Shown in pieces: positions 1 to 64,000 of a stretch of DNA of 64,000 bases. The stretch spans positions 11,346,001-11,410,000 of the forward strand of contig OU612075.1 in the NCBI GenBank assembly GCA_914767715.1, given 5' to 3'. Under the pieces are notes generated by a model that saw nothing but the letters and a program-made list of their open reading frames with translations, ran no database searches and was not told where the DNA came from. The first letter of the stretch is position 1. Each line of letters starts with the position of its first letter. The translations under genes were made by a program, and so were the position numbers. The stretch is from Membranipora membranacea (taxonomy: Eukaryota > Bryozoa > Gymnolaemata > Cheilostomatida > Membraniporidae).

Positions 1-1500
1 GGTTGCTGTTGCCTGTAGCATTGTTGTGGTGCTGATATTTTCTGTCCGATGAGACATATTTACAGATTTATCTGGCTAATATATATACCAAAGGTCAAAT
101 TATAATCCTATTGATGTCTGTGCGTTTTAAAAGTAGTTAATGTTACCAAGGGCCCCAATCAATGACACAACAATGTTAAGGCTTTCAGGTTGTATAGCCT
201 ATCTATGTTTAAATCGTGTTGGACCGATCCAACTCATTCATCGGCAATTTTCTTTTATCAATATAACCACGCCTGGTCGCACCTTTAGAAAATAATATCT
301 TTCCGGCGAGGTGCTTTTTTATTCCCTGCACCAGTTTCCGCTGAGTGGGTGGTGACCAGAGCTTGGTCTCAGAGTATTGTAAATAAAAAGCACATCGGAT
401 ATTACAGCACTGTAAATGTCATTCACATTTATTGATATTTATCTCTTATCCATTAGTTATATTTCAATGGGTTTAGTCAATTGCTTGTCATCGTACATGT
501 TTTAACCAGGGGTCAAAATGGCAGCAGTGAATCACAAAAGAGGTACAAGCCATGCTATTAGGTCTGTTTGAAGGCTATGTTGCTGTTGCCTTACTGGGGC
601 TTTTTAAAGCTTATGTTGATTTGTTCAAGTTGTAGAGCATTTGCATGTTGTGAAACTCACTCGGCAGCACTTTTTTTATCATGCTTATCACGCATTGTGG
701 CTCTCTGTTAAAATAAATCTAAGCAATAATAAATCTTCCTGACTTGACATGCAAATTCCATTGAAATATGTGTTATTGTTTGCTGCCCAACTGATGCTCT
801 AAAAATAAAGGTGCTTTATTTGTTATTAATGATAGAATATCTCATCAATCAAATTATTGCATAAATCATATCATTATAAAACTGAAACCATTTTATAGAT
901 GCAGTTGATGATTAGGAATTTAATATATAATATATTCCTAATCGTCAATAGGGTAATGATCATTGAGTATAATGATCATTAGGGATAACTATAAATAAGT
1001 GTAGTAATTGTTTATTGAAATTGAGATAAAAATAAGCGTTCATCAAATTGATCAGTTGTTGATAGATGAAAGATAGAACAAGAAAAAGTCACGATTATAA
1101 TATTGATGTGATGTATTACCAATTAAAATCATTGTTTACCAAACAACACCGATATATATTCATGGATTCAGGAGTATATCTGACCTTGAACAAGCATTTG
1201 GCAATTTATGTATGATTGCTAGAAACAGTTTCTCATCTTTGATTGGTCCAAAGGTTTGGTAATGCTACGGCCGAACACTTGTAAATATTTGTCAAGTAGC
1301 TGGCATCAGTTTTTAAAACGTCAGTTGATACATCATGTTTAAGCTGCCAGATTCTTAGCTAGATCCAATTACTGACACAAAGTTATATCTTGATGTGATT
1401 TCTAAACAAATTTGGCCTAATGTGTGTTTTACCACTAATCCATGAATTCATATCAATGCTAAACAAGAAGAGACTGTAACATAATTTGACTAGACTATTC
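1..1500. repeat. Duplicated flank of transporter copy 1 (blocks A, B, C)
   Basis: No gene is visible here. Three blocks recur, diverged, at 4.97-6.15 kb. Block A (about 1-400) matches about 5,555-5,880. Block B (about 900-1,110, rich in the word TAATGATCATT) matches about 5,960-6,170. Block C (about 1,140-1,480) matches about 4,980-5,240. Part of block A also recurs inverted at about 40,800-40,960. The order of blocks differs between the two sites (A-B-C here, C-A-B there), so either a larger unit was duplicated in tandem and we see it out of register, or the blocks are interspersed repeats. The matches were read by eye. Confidence 0.6.
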
Positions 1501-1599
1501 ATTCACTGTGCTTATTATTGAATTATGGGCCCTCAACCTTTTACCGCTATGACATAAGAATTGTTTGTTTTGGTTGGCATTGAGCAGCTTAGCTCAGCA

Positions 1600-3927
1600 A
1601 GAGCTAGGTAAAGTCCTGCTGCACGGCTGTGTTCCTGATCTTGACATCTCTTTTGGTACTCTTACCACAGCTTTGGTTTTATCAGTGCAGCCAGACACAG
1701 CACCATATTAGAAAATACAGTGCAGGCTCCAACAATGTAAAATCCTGACCCATGGCCATATGCATTTTCAATTAGACCAGCACCTAAGGGAATAACAAAA
1801 GACCCAAAACCACCTACCGCCTCTGACAAACCATCAATATAGGCAATAACCTTGGCTGGGTAACGGTGAGCTATGACGTTCCCTTTAAAACAGAACACTG
1901 TTCCTATTAAGCATCCGACAACGGCAAAAACTATGTACACAGTATCTTCATGTTTAATACTTGGGATGGCACACACAATCACCCCACTTTATGAGACTAA
2001 TGGTAAGATGTAAAATAAGATAGTTGGCCTTGAACTTGAGTGCATATAGAGTGAACCCTAAAGTAGCTACCACAAAACCTAAACCCAGTGTAGTGAATGC
2101 TAAAACCGCAATGGAGGATTCAAAGAACTTTGCAATGTAACTGAATGATATGACAGTCATTGCTGCCCTTCCGCCGATTGCAAGGACAGAGTTGAGTAAG
2201 AAAAAAGGTGTCACAAAATGCTTAAATGTTCCAGCGTATGATGCCAGTAGCGTTTTAGGTGAATTAATCTTCTGTTCCCTTGCAACTGTGGTTTGAATAG
2301 AAAGACCGTGGCTATGGGAAACATCATATATGTACTAAGGGAGAGTATAGCGTACTTTAATCCCAGTCTTTGATTAAAGTTGAAGCTATAACCGGGTATG
2401 CTGCCACTCCAATGCCTGCCCCTAATCCGATGCCGGCATATGCTGCTGCCTTGCTCTTTTGTAGGTACTGTGGAATGACTCCAATTGTGGCAACAAAACT
2501 GAAGCCCAATCCCAAACCTGTAACAAACAAAAGAAGCATTGATATCAAACAAGAAAAATAAAGTTTTTGGTACAAAAAAGATTTTTTTCTGCCCTTATAA
2601 CACCTCCCTTGTCTTGGCAATCAGTCCCAAGACATGACAAATAATCCAGGTCAACTGAATAAAAAGTTGCCCTCCCCCAACCAACTAAGGACAACTTATT
2701 GGTAAGGAAAACTTAGAACTACTGTTCTCAGCCAATAATAGGCTTTCTTAGAACTACTGTTCTCAGCCAATGATAGACTTTCTTAGAACTACTGTTCACA
2801 GCTACTCACATATTCTTTCTTTCAATCTACATCCGGTCACCACGCTGGTCTTGAAAGAGAATAAGTCTGTCAATTTTCCTCCCACCTCCCTATCACTAAC
2901 CTATGTCGTCCATTGTGGAAATGCTAACAATTTCCTGGTGATGGTGTTCATTAGTTCGTCAATTCTGCACCAGATTTAACAACATCTAATACTATGGCAA
3001 GTACCCTGTCTGCCAAACAACATATACAGTGGCGTTGATCATCACTTTCGGTTACAAATGCGTGAAGCGCCCCATATTTTTTTCCCCTATAATATGTTAC
3101 ATTATAAGAAAGAAAAAAGGTCTTTTATGGATAACAAGACTGAATAGTCTTCAAAATCACAATTTCATCGCACACTGCATAATAAGAGTGTCTAGTTTGT
3201 CATTTGATCGATCAGTCAAAGATGTTTTTCTTGGGCTTGTCACATATACTGGAGCGACCCCCTACCCCCCATGGACACCAGTTAGAAAAACGGTTTAAAA
3301 GAAACCCAGTAATTTGAAGTCTCATATTAATTGCCAACTAACTTCACATCTTACTTTTGGTAGCATAATTTTGACTAACCTGACACCACACTGTAGGACA
3401 AGACAATCTGCCAGAACTCTGTGATGAATGCTGTTGATATGACTCCAAGTAAAGACAGCACAGCTCCAACAGCTGCGATGACATGGCACCCCACAACTCT
3501 CATCAACAAAGTCACAAATGGCACTGAAAAATGTATAAAAGGCCAAAAATAAATTAATGGAAAAGTACCTATGATTTATATGAGTCTGGTTAACTTGTAT
3601 TCCAACACTTATTTGCGTCTTCCTTTCATTGTCATGGGATGCGATTGCAATTGGCAATTTGGAGGCAGGTCTGATCAACATGATTTTGACCCCCATATTG
3701 TTATTCAGTACAGAAAAAGATTATTTACTGCCAAATAGAAACATTCCGATGGCTAGCGATGGGCCGATACTTGTTGTAGCTTGATCTTTATCAAATTGAT
3801 CTGGAGTCACATTTGTCAGGACTCCCATAGTTCCCGCATGGAAACCGTATGTACTGAAAGAATTCAGTATAACCATAGCTAATACTATCCATGAGTAAGG
3901 ACCGTCAGGTCGGTATAAACCTGCCAT
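1600..3927 (-). pseudogene. Monocarboxylate-transporter-like gene, copy 1, frameshifted
   Basis: This is a paralogue of the intact copy at 7,625-9,482 with the same three-exon plan: exon 1 at 3927-3729, exon 2 at 3523-3380 (144 bp) and exon 3 from 2517 down to about 1,600. Exons 1 and 2 look sound and keep GT-AG sites and the DGPYSW motif of the MCT N-terminus. Exon 3 is broken. A 1-bp loss near 2,365 (where copy 2 reads ASSLITRMGF), a second 1-bp loss near 2,280 (KPQLAKEL in copy 2) and a 1-bp gain near 1,985 (SLMMGV in copy 2) split it over three frames. A stop then follows KPKLW at about 1,662, where copy 2 continues for about 50 residues. In the intact copy, exon 3 encodes most of the membrane bundle, so no complete carrier can be made without correction. 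Sequencing error is possible but unlikely for several separate changes. Confidence 0.85.
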
Positions 3928-4059
3928 CCTGAGAACAACTTTTTAGTTTGCATCCACCTCAGTGATCAGAAATTGTTTGAATGCTTAGTGACCCTATTAT
4001 AAAAACTCACGTCCATTTATAGTCTCGATACCCTGTGTTACTGTGTGAGAAACCTTGAT

Positions 4060-4235
4060 GTTGCTTGGTTTTTTTTCCGGTATCAGTACGGGTCTAAGGA
4101 CGACGGGATCCTGATTGGGCACAGGAGCATTTGAGGTTGGATGGTCTTCCTGACACCACAATGATACACAGGGAATCGAACACCGGACTTCTCGATTGAA
4201 TGACCCATACCTTACCCGTTGCACAACAGCCGCTT
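4060..4235 (-). mobile_element. tRNA-derived SINE with RTE-like tail
   Basis: Read on the minus strand there is a tRNA-like head with a good B box (GTGTTCGATTCCC) about 50 bases after an A-box-like segment. A body follows containing GTGTCAGGAAGACCATCC and GATCCCGTCGTCCTTAG, and a short A-rich end near 4,065-4,075. The body resembles the GTCAGGAAGGGCATCC...CCCGT tail shared by many RTE-mobilised SINEs. The head no longer folds into a clean cloverleaf, so it is not a tRNA gene. It lies just upstream of transporter copy 1. The stretch 4,240-4,960 to its right shows nothing recognisable. Confidence 0.5.
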
Positions 4236-4969
4236 AGTGACCCTATTATATCCGGGTTTATTGATAACACATCCTGATGTCTTGTTTTATGACACAGATT
4301 AAGTCGTCCAAAAGGTTTTCCAATTTGAGCCAGAGACTTGTTAACGCGTTAGAACAATTTTCCAATCAACACTGCAAATTGCAGTAATTGCATTCAAAGA
4401 CATACTAAGGTGTAAAATCAGTTTTGCCAACTGGGTGACGTATCGACTCTGTCGCTCATCTCCTTTTATTTCTATAGAAGCTTCATGTTTGGCTATTTTT
4501 TTACTATCACCAAGAAGTCCAGGTTTGATATTAAGGTCCATATAAAGTCTCATTTGAGGCTTAGCCGGGACATTCTCGGACACTCAATTTAAATTGTGAT
4601 CAACGATTGTCATTAATCATCCCAGGTTTTTAACAACCAGAGATGGCAACCATAAAAATATGACTTACAGTCTGTGTTCTATGACTTAACAAGAGTAAAC
4701 TTTTGTCAAATTCCTGGTCAATAGTTTTTTGATTCAAATATTTATAAGGTGTGGTCATTTCAATAAATACTAAACTGAAAACAGTTTATTTCACTTCCTT
4801 GATTTTCTATCATTTTTTGTCACTCCAGAACTCTCAAACTACATCCATGCGCCTCAAAACATGATTGTTACAGACATTTAAGGTATACAATTAACTAGTG
4901 TTCATGAAAACTGGTTTGTGTAATTACTGGAAGCGTCTCAGAAGCCTCACAACACGTTCAATGTAATTA

Positions 4970-6480
4970 CTCTAGGAATAGAAACACTAGTATGAATTCA
5001 TTGATTAGGGGAACATATCTGACCGGAACAAGTATACGCCGATTTATGTATAATTGCTGGAAATAATTTCCTATCTTTGATTGGTCCAATAGTTCAGTAA
5101 TGCTACAGCCGAGCCCTTGTAAACATTTTTCAAGTAGCTTGCCTGAGTTTTTAAAAGTTGTCACTGGGATGTCAATCAATGCATGAACCTAAAGCTGCCT
5201 AGAATTAAGCAAGATCCACTCACTGAGACAAAATATATATTAAATTTCTCAACTAATAGCCATAAGATGAGATGAGATGGGATGGGATGGGATGGGATGA
5301 GATGGGAAAGGATGGGATGGGATGGGATGGGATGGGATGGGATGGGATGGGATGGGATGGGATGGGATGGGATGGGATGGGATGGGATGGGATGGGATGG
5401 GATGTAGCCTTAAAGAGATAAATAGAAATATATTATGTTTTGTGCTTGATATTGGATACTTTATACATTGGTACGAACGAACAGAAACTAACCACAAGAG
5501 GGGTACAGGCCAAGTCCAGCGACACCAAATTTAGTTGCATCTTTGAAGGATTGGCTGCCGCTGTCTGTAACTCTGTTTGTGGTGCTGCTGTTTTGTAACC
5601 AGAAATCATATAAATTGATTTCCTCTGAATAATCGATGTTAATTAGGTTAAATTTCAACATATTTAGTCATAAAGGCTTGTTAATATAAATGTTTAACCA
5701 TTCAGCTTATCTATGTTCAACATTTGTTGGAAAACGCATCAAACTCATTCGGCAGCATTTCTTATTTCAATATAGCCATGCCTGGTCGAACCGTTTAAAA
5801 TGATTTATTTTGGGGGAGGTGCATTTTATGCCATATTCAAGTTTCAGCTGAGGGGGTCGATGACCTGGGCTCAGTGGCTGAGGCTGGGGTAATCGGGGGA
5901 AGCAGACAGCAATTTTGAGAAAAGGCAGTCGGTTAGCCTGTAAGCCACATCCTCTGTGCAGATGATGCAGATGATAATCATAAGGATTATATAGAGTAAT
6001 GAATGGATAATGATCACTAAGGATAATGATCACTAAGGATAATGATTCTTAAGGAAAATGATTATTTAGTATAATGATTTATTATGGTAAATTGTTACAT
6101 AATAAGTTTTCGTTAAATTGACCAGCAGTTGGCAGTAACAAGAAGATAAAATGAGCAGTCATACCAGTCAACCTCATAATATAGCCCGATAAAAGAAGGA
6201 AGTGGCAGCATCCAGCACATTTTATGATGAATAGAATGTATATAACGGGCTTCAAGTTATAAAATGGTACATTGACGCTTTATTTCAAAGTTTATGGGTT
6301 TATGAGTTTATGAGTTTATTGGTCGGCGATCGGACTCAGTGACCGGGCTTTGGTGACTGGGGCTGGGTGATCGGGAAAAGCAGACATCAATTTTGGGAAT
6401 AAAGGCAGTCCCGTTTGATGATAATCAATAGGATTTTATAAGGTTATGATAGGGTTATGACCATTGAGGATAATATATAA
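4970..6480. repeat. Duplicated blocks C, A, B downstream of copy 2
   Basis: This is the second set of the blocks at 1-1,500: C at about 4,980-5,240, A at about 5,555-5,880 and B at about 5,960-6,170. A pentamer array lies between C and A. A further partial copy of the A/B material (GACTGGGGCTGGGTGATCGG and following) is at about 6,330-6,480. No gene is seen. The blocks lie on the 3' side of transporter copy 2, as the first set lies on the 3' side of copy 1, which suggests duplication together with the transporter. Confidence 0.55.
5266..5404. repeat. (GATGG)n pentanucleotide array, about 139 bp
   Basis: About 28 head-to-tail units of GATGG; the first units include GATGA and GAAAGG variants and the later ones are nearly perfect. 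The open frames across it (Gly/Met/Asp-Trp on plus, His-Pro-Ile-Ser on minus) are a by-product of the 5-base period and not genes. Confidence 0.95.
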
Positions 6481-7624
6481 ATATATACTTTTATTGTCAG
6501 CAACAATTCATTATTACTAATGTTTTTCATGATGTGACATAAATTCAAAAAAAAAATGATACAAACAAAGATTCAACAAAAAATAAGACTATGCCAATAA
6601 ACTGAAAAAATGTTGCATTACCCTTTTCTTAAACGAATTCCAAGTAAGAGTGCTTCTCAATGTAGAGGGTGAAATATTAAAGTTTGTTGCTATTTTGTGG
6701 TTTAAGTTGTATAATGGAGGTTTAAGTAAGTGCTATCTCTTCTTTGAAATCGGTGTGGTGTGGTAACAAAAAAATCAGAGATGCATGGAGGTGATCAATT
6801 ATTCAGAGCCTTAAATCCTGTAATGCAAGTAAAATAATTGCTCAGTATTGATGAAAAATTAATTATTAATTATTAATAATGATTATTAAGGAAATATTAA
6901 TGAACTCTAAATCAGCAGTGACCTTGTCTTTTCGGAGTGGACAACAATACTCGGGTTGCCCACCTTATGTGGATAACAGCAGCCATATTATTGGCACTAC
7001 TTTTTTTTGCTGGGATTGCACTCTCAATAGAGTGATCACTATTCAACCATTAAACACAAATCAATTGCCGACTTAACCTTGTTCAAAGAAAGTATCTGTT
7101 GTCAATTCTCCTGAAGTTTTATGGCATTTATGATTGCGGCATTTCTAGTTTATTATTAGTATCATTTATTTATTATACTACATTTTACTGGTGAGTTCAT
7201 AAGTATATATTGAGATCTTGCCATGAAACTACTCATTGGACACCTGGAAGAGATCTAAATTTGACAAAGCTTCAATGAACAAAAGCTATGCTAATATAAA
7301 GCTTCACTTACTTTGATCTGCGAAAACAAATATTTGCGGTACCACAAATTGATCCAAAAATAAATTGATGAGATACCTGGTGAAATAGATTATCAAAAAA
7401 ATATTGTTGCCATACGTATATCAACACAGGATGTTGACCTGCTAATTTGCATACATAAATATCCAAATATAACTTTTGTTGTTGTCTTCTACTTCACTCA
7501 ATTTGCTGATTTGATTGATGATATATCTTTAAAAGAGATATTAGTGCCATGCACATCGCCAAACAGGTTTAAACTATCGATAAGGTTATTGACCTGTTGA
7601 TTTGCACAATATTGCCTTGGGCCA
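6481..7624. other. Intergenic stretch, possible LINE trace
   Basis: No convincing gene. On the minus strand around 6,620-6,790 a stop-interrupted frame ends in a pattern (LRSTLTWNSFKK) faintly like the WNSLP motif near the C-terminus of non-LTR reverse transcriptases. This is too weak to call. The rest is AT-rich and would include the 3' UTR of transporter copy 2. Confidence 0.3.
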
Positions 7625-9482
7625 TTAAATTTTTGGATCCATTGAACTGGAATTGTTTGTTTCTATGTCAGAATTATTGCCCAAAAAGCTTAGCTGAACA
7701 AATGCCGGGTAAAGTCCAGCTGCAAGACTGTGTTGCTGATCTGGAGTTCTCTTTGGATACTCCTGCCACAGCTTGGGTTTTATCAAAGCTGCGAGGCACA
7801 GCACCAGGCTTGACATCACAGTGCAGGCTCCAACAAAATAAAATCCTGACCCATGGCTATAGACATTTTCAATAAGACCAGCACCTAAAGGAATCACAAA
7901 GGACCCAATTCCACCTGACGCTTCTGTTAAACCATAAATGTAGGCGATGTCCTTGGTTGGGTAAAGATGAGCTATGACATTCCCTTTAAAACAGAACACT
8001 GCCCCCATCAAGCATCCGACAACGGCAAAAACTATGTACACAGTAACTTCATGTTTAATACTTGGGATGGCACACACAATCACCCCCATCATCAAACTAA
8101 TGGTAAGATGTAAAATGAGATAGTTGGCCTTGAACTTGAGTGCATATAGAGTGAACCCTAAAGTAGCTACCGAAAAACCTAAACCCAGTATAGTGAGTGC
8201 TAAAACCGCAATGGAGGATTCAAAGAACTTTGCAATGAAAGTGAATGATATGACAATTATTGCTGCCCTTCCACCGAGTGCAAGGACAGAGTGGAGTAAG
8301 AAAAAAGGTGTCACGAAATGCTTAAATGTTCCCGCGTATGATGTCAGTAGCGTTTTAAGTGAATCAATCTTCAGTTCCTTTGCGAGTTGTGGTTTGAATA
8401 GGAACACTGCTGCTATAGGAAAGATCATGGATGTACTGAGGTAGAGTATAGCGTACTTGAATCCCATTCTTGTGATTAATGATGAAGCTATAACTGGGTA
8501 TGCTGACACTCCAATACCAGCCCCTAATCCAATGCTGGCATATGCTGCAGCCCTGCGCTTTTGTAGGTAATGTGGAATGACTCCGATTGTGGCAACAAAA
8601 CAAAAGCACAATCCTAACCCTGTTAAGAAACAAAATAAAATCCACTGCAAGTCCTTTCTTTTGTAAGCAAAGTATCGATATTAAAAATGAAAAGTGGTTT
8701 TAACAGATAACCAGACTCAATGATAGTCTTCAAATAAAAGTGTCTAGTCTGTTATTTTATCAATCAGTCAAAGAGGTTTGATGCATGTCATAGGGTTGTT
8801 ACATATCTTGCACCAACCCCTCCCACCCTGTGAACACCAGTTAGGATAATGGTTCACAATAAAACTTAGTGATTTTAAGTCCAAGCTAAATTACCGAGTA
8901 ACTTCACATCTTAGCAAAATTAAGACTAACCTGTCACAACACTGTAGGACAAGACAATCTGCCAGAACTCTGTGACGAATGCTGTTGATATGACACCAAG
9001 TAAACTCAGCACAGCTCCAATGGCTGCGATGACACGACACCCCACAACTCTCATCAACAAAGTCACAAATGGCACTGCAAAATGTAAAATTGCCAAAAAT
9101 AAATTTAGGGAAAAATACCTCTTATGAGCACACCTGTATATATGAGTTTGGTGAACTTGCATTCCAACACTTATTTGCTTCTTTCTTTCCTTAGCAAAGA
9201 ATGCAATTCCAATTGAAAAGCTAGAGACAGATCAGATTAACATGATTAACTATTTGAAACAGAAAAATATTACTTACTCCCAAATAGAAACATTCCGATG
9301 GCCAACGATGGGCCGATACTTGTTGTAGCTCGATTTTCATCAAATTGATCTCGAATCACATCTGTCAGGACTCCCATAGTTCCGGCATGGAAACCGTATG
9401 TACTGAAAGAATTCAGTATAACCATAGCTAATACTATCCAAGAGTAAGGACCGTCAGTTCGGTAAAAGTCTGTGTCAGCCAT
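7625..9482 (-). CDS. Monocarboxylate-transporter-like protein, copy 2 (intact, 447 aa)
   Basis: Likely a proton-linked or facilitative plasma-membrane carrier of the MCT/SLC16 family (major facilitator superfamily); the substrate is unknown. Exons: 9482-9278 (205 bp), 9074-8931 (144 bp) and 8619-7625 (995 bp). They join in frame to 1,344 bp, or 447 residues, the usual MCT size. Residues 10-15 read DGPYSW, matching the family motif [D/E]G[G/S][W/F][G/A]W at the start of helix 1. About 12 hydrophobic segments follow with a polar loop near the middle, and the hydrophilic tail ends MDPKI. The second half has the expected Gly-rich GLTEASGGIG helix. Splice sites: donor GTAAGT then acceptor TTTTGCAG; donor GTTAGT then acceptor TTAACAG. 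The start was placed at the ATG of MADTDFY, which copy 3 shares; upstream in-frame codons exist but are not conserved. Copies 1 and 3 have the same gene structure. Family assignment is firm, transport substrate open. Confidence 0.9.
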
Positions 9483-9699
9483 CTTGAGAACGATTTCTGC
9501 TTCAACACTGGACAACGCGGTTTGAAATGACCCACCAAGTAAGTGAGCAGTTCTCTTTAATATCCCCCAATCCTGTGTGTTTATTGAATTGCTCAATCGG
9601 CTGGAATTAAAGTTGGCCTAATATCAATAACAAATGAACCCTGGTTAAATTGAAGGTTTGACTTTGTAGCAAAATATACCAACCAGTTTTGTATCAACT

Positions 9700-11545
9700 G
9701 TGTCCATGTTTGATTGATGTCACACCAGCAGGTGCATCCTGACATCCTGATACAGCTTGGAAGGAATTTCCGGAGGTATTAAGAACTTGTAGGGTTTTGC
9801 ATATTGATCAAAAACTTTCACAGAAGACTTTAAATGGTTGTCAAAGTATCAACCAGGTGTGTTGTCTATGATCAGAGCCAACACATTGGCTTCAAAAGAT
9901 CTCGATTAATATTACACCACTTTCATCTATCTAGACATCCAATGAAGCCAACTCCTGATACCATTACTTTCAATACTTTGCCTGAAAGAGAGAATTTTTT
10001 AAACAGTGATGAAAATTACGTAAACAAATAGCCTATTGACTACATTATTTCTTCCGCAGATAAAATTCTTGATTGATTAAATGTCTAATCTAGATTATAT
10101 ATCTAGCTTTAATTTAATAGATGACATTTACCAGCAAAACATTGTTTGACGTCTAGTAACTGCATCAAACAATTATATGATTGATTGATGTCACACCAGC
10201 GAGTGTATCCTGACATCCTGATTCAGCTTGAAAGGAAAATTTGGTGGTATTAATAATTTGTATGGTCTCGCATATTGATCAAAAACTTTTGCAGCAGACT
10301 TTGAATGGTTGTCAAAGAATCTACCCTAGCCTTGTCACGAGGCCAAAACCTGTGGCTGCGTGTAATGTCTTTATTAACCCAATGTGTTTTCTATGATCGC
10401 AGATCCACATTGGCTTCAAAATACCTCAATTAATTTTACATCATTTTTTTTTTTTTTCTATACACTAGGTCATATTTGACCGCTCTATTTAACGGGCCCC
10501 CTTAAAGGGCAACCAAGGTTTCGCAGCAATGCATTAAAGGGTAGCAAATAATGTGCTGGGCAGCATCAGCTTTGCGCATTACGCGATGCAAAACTCAAGT
10601 AGTTGCTGACTGTAAGCTGGGTAACACTTCAGTTTAGGGGAGGTTCCAAGACTTTGCTGTAATAATTATAGAGCACAGGCTAAATAATAACAGGAACAGG
10701 AAACTGCTATGTGGTATTCTCTTTTAGCTGAGTTTGAGTACCTGATGGAAGAAATGTTTCACGAGAATTCTGGTTGAATAATCATCCGAATTATATTTTG
10801 TCTTTTTCTCCATGCAGAAGGTGCAATCTGCTATTAATCAATGGCCATCAATGAGAAGTTGTTTGAAACCTTGGTTGCCCTTTAAGCTCGGGTGGCTTGT
10901 GTGGGGTAGTACCCTATACCCTTGCCTGCGGTTGCCGGCTAATCTTTTTTCGAAGAGGCAGAGGGGGATCTTTATACTGCATGCAAGCACACAGTAGACC
11001 TCCTGTATTTATGGTCCTGATCCGAACATCTATCTTTTAAGTTTATGCAAGACAGATTCTAACGGAAAACTAATAAAGCTACACAACCATTAGTTTCCCT
11101 TGCCTGAAAGATTTTTCAACAAAAAAGCCTTTTCTTCTACTGAGCAAAATGGGGAAAATTTGGTGGTAATAAGAACTTGCAGGGTTTTGCGTATGGATCA
11201 AAGACTTTCACTGCAGACTAAGACTGGTTGTCAAATTATCTACCCAACGTGTATATCTTTGATCAGAGCCAAAACCTTGGCTTCAAAATAATTGGCAATA
11301 AATATTTCTCCATTTTCATCTTAACTTTTTGGTTTATGCAAGACAGATTCCAGCGGACATCTAATAAAGCCAACTACTCATACCATTACTTTCAATACCT
11401 TGCCTGAAATATATATCTAGCTTGGATTTCTTTTTTTGGCAATAAACCTGTTTGCAAAGCCAAGAATGGATAAAATTAAATGATGACATAAACTGCATAA
11501 CATTATTCAAGGTCTAGTAACTGCATCAAACAATTATATTGTTTC
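9700..11545. repeat. Tandem duplication, about three diverged units
   Basis: A non-coding unit recurs at about 9,706-10,000, 10,080-10,450 and 11,040-11,545. Shared landmarks are GATTGATGTCACACCAGC (9,712 and 10,185), GGCTTCAAAA after a GATCAGAGCC-like word (9,890, 10,420 and 11,280), TGGTTGTCAAA and AGTAACTGCATCAAACAATT (10,160 and 11,520). The middle unit is interrupted by the TTAA-flanked MITE at 10,506-10,881, so the MITE arrived after at least one duplication step. No coding function is seen. Confidence 0.7.
10506..10881. mobile_element. MITE with TTAA target duplication (piggyBac-like), 376 bp
   Basis: The element starts AGGGCAACCAAGGTTTC and ends GAAACCTTGGTTGCCCT, a perfect 17-bp terminal inverted repeat. 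It is flanked on both sides by TTAA (10,502-10,505 and 10,882-10,885). A TTAA target duplication is the hallmark of piggyBac-type transposition, though the termini do not start with the common CCC. There is no coding capacity. A diverged inverted copy is at about 22,675-23,063. Confidence 0.85.
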
Positions 11546-11687
11546 GAATGTCAGGTAAGCTCCCAGGTTCACGAAAAACTTATATAAAAGCTTCGGACCT
11601 GTTGATGACAGAATCATATTTTTTTCAGCATTCAAGCCTCTATTCGCTCTAGAAAACCTTCGACTACAATCACTTATTATAGGGTAT

Positions 11688-12182
11688 GTTATCACAGAGT
11701 AAGTATATACAGAGGAGACACTTCAATGATAGTTATAGTGCCTGTGGTTTTTGATTCATTGGGGGAAAATTGTGCACAGCTGGATGCCAAAAACTCATTA
11801 TCTCTATATGACATAATGGCATTTTTCTTGCAGACATCCCTACCTTTGATGGGCCATAATTAATTTTGTATTTATCCTAAAGACTGATTTCCAAAGTTTT
11901 TGGAAAGTCCAGCCTACAAACTATACGCCATATTGTTGTCATTTTTTGCTAGGATACATAGACAAGTTGGAAATCAGTCTTTAGGATAAATACAGAATGA
12001 ATTATGGCCCATCAAAGTAGGGATGTCTGCAAGAAAAGTGCCATTATAACATATAGAGATTCATATAGAGTTTTTGGCATCCAGCTTGGCACAATTTTCC
12101 CCCAATGAATCACAAACCACAGGCACTATAACTATCATTGAAGTGCCCCCTTCTGTATATCCTTACTCTGTGATGTTATTAT
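11688..12182. mobile_element. Foldback element, two 215-bp arms
   Basis: The left arm (about 11,688-11,902) and right arm (about 11,962-12,182) are near-perfect reverse complements around a spacer of about 60 bp. Both outer ends contain TCACAGAGTAAG(G/T)ATATAC. There is no gene. A half copy is at about 19,199-19,330, and a 67-bp remnant with the same termini is at 51,967-52,033. Together these define a foldback MITE family with TCACAGAGTAAG-like ends. Confidence 0.8.
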
Positions 12183-12676
12183 TGGTCTTGCGAAACTGGG
12201 ACATCATAAGTGTTTTAGTAGGGTCTATTTTCAAAATGAGCTGCATGGAACTAGCTCTTCTCAAAGATTGAAAGGGTCTAACCCCCTATGTTAAGGTGTA
12301 ACCAGCTAAGATTATGCGCTTGATAAACCACTCTGGATGTCATGTCTGAAGAAATAAGCATTTTTTGGGAAAACATGATAGTCTTTTTCGTTATTTTTGT
12401 TCCGACATGATAGCCATGCAGCACTTCCTTCAAAGATGGTTGGTTATTAGGACGATAGTCTGACATCTCTCGTCAACGTAAGTGGCAGAGCGAGGGGTAG
12501 GGGTCTACCTTTAGAAAGCCTAGTTACGTGCTAACCTGACAGTAATTCTAATGTACTAAGCCAAATCTACTGAATGTTTTCCTGTGCAAATCTTTTTATT
12601 TCATACAACTCCTAATCACAGCAACCAATAATTCCTCCTAGCAGTGGGTCTAGTCACGATGGATGTGCCAAAAGTT

Positions 12677-12749
12677 TGGAGGTGCCGGGTATCGATCCCG
12701 GTACCTCTCACATGCTAAGCGAGCGCTCTACCACTTGAGCTACACCCCC
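12677..12749 (-). tRNA. tRNA-Ala (anticodon AGC)
   Basis: This 73-base sequence folds into a full cloverleaf. The acceptor stem GGGGGTG pairs with CACCTCC and includes the G3-U70 wobble, the identity element for alanine. The D arm is GCTC...GAGC. The anticodon stem CTCGC/GTGAG has one G-U pair and closes the loop TTAGCAT with anticodon AGC. The T arm is CCGGG-ATCGATA-CCCGG and the discriminator is A. There is no intron and CCA is not encoded. A and B boxes are standard. It looks functional. Confidence 0.95.
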
Positions 12750-13134
12750 AATGAATACAGAGATGCAGACAGACTATTAGTTATTAGGACTATAATCAAG
12801 ACCACATAACCATGGGAACAACCACATGCAGAAGATCTACTCTGCGGAAAACCATGAAGCATGTTGTTTGTCACCACAGGAATGACACTCTTATAGGCCT
12901 ACTGTGAAATTAAATTGCATAACTGTTAAACCATAAGTCATCCCTTATTATCCTCATTGGGTATAATCAATATGATCTTTGCCTCAAACAGTAAAATAGT
13001 AATAAATCTTTTAAATGCTTTGATGGTGGTTTCCTGCTTGATGTTGCTTCCGACAAGAAATCAGATTTAAATGTCTTCCTATTGTTTGATCTAGGACAAA
13101 TGGAGTTATAAGAAGTGGTTGATGCCAAAACTCA

Positions 13135-13208
13135 TGGCCAATATGGGGCTCAAACCCATGACATTCGCGTTATTAGCACGACACTCTAACCAACTGAGCT
13201 AATCGGCC
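13135..13208 (-). tRNA. tRNA-Ile (anticodon AAT)
   Basis: A 74-base cloverleaf. Acceptor GGCCGAT pairs with ATTGGCC (one G-U pair); the anticodon stem is TCGTG/CGCGA with loop CTAATAA and anticodon AAT; the discriminator is A. The D stem contains a G-U pair (GCTC/GAGT). The T loop reads TTTGAGC rather than the usual TTCGAxC, so position 56 is T instead of C, which weakens the internal B box and the G19-C56 contact. It is probably a real gene but may be weakly expressed or decaying. It lies about 390 bp from the tRNA-Ala gene in the same orientation. Confidence 0.85.
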
Positions 13209-13849
13209 AGTTATATTCAAAATTACAATATCAACAAGTGGACACAACTTCAACAACCCTCGGTATGTTTGTTTTTGCCAATTATGTTTACACGAAGCAG
13301 AATCAGAAATGACCTGCCACTGCGGTAAAACTAAAAGATGCAAATTAGATAATAATAAGCTGAAAATTGAGAAATGAGATGCCACTTAATTAGGGGATGC
13401 AATCATGTTGATTTTATATCGAATACTTATGATTAAATGTATGAATCTAAAGTTGAAAGTCACTCGCGTGAAACGTGAAACGTGAAATGGTATGTCATTA
13501 TATCAGTTGACCAGTTTGTCAGATTGTTAAACTAATTGATAAGTGATATGCAGTTGATAAGAGGCGAAGCAATGTTTGTTTAACTGAGAATGATTAGGCT
13601 TGGACTGGAACTCTGTAATGCCTGCTGTAAAAAGATCGCCAGCAGATCTAATTGTATCTATGTCGATAAAAAGACATCAATATTTACCAATAAATGAGAA
13701 AGGAATTTGTAACCTTTGAACTGTCGTAATTATCCCCCCTTTAAACAAGAGGATAAGGGTTTGTTTGTGTTTTCAACTTTAGCACCAATATAAAAAGGCA
13801 TGTTAGCTTTTCTGGCTGTCAATGAATAAAGCCCAACAATCATATAACA

Positions 13850-15650
13850 TAGTAATGAGGCTAGTATAGGCCAGAAGCAGCTATAGCATAAGTTGTTATG
13901 GCATGGACAATATTTTATGGCAGGATACTGATCACGTTTTATACATCATTGGTGTATGTTCTGTAAAACTCACCAGGTGTACCCAGTTGTTGTGTTCATA
14001 TTCAGAAATTAAAAGGTGTTTTGTTTTAGCATTATATGTGTGGGGAAATAACTCCTATTCTGTGTAATGTAGCTAGTCTAATCACCAGGGAATTCCAGGT
14101 TGAAAATGCATTGTGGGATTTTGTTGACATGGCAATTAATTCACCAAGTAAACTTGTAGAGAAGTCTGCTCGGGTTAGATCAGCACTGAGCACCAGCACC
14201 AGCATTGAAAAGTTTCAATTGAACTATGTCAAACTTCTTATGGGACTAGTATGATATTGTATGGTCTTAAGACCACTGTCTTTGGGCAATTACAAACAAC
14301 ATTTTTGATGTTTCAATTGCCTCTTATGTCATTTTTCGGCTGGATATCTTTTGCATAACACATGAGCAAAGAGTTCAAAAAGTGCCTCTCTTTTCAGAAA
14401 GAAACCCAACTGACAGAGTCTGAAAAACTTAGATATGCCAGCTTCGCATACTTTCCTGACATGCTAATGACGTGATATGTGGATATGCGGTAGCGCTGTC
14501 TCTAACCAACCACCTCATGCAATGATAAAACATATACTATGTAGAACCCAGGACTATTGTCTTGACTTGTGCCAACTGCATCAAACTCTTGACTTCCCAC
14601 TAATCACATATCAATAGTGTGAGTATTTGGGATATGCTGTAGTGCTGCGGCTGACCTCTTCAACTTGGTAAACACCTTTTTCCTTCATCAAATTTGTCTC
14701 TCGCTATCATGTTTTGAGCAGTCTTACGTCTAGACTGCTTTTTGTTTTGTTCTTGTTGAGATAAAAATGATGTGATAGAATATCTTGGTAAAATCATACA
14801 TATAGTTGTGTTTCCTGCTGACCATATTAATCACTTAACATTTCACTTACCTCACCGATTGTGAAGAGTATGCAGGTATGCTGCCGCGCTGCGGCTAGCA
14901 TGATTGCTACAACCGGGTACACTTTCAGTTTTGGATTCAGCACGTTGTTCTACCGGGTCTACCCTAGATAAACCCTTGTTTTAAACTCGTAACATTTCAC
15001 TTATTATTAGCGATTTTATTAGCGATATGCTGCCGCCCTGCCGGTCTTCCTCTGACATGATTGCTACGATCTGGTACACAAGACGGCGTGACCAGTGGAT
15101 CGGGAGCCACTCAGAATGCAGGCAAATGGACCAAACTTGTTCTAGGTTACACCCATATTTTTTTATATTCAGCACATTGCTATTCTCTTGAAACACCTTT
15201 TATTTAAACTCTTAATATTTCACTCATTAAAAGTAATTTTTAGAAGAAAAGAGGATATGCTGCCGCTGACATGATCGCTACAACTTGGTACACCCTTAGT
15301 TTTGGATTCAGCACGTTGTACCACCCTAGAAACACCTTTTAATGAATTCTTAACATAAATTGGCAAGTCAACAAATTTCCCACAATGCAGTTTCAACCTG
15401 GAATTCCCTGAAGATTAGATCAGTAAGATTACACAGAATAGGAGTTATGTCCCCACACATATAATGCAAGAACAAAACACCTTTTAATTTCTAAATATGA
15501 CCACTACAACTGGGTAAAGCCGGTGAATTTTAACAGAAGAAACATCAATGAAGTATAATATGCGATCAGTTTCCTGCCATCAAAAATTGTCCGTGCCATG
15601 TTTTTTATAGAGCAGTTATTGCTAGGCTGCTTCTGGCCTAGTCATTTAGT
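13850..15650. mobile_element. Long-inverted-repeat element, 1.8 kb
   Basis: About 280 bp at 13,855-14,135 returns as a diverged reverse complement at 15,365-15,645. Landmarks in both are GGCCAGAAGCAGC, TGTGTGGGGA, GGAATTCC(A)GGTTGAAA and CAATGCA. Inside the arms, about 14,620-15,365 holds three or four diverged tandem units of about 190-230 bp. Each unit carries GATATGCTGCCGC, a CATGATTGCTACAA-like word and TTTTGGATTCAGCACGTTGT. There is no open frame of note. It is probably a non-autonomous DNA element; target duplications could not be fixed. Confidence 0.6.
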
Positions 15651-18600
15651 CATCTTTTCCGATGTTGGTGAGCATGCATTTTAGAAGCAAGATTGAGACA
15701 CATGGATAAATCAAACCTAACCAACAGTGATACCAAACAGAAGCAGTCACGCAAAAGAAGTCGCAAATGATGAATGAGGAGAAACAGGTATATTTTGTTT
15801 AGTCTAGAACTACCCTTCTGCAGTCACTGGATTGTTGTTGATGGAAGAAGTATCGATTAGGTATTCAACTTGAATTGCCTTTAAAAACCTTCAACTTAAA
15901 ATATACAAAGCACGATACTTAAAACTTATACTCATATTGAAAAGTAGAAGAATTCCACCAAATTCAAGAAAACAAATTAAAACATTTGGAGCATACATTA
16001 ACTGTTTAGAGTTTTAGATATTCTCTCATAAATCTCAGAATAATGCCACTGCCTTCAAAACAAAGAACATGTTCTATGTACATGTGTTCGTAAAGTATAT
16101 GCATAGAATAGGAACGTCCAATAGCTGGGAACATCTGACTCAGACGCCTCACAACCCTTCATTGTTTCAGCTATTCAACACCAGAAATGACAACACAACG
16201 TAGTCTGTACAAATTGTATTCATGATAATGATTTACAGTAGCAATCTCTGACATTAATTTTAAGTACTCAAAGCTATAGTTGCACCTCTCAATATTTGGT
16301 ATCATTTTGAAGGTCTCAGTCTATAAAAAATTAAGAATTTTTGAAAAATATGATAACTGGCACGTTATATGCTGTTTTCTTTTCACCCAAGCAAATATCA
16401 CAACTCCAAAAGCGCTACTATAGCTTTAAGAGAAAAGTCCTATAGTAACAGACAGGAATCAACAATTCTACAATTTGCATATAATGACTAGATCAAAGGG
16501 GATCAAAGGGCCTTATATTACTATTATCTCGTGCAAAACCATTGTCAGCAATGGCTCGTGAATGGCTGTCTTTTCCCCTGAATTAAAGAGGTATATATTT
16601 CAATTTTAATAGAACTGTTGGTTTTAAAACTTGGGAATACATAAAAAGGATCTTGATTGGAAGGTTATTCCAATGCCATTGATTGTTGTACATATTTACT
16701 TCACTTGAAGTTAGCTGGTTTAAATGAATATTACGTTAACATCCCGCCTGTGCAAGAATGTGTCGGCAGTTTTAGCTTAGAGAAAAATTTGCAAAAGTAT
16801 GGTCTCATCTGTACGTTCTAGGGTGGCAACACGACCCCACTGACCTGTCATTGAGATGAATCCTAAGCAGATCAGCCCTTTAAAACAAGTTTCATGCACT
16901 TGAAATATAATCAAGTAGTTAGGCTAGTTAGTTATCTATCCTATTTTATTTTTAGACAAAAAAAAACAACTACGTCTCTTTTTGCAGGCATAATGTATGT
17001 ACAATTATGTTTTCAAACGATATAACTTGAAGGATAGTTATGTTCTCTTTGGATATATAGGGAAAGTGGAAAATTTCGTTTTAATTTGAACTTGATAAAA
17101 CAACTTGGGATTGAGGCTAAACACAAAAAATTAAAAATCCCAAGTTTGATGTGATAATACAAAATAAAATTAAATGCATCTGTGAATTTTATGCTATGGG
17201 TAGCATATTGAAAGGCAAATTATGATGTGTCGCTATGAATTGAACTGATAAGCAAGAGCAAGATTTATGACTCAAAATTTAAATTATTTCTACTATTATG
17301 TACAAAGGAGATTCTATTATGTCAACAAATTACTAAACATATTATAGTAATTACTCTGGAATGAAATATGAAGGAAACAAAAACATATATATGTAAAAAA
17401 AAAGGAAACAAAACAAAGGGTAATTTGATATTTATGGATTGTACTGTTACTCGTTTGGTAGGAAACATAACAAGTTGGACATGGATGATTAAAATATGGG
17501 ACAAAAAATTCAAACCATTCTCATGAATCAATAATATCTTCCTCCAAATGTTGTGCGCTACTACTTTTAGTCTTTTCATGCTGCTTTCCATGCAATTTGT
17601 GATGCAAAGTTTTCATCAATCAAGAATGTTATTATTTCGTAATTTTCTCCAATTATAAACTTTAAAATGGCAAACAACCACAAAAGTTATATTTTGATAT
17701 TTGATGCCTAATGATGCACTCCTTCTAAATTTGGACGTCATAAATAAATATAGAATTTGAAAATTTGAATTATTTCAATTACAAACTCTCTTCCACTATT
17801 TTGTTTCAGTAACCCAAATACCCGTACTCTCCAAATAAATATATAACTGGAAAAAAATGATATATAAAAGAATCTTTTTCTAGAATGGAAGCAGTTGCCT
17901 TTTGTTGTGTCAATCTTAATATATAAACAGTCATCTCAATTACGAAATCATCCACAAAAAAAATATTATTGCTTCCGATAACAAACATTAAGCATTCTCA
18001 ACTTAATTCAGTTTATTGCAGCCATGGGGCGGAAGGGCTGCTGACTGCCTTGTGGTGCAGATCCAAAACTTATACCTTGGATTTCTATTGTTGAGTATGT
18101 TGCCTACTGGTAAAGGTTAATTGCATCTCAATACGTATTTAGTGGTGTCAGTGTTACTGAAACTACAATATACCCTTTTTGAAAACCCTGATAACTATTT
18201 TTTTGTTATAACCTATACCTGAACAAAAAATATTTATTTGTTTAGATATATTTCAAGACCTTTTGTTTAGATCATACTTCGCAGACCTTCCATAATCATT
18301 GAATACACTAGGCAACGGGTGGGCTCTGACGCTATATTAGAATAAATAATCATAACTGCCATTACTTGACATCGGAAGGTTCAGATTTGAGTCTTTGGCG
18401 CCTCATTGTGAGATATAATGACCCGAGACAAAATTGTAACTTCTAGCTCAGAGCAGGAATTTTCTCTGCTCTGAATAATGTCACAATTTAATTGAAAGTG
18501 TATAACACATAAGAGTTGCTGTAAAACAAAATTTGACGCCATTTAGAGCCAGGAGAATCCATTTTAGAGCTGGATATAGCTATGATAGAGAAACTCTGTT

Positions 18601-19190
18601 TCAGGTCACATATTCGCACATGTTCGCTATGTTTGTTGCAGCCTGGACCTAGGATGTAAAATGACACAGGGAATTTAATTACCTAGGCCAATGTATTACC
18701 GTGGCACCTTATTTCTCATTGCTTTTGAGCACATAAACTAGTATATAAATTGTTTGTGATCCTTACCCAGATCATCTGGCTATAATTTATGTGTGGAAAC
18801 GCATCTTCAGACTTTTATTGTAGAGCTGCTTGTTTGCACTCTTGTCAATCTGGTTGAAGATGGATTGCTACAGATGTGAAAGAATCATTACATATCATGG
18901 ATATAGATCTTACTGCTGGTATGTGTTGTTTCAGATCAATTCTTGGATAATTATAGCTGCGACTATACCATGTTGTGAGTTTTGACGTCTCCGAATCTTT
19001 AACATATTTGTTGATATTGAATTAATGCAGTGTAATAAATGGTGCATTTAAGTCATACAATTATTCAGCAACGCCAGCCATGTTGTCTGACCGGAGCATG
19101 GTGTTTGTTTGAAGTCTGACAACTAAAACCTCAAATTTGCCATCAGAATCCTTAACACATCTTGATGTAACACATCTCATCTGTAATGTA
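15651..19190. other. AT-rich stretch, no recognisable feature
   Basis: Only short open frames full of low-complexity residues are present, with no splice-joined family match on either strand. Confidence 0.5.
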
Positions 19191-19198
19191 ATAACAAA

Positions 19199-19330
19199 AC
19201 CATGATAGGCATAGTGCCTGTGGTTTTTCATTCACTGGGGGAAAATTTTCACAACTGGATGCTATAAAACTCATTATCTCTATATTATATATTGGTATTT
19301 TTCTATATTATATGTGCAGACTTCAGATTT
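19199..19330. mobile_element. Half copy of the 11.7-kb foldback element
   Basis: The segment containing TAGTGCCTGTGGTTTTT, CACTGGGGGAAAATT and CTCATTATCTCTATAT matches one arm of the foldback element at 11,688-12,182. The opposite arm is absent here. Confidence 0.6.
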
Positions 19331-19994
19331 CTAGCTTTTGAAATGCCAAACTTGCAAGCTACCATATTGTTGTTGTTTAGTATGTGACATAATAGGCTAA
19401 AACTTATTTCGGTTTTTGAAATGAGGAATATCATTGTAGATATATATGTGACAATTCAATGTCTTTTGACCAACATGCAGGACGGTACCCGATATGATGG
19501 AGGATGGCATACTCCTTCGTCCTCTGAAGAAATAATGTCTGGATGAAGCTGATTGATATCGTCTATGCTCATGCCCAGGCCTCATCCTTGTTATCCTACT
19601 CTGTAATTTCTAAAATGTAGAGTAGAGCAGATTAACACGTTTGATAAATTGCAAAAGTTCTAGGATTCGATGGATCGGAAAGTTGTATTATAGATTATTT
19701 GTAAGACGTTTTGCATCATCATTATTCATCATCATCAATCTGCAATCTATGCAAACAATAGTTAATTTATTTCATTTTCTTGTGATTTTATGTATGACAG
19801 TCCAGAATGAACCCCTAAACAGCCTGCAATATAAATATATCTCCGCCAAACATGACAAACCTTATCTAGAAACCTGCATCAATAATAAAAAGTCATATAG
19901 AAGGTAATGAAACATCAACAATCTGTTATGATTGTTATGATGATATCAATCATAACAGATTGACTGAAATGATATCATCATGACTGAAATGACG

Positions 19995-20115
19995 ATATCA
20001 TTTCCGTTCTGTTTCTCTTTTTTTTTTTTTTTAAAAAGATTTTTCTGGCACTGAGTGCAAAACATTTCAAATGAGATGACTTTGGTTGCCAATAAAAGTA
20101 TATATATTAACAAAG
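19995..20115 (+). mobile_element. LINE 3' end (truncated)
   Basis: This stretch (TTTCTGGCACTGAGTGCAAA, then GAGATGACTTTG and CCAATAAAAGTATATATA) is almost identical to the sequence just after the reverse-transcriptase-like open frame at 41,299-41,715. It is therefore a severely 5'-truncated insertion of the same non-LTR family, ending in an AATAAA and a short TA repeat. Two nested hairpins (about 19,925-19,990) lie immediately upstream. Confidence 0.65.
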
Positions 20116-22674
20116 GCTTCAACAAGCTGCTGTACAAATAACTATTGCATGATAATTTTCTGTTCTTTAACACATACAAGACATGCAATTACATCAACAT
20201 TTAAAAGTTACTTGTAATGTAAAATTACAGATTATTTACATCTTACTAGGTGTTCAGGACCAATTAAGTATATGGCTATGTCAGAAATGGTTTTGCTGTA
20301 CTAAAAAGAATGATGGAGCATGTTGGAATATGTTGAGAGTTGGAAGCAGAAGACAAGCCTGTGGAGCCGACCTGAAGTACTCAGTGCTATATCCTTACCA
20401 ACCAATCTCAACCTTGATCCTGGATAGACTGTGAGTTGCTTAAAATGTATGGAAATCTTTTTAGCTGCAACTGGATCTTAGCGCAGAAGTACCCTCATAC
20501 ATAACCTTAGCCGAATACTTTGGCCTTGGTCCATTCTTCATATTTTATTTCAATAGTCTCCTGAGTTGACAGTTAATTTCCAGCTTCATATGATTGCTAT
20601 TAAGCAACAGCCATTTCAATTTAATAAGAGTAATTTGTTCCTTGACATCTGGCACAAATTGAGTGAACAATGTACGGGAACATTTTTAAATGCAACTCAA
20701 TCTAAGGGCAGTACCAAACCTGCCTAGCGTTATTTTCATCCACTTTTTTTCTTCCAACGTCCAGCAAAACATTTAAATAACGGTTATTTTAGGTTTGATC
20801 ACAAGCTTGATTTTGGATTTCCATCAGATGCAATAGTTGTAAAGAATGTGATAGGAGCGATTCTTATCGGGATTGGTTTGGTGGTAGTCAATTCTCCGAA
20901 CAATGGACCCAGGATGTATTTGGCCTATCCTTGTGCATGATGATCAATATCGACTGGTGGCAGAAATTCAAACGAACTGTACACAGCCTTGGTGGAATCT
21001 ACTCATCTAATCTTAACCTTCCAAGAGATAGTCGCCAAAAACTAGTATAATATCTTCACTCTAGGTATGTGTTCATATGAATTCATTGATATTAATCTGT
21101 CTTGCAAAAATACCACAGCATTGTCTCATCTCACACTTAAGTCTAAGAATTAAAATATTAAAATTAAAAGAAGTTTAGTAATGCTGTGATAGCAGTGGGG
21201 AGAGCAATTGGGCTCTTACTTGAATCTATATAATCATGGACCTATTTATGTGGTATAGGATTATGATAAGCCGGGTAGAAAACATACATCATTTTGGCTA
21301 CCTCAGGCGCAGATTTTTGCTTATCTATGAACAAAAAGTGGGCCGGTGGCAGCCCCTTATATATTGGACTATGGTATGCTGAAGTATAAATAGTTCCAGG
21401 GAGGCAGGAAGGCACTGCTTCCTCTAGAATGATAGAGATAAAGTGGCCTTAAACACTATAATTAAATAATCCAAGTCAGAATCGACCTTTTTGTATACCT
21501 TATAACTGACTGATCAGATCCTACAGGATGGGCTTAAAGCAAACCATCTGGTGTTCCACCCTTCAAAGGTTTGTGCCTCCCTGTTATTCATTCTAAACTA
21601 ACATCGTAGCAGAGTATATATGCCCTTTTTACCACAGATTGTTTTGATATTTACAGCAATTATCCCGGGAAGGAAGAGCCTCAATACGGGTCTCAGATGA
21701 ATAGCATTCTGCAGCCTTTAGTTGAAGAACTTCGAATCCTAGATGGAGGGATAGAAGTATGCGGGTTGAAATGAGGACTGTGATCTGGGCATGTGACCTC
21801 CCTGCTATTAGAGAGACGCTCAGACTGCTATCTCATTGCGCCAACAAGGGTGGGTATGCATGATACAAATAATTATCATTGATCGAGAATAAGATACATG
21901 GTTCAAGAGCAACTAAATCTGACCTCTTTGTTTCCTGGCATTATTTTTTGCCCAGGTGAACATAGGTAGAAGAACACAAATTATTGATCTTAACATGATC
22001 TGGGATGTTTGTTAGATGTGAATGTTCCATGCAGTATTGTTTGTATTGTTGTGACTGTGTGTCACTGATTTTGTGTGAATTTAGAGCTGTTTAAACACAT
22101 TAATTTTGGGTTGTTTAAGAGCTCAAACTGTGCAGGGATGCCGGGTATTAATATTTTAGAGTAGTGTTGCCATAGTATAAAAAGGCAGGGTAAATCCATC
22201 GATTCAGATCCCTAGACCTTTGCATGTTAGCAGTAGATGCAGTTGCTTGCGCTATCAAAGCTCCATCGATTTTTCTCTGCTATGTTTGGCAGCCAGCAAA
22301 TATGTCATTGGCCTCTTAATTCATGTAAATAATCATTTTGTTAGAACATAATGACAGTTGTCATATTTGCAGGGTGCTCATTTTGCACAGCAGACGTGAT
22401 CACAGATGATTTGCAGTCAAAGCTGAAAAGTGGTCCATTGAGAACCGATGTGCACACTAGGGTAGTAGCAGAGAGGGCGCAGCTCACAGAAGACAGTAAT
22501 CTACCTCGGATCACGGCCAAGAACCTTGAGAGGGATACCGGAGTCAGGTTCTCCATACTGAACACGCTGCATTATCACAAGCCTATATCAAATCATGTAG
22601 TGGAGAATTTGCAAAACCTTCTTCTAGGTAATTATATTATCAACATCACTTCCTCATTTTTGCTACAACAACTA

Positions 22675-23063
22675 ACAACCAGGGTTTCAAACAACTTCTC
22701 ATTGGCCCTCATTGATTAATGGCAGATTGCACCTTCTGCAGAGGGAAAAAGACAAAAATCTAATTCGGATGATTATTCAGCCAGAATTCTTCTGAAACAT
22801 TTCATACATCAGGTACTCAAACTCAGCTAAATTAGAATACCACAGAGCAGTTTCCTTCCTGTTCCTGTTATTATTTAGCCTGTGCTCTATCATCATTACA
22901 GCAATGTCTTGGAACCTCCCCTAAACCAAATGTTACCCAGCTTAGAGTCAGCAACTATTTTGAGTTTTGCATCGCGTAATGCACAAAGTTGATGCTGCCT
23001 AGCACATTATTTACTTCCCATTAATGCATTGCTGCGAAACCGTGGTTGCCCTTTAAACTCAAG
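22675..23063 (-). mobile_element. Diverged inverted copy of the TTAA MITE
   Basis: Read on the minus strand this matches 10,506-10,881 over its length, including AAAGGGCAACCACGGTTTCG, GCAGCAATGCATTAA, the GCATTACGCGATGCAAAAC word and the GAATAATCATCCGAATTA word. TTAA remains at the 23,058 end; the other end has decayed. It sits in an intron of the dead transposase. Confidence 0.75.
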
Positions 23064-23554
23064 AGTAAAGATTGCCCCCTGTAATTTCCTGCCTATTAGG
23101 GTGCCCATATAGACTAGAGGCCAGTGTAAGATTATTTTCTAGACTGATTGGTGCAGGAGAAATTAATTGAGATGATTAGTAAACTTAAAAAACTTATCTC
23201 ATTTCAATCTTCCATTTGGCTCAGCTGTATCCCCCTTGCCAGTAAAATCTGTGCATGCGTCTGCATGGCAAAGTAAATCGAAACTGAGTAAGACTTTTTC
23301 AGTCTTTATTAAAGGTATAACAGATCGTGTTTTTAAAATGCTACACAATCACGAAGTTCTTGGCTGCAAGAAATTTGCCGATCGTCTAATAAACAAGGTG
23401 GAGACCGGTACCATGTGCCGAGCTAGGCGGGGCTTCACCTACATGTCAGCCGATGATTGGTTGCAGCTAACTCAGGTCGCAGTTTATTCAATTCAGACGA
23501 CTCACATTGTATGATATGCCAATGTGCAAAGCCATACAAATCTATACCTCAAGG

Positions 23555-24010
23555 TGAAAAAAGTTGGAAATGTTTTTTTCATTTTATCTCATAATGCTCT
23601 TGCCGATTAGTTTGAAGGAAAGTGATGGTTGGAAGTGCTAGATTGTCAAGCCTATGTTGATAGTCATCAGAGAATGTCAGCATAATACGAGTAGCAGAGC
23701 ATTGGATCCTCTCTAGTCTTGTTTTGTTGGTGTCTGATAGCAGATTGTACCATGCAGGGCAGTCGTAGGCGACTACAGACTTAATATTAGCTACTCAAAA
23801 GGTTTTCATGCCATCGCTTTCCATGCACTGATTTCGGATATCTCCTTAAATAAAATTGTTGGGAGCATCGAGATATAATATAGTCAACATGATCACTGAA
23901 TGTTAGTGTGTTAGCAATGACAACGCCTAAACACTTATTGTGCTCAGAGGGAGAAAGAAAGAGATTATCATCTCTTTATGTTACACCAAGGTGCATAACA
24001 CCAATTACTT
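23555..24010 (-). mobile_element. CR1/L2-like LINE reverse-transcriptase fragment
   Basis: On the minus strand, conceptual segments CLGVVIANTLTFSDHVDYII and LERIQCSATRIMLTFSDDY, then NLALPTITF, follow the layout of the thumb region after the reverse-transcriptase catalytic core of CR1/L2/jockey-type LINEs (FLGVxIxxxLxWxxHVDYI ... LERIQxxAxRI ... LxLPTL). Frames are broken by stops, so this is a relic. Confidence 0.6.
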
Positions 24011-24191
24011 CCATGATGACGTAAGCTAGCATTTTTTCCAATTTAATTTGATCAACCATCTTTTGGGATATCGATATCAAGCATAAAGCATGAAGTTCCA
24101 ATTTGCACGACCATTATATTTTCAACGCTCCATCATATGGAACTATATGGCAATTTTTGGTGCAAGTGTATCCAAAGGTAATTGAAGAGGG

Positions 24192-24257
24192 TTTTAGGTG
24201 ATTAGCTGTTCAACGGTAGATACCAGTATCTACCGTTGATCAGCTAATCACCTAAAA
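24192..24257. repeat. Near-perfect 66-bp hairpin
   Basis: The sequence from TTTTAGGTGATTAGCTG to its reverse complement forms a stem of about 30 bp around a 3-4 base loop, with one small internal irregularity. It may be a MITE solo hairpin or the product of a local template switch. No terminal duplication was found. Confidence 0.8.
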
Positions 24258-25379
24258 TCATTTTGCATTTTCTTTCAATGTCACAGGAAGATTGTCAGCT
24301 CTATCACGTTGCGACTCTCTGCGGCTGAGATTGAAACAACATCCAAGCATTGCAGTACAGGGAATGTCAGCTGATTTTATTTTTGTTTGAAGGGAGTGGT
24401 GTTGAATTCATATATGTTTAATTTTATCTTTGACAGATCAATCACAGAAACGGACAATTGCAAAGCAGCTGGGCTACTTCAGCTTTCTCTAGGAAAATAC
24501 GTAAGAACATACAATGACTGTCCACCAAATTTTCATATGGCCTGCTACCATTCGTCGTTTTTGACCAGCCCATGTGCAAGTCTATAGAAAATAAACCATC
24601 AGATAAAAGCATAGTAACTGAGTAAATTTTTGTATGAAAGAAGATTCATCAATGGGCATTGATTTTTAGATTGAAGAGAATGTGAATTGTCTTTCGGATA
24701 CATACCAACAGATTAATTGTGTTTTAATCATAATTAGGTATGTACTCATAACAAATGTCATTTTAATTTATATATTTTGTAAAATATGCAAATGAGTGAG
24801 AGAAAAGGCAAAAGAGATTGAATCATAAAACAGTGTTAAACAAGTTAGGCAGGATGGGAATATTGCATGTCGGTTTTATGGCCCCCCCCCCCTTAAGAAA
24901 ATTCATTCATCACACCAAAAAGAGGGAGAAAACTTGAAAATATGCATGGACTCGGGATACAGCAATATTGATGTTTTTTTTAAGAAGTAAAGGGGCTGAT
25001 TGATTCATTAAAAAAAAGTAACATATTTCTAGTTTATTGGTTACATGGCACCATATAATGACACTCATTTATTTTATTGTAGAAACTCTCGGAGTGTACT
25101 GTTTACTCTAGATTAAGGTGGTCTATATTACAATGAGTAAATGGTTTAAACAGGAATATCCTCCTACATATCGAAGATAACCAAATAATATAACATAATA
25201 AATTTATCCAACATGATTCATTTTGAACATAAAGCACGGATTTTGATTCAAGGAACATGCTCAATTGTATTCTGCTCCGTTGTGCTGCTCTGCTCTGCTC
25301 TGCTCTGTTTCCTTCATATAACTCAATTAGGGCAAATAATAAGATTCCTTGCAAATTAATGTAGTAAAAGTTATATAAT

Positions 25380-25665
25380 TCAGTAGTTAGGTTTAACTCT
25401 TGCACGGCAAAGGAGAGATCTCGATTATTATCTCCTTTTTCTACCTCATACAGCTGTGACATTCCTAATCTGATCTCAGACCGAACTCTTAGTACTGCAG
25501 TAAATTTTATTAATGACGAAGACCATATTTTTAACAAACATTATGTTCCAGGTAAGAAAACATTTTCATCAGCTAAGTGCCGCACAACTCGTTTTTTAAA
25601 CAGTTTCATACCTTTTAGTATCAGACTCCTAAATGATAACGCTTTCTTACAGTCACTATAATTTT
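25380..25665 (+). mobile_element. LINE reverse-transcriptase C-terminal fragment
   Basis: An open plus-strand frame ending at a stop near 25,662 reads SSAKCRTTRFLNSFIPFSIR then LLND. This matches the end of CR1/L2-type LINE polyproteins (SGRRYRVPRCKTNRxxNSFxPxxIRLLN). It is a 5'-truncated insertion. The minus-strand 144-residue frame over the same bases is a shadow. Confidence 0.65.
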
Positions 25666-25689
25666 GCTTCATCATTGATGACAAGCAAT

Positions 25690-28600
25690 AAAACAATCTC
25701 TCTCTCTAAAAGTGGCCTATATGCAGGAGGATAGAGTATCCAAAAACCTGTATTTCTTCGGTGATTAAAACTTAATAACAACATTTTTAGATATTTAGAC
25801 TTCATAAATCACGATGAAATTCTGTGTCCTGAAGGAAGGTATCATGAATGTTTGATCATTGAATTGAACAACCAACTTTGTTGTGTTACAAAAAATCAAA
25901 TTAGTACTTTGTCCTGACATGTTTACCAATTTATCTTAAAGGTGAGAGTTATGTAATGTTCGATATTCAAATATTGATCATTATATATCTTTTCTCATTG
26001 TTTTAATGATATATTTATTACAATGATTTCAGAAGTTGCGAATTTAATTTTGTGATATTATTTCTCTTTTTTGTCTCTATCCTAACTGTGGGAACTGCTC
26101 CAACAAAATTATATGTCATTCATAGTCCAATCTGTTCAGGGCCTCTTAAAGTGAGGGTCAGCCGTCAACACAACCCATTTGCAGTGGAGCTTTTTAACGT
26201 GAGAACAGAAACTTCAATAGGTAGTCAGCCCTGTCACCCCGATATCTCAGTCAGTAAGCTGTAATTCACTGGATTAACCAATGCTTGGCGGGTGCTTACC
26301 GAGGTCTTCATATGAGACTACAATTACCAAACTCAGTTGAAAAGACAACCATGCTGACCAAATAAACATTTGTTCTGCATGAATTCACTTGTATGACTGG
26401 CCCAGAGATTTCCAGTAAAAGAAAGTAGGCTGCGGTATTGAAAAGGACATATTGATTTGATAATGAAATTCAGTGGTAGAATGTTATATCGCTTAATAAA
26501 ATAATATTGACTGAAAGAAATTCAAATAAGAATGAGAAACTTTGAGTACTAGAATTAGTGCCATTGCAGAAATAGTGTATTTTACTTTTTATACTTTATT
26601 TTTGGCTGATAATAGTCACACAGGTGACAAAAAAGACCATGCCATTAAAAGAAAATAATAGAAAAAGCATCAAGAGAATCTTACAAATAGACTTTTAAAG
26701 CATAGTGATGATCGTGTATAATTATTGAGGAGACGTACATTAATCTTTGTGGGATTGAGGGATGAGTTGATGTAATATATGGTGATTGTTTTTTATTTTG
26801 GCTACTTATTTTAAGCAGGATACCTCAAGGGGTGTAGCAAGTCTCATCATTCAAATAGAAGACAACTACTAATTCACCTAACCGAAAAAGCCCGAGAGCA
26901 GGGTTTAACCTGTATGGCGGGTTTTCAACAAGCTTCATCTCATTTCTGTAGCTATCAGGTAGTTTGGATTTAAGCTAGGTGAAATAAATTAAGGTTTTTT
27001 GCAGTTTGTGAGTAAGAAAGGACATAAACATGTGACAGAGGATAGTAAAACAATATAATGAATGTGAGCTATGTGGAAATTGGTTTATCTTTGGATCAGG
27101 TGGTTCTGCAGCACTCAGATTGTTTATACTGGGAGAAATAGCAGACCTACATAGACCAACAAGGTGATTCTTATATTGGATAGAGCTTATTTTAGTATTA
27201 CTGTCAGACACCCTGCTAAAAACCACCAATTCAATTGATCTTTGATAGCCTTGTCTCCAAAGCCTGATTTTTATACCATACAAACCTGCCGGTTTACAAC
27301 CTGTCAAACCTTTATGGTAGAGTTGTGAAGAATTGATTGACAGGTTGATTAAAACACTCAGTTTTTCGTCAAATCTGCGAGCAATATTGAAATTAAATTA
27401 TTATAATAGTATTATAACTGAAACTAGGGTTTTAAGGATGTCCGGTCTGACTCAACTCATTACAATCAATAGAACAAGCCCACCTTAAAAGACTGTTACA
27501 AATAACTAACTTCCTCATGCAAGACGTGTCTCTTTACACAGCTATCAGTTCAGTGTCAAGTCCTCTCCACTAGCTGCAAGCCTTTAGGGTGACACTACCA
27601 GTAATATAATCTTTGCAATCTAGCTGTCCTCATGAGTATAAATGTTGTGCTGTTAAGAGCCATAAGTAAAAGTTTTTCTTTCTGGTGTACCTCCCTACAT
27701 TTTCTTTTTTTATTTTTTTTTCTTATCTTAAGTATACAAAATATGGTAGGTTAAATTTTTAAGTGTTTAGATGGTTTTTAGTGTTTTATGATTCATCAGT
27801 GTGGAATATGATATTAGTCTGCACTATATGTTTGCCGCTATGTGACTGACTGGTTTATGGCTGAGTCGTGATATTTATTCCTTTGTAATCAAACATGCGA
27901 ATTTGAAGTTGCCTTCACTTTGTCTGAGGCCAGGCCGCTCAAAAGTCATGTTTAATGGCTATAAGAATTCGGCGATTATTCAATATGACAACAGGCACAA
28001 TTGAATTTGTTTATGCGTTTCTACTGGATATCCTTCATCTCAAAATGAGCCCAGAAGCTAAAGTTAAGACTTCATTACAAAATAAAGTACAGTTGTGAAA
28101 TACCCTTTACCAGTGGTTCCTACATATCGTAGCAGCGGGTGGATTGTGTATACCCACAAATGAGTGTAGCAAAAGTAGAGAGCTGAGCCTAGCATACATG
28201 CGCCCCAGCATGCAATCACATGAATCCAACATGCATTCAGACAAGCACACTTTGCCTGCCATTGTACTCCTTTGTTCACCAAACAAAAGGCCTTTTGTTA
28301 CACAACTCTCATAGGTGCATTGGGGCATGTCTCCCTGACATCGGCCCCAAGGGCCTATCCAACATACTACAGCATAGGTGTACTTTATTTTGTAATGTTA
28401 TCAAAGTAAGGCCTAAGCTCGCTATTGTCTGTTGCAAGCATTGCCTAGGGGGCAATAAACATACAAAGATGTCATCTACATACATTTTGCTCATAACTCT
28501 ACAATTCAAAACTTTGGAAGCTTGTATTTTGATTGACCCACATTCTGAGGTGGAAAAGATCTCTCTGTTCTCACCAGTATTTAAAGGGTCCAATTTAATG

Positions 28601-29100
28601 CCTCATTACTCAGCTCTCGCAGGTCCAATGGGTCAGTTTAGAGCTTGTTTTAAAGCTGGAGAAAAACTATACTGATTCCAAGCCTAATTTTGTGAATCAT
28701 TTGAGAGAGTTCCCGATAGATGTTAATAGTGCTTGTGTTCCTAAGTTTCCGCCATGCATTTTTTTCAACAAGTTAGTGCTATATTTCTTTCCAGAAGTTT
28801 ATCACTCCACTGGGTCCCAACTTGTCAAGCAGGTCTTTTATCTTACTGTTTCATAATGATGCATAAAACACCCCCAAAATGAAGCATTGTTAGTGTCAGA
28901 GTGATTCATTGACATAAGATTTCGAATTGGTGTTGACTAAGTTTAATTCTGAGCACTACTATATATTGTATTCATACACTATTTTAGAATGAATTGTTAT
29001 GCTGGGTCATGGTTCAGTGGATGAACAATGGCAGTCAACTCAATTGGACCAAAATGTCTTAAAATGAGGAGCTTCACAGTATGAGATGGTGATTCCAATA
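25690..29100. other. No supported gene
   Basis: Several open frames of 70-150 codons occur (for example 28,220-28,675 plus), but none shows a known domain, conserved splice pattern or paralogue in the window. A frame at 26,052 begins with a hydrophobic signal-like stretch but has no further support. Confidence 0.4.
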
Positions 29101-29113
29101 AACATGGTGCTAC

Positions 29114-29226
29114 TAGTCTAAGTGCGAAGACTCCAAGGCGCAGAGAGTTACCTGCGCCAGTTATCAAACTCCTTAATAGCTGGCGCAGGTAACTCCCTGC
29201 GCCTTTGAGTCTAAGCACTTAGACTA
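29114..29226. mobile_element. 113-bp MITE with perfect 9-bp target duplication
   Basis: The terminal inverted repeat TAGTCTAAGTGC / GCACTTAGACTA is perfect over 12 bp. It is flanked by the direct repeat TGGTGCTAC at 29,105-29,113 and 29,227-29,235. The interior is itself largely palindromic (AGTTACCTGCGCCAG and its complement). A 9-bp target duplication fits Mutator-like elements best; hAT elements make 8 bp. Confidence 0.9.
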
Positions 29227-29338
29227 TGGTGCTACAAACCATCAGCTCAATGCTATTTGTAGGTTATGGCCTATGTAAACTGTTCAAATGATATGATCTC
29301 AACTAAAAATGAATTCTTCTGATATAGCGTAACCACTC

Positions 29339-29448
29339 ATGCTGCCTTCACTCATTTCACCTTCCAATGGCCATATTACCTGTCGATGGCCATTGAAAGG
29401 TGAAATGAGTGAAATGGCCATCGACAGGTAATATGGCCGAAAGCAGCA
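29339..29448. repeat. Interlocked inverted repeats
   Basis: Two inverted-repeat pairs overlap in the order A-B-A'-B'. A (29,349-29,373) pairs with about 29,387-29,411 with one mismatch. B (26 bp, 29,370-29,395) pairs exactly with 29,413-29,438. An outer ATGCTGC/GCAGCAT pair encloses both. The two hairpins are mutually exclusive in part. Confidence 0.85.
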
Positions 29449-29449
29449 T

Positions 29450-31200
29450 ATACACTGTGCGCAAATCCATTGTATGTAGCATTTTGCTAACACACTTGCC
29501 TGGATGGGTCCATTCACTCCATTTACACTTCATAATCCAATATTAAAATATTGCTTTGCAGTGTCCTCTTCCTTGTGTATGTGATATTTCCTGCTTACCT
29601 TTTATTCTTCTCTTCCCTGATCATATTTTAAGATTGAGTTGATGAATTAACCACTTCACAACGGGCCATCCCCATAGCAGCATTACGACCTCAAGGAGCA
29701 GCAGATTGGCCCTCTATTTGACACAAGTAGGCCAAGATATGTTTGTCCAAACCTGTTTATTTCCGAAGGTAAGAACTGTAATTCATTACATTTAAAGACT
29801 AATACTCCCGGCACCTCTGTGTAGAATTCTTTGTGTCTACCGTTTTCATGGTCATTCTGATTATGCCTCCTGGATATCCTCTATTTTTATTCCATTTCAG
29901 CATTATTGGGGCGCAGCAGTGATGGATGTTATCCAATCCTTCAACAGCATACCCCATATTGACTAAGCTACAATGGTCACTATTCTGCCATATGAACAGT
30001 GTATAGTTTCCAAAAATATTATAATTGTGTCTTCATGTACACCTGGACCAGATTTGTAACATTATAGCCGTGTGAACTATCAGAGAAAATGTTGTTTTTT
30101 TGTTTATCTTGCCATCATGTCTCATATTGTGGTCAATACAGATATTTTGGGAGTTGTCTCTTCTCATAGATAGAGCGGGTAACTCCTCTTTTTTCTTTGT
30201 TTTTATTTCAGAGGTTTTTTTCACTGACATCTGAGACTTTTCTGAACTGTGCAGTACTACCTACCCAGGAGATGAGAAGTGAAAGCGTAACACACATTGT
30301 TACATTATACTATTGACTGTGGCGTGCATGCAATGTTTGTACATCACCCATTTGTATATGTTGCTATTTATTTGCAGATCAAGCATTCTATTATGAGAAG
30401 GACCCCAGTGAAAGAAGCAACGTAGTAATGTATCAAGAAGGAAATCCATTTCAATATTTGCTCTACTTTTTGTTGATGCCATAAAAATCATATTAATTTT
30501 TTGTAATTTTATTTTCTTGATTATTTCTCTATTATTTATTAATATTCAATATTATGGTTATAACCAAATTTTTTTGCCTAAAATGTTTATTTAATATTTA
30601 ATAATATTAATAGCATAATTTAAGTTTGGTGACTTTATCCACTCATGCTGTCACTGGATTTAACAAGACAATAAAACTGAGTAACATTTTATTAGAATAC
30701 ATTCAGTCTATAAATAAATATTCGCTGTGATTTCTATTTCTTGCATATTTATCCACACTGCATCAATCTGAATTTTATATTACAGTGCCAAAGGTTTGTC
30801 TGTTTACGTACACCTTAGCCTGCCTTGAAAGGCTTTGTTTATTGTGGTGATGGGAGACCCCCACACCCCCACCGAACGAAGCTTGTCAAGAAGAGATGCC
30901 AAGGGTAAACATTAAATCTGGTAATGCTGAAAATATAACTTCTTCGCATGTACTGATATAAGAAATTCACAGAGCCAGATTAAGATGTATGAAATAAGTT
31001 CCCTCAAGATCAATTGAATAACAATTTGCTGCTCCATAACACATATACACTGCCAAAACCGGCGTCCCAAAAGAACTCAAATCAAGCTGAAGCATTTTAG
31101 TATGCCCATCTTGTCATGTGTGCTATGGTAAACAGAGAAAGCTGTGCCAGCTCCAGCTATCGTTTATATTTTTGGTCACAAAGATAATACATAACCTGTA
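29450..31200. other. No supported gene
   Basis: AT-rich sequence with short frames only. Nothing was recognised on either strand. Confidence 0.4.
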
Positions 31201-31204
31201 GTGT

Positions 31205-32160
31205 TAATAAGTAGGGTTATAGCCAGTGGCTGTTGCGTAAAAATGGGATGATTTTAGCGTTATAAGGCCTGGCTGTTATGGAATTGAGAGCGTAAGTTTG
31301 GCGTAGTTTAGTGTTAAGTTTGTGTAAAAACCAGCCAACTCCTGGCGTAAACAAGTGTGGAGGTTGCGTAAAATGAGGATAATTTTGGCGTAATTTCCTG
31401 TGGCTTTTGTGTAAAAACATAATAATTTTAGCTTTATTTGGCCTGGCTGTTGAGAAATAAAGGGGGTGATTTTGGCGTAATTTAGTGTTGATTTTGCGTA
31501 AATACATACCAAATCTTGGCGTAAACAAGTGTGGAGGTTGCGTAAAATGAGTATGATTTTGGCGTAATTTACTGTGGCTGTTGTGTAAAAACATAATAAT
31601 TTTAGCTTTATTTGGCCTGGCTGTTGAGAAATAAAGGGGGTGATTTTGGCGTAATTTAGTGTTGATTTTGCGTAAATACATACCAAATCTTGGCGTAAAC
31701 AAGTGTGGAGGTTGCGTAAAATGAGTATGATTTTGGCGTAATTTACTGTGGCTGTTGTGTAAAAACATAATAATTTTAGCTTCATTTGGCCTGGCTGTTG
31801 AGTAATAAAGGGAATGATTTTGGTGTAATTTAGTGCTGGTTTTGCGTAAACACAGACCAAATCTTGGCGTATACATGTGTGGAGGTTGCGTAAAATGAGG
31901 ATGATTTTGGTGTAATTTCCTGTGGCTGTTGGTAAAAACAAAATGATTTTAGCTTCATTTGGCCTGGTTGTTGAGTAATAAAGAGGGTGATTTTGGCATA
32001 TTTCAATGTTGACTTTGCGTAAACACATACCAAATCTTGGCGTAAACTAGTGTAGAGATTGCGTAAAATGAGGATGATTTTGGTGTAATCTACTGTGGCT
32101 GTTGCGTATAAACATGATGATTTAAGCTTTATTTGGCCTGGCTACAGGGTGCAATTTTAG
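31205..32160. repeat. 174-bp higher-order minisatellite
   Basis: The landmark GGCCTGG recurs at 31,266, 31,440, 31,614, 31,788, 31,961 and 32,135, a spacing of 173-174 bp. Two central units are almost identical. Each unit splits into four related parts of about 43 bp built on TGTTGCGTAAAA and ATTTTGGCGTAATTT, so it is a four-part higher-order repeat. Because 174 is divisible by 3, long open frames of 219 and 250 codons run across it on the minus strand with a 58-residue period; these have no start context or domain and are taken as a by-product. Confidence 0.9.
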
Positions 32161-32279
32161 TGTAATTCAGTGTTGAGTTTGCCTAAATACAGGCCAACTC
32201 TTTGTGTAAACATGTGAAGTTTTTGGGTAAAATTAGTATGATTTCTGGGTGTTGGTGTTGCTGTTGTGGTGTGATTTTT

Positions 32280-32500
32280 GTGTATTTCTAAGATACCTGT
32301 TGAGTAAAATGGGTGTAATTTTAGTATAGCTGCTGTGTAAAATGGGTGTAATTTTAGTAAGCTGTTGCGTAAAATGGGTGTAATTTTAGTAGAGCTGCTG
32401 TGTAAAATGGGTGTAATTTTAGTAAGCTGTTGCGTAAAATGGGTGTTAGTTTAGTAAAGTTATTGCGTAAAATGGGTGTTATTTTGGTTATTTTGGTGTG
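32280..32500. repeat. Short-unit relative of the minisatellite (about 33 bp)
   Basis: Units reading (GC)TGTTGCGTAAAATGGGTG then TAATTTTAGTA repeat about six times at 32-34 bp spacing. GCTGCTGTG and GCTGTTGCG variants alternate, giving a two-unit (about 66 bp) period. The core word is shared with the 174-bp array next to it, so both come from one monomer. Confidence 0.8.
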
Positions 32501-35500
32501 ATTCAGTGTGCTTTCACATAAACACAGGCTTTAAGTCAAGGGATGGTGTTTGTTGCCTTCAGGCAGGATGTATTGTGGCTCTTGGGAATAGAGCAGGTGA
32601 AATTATGCGGTGTTTTCAGGTGTGGCTTTCGCGTAAACACACAGTGATTTTTACAAAAATAGTGTTGATATTGTGGTGATGAATTTTGTATGATTCAGAG
32701 GGCCTGTTGCTCAAAAAGGTGTTATTCTAGCATACATCAGAATTACAACTGTGTTATTGAGTGTTATTTTCCTTAAAGTGTGACTCTTAAATTAACTATG
32801 AGTCATTCATGTAGTATTTATTGATGAATGCATTGAGAAATTCATAGTAAACAAACTTGATGCTACCTATTGCATCATGAAGGAAGAATGCTGACAGTAG
32901 CCTGTCCTAAATCCGCTGCAGTTTCAGGTAGGCTATATGCGGACACTATATACTCAAGTTATACTCTTGCTCCAATTTGTCAACCTTCAAGAGTCAGTCG
33001 CTGGAATTTCTCAGTTTTAGTCAATGTGATAATATTCTTAATAATTATTTTTTCCTGTTTTGATTGAGCTATATGAAGCATTTCTAAAAACAAGCTAGAT
33101 CATCCTTATCAACACAATATAATGTGATTCCTCAGTAAAACATTGTTATGGAGAAATTATAAATATAAATAAGTTAGATTCCTATTCAATATCATTTATT
33201 CATAATAACAATAACAGCTTCCAAAAAAAATCAAAACACATTTTTTGCGCAACTTGATGGCAGTGTATTATGACCAGGACTGCTACAGATCATAATTTTA
33301 AATACAATGGGAGAAAACATGACAAAACAACAGATTGAAATCACTTTGTGCAGCGCAACCAACCAGTTCTGGTTGATTATTTTTTTATTGTAGAGACTCA
33401 ACTATTTCAAATGTGCATGGGTTTCTATGATGCAGTGTCATAACCCTGAATTGGGAAAAATTAGCCTCCAATGGTGAAAAGTAAAGTGGTCAAATGGGCT
33501 ACTTTATGGCTCTGTTGCTATGGTTTAGGGAGACTAGAATCTCGGAGAAGGTCCGCAAGAAGTGTGGATTGTAGCTTGAGATCGACATTTTGTGGTGAGA
33601 TACGCTGCGTTGTATTAATTATCCTCCTTATATGTAGTGGATTTGTATTGCAGAGCAACAGTGTCATATTGGATTCTCCTTGGGTGAGCTTACACTAACA
33701 ATCTACAACGAAGACAATATCGGTTTTGAATGCAATAATTGAAACACTTCTGCCATGTGAAATCAAGGATAAATTGCTATACATCTACTATCGATATTAG
33801 TGAGGCAATTTTCTAACAGAGGGTGGGGGGAGGGGTTACATGTCTGTTTTAAAGCAATCACTAGGCTAGATTTTTGGGATTGGACACTCTTTGTTGGAGA
33901 GCATACCAGTTGGCCGTAAGACTTGTTGAGCAAATGTGACTTGTGATACAGTTGACGGGAAATCCCAGGGATGTATCGTTGGACTTTAAAGTGGTGGGGC
34001 TGGACGGGGTGGGTGCGGAAGGGGCCTTTTTGGCCGGGATGGCCAAATTGGCTGAGGTTGAGCATGGCTGGGCTAAAAATGAAGTATCTAAGGGGCGTTT
34101 TCTTATGATTTATTTCAAAAATATCATTCTGTATCGGAATTGATGCCTTTGTTGAAGAGTAAATGGATAGTGGAGCTACCTAACTCTGATATCCAACTGT
34201 AGAGACCAGCTTGTATGGATAAAGCTCCATTTTATCCCCCACTGAACTACACATCACCATCAAATATCACTGAATCAGGAGCTATTGGTTTAGGTATCGT
34301 GGCTCGGTTCATCCTCTAAAGATTGGAACCTGAACTTCTTTTTTGCTGCAAAACTGTATCTAGATTTTCTTTTTAGAGGCCTTCTCAACTGCCAAAGCGC
34401 CTAGTACCTAACCAATCTTGTGACCAGGACCAGGAGACTTTCCTGTAATTAACAGTCACGGTAAACGTAGTTAAATGAGAACACACTGCAACTGTCAGTA
34501 TTTTCTTTCAATGGTGATATGTACAATGAGTTGGCCTTGGCCCAATGCCTGAAAGGCCTGCTTTTAGTCAAACAATACATGCTTAAAAGCACAACAACCT
34601 TAGTTTCCAAGATTGCTGTTATCGAATAAGGCCTGTCACTGATATGCCACTCGGGGCTGTTCAAAGGATGTCTATTACCAACCAAAACAGTACTTAACAG
34701 TGGGAAAATCAATTAGTGCTTCGCGATATTGCTAGCAAAGAAAAACAATATATTGGACACAAATTATATTGAGATCGACTGTTTTCAAAATTGGAATTAA
34801 TCACAGTTTGGTAATGCAAGTTTCTAGACAGACAGGTCGATATAAGGTAAATCTAACGTCTTCCAATAATCCAGGGGAAGACAACCATTATTTAAACATT
34901 GTCTCATCGTCTATCATGCCATATATTATCGAAGAAGTGAAATGGAACCTAATATTTATTTTTACCCACTGATACCTCAAACATATTGCAGAATCAATTA
35001 TAACATTGAACCAAAATATGGCCTCAATCAAAATTCACCCCGCTTGATATTGACTCATATCGACCAATATCGTTTATTGTGCAACGCTACATAAAAGTAG
35101 GTAAATATTGTAACGTTAAGCTATTTGATGATCCCTATCACTTCATTGGGGTGATTTTATCACACACATACATACAAACACACACTTATGTATGTAATGA
35201 AGTGCTCTGAGTCGCATTCGAAATCTAGTTGGGTTTTTCCTCACTGTCCTTCAACTGTCAGGTGAAGGAGCCATTCTGAAGTGTATGTATATGTTTTGGT
35301 AGCACCGCTTTAGAAGAATTTATCCAGAACGGTAAAATCACCTACTGTAACCTTATTATTTGAGAGTCCAAAGTATCGATGCAGGATTTTTTTTTGTAAC
35401 GGTTACTATGTTACTTACCAAAATTACTAGCAGTTAATTTAAAAATGTTGTCTGTGAAAATGATAATATCTGTTACCATTAGTTAGTTTGTATGCGCTAT

Positions 35501-38345
35501 ACATATTGTGTCTATCACAGAATTTCCTTGTCTTTGATAAATTAACTTTAGGAATTTGTACTTTATATTAATTTATGAGTACGAGGAGCCTAAAATAGGT
35601 GCCCTAAAATCAGAAACAGCACACAAAGCAAACAGTGGTCATGAACTAGTTTGTATTTGCCATGTGAGAAGAACACGGTAAATAATCACCTTGGTTAGAC
35701 AGACAAGCCTATGAAAATAAATATTTATAATCATATTTTTACCTGTCTTTCTTCCTTTATCCGTCTACAGTTTCTAGCAAAGTATCACAGCTGTGACTGC
35801 CAGTACTGAACTGCATTTACTTTGACAAAGTTCTAAGTGCATAGCTTGTTCCATGCCTCAACCCTGCTTGACAAATGGAAAGAAAATGACTAGTAAGCAG
35901 TTACACTTTGATTATAACCACATCAAGCTTTCGGAGGCTTTCAGCACATGGATCAATAGCTGAGTGTAAGACAATTAGTCAAGAGCAAAGGTCACTCAAA
36001 TATCATAAAGAACCACAATCTAGTTGCTAGTCTGAGCCCCCCATACTCTTGCCCACCGTCCGACGGCCCCCCCCCCCCACTAGTTTCTATCTATAACTTA
36101 ATGGGTAGAAAGTAACCAAGTATTCACTGTTAACTTTTCTATTATATGGCTGGTGCACATTGTCCTAGACAGGCATCCCAGATAGCCATCCCAGACAATG
36201 TGAAGATTGAATTTGCAGAATCCCAGCTATAAAAATGTGTCAGGGACTACAACGGGAAAGTTTGACAGTTACAAACTTTGACGTGTGTAGCATTTAATTA
36301 GGTATATGTGAACATAATGACAGGATTATCTGTGACTAATCAACAAGCTTGACCTATATAATCCTAACAAAACCTCACAAAACCTAACACTTTCCCTGAC
36401 AAAAACCTAATTGTTAATCTGGGATGAGTTTTGCAATGTGAACATAATCAAGTAGTCAACAAGTTATGCTGATTCAGCTGAAATATGAGGCGTTATTTTA
36501 TCTGCAGGCAAAGTGTGGACCTAAATTATACCAGTTATTCATCGAAACAAAGCCAGGAATAAAAGAAATTATTGATTTATTATAGGAAATAAATGACTTT
36601 AGGTTTTAAATACATAAAAGCACAAAAAAGTGTTTCTGTTTCTATCACTATGTCATAATGCAATGGTTATGATTGGTTTTTGGCATTTTGATGACCTTCC
36701 TCTTTCATATTATTTAACAATAACGGTTATAAATTGTTTAAATATGTATTTTGATTATTATTGAGGTTGTCTCCTATTTGTTAAGGGGAGGACAATCCAT
36801 TGGTTCATATTTAGGAGGAAGCGCATTTTGAATGAACAATGCTGCAGCTCATTCGAAACTGCTTTTGTCTCACTAAAATCTTAAATCTAATATTTGTGTT
36901 ATTTTCAGGGGTAAAGAAATATGGCTAATCACGAAGTCACGCCGAAAATCATATAATAATATGTGATTTTTGGGAAAATCTTTGAAATTTTATTTCAAAA
37001 ATTTTCCCCAACTTCAGAATATCGTGCATTCCAAGGTGTATGTCTTAATATCATATATAGCTATAAAGAGGGGACAACTTGACCGATTGAGAAATGTTTC
37101 AACTGTGTCAAGAGGCTATTTAAAATGATGCCACAGTGCACTTATGTAGAGAGAGACCTTCAATAAGATACCAAATATCGGACGACGATTCTATAGTTTA
37201 ATGTAGAGACACGTGGTCAGCTAAAATTGACTTATTCACATACTCACAGTTGGAGAGCTTCCAAGCTGCTAAAGGTTGACAGCACAACATCAAAAATTGT
37301 TCTATGATGTCGCGTCTTAAAATTAATGCATTAAGGCTGTATTATCATAGTGGATGGCGAAATCAAATTGATTACAAGGTGATATTTCTAAATCAAGTCG
37401 AAATGTGCCAGGTTTTGGATAACACCAATCAATCTGCTTGCAGAGTAGAAGCACATTTCAGGTTGAGGTCCAGACCTAACATTGATATTGATTGACATTC
37501 GGGGTGTCTTGCATCACAGTGGACAGTTCCGTGCGTAAAAATCACTTTTGATTATTTGAACTAGTTTCAACTATCATTGTTGAGTATTGTTTTTATTCCT
37601 GAATGATTTCAGTCAGGAAATTAAACAGACCAGGTAATAGCTACCTGCATTGTTACATTGTTCGTATGCATTGCTGGGTATGAGTCGATGCATAGGACTA
37701 CTGATCGTTGTTATTACCGAACACATGCCTGTTACCCAACCTCTGCTCTATCAGTAGGAGAGCTTTAATGCTTTGTCTCAAATTGTGGCTGATTTCGAGA
37801 ATACAAAACAGGGTAAAAGTTTTTAAATCTTTATTGCTGAATCAGTTGCAAGCTGGTAACAAAGAGAATAAAGGTTTAGAAAGCTACGTTTTAAGATTCC
37901 GGGTATTTTCTATAAATTGACAGCGGTTATGACAACTATCTTGACGTATTGATGTCGACCATGTTAGCCATATTCACTCATCTTCTACACCTGAAAGCCG
38001 CGGCCATCCTTAGCCAAAAGTCCTTGTGCATTCCCCCGGAGTCCTGGAATAAGAATTATAGAAACTTGAAAGATAAAAAACAATGTTTGTAGGTTGAAAA
38101 TAAAATGTCTGAAGTTTCAATAGGCCTCACAATGAGCTTGGTCCATGGTGGTCCCTGGTGGTCCATTTACATAGGCTTTCTTCTCAATCATCATTACATG
38201 TCAGGACAAACTACTAAACAATTCATGGTAGCGGAGATAGGTAAAGGGGGGCAGAATTATAAAAGCTATATTTTCTGGCATCGGTACAATTCTTTTGATA
38301 ACATAATGAATGATTGATTGAATTAGGAAAGTAGTGAGTGATCAC
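32501..38345. other. No supported gene
   Basis: There are short frames, AT-rich runs and a poly-C run near 36,066-36,078. No family match, tRNA or paired repeat was found by eye. It may hold further exons of the Kunitz gene that are too short to recognise. Confidence 0.35.
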
Positions 38346-38349
38346 TTAC

Positions 38350-38517
38350 CAGAATCTGTTAGCATGCCCTCCACATCCGCCATAAATGAAATGTTCACAC
38401 CGTGCTGTGTCCGAGTTGTAATAATAGCTAGGAAAGTAAGCTGTGCAGTGAAATCCATCACCTGCATCCCTCATAGGTAGACTGCAGATGCATTTTTGGT
38501 TGCATTCGTCCATAGTC
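38350..38517 (-). CDS. Kunitz (BPTI-type) domain exon, 56 codons
   Basis: A single 168-bp exon with acceptor CACTTTAG and donor GTAAGT, phase 2 at both ends. It opens with the tail of one Kunitz domain (TMDECNQKC). It continues with most of the next one: [34 protein letters not shown] and NRFW. The cysteine spacing, the YGGCxG core and the aromatic pair match protease-inhibitor Kunitz domains. The reactive-site P1 residue (the residue after the Cys in GxC) is His-flanked GFHC and not the Lys/Arg of trypsin inhibitors, so a different protease or no inhibition is likely. A symmetric exon of exactly one domain length is typical of multi-Kunitz secreted proteins. Neighbouring exons were not found in the window. 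Confidence 0.75.
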
Positions 38518-38859
38518 CTAAAGTGCAAAGGTCAGTTTTAGTAATATATTCATGAAGAAAAAAATCATTTTGCATTGCACATGGAAATTTTCGGGTGCTG
38601 ATGAAGCATTTTTGTTTTTTCTTGTACTGTGTAAACAGCCACATAATTGCTATAAGGTTTTTGTTGTTCAGCACCAAACCCCATCATCCACCTTACTCTC
38701 CCTCAAGGCTAAATGAAGGCCAAACTTCAATGAAACAAACAATAACAATAAAATTACAAAAATTGATGCGTTTCTGAATGGGCACTAAAAACCGTCGCTA
38801 GCGACGGGTGTTGTAAGACAAGTTGTAGGACAGGTCTTACAGCTTAAGGCTTCTACAGC

Positions 38860-39120
38860 ATTGACGGCAGCACACACACTCAGAATGCTTGGCATATAAA
38901 GGCCATAGCCACAAGGATACAGAATTGATACTTTAAGCCGCACTGGCCAACGGCAGCACATCAACTTGGATCGCTTGGCTTATAGAGACCATAGGTTTAG
39001 GGACATAGAATTACACCTTACGCTGCGCTGGTCGCCGGCAGTTAAATTAGACATTCGGCGAGCAAATGATAGCAGATATTACAGCAGGAGTATAGCTAAG
39101 GATACATGCATACAGAACCA
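38860..39120. repeat. About 92-bp tandem units (2-3 copies)
   Basis: Units beginning ACGGCAGCACA, with GCTTGGC(A/T)TATA, ACAGAATT/ATAGAATT and CTGGCC/CTGGTC landmarks, occur at about 38,862 and 38,950. A third, diverged unit starts at about 39,043 (GCCGGCAGTT). Confidence 0.55.
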
Positions 39121-39245
39121 TAGTGACACTAACCATACTCTGACAGTTATCCAGATTAAGGTTGAGGTATATTGATGACATCCCATTGTTTGAATAATTA
39201 AGCCCACAAGATTGGGCATTAAAGCACCCATACAATGAAGATTGG

Positions 39246-39765
39246 GGTTATCAAAGCTGTTTCTCCAGCTAATCAGCTTCAAAACAAGCCCAAAATTTAC
39301 CCTCTCAGTCCACTACAAGCTGTGTTATGAGGCATTGAAGTTGGCTCTTTCAATAATTGCTCGTGAAATCGGAAAGCCTGGGTGTGAGGTCACAACAGGG
39401 TTTTCGACCGATATTCATCATTTTTTGTATATGGAACTATTAAAGTGAAACCAACTTTTTTTCCCCACAAAATATGCGTTTATATGCTTCAATTTTTTGC
39501 TTTGGATTAATCTCGATGACGTCATGAGCTACGTTGGATTTCATCTCGTTTCATCCAATTTTGACGGAATTCCACGAGTCCAAAGTTTCTAATGGTAGAC
39601 ATATACGCAAAATGTGTGTCTATGACATCATATCCCCCTGCGCAAGGCTCGCGAGCAAACGCCAGCGAGGCCTAACTTTGATAAGACGTAACTTTGGTCC
39701 TGGTTGACCAATTGAGCTGTTCTTGGGCTCATTTTAAAGCTTATAAGCTGGAGCAGTCCCTTCGA
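39246..39765. mobile_element. About 520-bp repeat with imperfect terminal inverted repeats
   Basis: The left end (GCTGTTTCTCCAGCTAATCA then GCTTCAAAACAAGCCCAA) and right end (TTGGGCTCATTTTAAAGC then TTATAAGCTGGAGCAGTCCC) are imperfect inverted repeats of about 45 bp. There are no genes. A second copy, in the opposite orientation and split in two, lies at about 43,655-43,935 and 62,645-62,815 on either side of the large element. Confidence 0.7.
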
Positions 39766-40311
39766 TTATTTTATGGTTCATTGTGTGGATGCTTTAAATG
39801 AGACTGTTTCACAAATTTTACGTAGCCAAAATTCTGTACAATTTTATCAATCGAAATGGAAACTCGTCAAAATAATTGACACACGAACTGAATTGAAACA
39901 GCTCAGCAGCGTTACTCTTGCACATTGTACATTAGCTGTTCAGCTTACCGCTGAGGTCTTGTTGATTAATTGTCTGCTAGAATCATCCATTGTCTCACAT
40001 CCCAAGTTTTACTTTTGTCAGCCACTTGAGTCTAACTGAGCGACTACCATTACATGACCACAGAACCATAGGATCCAGGACCGCTATTCATTCTAAATAT
40101 AATTCTAAACAAATCTTAACCAGTTACTCAAAAGTAACCCAAAAACAGCACCCAAAACAAACAAATTACACCTATAACACCCATTATATGTATGTATGTA
40201 TATATTTGTATCAATTCTCATGATAAAATCAATGTTTCTCTTGTGCTCTGTGAATAAAAATAAAGTTTTAAAAATTATAATAAAACATTGACTAGATTTA
40301 TAATAAATGAA

Positions 40312-40689
40312 TCAAGCTATTCGATTGAGCAGTTTTACACATAATGATCGAAAACAGTATTTACGGCAGTTTACACGGTAGGCTGGCACTCTGTATCTAC
40401 CAGATGGGAGTTGTTCTAGCGTTATGACAGTGTCTTTGCCCGAAGCGAACATTCTCAGGCATTTAGTTTTGAAGAATTTATCGAATATATCGTCTATGGT
40501 TGTAACTTCAAGCCTGCCTTTGCTTAGTCTACGTGCTGTGTTGATGAGGTGATTGTACTGGTTCTTAATATCAGATGAGAGGTGTCCGTATATAATACAT
40601 AGGTGATATTGTAGGACACTTTCGAGAAATGAGGTGTATGCCAGCTTAATGGTAGTTGTCTTGACATTCATAAAGGCTAGCTGCTTCAT
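40312..40689 (-). mobile_element. LINE reverse-transcriptase C-terminal fragment
   Basis: An open frame of 125 codons reads TTIKLAYTSFLESVLQYHLC, NHLINTARRLSK and, near its end, LPSGRYRVPAYRVN then CVKLLN. This follows the CR1/L2 pattern (FYxSFIESVLTF ... IVNTASKI ... LPSGRRYRVPxxKxN ... AIKLLN). It is 5'-truncated; no catalytic YXDD lies in this part. A partial inverted copy of block A follows at about 40,800-40,960. Confidence 0.75.
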
Positions 40690-41298
40690 GATGAATTACC
40701 CTTAAAAGATTACATGGTCACCAACTTACCACCCTTCGACTGAAACTTTGGCACAGGGTAAAAACTGTGCTTACCCAAAAATAAATCATTTCATAAAAAA
40801 ATGCTGCCGAATGAGTTGGATGAGATTTACAACATGACAAAAGCATGGATAAGCTATACAACATCGATGGTTGTATGTGTAAATCATCAAGCATTTATGA
40901 CTTAATCTGTTACAATCTCTGAACAACTATCCTAAACCTCAGCCGACAGACATAAATAGCATTATATTTTGACCTTAGTAATATTAATTTATTGATTAGG
41001 TGAATATGTAAATATGTCTCATTGGTCACAAACCATGGTTACAATATAGATCACTTCACACATAGGCTCCTGATCTTTTTAAGGTCATGCCTGATACTAA
41101 CTTGAGAACTACCGGTCTGATTATCTTGATTTTACATTCTGATTGTAGCTTTTTCTTGCTTAGCAAATTTTAAACCCTCAATTTTATTTTATTTTACTTT
41201 TAATGATTTTGATTACCATTCAAAAAACTTAAGCCACTAGTGCCTATGCAAAATGATAGGAGCTTTACGCAAAACGGGCTTTAGGCATTATCGCCAAT

Positions 41299-41755
41299 GT
41301 GCATTACATTCCATATTATCTCATTCCAACCGAATCCATTACACAATCAATACAACTCCTACCTCTTCCTAAGCTTGTTTGTTATTTCACTTCACTTTTT
41401 GCGCATAAGATAAACAATTTTTTAACACCTCCATTTATTTATAGAGGGTTTAAAAACACTACCAATTTCAATTTTCGTGATAGACATTTACTTTTATATC
41501 ATACTGACGATCTAAGATACAAAGTTTCTGCTACATACAATTCTTTACCATTACATTTGAGATCTAAAGAGAAGTTCAGTTCATTCAAAACATTACTATT
41601 CAACTATATATTATCGACTCGACCAACATCATTGATGATATTATTTCCTTTCTGTTTCTTTTTTTTTCTATTAAAATTTTTTTTTCTGGCACTGAGTGCA
41701 AAACATTTCGAATGAGATGACTTTGATTGCCAATAAAAGTATATATATATAGGAG
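41299..41755 (+). mobile_element. LINE reverse-transcriptase C-terminus and 3' end
   Basis: The 138-codon frame contains RDRHLLLYHTDDLRYKVSAT then YNSLPLHLRSKEKFSSFKTL, the terminal block of many non-LTR polyproteins (FSFRAxxxWNSLPxxIRxxxSFxxFKxxL). The 3' end CCAATAAAAGTATATATATA follows. The same 3' end is at 19,995-20,115. It is 5'-truncated. Confidence 0.75.
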
Positions 41756-42008
41756 CTAAAACAGATTTCAGAGATAGCATTAATCAAGCTTGGACTCCAT
41801 TAAAGCAGACAAGCGCCAAATAAAATTGTCAATTGGACATTCCATATACCCACAAGTATAAAATTTACTCCCCTACATTTATAATATAGCAAATTTTACG
41901 CCATGCAGTGTTATCATTTTAGAATTATCATTTTAGCATTATCAATATCATTTAGCATTGTCATTTTAAACAAAATTGTGCAAGGTTGCAGAGGATATTG
42001 TTCTCAAG

Positions 42009-45000
42009 ATGACAGACACAAATTTTTACAGACCTGATGGTCCTTACTCTTGGATAGTACTAGCTATAGTTATATTGAATTCTTTCAGTACATACGGTTT
42101 CACTGCTGGAACAAATGGGGTTCTGGCGGATGCCATTCCCGATATTTTCGATAAGGATCAGGCTACCACAAACATAGTGCCATCGATGTCCATCGCTGTA
42201 TATCTGTTTGGGAGTAAGTTATCTAAATTCTGCCTAAATGATTTGTCACCAATATCACTGTCTAAATCATGTCAATCCGATCCACCTTTTTGAATTGCTT
42301 TGTGTTACAACTTGTGAATTAATAGTTTATTGATATCTTTATAATATGGCAGCAATGTGCATGCTCTTCAATATTCTGAGTAGGTATCACTACGAAACCA
42401 TTTACTCACCTACATTTATAACATAGCAAATATTACACCATGCAGTCTCATTATATTATCATTAGCAATTTACCAGCGATGACTTGGCCTTCCACAACTC
42501 TCATCAACAGAGTCACTAATGGCACTGCAAGATGTAAAAAATGCGTATAATATAAATCAGGGCCATAATATATAGAGAAATGGTAGGGAGGTAAAAGCCT
42601 ATAAAGGCTACCCAAAGACCAAAGCATGTTATAACATGCTTTGGTCTTTGGGTAGCCTTTGTAGGCTTTTACCTCCCTACCATTATGGCCCTGATTTATA
42701 TTATACGCATTTTTTACATCTTGCAGTGCCATTAATGACTCTGTTGATGAGAGTTGTGGAAGGCCAAGTCATCGCAGCTATCGGAGCTGTTCTATGTTTA
42801 CTTGGTGTCGTATTATTGGCATTTGTCACCATGTTATGGCAGTTAGTCTTATCCTACAGTGTGGTCGCAAGTAAGTCATTTATGGGTTCTACTTCTTACC
42901 TCAAGAACATTATAGTTTGTCGAAGAACAGGGCTATCATTAAAATTGGTGGTCTTTTGAAGTAAAATTGTAACAGCCATCACCTGTCACGTATCAGGCTT
43001 TCACAATGAATGTTCTGGCTGTCACTGGAAATGCCATAATAATCATAATTCCGATTCACTTCCAGTGGCAAAAATAATGACATTTAATTACACATTTATT
43101 AACAAAATTACTTCCCTGCTGGTGCATGCAAAGATGGGGGAGGGGGGTTGCCGGTAATGCGGTATCAATTTTTGTTTAAACGTTTATTGACAAGCAATCT
43201 TCATCATTAAAATGATGTTCTTCCGAGTGTGCCAAGATAAAACAAAAATAAATAAATATTATGGAATAAATAGATAAAGAAGAAATATGGAAGATAAAGA
43301 TTAACAATGAAAATGGTTATGTCTTAGACATGAAATACATAAATGCATATTGTCGGAATGACTTTAAATTGTTTGTAGACCTGATCTGTTGCAGAAGGCT
43401 AATGAAAATTATAAAAAGATTGCAAAGAAAATTGTTTGATGGAGGTTTCAGATAATGCGTTTCAGATAAGGTTTCAGACAATTGGGGTAACTTGCCATAA
43501 AATTTTCATCTGTCAATATTTATGCTTTCTGCTTCTGCCTCACCAAATTCTTGATTCCCCTACCTACCCTACGATATATGTATATTTTCATTGTCAGGAG
43601 ACATTATACAAACGTGGATAACTTCATTCTTTAAAGCATCCGTTAGATAAATCTTAAAATAATCAGAGGAACTGCTCCAACTTATAAGCTTCAAAATGAG
43701 CCAAGAACAGCTCAAACAGCAACTAGGGCTGGTGTTACGACTTATGAAGGGAAGGGCTTACTGGGGGATATGATGTCATAAACATACATTTTGCGTATAT
43801 GTGTACCATTAGAAACCTTGGGCTTGTGCTATTTCATCAAAATTGTATGAGACGAGCTGTAATCCAACATAGCCCGTGTCATCATAGTGATCAATCTATT
43901 GCAACAAATAAAGGAGATTGACAGATATTTTGCTTAATAATCCTTTGAAAGTATCAAGTTAAACTTCCTCGCATTCAATCCAATTAAAATATTGTTTTGA
44001 GCCAATGCACATATTCTAATTGACCGCATGACCAGAGCAACACTTGCATCTATTAGACATGAACTGAACAAAGTTTCAAAACTATTCTTTCCTGTAAAAT
44101 TCTAATCAGGTTAATTTTGAAACCATGGTCAGATCAGGGGAGATCCTTCACAAGTTGAATGATAAACATTGTTGTTCTAGATATAATCAATAGAAGGTGT
44201 CAATTTACATCTAAATTTGAAACCATGGAGCGCTTAGTTCTAAACCACTATTGGTGTAAGTGATTACCTGCAAACAATTAATTCTATTCAAAGCAGGTAT
44301 TATCATTTGGATGAATCCTCAGTAGTTTCACAACAATGCAATAAACGGTTCTATATTAAAACCAGTTATGAATCGCACGGTGGATTCATTTCTAATCACT
44401 ATAAGATTGATGTTGAAGCATTATCAATTCAAAACCCTCCCCAACGTATAATGAGCTGAACATGCTCTCCTCCAAAAAAGAGCTGGTCTGCTAGTTGTGA
44501 ACTAATGTATGATTACATAGAGTTTAGCCTTGGTATGAGAAAGCACTATTACGGCCTAGGGAGATGCGAAGGGAGATTATAACATTATATTCTATCCTAT
44601 ATTCTTTATCCCTGAGTAACCCCTCCGTTGTTTCCATGTAGAACGTGATTTATCTTCACGTGTGGAATTTCCCACTGACTGACAAACGTACAGGCACTGA
44701 CCCTCCCAACCATGCAAACTTAATCATTGACCAGAATGAGTAATAGATTGGCTCAGTAGGCCTAAAGCTGATACACAAGACAAATCTTAAAATTATAATC
44801 TGACTGATTCCATGTATAACAGCAATTATGCCACAACTAGATTCGTATCTGGAACGCCTGGTTATAACAACAACTTTCATGCGAAGTTCTTTGTATCTGT
44901 TTCCTCACAGTTTTTTTTGGGAATAGTTTGATGAATACTTCCCTTGTCATGTTCACAATACATTGTCACAGTTATATGTAGAATTAGCCTATTTATTTTG

Positions 45001-48000
45001 GTACTTGATTTGAGATAATCTATATGAATATATATCCTATAGTTAAGGCAACAGTGTTGTGTGCTGAGACCCCCTACCATCACAGCCAATCGCTAGCAAT
45101 TGCAATCAGATTTTAATTTATTATTTAGGAGTTGTCCTCCTTTTAGCATGCCGTATTGTCACAAAATATATTTACTTACATAGCGTTTGAGTAGTGGTTG
45201 TTAAGACCCTAGCTGCGTGTGTGTGAAGTTTGCCATTCATAAAAATTCAAGACTTGACAGACCGTAAGGCACGAGGTAAGTATACTGTAAATCCCTGGAT
45301 AATTTTATTCAGTCTGAAGTTGTAATAGAAAAAATCAGCTTGAGTGCATTCAGCTGCAAGTGAAATTACAAATTTTATATAATAAAGAGTATATACAGCA
45401 TGAATGGAGTACAGTCCAAATAAAAAGTTGTTCCATGTTATAACTGGGATTGGAGCGGCACAATGTCATAATCTCAAATCTGTATGCAATAGAAATATGC
45501 CAACTGACCTCTCATATACAGAGAAAAGTTTCTTAAGTATGACAAGACAGTGATAAAATTGGAAATCGCACCATCACACTACTAAACAAATACTCCTCGC
45601 TGTGAGATAACTTTACTGTTTTTATAGAAAAGAATGTCCATTGGTGCTTTGTTCCTAAATGCACTTATCATAATATTACTTACATTATTCTGATTTGTGT
45701 CAGATATTAGATATGCCCTTATGTTGGGGTCATAATCTACACTGGCAGAATAGCACACTAGCATTGGGCCATTGAGTATCTTGTCAATGATCCATATTTC
45801 TGGCTGACCATCATCCAGCACAGATAAGCAGACTGCCATTCCAACATGGTAGCTACTCCCTTTATAATCCACTGATGTGACAACCCCTCCTTTATGATGA
45901 TACGATGTTGGCGGAGTTACCAAATCAACCTGCTTGCTCCAGTGGTGGAATGAGTTGAGCTGGTATCTGGTGGCTACTGTCTTAGGTACATTGATGAAAT
46001 TACCTGTGGATGGAGCAAAAAGCATCAGGAGTTAAACAATCTCTGTATAATATTAATGTTTGTTGTGAATGCTGAATGCGCTGATGTTGTGAGTATTGTT
46101 ATAGAATTATTTAGTGTGAGGATGTAGCTGTTAGTGGGGGGTTGAATATAATTTTTTTTGTGTTTATGGTTAAATTCTGACTGATTAATATTTTATTAAT
46201 TATCTATAGCATGCATATAACGATGTAAAATGATTGTTGGGTCAGAGGTAGTCCAAGCAGGTCCAAGTAGGTCCAAGTTTGGTCCATTTGCCGGTATTTG
46301 GAGTTGTTCCCCCTCCACTGGTCCGATTGCTGCGACTAACCAATAGAAGAGGACCACCTGGTTTGTAGGCACACTGGATCAAACTGCTTCTAGGTCAGCG
46401 GTCAACAATTGTAAAACTGATTCATATGATTTCTGCATACACGATCTAACACACAACAATAATATCGTAAGGTTTCTATTTTTCAAATTGGCAACATCAT
46501 TTGATCATATTTGATAGCAGTACTCATAACCAAAGACTCTCTTTACTCACATGATGATGATGCAACTAGTTTAGCCATCTTATGCTTGGCTTCAAATCTG
46601 ATGCACCAATAATCACTTAGTGGGCCATTACGTCGCACCGCCTGTCCATAATGGGTCATGAAATGATGCTTGGGCGTCAGTGTCTCTCCTGGGTATATCT
46701 GTAAATAAAAGGACAGCTGTGATGGCTAATAGGGTTAAGAATATATAAGCTCATGCCAAATAATCAGGTTTGATGACAACCGGGAACATTGTTTATTATA
46801 AGGATACAAGAGCTCATTTAGTACATCAGTCCTAGATCAAGCATGCGTTTCCCGCCACCACAGGCTCACCAGTAGAAACGGGACAACTGGAATGCTGGAA
46901 AATTTACATAAATCCCTCAATGATAAAACTGATCAACGCACCGATAAAAAGTTCTCATGGTGAACCTGGACAAGCCATTCCAGTACATAGGTTGAAGATT
47001 CAGTTGTCACGGGACTGAATATATATTCCACAATCTCTCTCAGTTGAAGGTACACTTCCCATTTCTCATCCCCCTTGCCTATCACACTCCCGATCATGAA
47101 AGGTAGCAACCTCAGCAAACACCACATCTGAGATGATGTCTGTCTGACCTTGACTTCCCCACGCTCCAACAAAATAGCTGAAGGTTTGTTCTTCTTATCA
47201 TGAAATCTACAAGAACACAAGTCAATTCATTTATATACAAACTTAATTTATATTCAAATTTCACTGATCATTTGGTTTATAAGAAGCTACGATATGATAC
47301 AGCTACGACGGAGATGGGGGTCCGGCAATAATTTATTCGTGAACAGATCTGTACAATACAGCCCATAAGCAACTCTGTTTTTTGGACCATTGATTAATCA
47401 TCTATCGTGTATCAACTACACTTTAATTCTTATGTGGTTGGCAGCATATCAGCTGGAGGCAACAATTTTTGATTATATGGTGCTGACAAAAATAAGGTAG
47501 CTTTCCTAATATCATTCATTTGTCTCCGTCGCCTAAACCACATTGATCATAAATGGAGATTCAAACCTATCAATTGATCATGTTATTGGGGTTTGAAAGC
47601 AAATGGCTTACCCGTAGTCATAAGATTTGATGATACCGTTGAGTTCGTTGAGAGAAATGAGCTTGCTACTAATAACATGAGTTAGCAAGAGAGCAACTTC
47701 CTTCTTAGCGATGCCTTTGAATATGTCATGCATGAGATCAGGGCAGAATGACTCCACAGCATTGAAGTATTTCAGTTCATCGAAAACGCAGGGCCCCTTG
47801 ACTCCATGTTCTGATGATCCTGAGGGATTGTTAACATCAGTTTGATGATCTTGAGTATTCCTGAGTAAAGACTTGTCCTCCCTTGTAGCATGCTTGGTCT
47901 CAGCCTGATGCATCTTGCAGAATCGACAGAAGTGGTTGGCAGAAAAGCTACCCATGAAACCTTGACTTTCGTTTGCTGCTAAGTTATCTCCTGGTAAATG

Positions 48001-51000
48001 AACAATGGTACCATATATTTTCTCTGGCATTCCTCTTATAACAAGTCCATTTTCCAGTCTCTTCAGGTCTTTAATCAATGGCCGGAGAACTCTAGCATGC
48101 CCGAATTCTTTTACATCACTTGAATGGGCTATTATAGCTAGGTGTATGGATGATAGACTGCTCCTGTTTGGACAGTTTAATATGGAGAAGTAGTACATGG
48201 TGAGCTTGTTGATGCCAGATTTACTTCCTAGAGGATTTCCAACCTCGATATCGTCATTGTATACTGCTATCTTGAGGGCACAGGGATGGTTTTGGAATAG
48301 CTCATTTGTCTGTATGAGAGTCGCCACACCTGCTTCATGATCACTGAATTAACAAAGTAAGGTAAATTTAAGAACCCAAAATCAGATGTGATATCAACTG
48401 AAGGTAAATCTGACAAAATTTAAAGCAACCATTGGCTTAACCTGTTTTACGATGCACACAATTACACCTTGTTTGGCAAAGATGTTGGCGTTTCAGGATG
48501 GTAAGAATTAGAATGTTAATGTTTAGCAAAACTCTTAATGAAAAGAATATTTCTCAGCGTACTTCTGTTGTTTAATCAAAAATGTAAAAAGGTACAAGTT
48601 CTTACCGAGTTTGATTGGATACTACAGCGTTTCTGAATTCAGGCTTTGAGTACAGCAGTTGAAGGGTTTCCGTCAGAGGCACGTACTGTATTGTTGAAGC
48701 AACTGTTTGGGTCCCTGATGACTGAGAGTCAATTCGCGATCCTACAGCAACTTCATGTGGTCCAACCATTCCCTGAGCTATTAGTGTTTTGATTCTATGG
48801 TATTCAGTCTTGTAGTTAACAAAAGGATCGCCAACAGAGACAAAGATGTTTCTCATTTTGACCGAGAGAGTGTCATCAGCTAGCAAGAAAAAATTGAAAA
48901 AGATAAAAATATAAATTAAGTAAGAACAAAACAATGTCATGATCAACTGCATGCAGTTGGCTTATGAACACAAGGAACAGCCAATAATCCTGTCAATGCT
49001 ACTCCTGTCATTAGTAGTCATGTTGGGGCAAGAAAAACCTCAATCTGTGGAGCTTTTCAGTATTTTTATTTATTTGTCATGTTAATGAACGAAAACTCTA
49101 TTTTGAATATGGTTATAAATTGAAATTTACAACCACAATATGGTGTTACCGTTTTACTAGCCTAAATTAATCAAATACAAGCCTAATCTTATATTCACTA
49201 TATTCTGATGCTTCGAATGAGTTGTCCGCTCACGAATCAAATGAAGAATGCTTACGATTTCTATTATGATAAAACTTAAAAAAAGAACTGCCGCCAGTCT
49301 TTTTCACTAACCATTCATCTACGCCATCATATGCTACCAAAGCTAATCAACACGATTCCTGAATTTGAATGACGATGCTACCGGAAGTAAACCTAAATGC
49401 TGTTCCCATGTATCGATTAACCCTATAATCGACATGGTCAATGTCACTTTCATTAAAACTGTTCCTAGAAGCAATTAAACTATGACAAAAACAATTCTGG
49501 TTCATCCACATTAGTTTTTAGCTTAGGAATAGATGAAATAGAGAATATTAACCAGCCTTTCACTAGCTCCTCAGATCTTCGGCGAACATCCTCCAAAATG
49601 GTGTTCATCAGCTCCGAAGTTGCTTCTATAACATGTTGAATGGTCGACCGAGTTGTGCTTCCTTTACTGTATAACTCTAGTACGAATCTGGGAAATATAA
49701 TTTAGCAGCTGATAGTGCCAGTGCATAGTTTTTTTATTATAGTTAGCCATCTCAGACATATTGACAGAATAAGAGTGTATTTGTGAGACTTCAACTGTCA
49801 TTTTTATTATTTTATTATTCGCTGAATAAAATTTATTGCTGTGTACAATGAGTAACTGGGTACTAACTTAGCCCAGTCAGAGTTTGTACTTAATTTATGT
49901 GTTCACCGTTGGTACTCCACCAGATTTTCCACATTGAGTAGCATTGTTACGCAATGTGATTTGCAGGTCACATCGATCATCGCCATTTATCTGATTTTCG
50001 ACAAGCAAATCAATCGCCAGTAAAACGATGGATGGGAACTTACCTTGAGACAAACGATTCTATGTGAGCGGACCCGTCCATTTGTATATCAGCACATGTG
50101 TTGTCGGCATCTTCCTGACACATATCATCTACTGAAGGCTCTGGACATTGACCTGCATACATTCATCAAGGCATATTAATTACAGCTTTTAAAGGGTCCA
50201 AAATAAATTCATTGACTTTTATGTCACATTCAAGCCCAGCCAATGCACAATGGGTCTCCTTGCTCATGGACGCTTTCTTGAACAGAAGGGAAGTCAGCTC
50301 ATCATTTTACTAAGAGTCAAGATCAAGATTAGAATGAAACTGTATTGAGGATGGATAACATGTCTTCAGCTCACCTAGTGCAGTCGGCAACATTTGTTCT
50401 GGCTGAGATACGTCCTCAGGAGTTTTTGTGTAGTTTGTCTCTTCTACATTTGAATCATGAGAACATTTGCCTTCTATAAATTATAAAATAACACTGGTAC
50501 TTGGCATGGGCATCGTGAAGTCCTTTTCCGCAATGTAAATGCCAGTCACATACAGAGTTATTTTTCAATCGGTAAGTCATTGTTTTTAGAACCAAGATAG
50601 CAAATCTCAGTTCAATCCTCCTATTATATTGAAGTCAGTATTTAAGACAAACTTCTTGACCTGCAAGTTCTCATTCCACTTTCCACAGTTAGGACGCATA
50701 CCTGGGAAATTGCTCTGCTGAATCTTAGAATTTGGCCCGTGTTTACTTGTGACATGGTTGGTGAACTTTCTTGTACCCGTCGTGTTAAATGTACAGTTTC
50801 CACATTGCTGAAATAAACAATTATCAAAACAATGCAAATGAGGAGGACATCGATATTATCTTTGAGCAGCCAAATGATGACTTGTTGAAAAAAATTCTAA
50901 CAACTTTGAAAACGTCACAAGAGTTTTTGTAAACGAAATTTTGCTGCTCAGCATAGGCACACAAGCTGAAAAATTCAAGCGAAGTTATTCAAGAGCACTT

Positions 51001-54000
51001 TTCTGGCATATCGAACAATCTACATGCTTTACCAGAAAGAGGTATACACCCGAGGGCGCTGGGGGCTGGCACAGTCAACCTTTAAAGCTCCCCCAATGTG
51101 ATTCAAACCCACAACTCTTGCAGCACTAATCGCCTGGTGCAGCAAGATCTACATGCTTTACCATATAGTATTCAGACAGGCGACAGGGATATATCCAAAG
51201 AGCTATAATACCTCTAGAGTGGACAATGCAGTGCTCAAATGAGTAAATTCATGGCACAAAGAACGCAATCGGTTAGCAAAAGCTAAAAGGCAGATCATTG
51301 ACTTTATCATTTGCAATGAAGTTAAATTATTTGCGCACATAGCCATTTCCCCATGTATTTAGCACCATGCAGATCACTAAAAGGTCATTTCTCTAGCAGT
51401 CAGTGGATTAATATTCACTGTCTTCTCACATTAAAATAATCCAAAATCTCAACTGCAAACACATCCTTTTAAATTGCAACTACAGGGCTATCTGGTTGTC
51501 CTTGCCAGCCATGGTAGGTATGTGTCCTGTGTCTGAAGATATACCTTCATATCCAGCAAGTTCGCTTCATCTGTACAATACAACCTACGATGGCTTGAGA
51601 TAACAGGGGTTGCAGGTAGCCAGTTTTAAAAACTGATTGTAGGCGCGACAGAAGACAGCTACTTCTGTGATTTGCAGTAGCAATTTACATAATTTTCAGA
51701 TTCAGATTTTATGCTGATTCAATTCAAGTGTAAGATTTAGGGCTTTGATTACATGGCATTCAATTCAGTCACCAAGTGCTACCCAGGTGGCAGCTGGAGG
51801 TTTTTGTAGTGCCGGAACTTTTCAACAACTGTACACAATTTGTGTCATACAATTTTTGCTCAGCTGCATGTTACTGTTAGTATACAATAAGAATTGAAAT
51901 CTTCAAACTAACTGGGTTCTAACCAGGTTAAGTCAACATTCTACCTACCCACGAGACTGTGCTAGAGCATAACCTCACAGAGTAAGGATATATATAATAT
52001 ATTCATATATATCTTTACTATGTGATAACCTGTTGTCATAATACTGAAATGTGGCATTTGAAGTTTATGAGTTTCACCTCCAACTGCTACTTTACTAAGG
52101 TGTAAAAGACTTGTACTCTTTTACTCTCACATTCTAATATGCTAATTGCTACTAATACAGTTGTACAGAATGTAATCAATGTCAGTTGCATGGTACTGTA
52201 CGGAAAAAATAAACTCACTGAGTGTGTAGGAGCTTTAATGAGAGACACCCGACACAGCTATCATAAGCTAATCAGGCAAGAACACTCAGCGGTAAAAACC
52301 GGCAACACCTGTAATTGCTTACTAAGATGTTTCCACTGTTGAATTTTGGAGAACATAGAGAGAATTTTTACTCATTACTAGAGAAATGACTTGCGATTGC
52401 ACGGCATCATTGTGAAAAAGTGGCCTTAACAACCCCAAAAATTAAATTGGCATATTACTCATAACTCTAGCAGCATAAAGCTAGCCTTGTTCATGCGGCC
52501 AAAAAAAACCAAGACCCATGGTCACGTGAACAAGGCTAGCACAAAGCTTGTCCAGGGAAGTAATTTTAGTGTGACAAAATATTGCAGTTGCCTTTTGAAT
52601 ATTTAAAATTAATCTATCTCTCTACTCTCTAGAAAGTATGGGAACATGATAATATGAAACAAAGAACTAGTGCATCAGCTTACAAATTAGAGCTATTGAT
52701 AAAGGCACTAAATTATATGCTTATTGTCAATACCCAAGCCCTAAACCATAGAGTTGACAAGCTGGTACTGAACTGATAGAATTATCTGGCTGAATGTGCA
52801 AATATATAATAACAGAGACAGGACACACCTAAATATAGCTGGTAGGAACTATCCATGGCAAAACCAGCTAGCCCTATAATTGCGATTTAAGAGGATGTGG
52901 TTGTGATTTTGGCCTATGGCAGACCTATGGGAGACCATGGGATATTTTTCCGCTGACTGCTAGAAAAATTATCTGCAAGTGATCTACACTGTATTACATG
53001 AAATTTTCCTTTACAAAAAACATTAAGTTCTCTAAAACTCAATTTTCATGCCCAATGATAATAGTCTTAATGATGTAAACACTAGCCATGCACAATCAGA
53101 TTCCGTTATGTCATGGATTTACACAATTAGCTTTCTAAAATTTTTACAACTCCTTCAGCTAAGTTCAATGACCAAACCCTACTGTGACATAATGCTAGAA
53201 TTCAATAGCTAAGCTATTCAACTCACTCACAAAGAACACTCAGTGGCAAAAACCGGCAACATCTGTTGTTGCTAACTAAGATGTATTCGTGAGTGGATTT
53301 GGAGAACATTGAGCTATTTTTACCTCACTACTAGAGCAATGACTTGCAATTGCAAGGTATCATTATGAAAAAGGGGATACAACTGCACCAAAACTTAAGT
53401 TTGCGTGCCCAATTATAATGCTCATAACTCGAGCAGCATAAAGCTGGTCCAGGCAAGAATCTTTAGTGTGACAAAATATTGCAGTTGCCTTTCGAAGTTT
53501 TAAAATTAACCTATCTCTCTACTCTCTAGAAAGTATGGGAACATGAGAATATGAAACAAAGAACTAGTGCATCAGCTTACAAATTAGAGCTATTGATAAA
53601 GACCCTCAATTCTATGCTTAATTGTCAATACCCAATTCCTAAACCATGAGTTAAACACTATAGAGTTGACAGTGCAGTGCTCAAAGCCAGGTCTTTTTAT
53701 TAAATATTTACAACTCCTTCAGCTCCACTCCTGCCGCTGCTGGGACTGAACCAGGATCTCCCTCGTCAGCACCCTTTGAAGTCATTTTGTGCAAGCGCTC
53801 GCTGACCATTCAGCCACGCCTAATTGGATTTAGTTAGATTCAACCGGTATGTGTATTCCGTCAAAAAAGTCATTCGTCCCAATCGGAATATGACTTTAAT
53901 GGCAATTACTCCCGAAATTGCAACATGGGACCATTGTGATTATGATATCGCTCTTTAAAAATTGTATGTATTATGTCACTGTTAATAAATATGTAACTTG

Positions 54001-57000
54001 GATCATAACTCACCAGCTGATCCGGAATACCTCTGTATCCCTTGTGATGTGTCTCACGTAGATGAGTCATCAACCGTCGCACACTAAGATCCCTGAACTG
54101 AAGATGACAATATGAGCATTTCAGTGGACTCGCACTTTGGTTTTCGGTGACAGAAGCTAGAAAAATGATATGGCTGAACTTGAAAAGAGCATGTAAAATT
54201 GTCTGCTTAATCAGTAGATCCTTGAAGATATAGGAATAATGGGTAATTAGGGCATTTCACACATAGTTTAAATAGGTGGTCAAATGGAAGGACCTTTACA
54301 TCAGTACTCATTCAAATCTGCAAAACTAAATGAACAACCTGCACAATTTACTGTGCTCTTCCACAACTGGAAGAAAATGGTCAGTCTTTTAACTTAATGG
54401 TTGCTCTTTCCATATTTCACTATGCACTGAAAAACTAGATATTATCCATGGAATTAATATATGTTCGTTATTTTTAAGCCTATAGTTTCATCACATTCTT
54501 TGAATCTCAGACAAAATTCTCAACTATTGGATCTGCATCTGAGACGATCTCCGAAGGTGAAGAGGTAATAGATTTATAGCCAAAACATTGCTGTATTAGA
54601 TTATATTATCAACATCCATTGGGGTAGGGAAGGGTAGGGTAGGGAATAGGCCTACATTTGCAAGCAAAATGGAAATGTGTGCAGGCAGGCATAGCAAACG
54701 GGTTCAGAACAACTTACCTGACTCCATTGTTTATTGCAACAGAATATCCTTTCTTTAACTTCAATTATCTTCAGAGATACTATCAGTTGTTCACACCATG
54801 AACAGCAAACAGTGGCAGAGAATAGTCTTCAAAGAAAAGTAATAACAATTTTAGAGCAAATATATTTTGCTTAGAACTTATGTGATGGAGCCTTTACAAT
54901 GGGGAGATTAAGGTGAAGAAATAATAGCATACAAAATTGGTTACTGTTCATAGTTTAAGTCATTGCTAGAAGTGTAATCATTACATCACCCGCATTGCAA
55001 CGATGAGCATAACAGGAGCCATGTCAACATTACTAGAGGAGGATTTTGAATTTGATGAACACATACTTCATCAATTTGGGCAGAATGTTGTCAGCATAGC
55101 TCAAGGTAAGAACAATGACTGTGCATTTTCGGTATTTAATTCATCAGGTTTTGGAATGAAGTTCATTGGTTTTGGAATTAGAAAGATTCATCCTAACTTA
55201 AAAAGCCTACTGGTTTAAAACTTGTTTATAAGTAGTTGATGAGAAAAATTTCCACAGCAAGAGTGAATGATTGCTGTATTAGGCATACAATGTTAGTTTC
55301 AGACTGTTTTCACCTAAGTAGCCACCGACCATTATATTCTACCCCCAGCACAGAAGTGACATTGTGATGCGACCCTCAGCAGAAATGTCATGGATAAGTA
55401 TAGTGGATAAGATAAGCTAATCATGTTCCTGTTAATTGTAGAGCACAAAATAAACTCAGTTGAAGTATTCCGAAAGCTGGATTATCAAGATCTAAACATG
55501 TTTACTTCTGACTATTCAGTATTAGTAGAGCTGCGGAGCTACTACAAGTCACTACAGGTATGGGTTAATTTTTTTTCATAAGGCCTACTTGCCAATCTAA
55601 CCATTGATCTAACCAAGGAGTAACAACTTGAGTAAAGAATAACTTCCGACTGATGTTTGTTGGAAATATATATACATATATTATACCTCTATAAATGAAT
55701 AGATCACAGGACAGGTCTACTCCAAAATCCCAGGTTTTGTAGTAGACCTGTGGAATAGATGTCATTTTTTCATGGTGGGACTGGGTGTTTAATTCATTTG
55801 CCAGTGCAACAAACAGCTACAGTTCAAGCAATGAACTCCCTCTTGGTTCAAGCAAGTTCATGCCATGAATCAATGTTAAATAAGGCGCAACTGTTCACAT
55901 TTCTTTCATCTGTTTGAATGCTCTAAGTAAAATAATCATACTAGTTCATCTTACTCACCTTCTTCAATTTATTATCAGTGCAACTCCTTAGGTTCCTCGT
56001 CTGTAACTGTAGTATTGTCTGAAATTATTGCTCACTAAACACTACTCTGATTAGTTCAATAGTTGATACATCCTGCTAATTGGTTCCTTAGAACAAAAAG
56101 CTCTCACAATTGGTCATGACTCTCTTTTAAAAAAAGGCACCAAAATGATTTAAGTGGTAGTTTCACTTTCCATACAAACTGAAACTACCTTGAACATAAC
56201 TATTTGGGATTTCCATGTGTGGATAGTCAATGACAACGGGGATTTTCCTGACAACCAGTACTATTAGTCAAGCAGTTAGGTACACCAATGAACTAAACTT
56301 AGTTCATTGGGTACAACCCTTTGATTATGGCTTGTCATGCAGGCTACTATGTTAACAGCTTGAACTTCACAGTGTGGAATTGACATGCACAGTTGCCTGT
56401 ACTGTAATAGTAGCCTACCGTACACTACAGACATTTTCTTGGCTCATTTCTTTCCATAAGTATAAGGTGAAACTTTTCTTGAATTAACATGCTGAAGAAG
56501 CTTATCCATAGGCACCTGAGTTACAAGCATGTATACATTGCCAATGTCTATGATCATAGAAAGTGGCAAAGTATACATGCTTGTAACTCCATATGGCTAT
56601 GAGCATATCCGACAAGTTTGTCAACTCACAATCACCAGTAGATCAATGATGTGAATGATTGGAAATGTGGCCATGACTGAACAAGCAGGCACTTTTAAGC
56701 TGTTACACTCTTTGTTGATGTGAAGCTCTAACCATCTAAATCTTCCTTTAACAGACTTCCACTGACTTACAAAAAAGAACTAGCTCACCGACTTTGACAC
56801 CGAGTGGTCCTCAATCAAAACGACTGAGCACTTCAACCCCAATGGTGAGTGAATGACCCATTATGATGAGTAAAACATCTGTATGGCTGGAAAACTGTTC
56901 TGACTTTAAATTGCTTGTAAACGAAACACAAGGAGTCAATCAGCCATCAAAATTTGCCTGTTTTGTGAAGACTTAACATAATCTCTAGCATTTGATCAAC

Positions 57001-60000
57001 TTAGTGGATGACATCAATTACTGTTGGCCTCAAAAGTTTGTTGACTCCCCAAGCCTGATTTGACCAAGCGTTATATACACTTTTGTCATCGGTCTCTGCC
57101 ACTACAGTAACTGATACACAATGACAGAAGATGATACATATCTGTCAATAAAAATTCTTCTGTATTCTGGAAACCCTATTCATGCTGACTTGATGGATGT
57201 TGTTGGGTTCGTTTTAGATGCCACATCTTATGAAAGACGATGAGAGTGATGATGATAATGGTTTGCAGGTATGTAACTTGTGCTATTTTCATGTTATTGA
57301 TCAATGGTTGATTTTGATTAATAAATGTATGACAGAAGTGCACCACATACACCTGAAGTAATTTTGCCGAGGTTCATGTCGTCCATATTTTATAGCCACG
57401 CAAAAACAATTCCACAAAAAGCTGTGCTATTTCGGAATTTGAAGCTGGTTTGTGAAAATATTGCAATCTGACTCAAGTGACAAATATTTTGCACCATAAT
57501 AAACCCCTTGATATATTTGATTGATCAAACATGCTTCTGATGAACTAGAGATTGTTAGATCACAACTCAGAGCAGGGGGAGGCTATTTGATGACAAGAAC
57601 AACATGGAATATTTTTGTCACAAAATATTCATTCGTACAAAGTGAATTACAATCTCATATCAGGTGCATCAAACGTTCTCACAGTTATTAGCTCATTAGC
57701 CTTGGCGATTTCGGAAATTATTTATGACTGGGTGAATAGCAGTCGTAAAATTCATAGAGCTAATCGACCTCATTTATATAGTTACAATAGTCAATGATCA
57801 ATTTAAACAGTTTGCCTTTGGTGGCACACACCGATATAAATTTTTTATGCCACATGTGGTGAGTGGCAGTGTCCAGAACATTTTCCAGGGTCTTTACTTT
57901 ATCAATTTTCAAAGAGACAGTGCTCAGGTCAGGCTAATACCATTGGAGTTTATGATATTTTGAGTTTTAAATTGTCCATGAAGTGTCTCCAGTCTAGCAA
58001 TCAGGATGGTCGAGCAAGGCTTGCAACTAAAAAAATACTGTGTCATCAATATGTTAGTACACAAATTATTTTGTTTGGATGTAGGTGACAAATGAAAGTA
58101 TTCTCAACAGACCCAACATGAAATCAGAATCTATCACTTCAGCAGACTCAAACTCACTACTGACACATTACAGAGCATCATGGAGCATGGAGTCAGAAAG
58201 CAAAGTAAAAGTTACCAACCTTCCAACAACAACGGTGAGATAAAAGTCTTGAATCCACCCAACATTTGTTTACTTATGTCATGTATTCAAATTTTGGAAA
58301 AATTGTCTAGTTTACAATGTATTGGTGGTTATCCATTATTACTGCTGAGTTCCTGCGCTACAAGCAACACCCCCTTGTCCATCAAATCACAATAATGGTT
58401 TTATGCAAGCAGGGAGGGTGTAAGAAGCATTACAATGAATCTCTGTATAAAGTTGTTTCCCCCTTGACATTAAGGGGATAACTCCGAACAGTTTGCCAAG
58501 ATAAACGTATTGCCAAGCATAGACACTCTAGACAAAATAAACCTCTCATTATATTTCAATGTAATATTTTCTGAAAGACCTTCAATGCAAGTGGTATTTC
58601 TTACAGTGCTCATCGAACGAAAGTCATAATACTGAGGCAGCTCATACTTCTAAGGTGCCCAAGACATCCCTGATTTGTCAGACTCCTCCCAGTACACCAA
58701 AGGAACCTAAAAAACCTGACTCTTTCCTGCTCTCACAGTTTGTAAGTAGTATTTTGTTCTGTTTTCGTTGAGAAATAAACAATAACTTATGAAGATAGTC
58801 ACAGGTGTTGCTAATTCCATTTTTCTTATGCTCGCTCATCATCATATTGTTTAAGCTGTGGTGTGAGTGAATAAATATATATTCGATATTGACTGTCAGT
58901 GCAGGGTTCCAACCTGTGCACTGCCTGTGTAGCTGTTGTTACTCTAGTATACAAGCAATCATATTGTGTCTATGCATAAAGGATTTTTACTGAACTTGTC
59001 ATTTCAAATTTCGTAGATTGTGCAATAGAAACTGCATGAGATAAAGTTATTGTTAAGAAATCACATTTTTGGTATCATTCTCGAATTCTCAGTCTAATTT
59101 AGAAAACCCATTTTCGCTTAAAGTTGATATGTGAAGGCACTAGAAAGTTACTACTATAATGATAGTATATACAAAATAGTACCCTTTTAGTACCTTCCAT
59201 CTCAACTTTTGAATTGAAATCAGTGGAATCTTTGCCACTTCCTGTTGATAAACCTTTCTAAATTAGGCTAAGAACTCTAGAGTGTCACTAAAAACCTGAT
59301 TCCTTCATTATACCACTGAGATTTGATTCGCCAATTCTGTATTTTCATTTTTGGTCAGTCTTCTCAAGTATCATGGGGATTTTGTTACAGTGTTCCAGTC
59401 TCCGATTAGACTTCAAAAGCATTCTCGATCCCGTCATTGTTAACTTGGAGCTGCAAAAGCTGAGGGATATCGCCAAATCGGAAGAGATGCCGAGCTGGGA
59501 GAAGCGTCACGTTCTCAACCAATCAGCAGCTTATGTGGAAAACCAAGTGTATGACAGATTCGGCACATAGTGAGTGGATATTATAACAAAAGGAAATATG
59601 TGGTTCTCAAGTCCTGCCTTCCACCGCTAAAACCTGCACAAGTACCACTTAGTTTCATGAGTAAATTTTTAGGTAGACAGTAGACAATCAGAAAGTTCTG
59701 TTGTAATTTGAATTTATTGGAAACCACGAAAAATGCAAAACAAATCGTAGAGCAAGCGACCAATATCTATTACCTTATTATCAACATGAAATATATATGT
59801 ATATATATCTTTATATTTTATGTATATTATACTAGTTAATCAGAATTGTTTTTGGATAGAATCACGCTCAATGTGGTCTAGTGCAATTGGTTAGCAAGCT
59901 TATTATCCACTGTCAGGAGATTAATTGCAGTAGTTAGTAAGGGACCTATTGGGTGAGCAATCTAACAAGTGGATTGTCCCAACTTTCAGCACCTTGGGTG

Positions 60001-63000
60001 TTTCTACTACCTTGTGTTTTGAGATTCTCAATCACTTTCAAACTTACAAGCATAACTCCTACTTCATTTCTTACAGTTTGATCGACAAAATGGTGAAGTC
60101 TGTGCTTGCCCGGAAATTAGTTGAATTCTTCCCATGTACCTTAGTACCCTCCATAGAATGTTAGCACACTTAAGTTCATCAACTTACATCACTCTGAATA
60201 ACATCATCCATTATCAATATGTTAAATCTCCGATATGATATACCCCAATAATGATGTGTTCAAAATGTATACTCTCCTAAAGCAATACTAGAGTTGTCTT
60301 CTCCCATTACATGAGGGGCCAACTCCCAACTGAATATGAAGAAAAAAAAAACATCCAAATGATCAGTTGCCAAGTAACCTCAAAGCTTCAAATCCCTAGT
60401 CAGTTGATGACAGCCAAATGTCAATATGATACCACTTGATATGCAGCCACTATTTCTCAATAGTTTTCCAGTGATTAATCTGAGTTAGTTATGTTATGAC
60501 TTGTGACTAGACTTCCTTTTAATTCTAGATACATAAAGAATTTGGGCGCATTCTCCCCACCGTCGACTTCGAGGAGTTTACAGGATTCGTGGAAAAGTGG
60601 CTAGAAAGAGTTGAAACTGCAGGTAAGCCAATGTTTTCCTTAAAGTGAAAACTTAGTGTACTCAATCTAGTTGCAGCCTACCAATAAATCGAATCAAAGT
60701 GTTTAGGACGACTGCTGCTCAATCGTCTATGAATGTTGAGATGCGATAGCCATATTAGTATTAAACCTTGACATGATACTTTACCAAGCACAACATTTGA
60801 GTACAACGTGGGATATGTAGTGATATCAATTTGTGTACTAGAAATGTATTTGCAGTCCGCAGTTCAGATCTTTGATGATAACCGGTTCAATTTCAATCTG
60901 TGATTACGAGTTCAAGAATTGCAGTAGACTTAGCAGCTTGTCATGAACAATCTGATGATTTTTTGCACTATAACTGAAAAATGCAGTGATCAATACCACC
61001 AAATTTATCACAACAAGCAGCTGAACCTATTGTAGTTTTCTCATTCTTAATTGGATCAAGATTGATTGAGTTACGAAAAATATGAATTGCTGGCTGCAAA
61101 TCAATGATAACACCATTGCCACCAGGCATTTCAATGCCGTATCTCACCCACACAGTTATATATCTCGCTGTCTCAATGCCATCCCTCCATAGTACCTGTT
61201 TCTAGAAAAATTGTGGCATCCCCTGAGGCATTGTAGTTGCTCCCATCAACCACATCTATCTATAAGTTGTATTCATTTGGCTGGTAAATTCCCCGCATCA
61301 GGGTAGAGCAGATAGACATTTACAATTTGTGGTATCTCTTCCCCCCAGCCGGTTAGCTTCTAATTGACAATATTAAACATAGCTGAAAATAGCATTTCAG
61401 TGCAAGATTTATACAGACATTTTAACAATTGTCAAAATTATTGTGAGATTATCTTTTGCAATCTTCTATCTTTTAGAGAATCTCATAACGATGGTGAAGT
61501 TTCTAAGCCAGAAGGCAAAGCCGGAGAGGGAGTTGATCATGGAGGCTGACCCTGTCAGCAGTGCGCTGTGCACTAAAGTGCCAGTGCTCACATACTTCAG
61601 CCGGAAGGTCTCTGTTGTGGTGCCTGGAGGCTCAGTCCTCAAGGCAAGGACCATGGCCGAGGCAGTCCGGCTGTTGTTTATGCTGTTCTGGGTATGTAAC
61701 ATCGAATACCCAGACAGCATAAAATCTTTTTATGGAGTACTAGACAAATTTTGTAGGATCATTTATAAAAAAAGAATAAACCTGGGCCAACGTGCGAGAG
61801 ATGCGGCGTGCCGTGTAATGAGAGAGTCCATCTAATTAAAAATCTAACATTTTAAATATTTTTTATAATCCACTTTTAAATTTTTTAATCCGAATTTTCT
61901 CACATCTCACATAACACACAAATTTTATTCCCAAAATGGCTGCTAACCAGCAGTTGTATTTTTTACTCAGGCATTGTTTTTATACATTTTATAGCCCTAA
62001 ATACCTTCTTTTGTTACGAAATCTCTTATTTTTACTTCTTTCTTTTCATATTCATACTCAATTTTGATAAAAAATAAAGCAAGTGTGAACTACAAATAAT
62101 TTATCGTATAATATTTTGCACTACATGGAAGCAGAAAAGTAAACAGACAAATCGAGGTCTCAATCATCTCCTACTTGACTCGAACAAATCATATAGAAAG
62201 TTACTCTGAAACCTCCAGCCTAACAAATTACACTCAAGAGTGGTTTGGTAGTGAAACCACGATACTATTGGAGTGACCATTCTTTGTAATCCTTATGAAA
62301 CCAGTGTTATTACATTACACATTTGTTGGTTTCTAATCAACACACAGTATTTTAGTTTCAATTATGAACTAGTATCAAAATGAAACTACCGTGCGATTAT
62401 AGATCATCAATTAGTGTATACACATAATTAGCAATTGAGACAGTTTTGAAACCACCGTGCGATTATATTAATACTATTGTGCATTTGTTTACATTGGGCC
62501 ATTGACTAGCCTGGACTGGGTACAATGATGACCTAGCATTAAAATGAAACCACCGTGCGATTAAATACAATACAGTACCAATTAAGTTTGATACTGCATT
62601 GAAACCACGGTGGCACCCGTTGGGGCGAAACCACCGTGGTATGTAAAAAGTTTCAATATTAAACCAAAATTTATGAGTGTGCGATCTCACGAGCGAATAT
62701 TGAAAGGGTCAACATTATTGCTTCAAAACACAGCTTCTGGTGGTCCAAGAGGGTCAATTTTGGGCTTGTTTTGAAGCTGATTAGCTGGAGAAACAGCTTT
62801 GATAATCTCGATCTTAATTCCATGAATTCATTAACCTTTGTTGAGAATTTCAACCTTTGCATTTGGGCTTGTACAGTGAATAGTCATAAAGACCTCACAA
62901 TTGAGCAGGGGGACAACAATTGCCAGTGGGCACGTGGTCACGAGTAGCCAGTATAACAAGTGTAATTGAGGTGACTTGTCTATAAGGTAAACCTGAACAC

Positions 63001-64000
63001 ATAATATTTTCATGTTTTATTTAGCTTGTATTTTTCAACGTAGAGTTATTATTCAGAAATCTGAAATTTTAATCGAAATAACAAGAAATTTTTTTAAATT
63101 TGTGGTGACCCCGTTGTAAAATTAGGTTGTGACGACGTTATGAGGATCATGTATCTTCCTGAGAGAAAAAACACTGTCCTGCCTTCACTGAATCCCTATC
63201 ATTTAATGTAATTACTTCTGTCTGCTAGCGAACTGAGAACTGGGGGTGGAGTGACGTGACTTTTTGAGAAACGTCTCCGCTGTTTGTACAGTTTGATTGT
63301 TCGAAATCATTTTTTCTCCCCCTCCCCCCCCCCCAAAATGCACCTTTTACGTTTGGATGACTGTTCATAAAGGTCCGAAAATTTTCACTTTTGATATTAA
63401 GAGAGAATTACACTGCAATAAATGTAATGTTCACCTGACTTTACACATACGACTGTGTTGATCATGGTAACATGTGTCATGATATGTTGTAGTAGCAACC
63501 TAGCTACCACTAGTTTTTTCCCACTGGGTATCTATCAATTTTAATAACTTAGACTAGACCTAGAATTGCCATGCATTTTTACAGTGTTAAAATATTGCCT
63601 AACTATTGGAGAACAGGCTGCCAGACTATTTATTGCTTTGTTAATTCCTTGATTTTTTGAATTTTTCAGGTTTGGGATTCAGCTTCAGTTTTGTTGCAAC
63701 AATTGGAATGTTTCCACATTACTTAAAAAAATGCAGGGCAGCAGCATATGCCGGTATTGGATTAGGGATGGGCATTGGAGTGGCAGCATACCCAGTAATA
63801 GCTTCATCTTTAATCACAAGACTGGGATTCAAATACGCGATACTCTCTTTGAGCACGTCAATGATCTTTCCTATTGCATCTGTCATCATTTTCAAGCCAC
63901 AACTACCAAAGGAAGAGAATGGGATATCTTTTACAAAACTACTGGCATCATATTATGCTGAAACTTTTAGGCATTTTGTGACAGCATTCTTCATTTGCAA
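42009..64000 (+). CDS. Monocarboxylate-transporter-like protein, copy 3 (partial, 20.8-kb intron)
   Basis: The exons match copy 2 one for one: 42,009-42,213 (205 bp, starts MTDTNFYRPDGPYSW), 42,727-42,870 (144 bp, PLMTLLMRVVEGQVIAAIGA) and 63,670 to beyond the window end (GFSFSFVATIGMFPHYL...). All sites are GT-AG, phases agree and no stop appears in the visible part, so the gene looks functional. The visible portion covers the N-terminal half of an MCT/SLC16 carrier including the DGPYSW motif. Intron 1 (513 bp) holds an inverted duplication that includes the start of exon 2. Intron 2 is 20.8 kb because a large two-gene mobile element sits in it; the same intron is 311 bp in copy 2. It is oriented opposite to copies 1 and 2. 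Whether the long intron is still spliced cannot be told from sequence. Confidence 0.8.
42476..42775. repeat. 300-bp palindrome spanning intron 1 and exon 2 start
   Basis: The sequence folds about 42,631/42,632 (centre GCATGTTATAACATGC) with no spacer. The right arm runs through the exon 2 acceptor and its first 49 bases. The left arm is its reverse complement with one 12-bp insertion. The arms are otherwise nearly identical, so the event is recent. In RNA it would form a hairpin of about 140 bp that buries the exon 2 acceptor. Confidence 0.9.
43655..43935. repeat. Left half of the split repeat
   Basis: This is the reverse complement of about 39,770-39,490. Shared words are ACTGCTCCA(A/G)CTTATAAGCT, GGGGGATATGATGTCATA and CATTTTGCGTATATGTNTACC. 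Homology stops near 43,935, where the large element begins. Confidence 0.75.
45582..54727 (-). CDS. DDE transposase-like protein with N-terminal zinc fingers (812 aa)
   Basis: Eleven exons: 54727-54718, 54156-54014, 50807-50702, 50473-50375, 50152-50044, 49687-49557, 48879-48606, 48343-47612, 47206-46942, 46698-46551 and 46003-45582. Phases agree at every joint and no stop occurs, giving 2,439 bp. Residues 17-40 form a C2H2/BED-like finger (CSYC...THLRETH). Residues 53-74 form a second (CGNC...HVTSKH). The core shows VYNDDIEVGNPLG (Asp321/322), HLPGDNLAAN (Asp410), FCRFC (Cys430, Cys433), CPDLMHDIFKG (493-497), LTPKHHFMTHY (630-640) and RFEAKH (Glu659). This order fits an RNase-H-fold D-D-E transposase resembling EnSpm/CACTA proteins and a family of uncharacterised animal proteins. 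It probably acts in the nucleus, cutting and rejoining element ends. Intron 6 would start GC (AAAG|GCTGGT) instead of GT. An AATAAA on this strand lies at about 45,304-45,309. No codon is broken, unlike the relic at 20.8-24.6 kb. Structural role inferred; not tested. Confidence 0.75.
51967..52033. mobile_element. 67-bp foldback-family remnant
   Basis: The ends TCACAGAGTAAGGATATAT and ATATATCTTTACTATGTGA are imperfect inverted repeats. They match the termini of the foldback element at 11,688-12,182. The interior is reduced to an AT run. Confidence 0.6.
52205..53680. repeat. 450-bp direct duplication, about 1-kb period
   Basis: About 52,280-52,755 recurs at 53,230-53,670. Shared words include AAAACCGGCAACA, GTGACAAAATATTGCAGTTG, CTCTCTAGAAAGTATGGGAA and ACTAGTGCATCAGCTTACAA. 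The duplication lies in intron 2 of the transposase gene and helps to make that intron 3.2 kb long. Confidence 0.85.
52483..52537. mobile_element. 55-bp mini-MITE with 11-bp target duplication
   Basis: The ends AGCCTTGTTCA and TGAACAAGGCT are perfect inverted repeats. Flanks AGCATAAAGCT and AGCACAAAGCT form a direct repeat with one mismatch. The second unit of the local tandem duplication (near 53,440) lacks the insert and shows the empty site CAGCATAAAGCTGGTCCAGG, which supports the boundaries. Confidence 0.75.
53735..53830 (-). mobile_element. tRNA-like SINE head
   Basis: On the minus strand GGCGTGGCTGAATGGTCAGC resembles an A-box region and GGTTCAGTCCC resembles a B box, about 60 bases apart with a class-II-like spacing. 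The anticodon and acceptor stems do not fold properly, so a tRNA-derived SINE head is more likely than a tRNA gene. Confidence 0.4.
54728..55002. promoter_or_regulatory. Putative bidirectional promoter
   Basis: These 275 bp separate the start codons of the divergent transposase and SAM-domain genes and must hold both 5' UTRs and promoters. A TATA-like palindromic stretch (GCAAATATATTTTGC, about 54,855-54,869) lies near the centre. No other motif is obvious. Confidence 0.5.
55003..61835 (+). CDS. SAM-domain/SAMD3-like protein (447 aa), transposon partner
   Basis: Ten exons: 55003-55105, 55442-55557, 56755-56844, 57218-57268, 58085-58234, 58607-58741, 59391-59569, 60077-60143, 60529-60622 and 61477-61835. 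They join in frame to 1,344 bp. The exon 8 donor (TTA|GTACCC) is weak and is the least certain joint. Residues 1-73 look like a SAM-type helical bundle (HILHQFGQNVVSIAQEH..., FRKLDYQDLNMF). Residues 74-215 are Ser/Thr/Pro-rich with an acidic run (DDESDDDN). Residues 216-447 resemble SAMD3-like proteins: PSWEKRHVLNQSAAYVENQ with YDRFGTY, then VPVLTYFSRKVSVVVPGGSV and LLFMLFWVCNIEYPDSI. The molecular role of that C-terminal region is not known; SAM domains commonly mediate self-association or protein contacts. The divergent layout with the transposase suggests an accessory transposition factor. An AATAAA lies at 62,073-62,078. It is not a DNA polymerase subunit, despite a superficially similar Ser/Thr-rich linker. 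Confidence 0.65.
56518..56589. repeat. 19-bp perfect inverted repeat in intron 2
   Basis: GAGTTACAAGCATGTATAC and its exact complement enclose 34 bases and extend with TTGCCA/TGGCAA after a small gap. It may be a tiny MITE or a local inversion. It lies in intron 2 of the SAM-domain gene. Confidence 0.8.
62210..62645 (+). repeat. Subterminal repeat cluster at the right end of the element
   Basis: The core TGAAACCACCGTGCGATTA is found nearly perfect at about 62,381, 62,446 and 62,544. Weaker forms are at about 62,207, 62,251, 62,296, 62,599 and 62,626. The last two (GAAACCACGGTGGCACC and GAAACCACCGTGGTATG) abut the inferred end and are themselves partly palindromic. CACTA-type transposases bind arrays of short subterminal repeats, so this is the likely binding region. 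Confidence 0.75.
62645..62815. repeat. Right half of the split repeat
   Basis: This is the reverse complement of about 39,410-39,240. Shared words are TTTTGGGCTTGTTTTGAAGC then TGATTAGCTGGAGAAACAGC, plus TTATTGAAAG-like text. Clear homology starts near 62,683, and a weaker match (AAAAAGTTTCA...) reaches back to about 62,645. Confidence 0.75.
62816..63669. other. Rest of intron 2 of transporter copy 3
   Basis: No gene or recognisable repeat was found, apart from a C-rich run at about 63,318-63,335. It ends at the acceptor TTTTTCAG before exon 3. Confidence 0.5.

Follow-up and report, generated by a model that had tools for sequence, protein, structure and literature searches.

A young EnSpm/CACTA-like transposon of Membranipora membranacea with two divergent genes

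Two multi-exon genes, gene 1 on the minus strand and gene 2 on the plus strand, face away from each other in a 64,000-nucleotide stretch of the Membranipora membranacea genome (the window; C11:11346001-11410000 within a genome of 339 Mb in 18 contigs). A sequence-only reading had described them as the head-to-head genes of a single transposon, and the 275 bp that it counted between the two start codons are correct. Do the genes belong to one mobile unit and, if so, what kind of element is it and what might gene 2 contribute? The genome was searched for further copies with the right-end DNA at 62200-62645 (446 bp) as query. This gave at least 15 matches, 12 of which, the window's own counted, match over the entire query at 91% or more. 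Ten copies besides the window were read with their surroundings (L002-L011, here c2 to c11); L012, L013 and L015 lie outside this set, and for L014 the neighbourhood only was covered.

The other genomic copies are colinear with the window copy. Loss of the 62.2-62.6 kb terminus from other copies had been named as one observation that would speak against a single unit; the right-end region is present in all ten copies read, and seven of them (c2, c3, c5, c6, c7, c8 and c9) have both ends. As for the remaining three, the reading of c4 stops short of the left end, the right end of c10 is altered, and no left end was found within the stretch read for c11. The gene 1 core exon has a match at the expected place in nine of the 12 loci with a full-length right end (the window, c2 to c8 and c10) and none at c9, c11 and L012. 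Gene 1 and gene 2 are both open, with all splice sites, in half of the ten other copies. These sequence comparisons support one mobile unit that carries both genes between shared termini. The window copy is damaged, and copies with both genes open lie elsewhere in the same genome.

The copy in the window occupies 43936..62681 (unstranded), with a left end truncated by 24 bp and a complete right end. Comparison of further copies in the same genome, the procedure originally suggested, fixed both boundaries. On the right, the end first placed at 62645 moves to 62681, the point from which the copies have different flanks and an older repeat continues; the right terminal inverted repeat, CACACTCATAAATTTTGG when read inward, lies at 62664..62681 on the minus strand. 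On the left, 43936 had been taken for the true end; copies whose left end was read start 24 bp outside it, with CACACTCAAAAATCATAACCTTGA. The older repeat, correctly recognised from the sequence as interrupted, is split by the element, and a second copy of it lies at 39219-39798. Comparison with that second copy shows two losses on the left, one of 24 bp from the element and, beside it, one of 96 bases from the repeat. The window copy has thus lost its left terminal repeat.

Complete copies start with CACACTCAAAAATC and finish with AAATTTATGAGTGTG, and their termini are CACAC..GTGTG in all seven. Each of the seven is flanked by a 2-bp duplication (TG, CA, TA, TG, TA, CA and TA; read as identity of the two bases that precede the left end with the two that follow the right end), and the flanks differ between copies. 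No flanking 2-bp match was found for c10, with its altered right end. The complete copies measure 18,715 to 23,626 bp, and five of the seven fall between 20,108 and 20,144 bp. The subterminal repeat cluster noticed at the right end was recovered as five TGAAACCACCGTG-like units at 62381..62638 on the plus strand, and a lone inverted unit lies on the left side at 44376..44388 on the minus strand. With at most one mismatch to TGAAACCACCGTG, no further unit occurs in the 64-kb window, and none arose when a full copy was base-shuffled 20 times.

Copies c2, c3, c5, c6, c7 and c8 differ pairwise by 0.10 to 0.36 substitutions per 100 aligned bases. The corresponding values are 0.59-0.68 for c9 against those six and 0.93-1.01 for the window copy against all seven complete copies. 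Judged by these distances the family has spread very recently, and it may still be active. The gene 1 of the window differs from that of five copies synonymously at 10-13 codons and nonsynonymously at 6-9 (dS 0.018-0.024, dN 0.003-0.005, dN being about one seventh to one fifth of dS). These differences, few in number, suggest that gene 1 is under constraint. Gene 2, compared among copies, has 2-11 nonsynonymous and 0-5 synonymous codons per pair and gives no clear sign of constraint.

Gene 1 (45582..54727, minus strand) is open in the window copy. Its 12 exons lie, in order, at 54727-54718, 54156-54014, 50807-50702, 50473-50375, 50152-50044, 49687-49553, 49464-49382, 48879-48606, 48343-47612, 47206-46942, 46698-46551 and 46003-45582, and all internal splice junctions are AG/GT and in phase. 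An in-frame multi-exon gene had been read here correctly; the length of 812 residues given to it is corrected to 841 in the present model, of which the 83-nt exon at 49464-49382 is a part. Copies c3, c5, c6, c7 and c8 keep this exon model open, every splice site included. Gene 1 was judged in nine of the ten other copies, c4 being read only to exon 2, and the defects are a 2-base deletion with frameshift in c2, the lack of exons 8 and 9 in c9, and seven stops in c10; no gene 1 sequence was found in c11.

Residues 330-780 of gene 1 have 70 relatives, among them proteins of sea cucumbers, a sea urchin, fish, insects, a barnacle and the protist Lithocolla. Across the 42 of these 70 that were aligned, the second catalytic Asp and the Cys and His pairs never vary, whilst 40 sequences keep the first Asp (two gaps) and 40 the Glu (one gap, one Asp). 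In gene 1 the exon at 47612..48343 (minus strand) holds the first two catalytic Asp residues (D350, D439) and C459-x2-C462, and the exon at 46551..46698 (minus strand) holds H664-x3-H668 and the catalytic E688. The accessible text of PMC12730594 characterises EnSpm, Mirage, Chapaev, Transib and RAG1 by two motifs, C(2)C and H(3-4)H, and by that definition gene 1 carries both (C459, C462; H664, H668). The window copy has K529, as against E in 5/5 open copies and 40/42 relatives. Conservation of the catalytic set in 40 to 42 of 42 relatives supports the original identification of gene 1 as an EnSpm/CACTA-type DDE transposase.

Pfam matched gene 1 to Plavaka below the cut-off (E 0.011 to 0.041) and gave no match to Transposase_21 (PF02992). 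Among the relatives, Transposase_21 matched P0012 with an E of 2e-6 and P0014 and P0006 more weakly, all under the cut-off. Exons 2-3 (50702..54156, minus strand) contain a putative C2H2-like zinc-finger region, to which weak Pfam matches, all below the cut-off, and profiles built from relatives point; the latter match C2H2 chains. For the predicted model of a relative, the best solved-structure matches were the antibody-gene recombinase RAG1, BbRAGL and HzTransib; RAG1/Transib chains are absent from the best 60 sequence-profile matches. A RAG1-like core of the transposase is predicted by model only, in this relative. The last exon would encode a BAH-like beta domain of 139 aa (45585..46001, minus strand). 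Foldseek listed BAH structures for this exon along with low-probability matches to lipid-binding and ribosomal proteins, and two of the lipid-binding/ribosomal rows beat the best BAH row on E-value. The tail of gene 1 is thus, by model only, a probable BAH-like domain.

Gene 2 (55003..61835, plus strand), the divergent partner, is internally deleted in the window. Its exons there are 55003-55105, 55442-55557, 56755-56844, 57218-57268, 58085-58234, 58607-58741, 59391-59569, 60077-60137 (cut), 60529-60622 and 61477-61835. At the junction 60137..60141 (unstranded) about 1.3 kb of the full copies is missing, which takes the end of exon 8 together with exons 9 and 10. Full copies have 12 exons and 563 residues, and the 447 residues previously joined in frame are those of the deleted version. 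Gene 2 is open with all splice sites in eight of the ten other copies (c3, c4, c5, c6, c7, c8, c9 and c10); it has one stop in c2 and is partial in c11.

The sequence-only reading had assigned gene 2 a SAM domain and homology to SAMD3. Pfam returned only RuvC_1 (E 0.018, below its cut-off) and no SAM domain at E up to 10. A PDB sequence search with the first 83 residues of gene 2 found no SAM chain, and residues 220-555, run against a protein database, had no match at E 0.001 among 2824 candidates; a SAM/SAMD3 identity was not confirmed by any of the three. The core of gene 2 scored z 3.1 against the tail of a fish protein, P0029 (Coilia grayii; control with its transposase part, z -0.2), and this same-strand tail is one that we take to be typical of fish SAMD3-like proteins. 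The similarity would fit a counterpart of vertebrate SAMD3 that acts via a SAM oligomerisation domain. We regard this identity as doubtful in view of the missing SAM matches in Pfam and PDB sequences, of 4 of 500 shuffles that reached the P0029 score, and of a probability of 0.2% in the single-sequence profile comparison.

A sea cucumber protein, P0014 (Holothuria leucospilota), has a gene 2-like tail after its transposase. This tail scored 73 against gene 2, with a shuffled mean of 36.2 (z 7.3; 0 of 500 shuffles as high), and the transposase part of P0014, used as a control, gave z 0.8. Gene 2 against P0014 gave a BLASTP E of 0.001 and a single-sequence hhalign probability of 12.9%. Compared with each other, the tails of P0014 and P0029 scored z 2.3, a level that 18 of 500 shuffles reached. 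None of the 70 relatives of gene 1 was recovered by phmmer with gene 2 as query. P0014 and P0029 are predicted proteins with transposase and tail on one strand, and they therefore support the association of the two genes and not the head-to-head layout. The expectation that the two families would recur as divergent neighbours was borne out in part: gene 2-like tails recur in P0014 and, weakly, in P0029, and neither is arranged head to head.

In the same genome, 38 gene 1 matches were listed, among them other gene 1 families at 40-67% identity, some of them multi-copy; one has five copies (C3:14.83M, C3:14.86M, C2:4.60M, C8:9.86M and C8:25.42M). Among the matches listed, no gene 2 lies within 70 kb of a diverged gene 1, the nearest being 72 kb away (C8:6.01M, 6.08M). 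No gene 1 was seen beside a diverged gene 2 at C7:22.92M (about 20 kb read; a 3' fragment of gene 2 only), C7:20.18M (about 10 kb) or C8:6.01M (about 9 kb), and these places weigh neither for nor against the pairing. The genome search for gene 2 scored 77 of 212 candidates, so that diverged gene 2s may be missed; for this reason, and because gene 2 may diverge fast, the neighbour search is not a fair test. None of the 36 pattern matches in viral contigs could be confirmed as a relative.

Is gene 2 a dispensable passenger, caught by this one lineage, of a transposase that works alone by means of its zinc fingers and BAH-like tail? The lack of any listed gene 2 match within 70 kb of the diverged gene 1 matches and the changes in gene 2 without clear constraint speak for this, but we consider it unlikely: gene 2 is open in 8/10 other copies and gene 1 in 5/9 judgeable ones, a related transposase of a sea cucumber, and perhaps one of a fish, is followed by a gene 2-like tail, and diverged gene 2s may escape a search of that coverage. 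Neighbouring insertions can yield two genes on opposite strands, but a chance meeting of two unrelated elements has next to no probability and is ruled out by the seven complete copies, which in different places and with different flanks hold both genes inside the same ends with matching target duplications (among these, gene 1 is partly deleted in c9 and frameshifted in c2).

Our preferred reading, to which we give a probability of about 0.85, is a young EnSpm/CACTA-like cut-and-paste transposon of ~20.1 kb with a RAG1-type transposase and a divergent partner gene, present in the window as a crippled copy. The mobile unit, its ends, target duplications and recent spread, the gene structures and the catalytic set can be read from the DNA itself; for the cutting mechanism, the promoter and all functions of gene 2 we infer the following. 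The transposase would carry C2H2-like fingers at its N terminus, an RNase-H core of the RAG1 type and, at its C terminus, a BAH-like domain. It would pair the ends and cut at CACAC/GTGTG, and the cut ends would be joined to YR targets with a 2-bp stagger. What is known of the family, together with the target duplications, makes cut and paste the most likely mode. Gene 2 would be expressed divergently from the 275-bp intergenic region (54728..55002, unstranded), presumably a shared promoter. Its protein probably attaches to the subterminal TGAAACCACCGTG repeats or to the transposase and assists in bringing the two ends into contact, by analogy with plant TnpA as described in the accessible text of PMC1636069.

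We conclude that this is a real, young two-gene element, a new arrangement within a known superfamily clade; the novelty is relative to the literature searched, whose accessible parts contain no description of a two-gene divergent layout. The probable BAH-like tail is likewise absent from the accessible parts of the relevant literature surveyed. More tentatively, the element might stand for a distinct animal lineage, RAG1-fold and EnSpm-like, with a dedicated divergent partner gene and a BAH-like chromatin reader that builds in targeting or escape from silencing; the partner family may be a widespread, unrecognised transposon protein annotated as host genes. Animal CACTA elements are poorly characterised. 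Near-identical young copies with both genes open offer a natural system for a RAG1-fold transposase and a partner protein, and such a system bears on the origin of the cooperation between RAG1 and RAG2. The BAH-like tail, if true, would tie target choice to chromatin. Such an element would also caution that animal annotations may count transposon genes among their multi-copy genes.

The element has the CAC..GTG termini of EnSpm/CACTA elements. Its ends read CACAC and not the exact CACTA pentamer, and we therefore term it EnSpm-like within CMCT, not strict CACTA. Subterminal repeats, as in EnSpm/CACTA, are present, five on the right and one on the left. Those of maize En/Spm lie at both ends, and its target duplication is 3 bp. 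Maize En/Spm (TnpA, TnpD) has in common with our element the CAC..GTG termini and a transposase with a second protein, whereas it is one transcription unit with alternative splicing and here there are two divergent genes (PMC1636069, accessible text). The 2-bp duplication in 7/7 copies differs from the 3 bp of fungal EnSpm in the accessible text of PMC12730594 and agrees with the 2 bp of animal CACTA elements in that of PMC1636069. The animal CACTA elements SmTRC1/TRC share with ours an EnSpm-type transposase, the 2-bp duplication, spliced transcripts and a second protein believed to fill the role of TnpA. SmTRC1 is unlike it in its ends (a CCC core and a 54-bp repeat) and in its second protein, which arises through alternative splicing and from reading frames in tandem and not from a divergent gene; the accessible text mentions no BAH-like tail such as the one proposed here (PMC1636069). 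Fungal Plavaka, the weak Pfam match of gene 1 below the cut-off, belongs to the same wider clade on the basis of the accessible text of PMC12730594, and ends in TGT..ACA or CATCA..TGATG, in contrast to CACAC..GTGTG. With Transib, ProtoRAG and RAG1-RAG2 the element shares the C2C and HxxxH zinc site and, as modelled in a relative, a RAG1-like core fold; ProtoRAG, too, is a two-gene element with a partner protein. The target duplication of Transib/RAG is 5 bp, whereas that of our element is 2 bp.

The transposon, an EnSpm/CACTA-like copy, is situated in an intron of a Major Facilitator Superfamily gene, which we take to be monocarboxylate-transporter-like. The exons of this gene (+ strand, about 42011-42213, 42726-42872 and 63670-64000) matched Pfam MFS_1 when joined (E 1.9e-11). 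By eye, we also spotted a long inverted repeat at about 42480-42785; the start of a transporter exon falls within its right arm and is adjoined by a reversed duplicate. Copies of an older interspersed repeat were found at 39219-39798, 43630-43932 and 62682-62834, the latter two being the halves of a single copy with the transposon between them. Two open frames, at 40312-40695 (-) and 41260-41715 (+), resemble the tail end of a reverse transcriptase of the LINE type.

Codon 529 of gene 1, the DDE transposase gene of the transposon, encodes lysine in the window (exon 48343-47612, - strand). In the alignment, this position is occupied by glutamate in all five other open copies from the same genome and in 40 of 42 relatives. 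Given the lysine, the transposase of the window copy may be inactive.

The same genome harbors a second family of this kind of transposase, at 41-42% identity, with five copies at C3:14826324, C3:14862462, C2:4598458, C8:9860507 and C8:25417496 (C2, C3 and C8 being other contigs).
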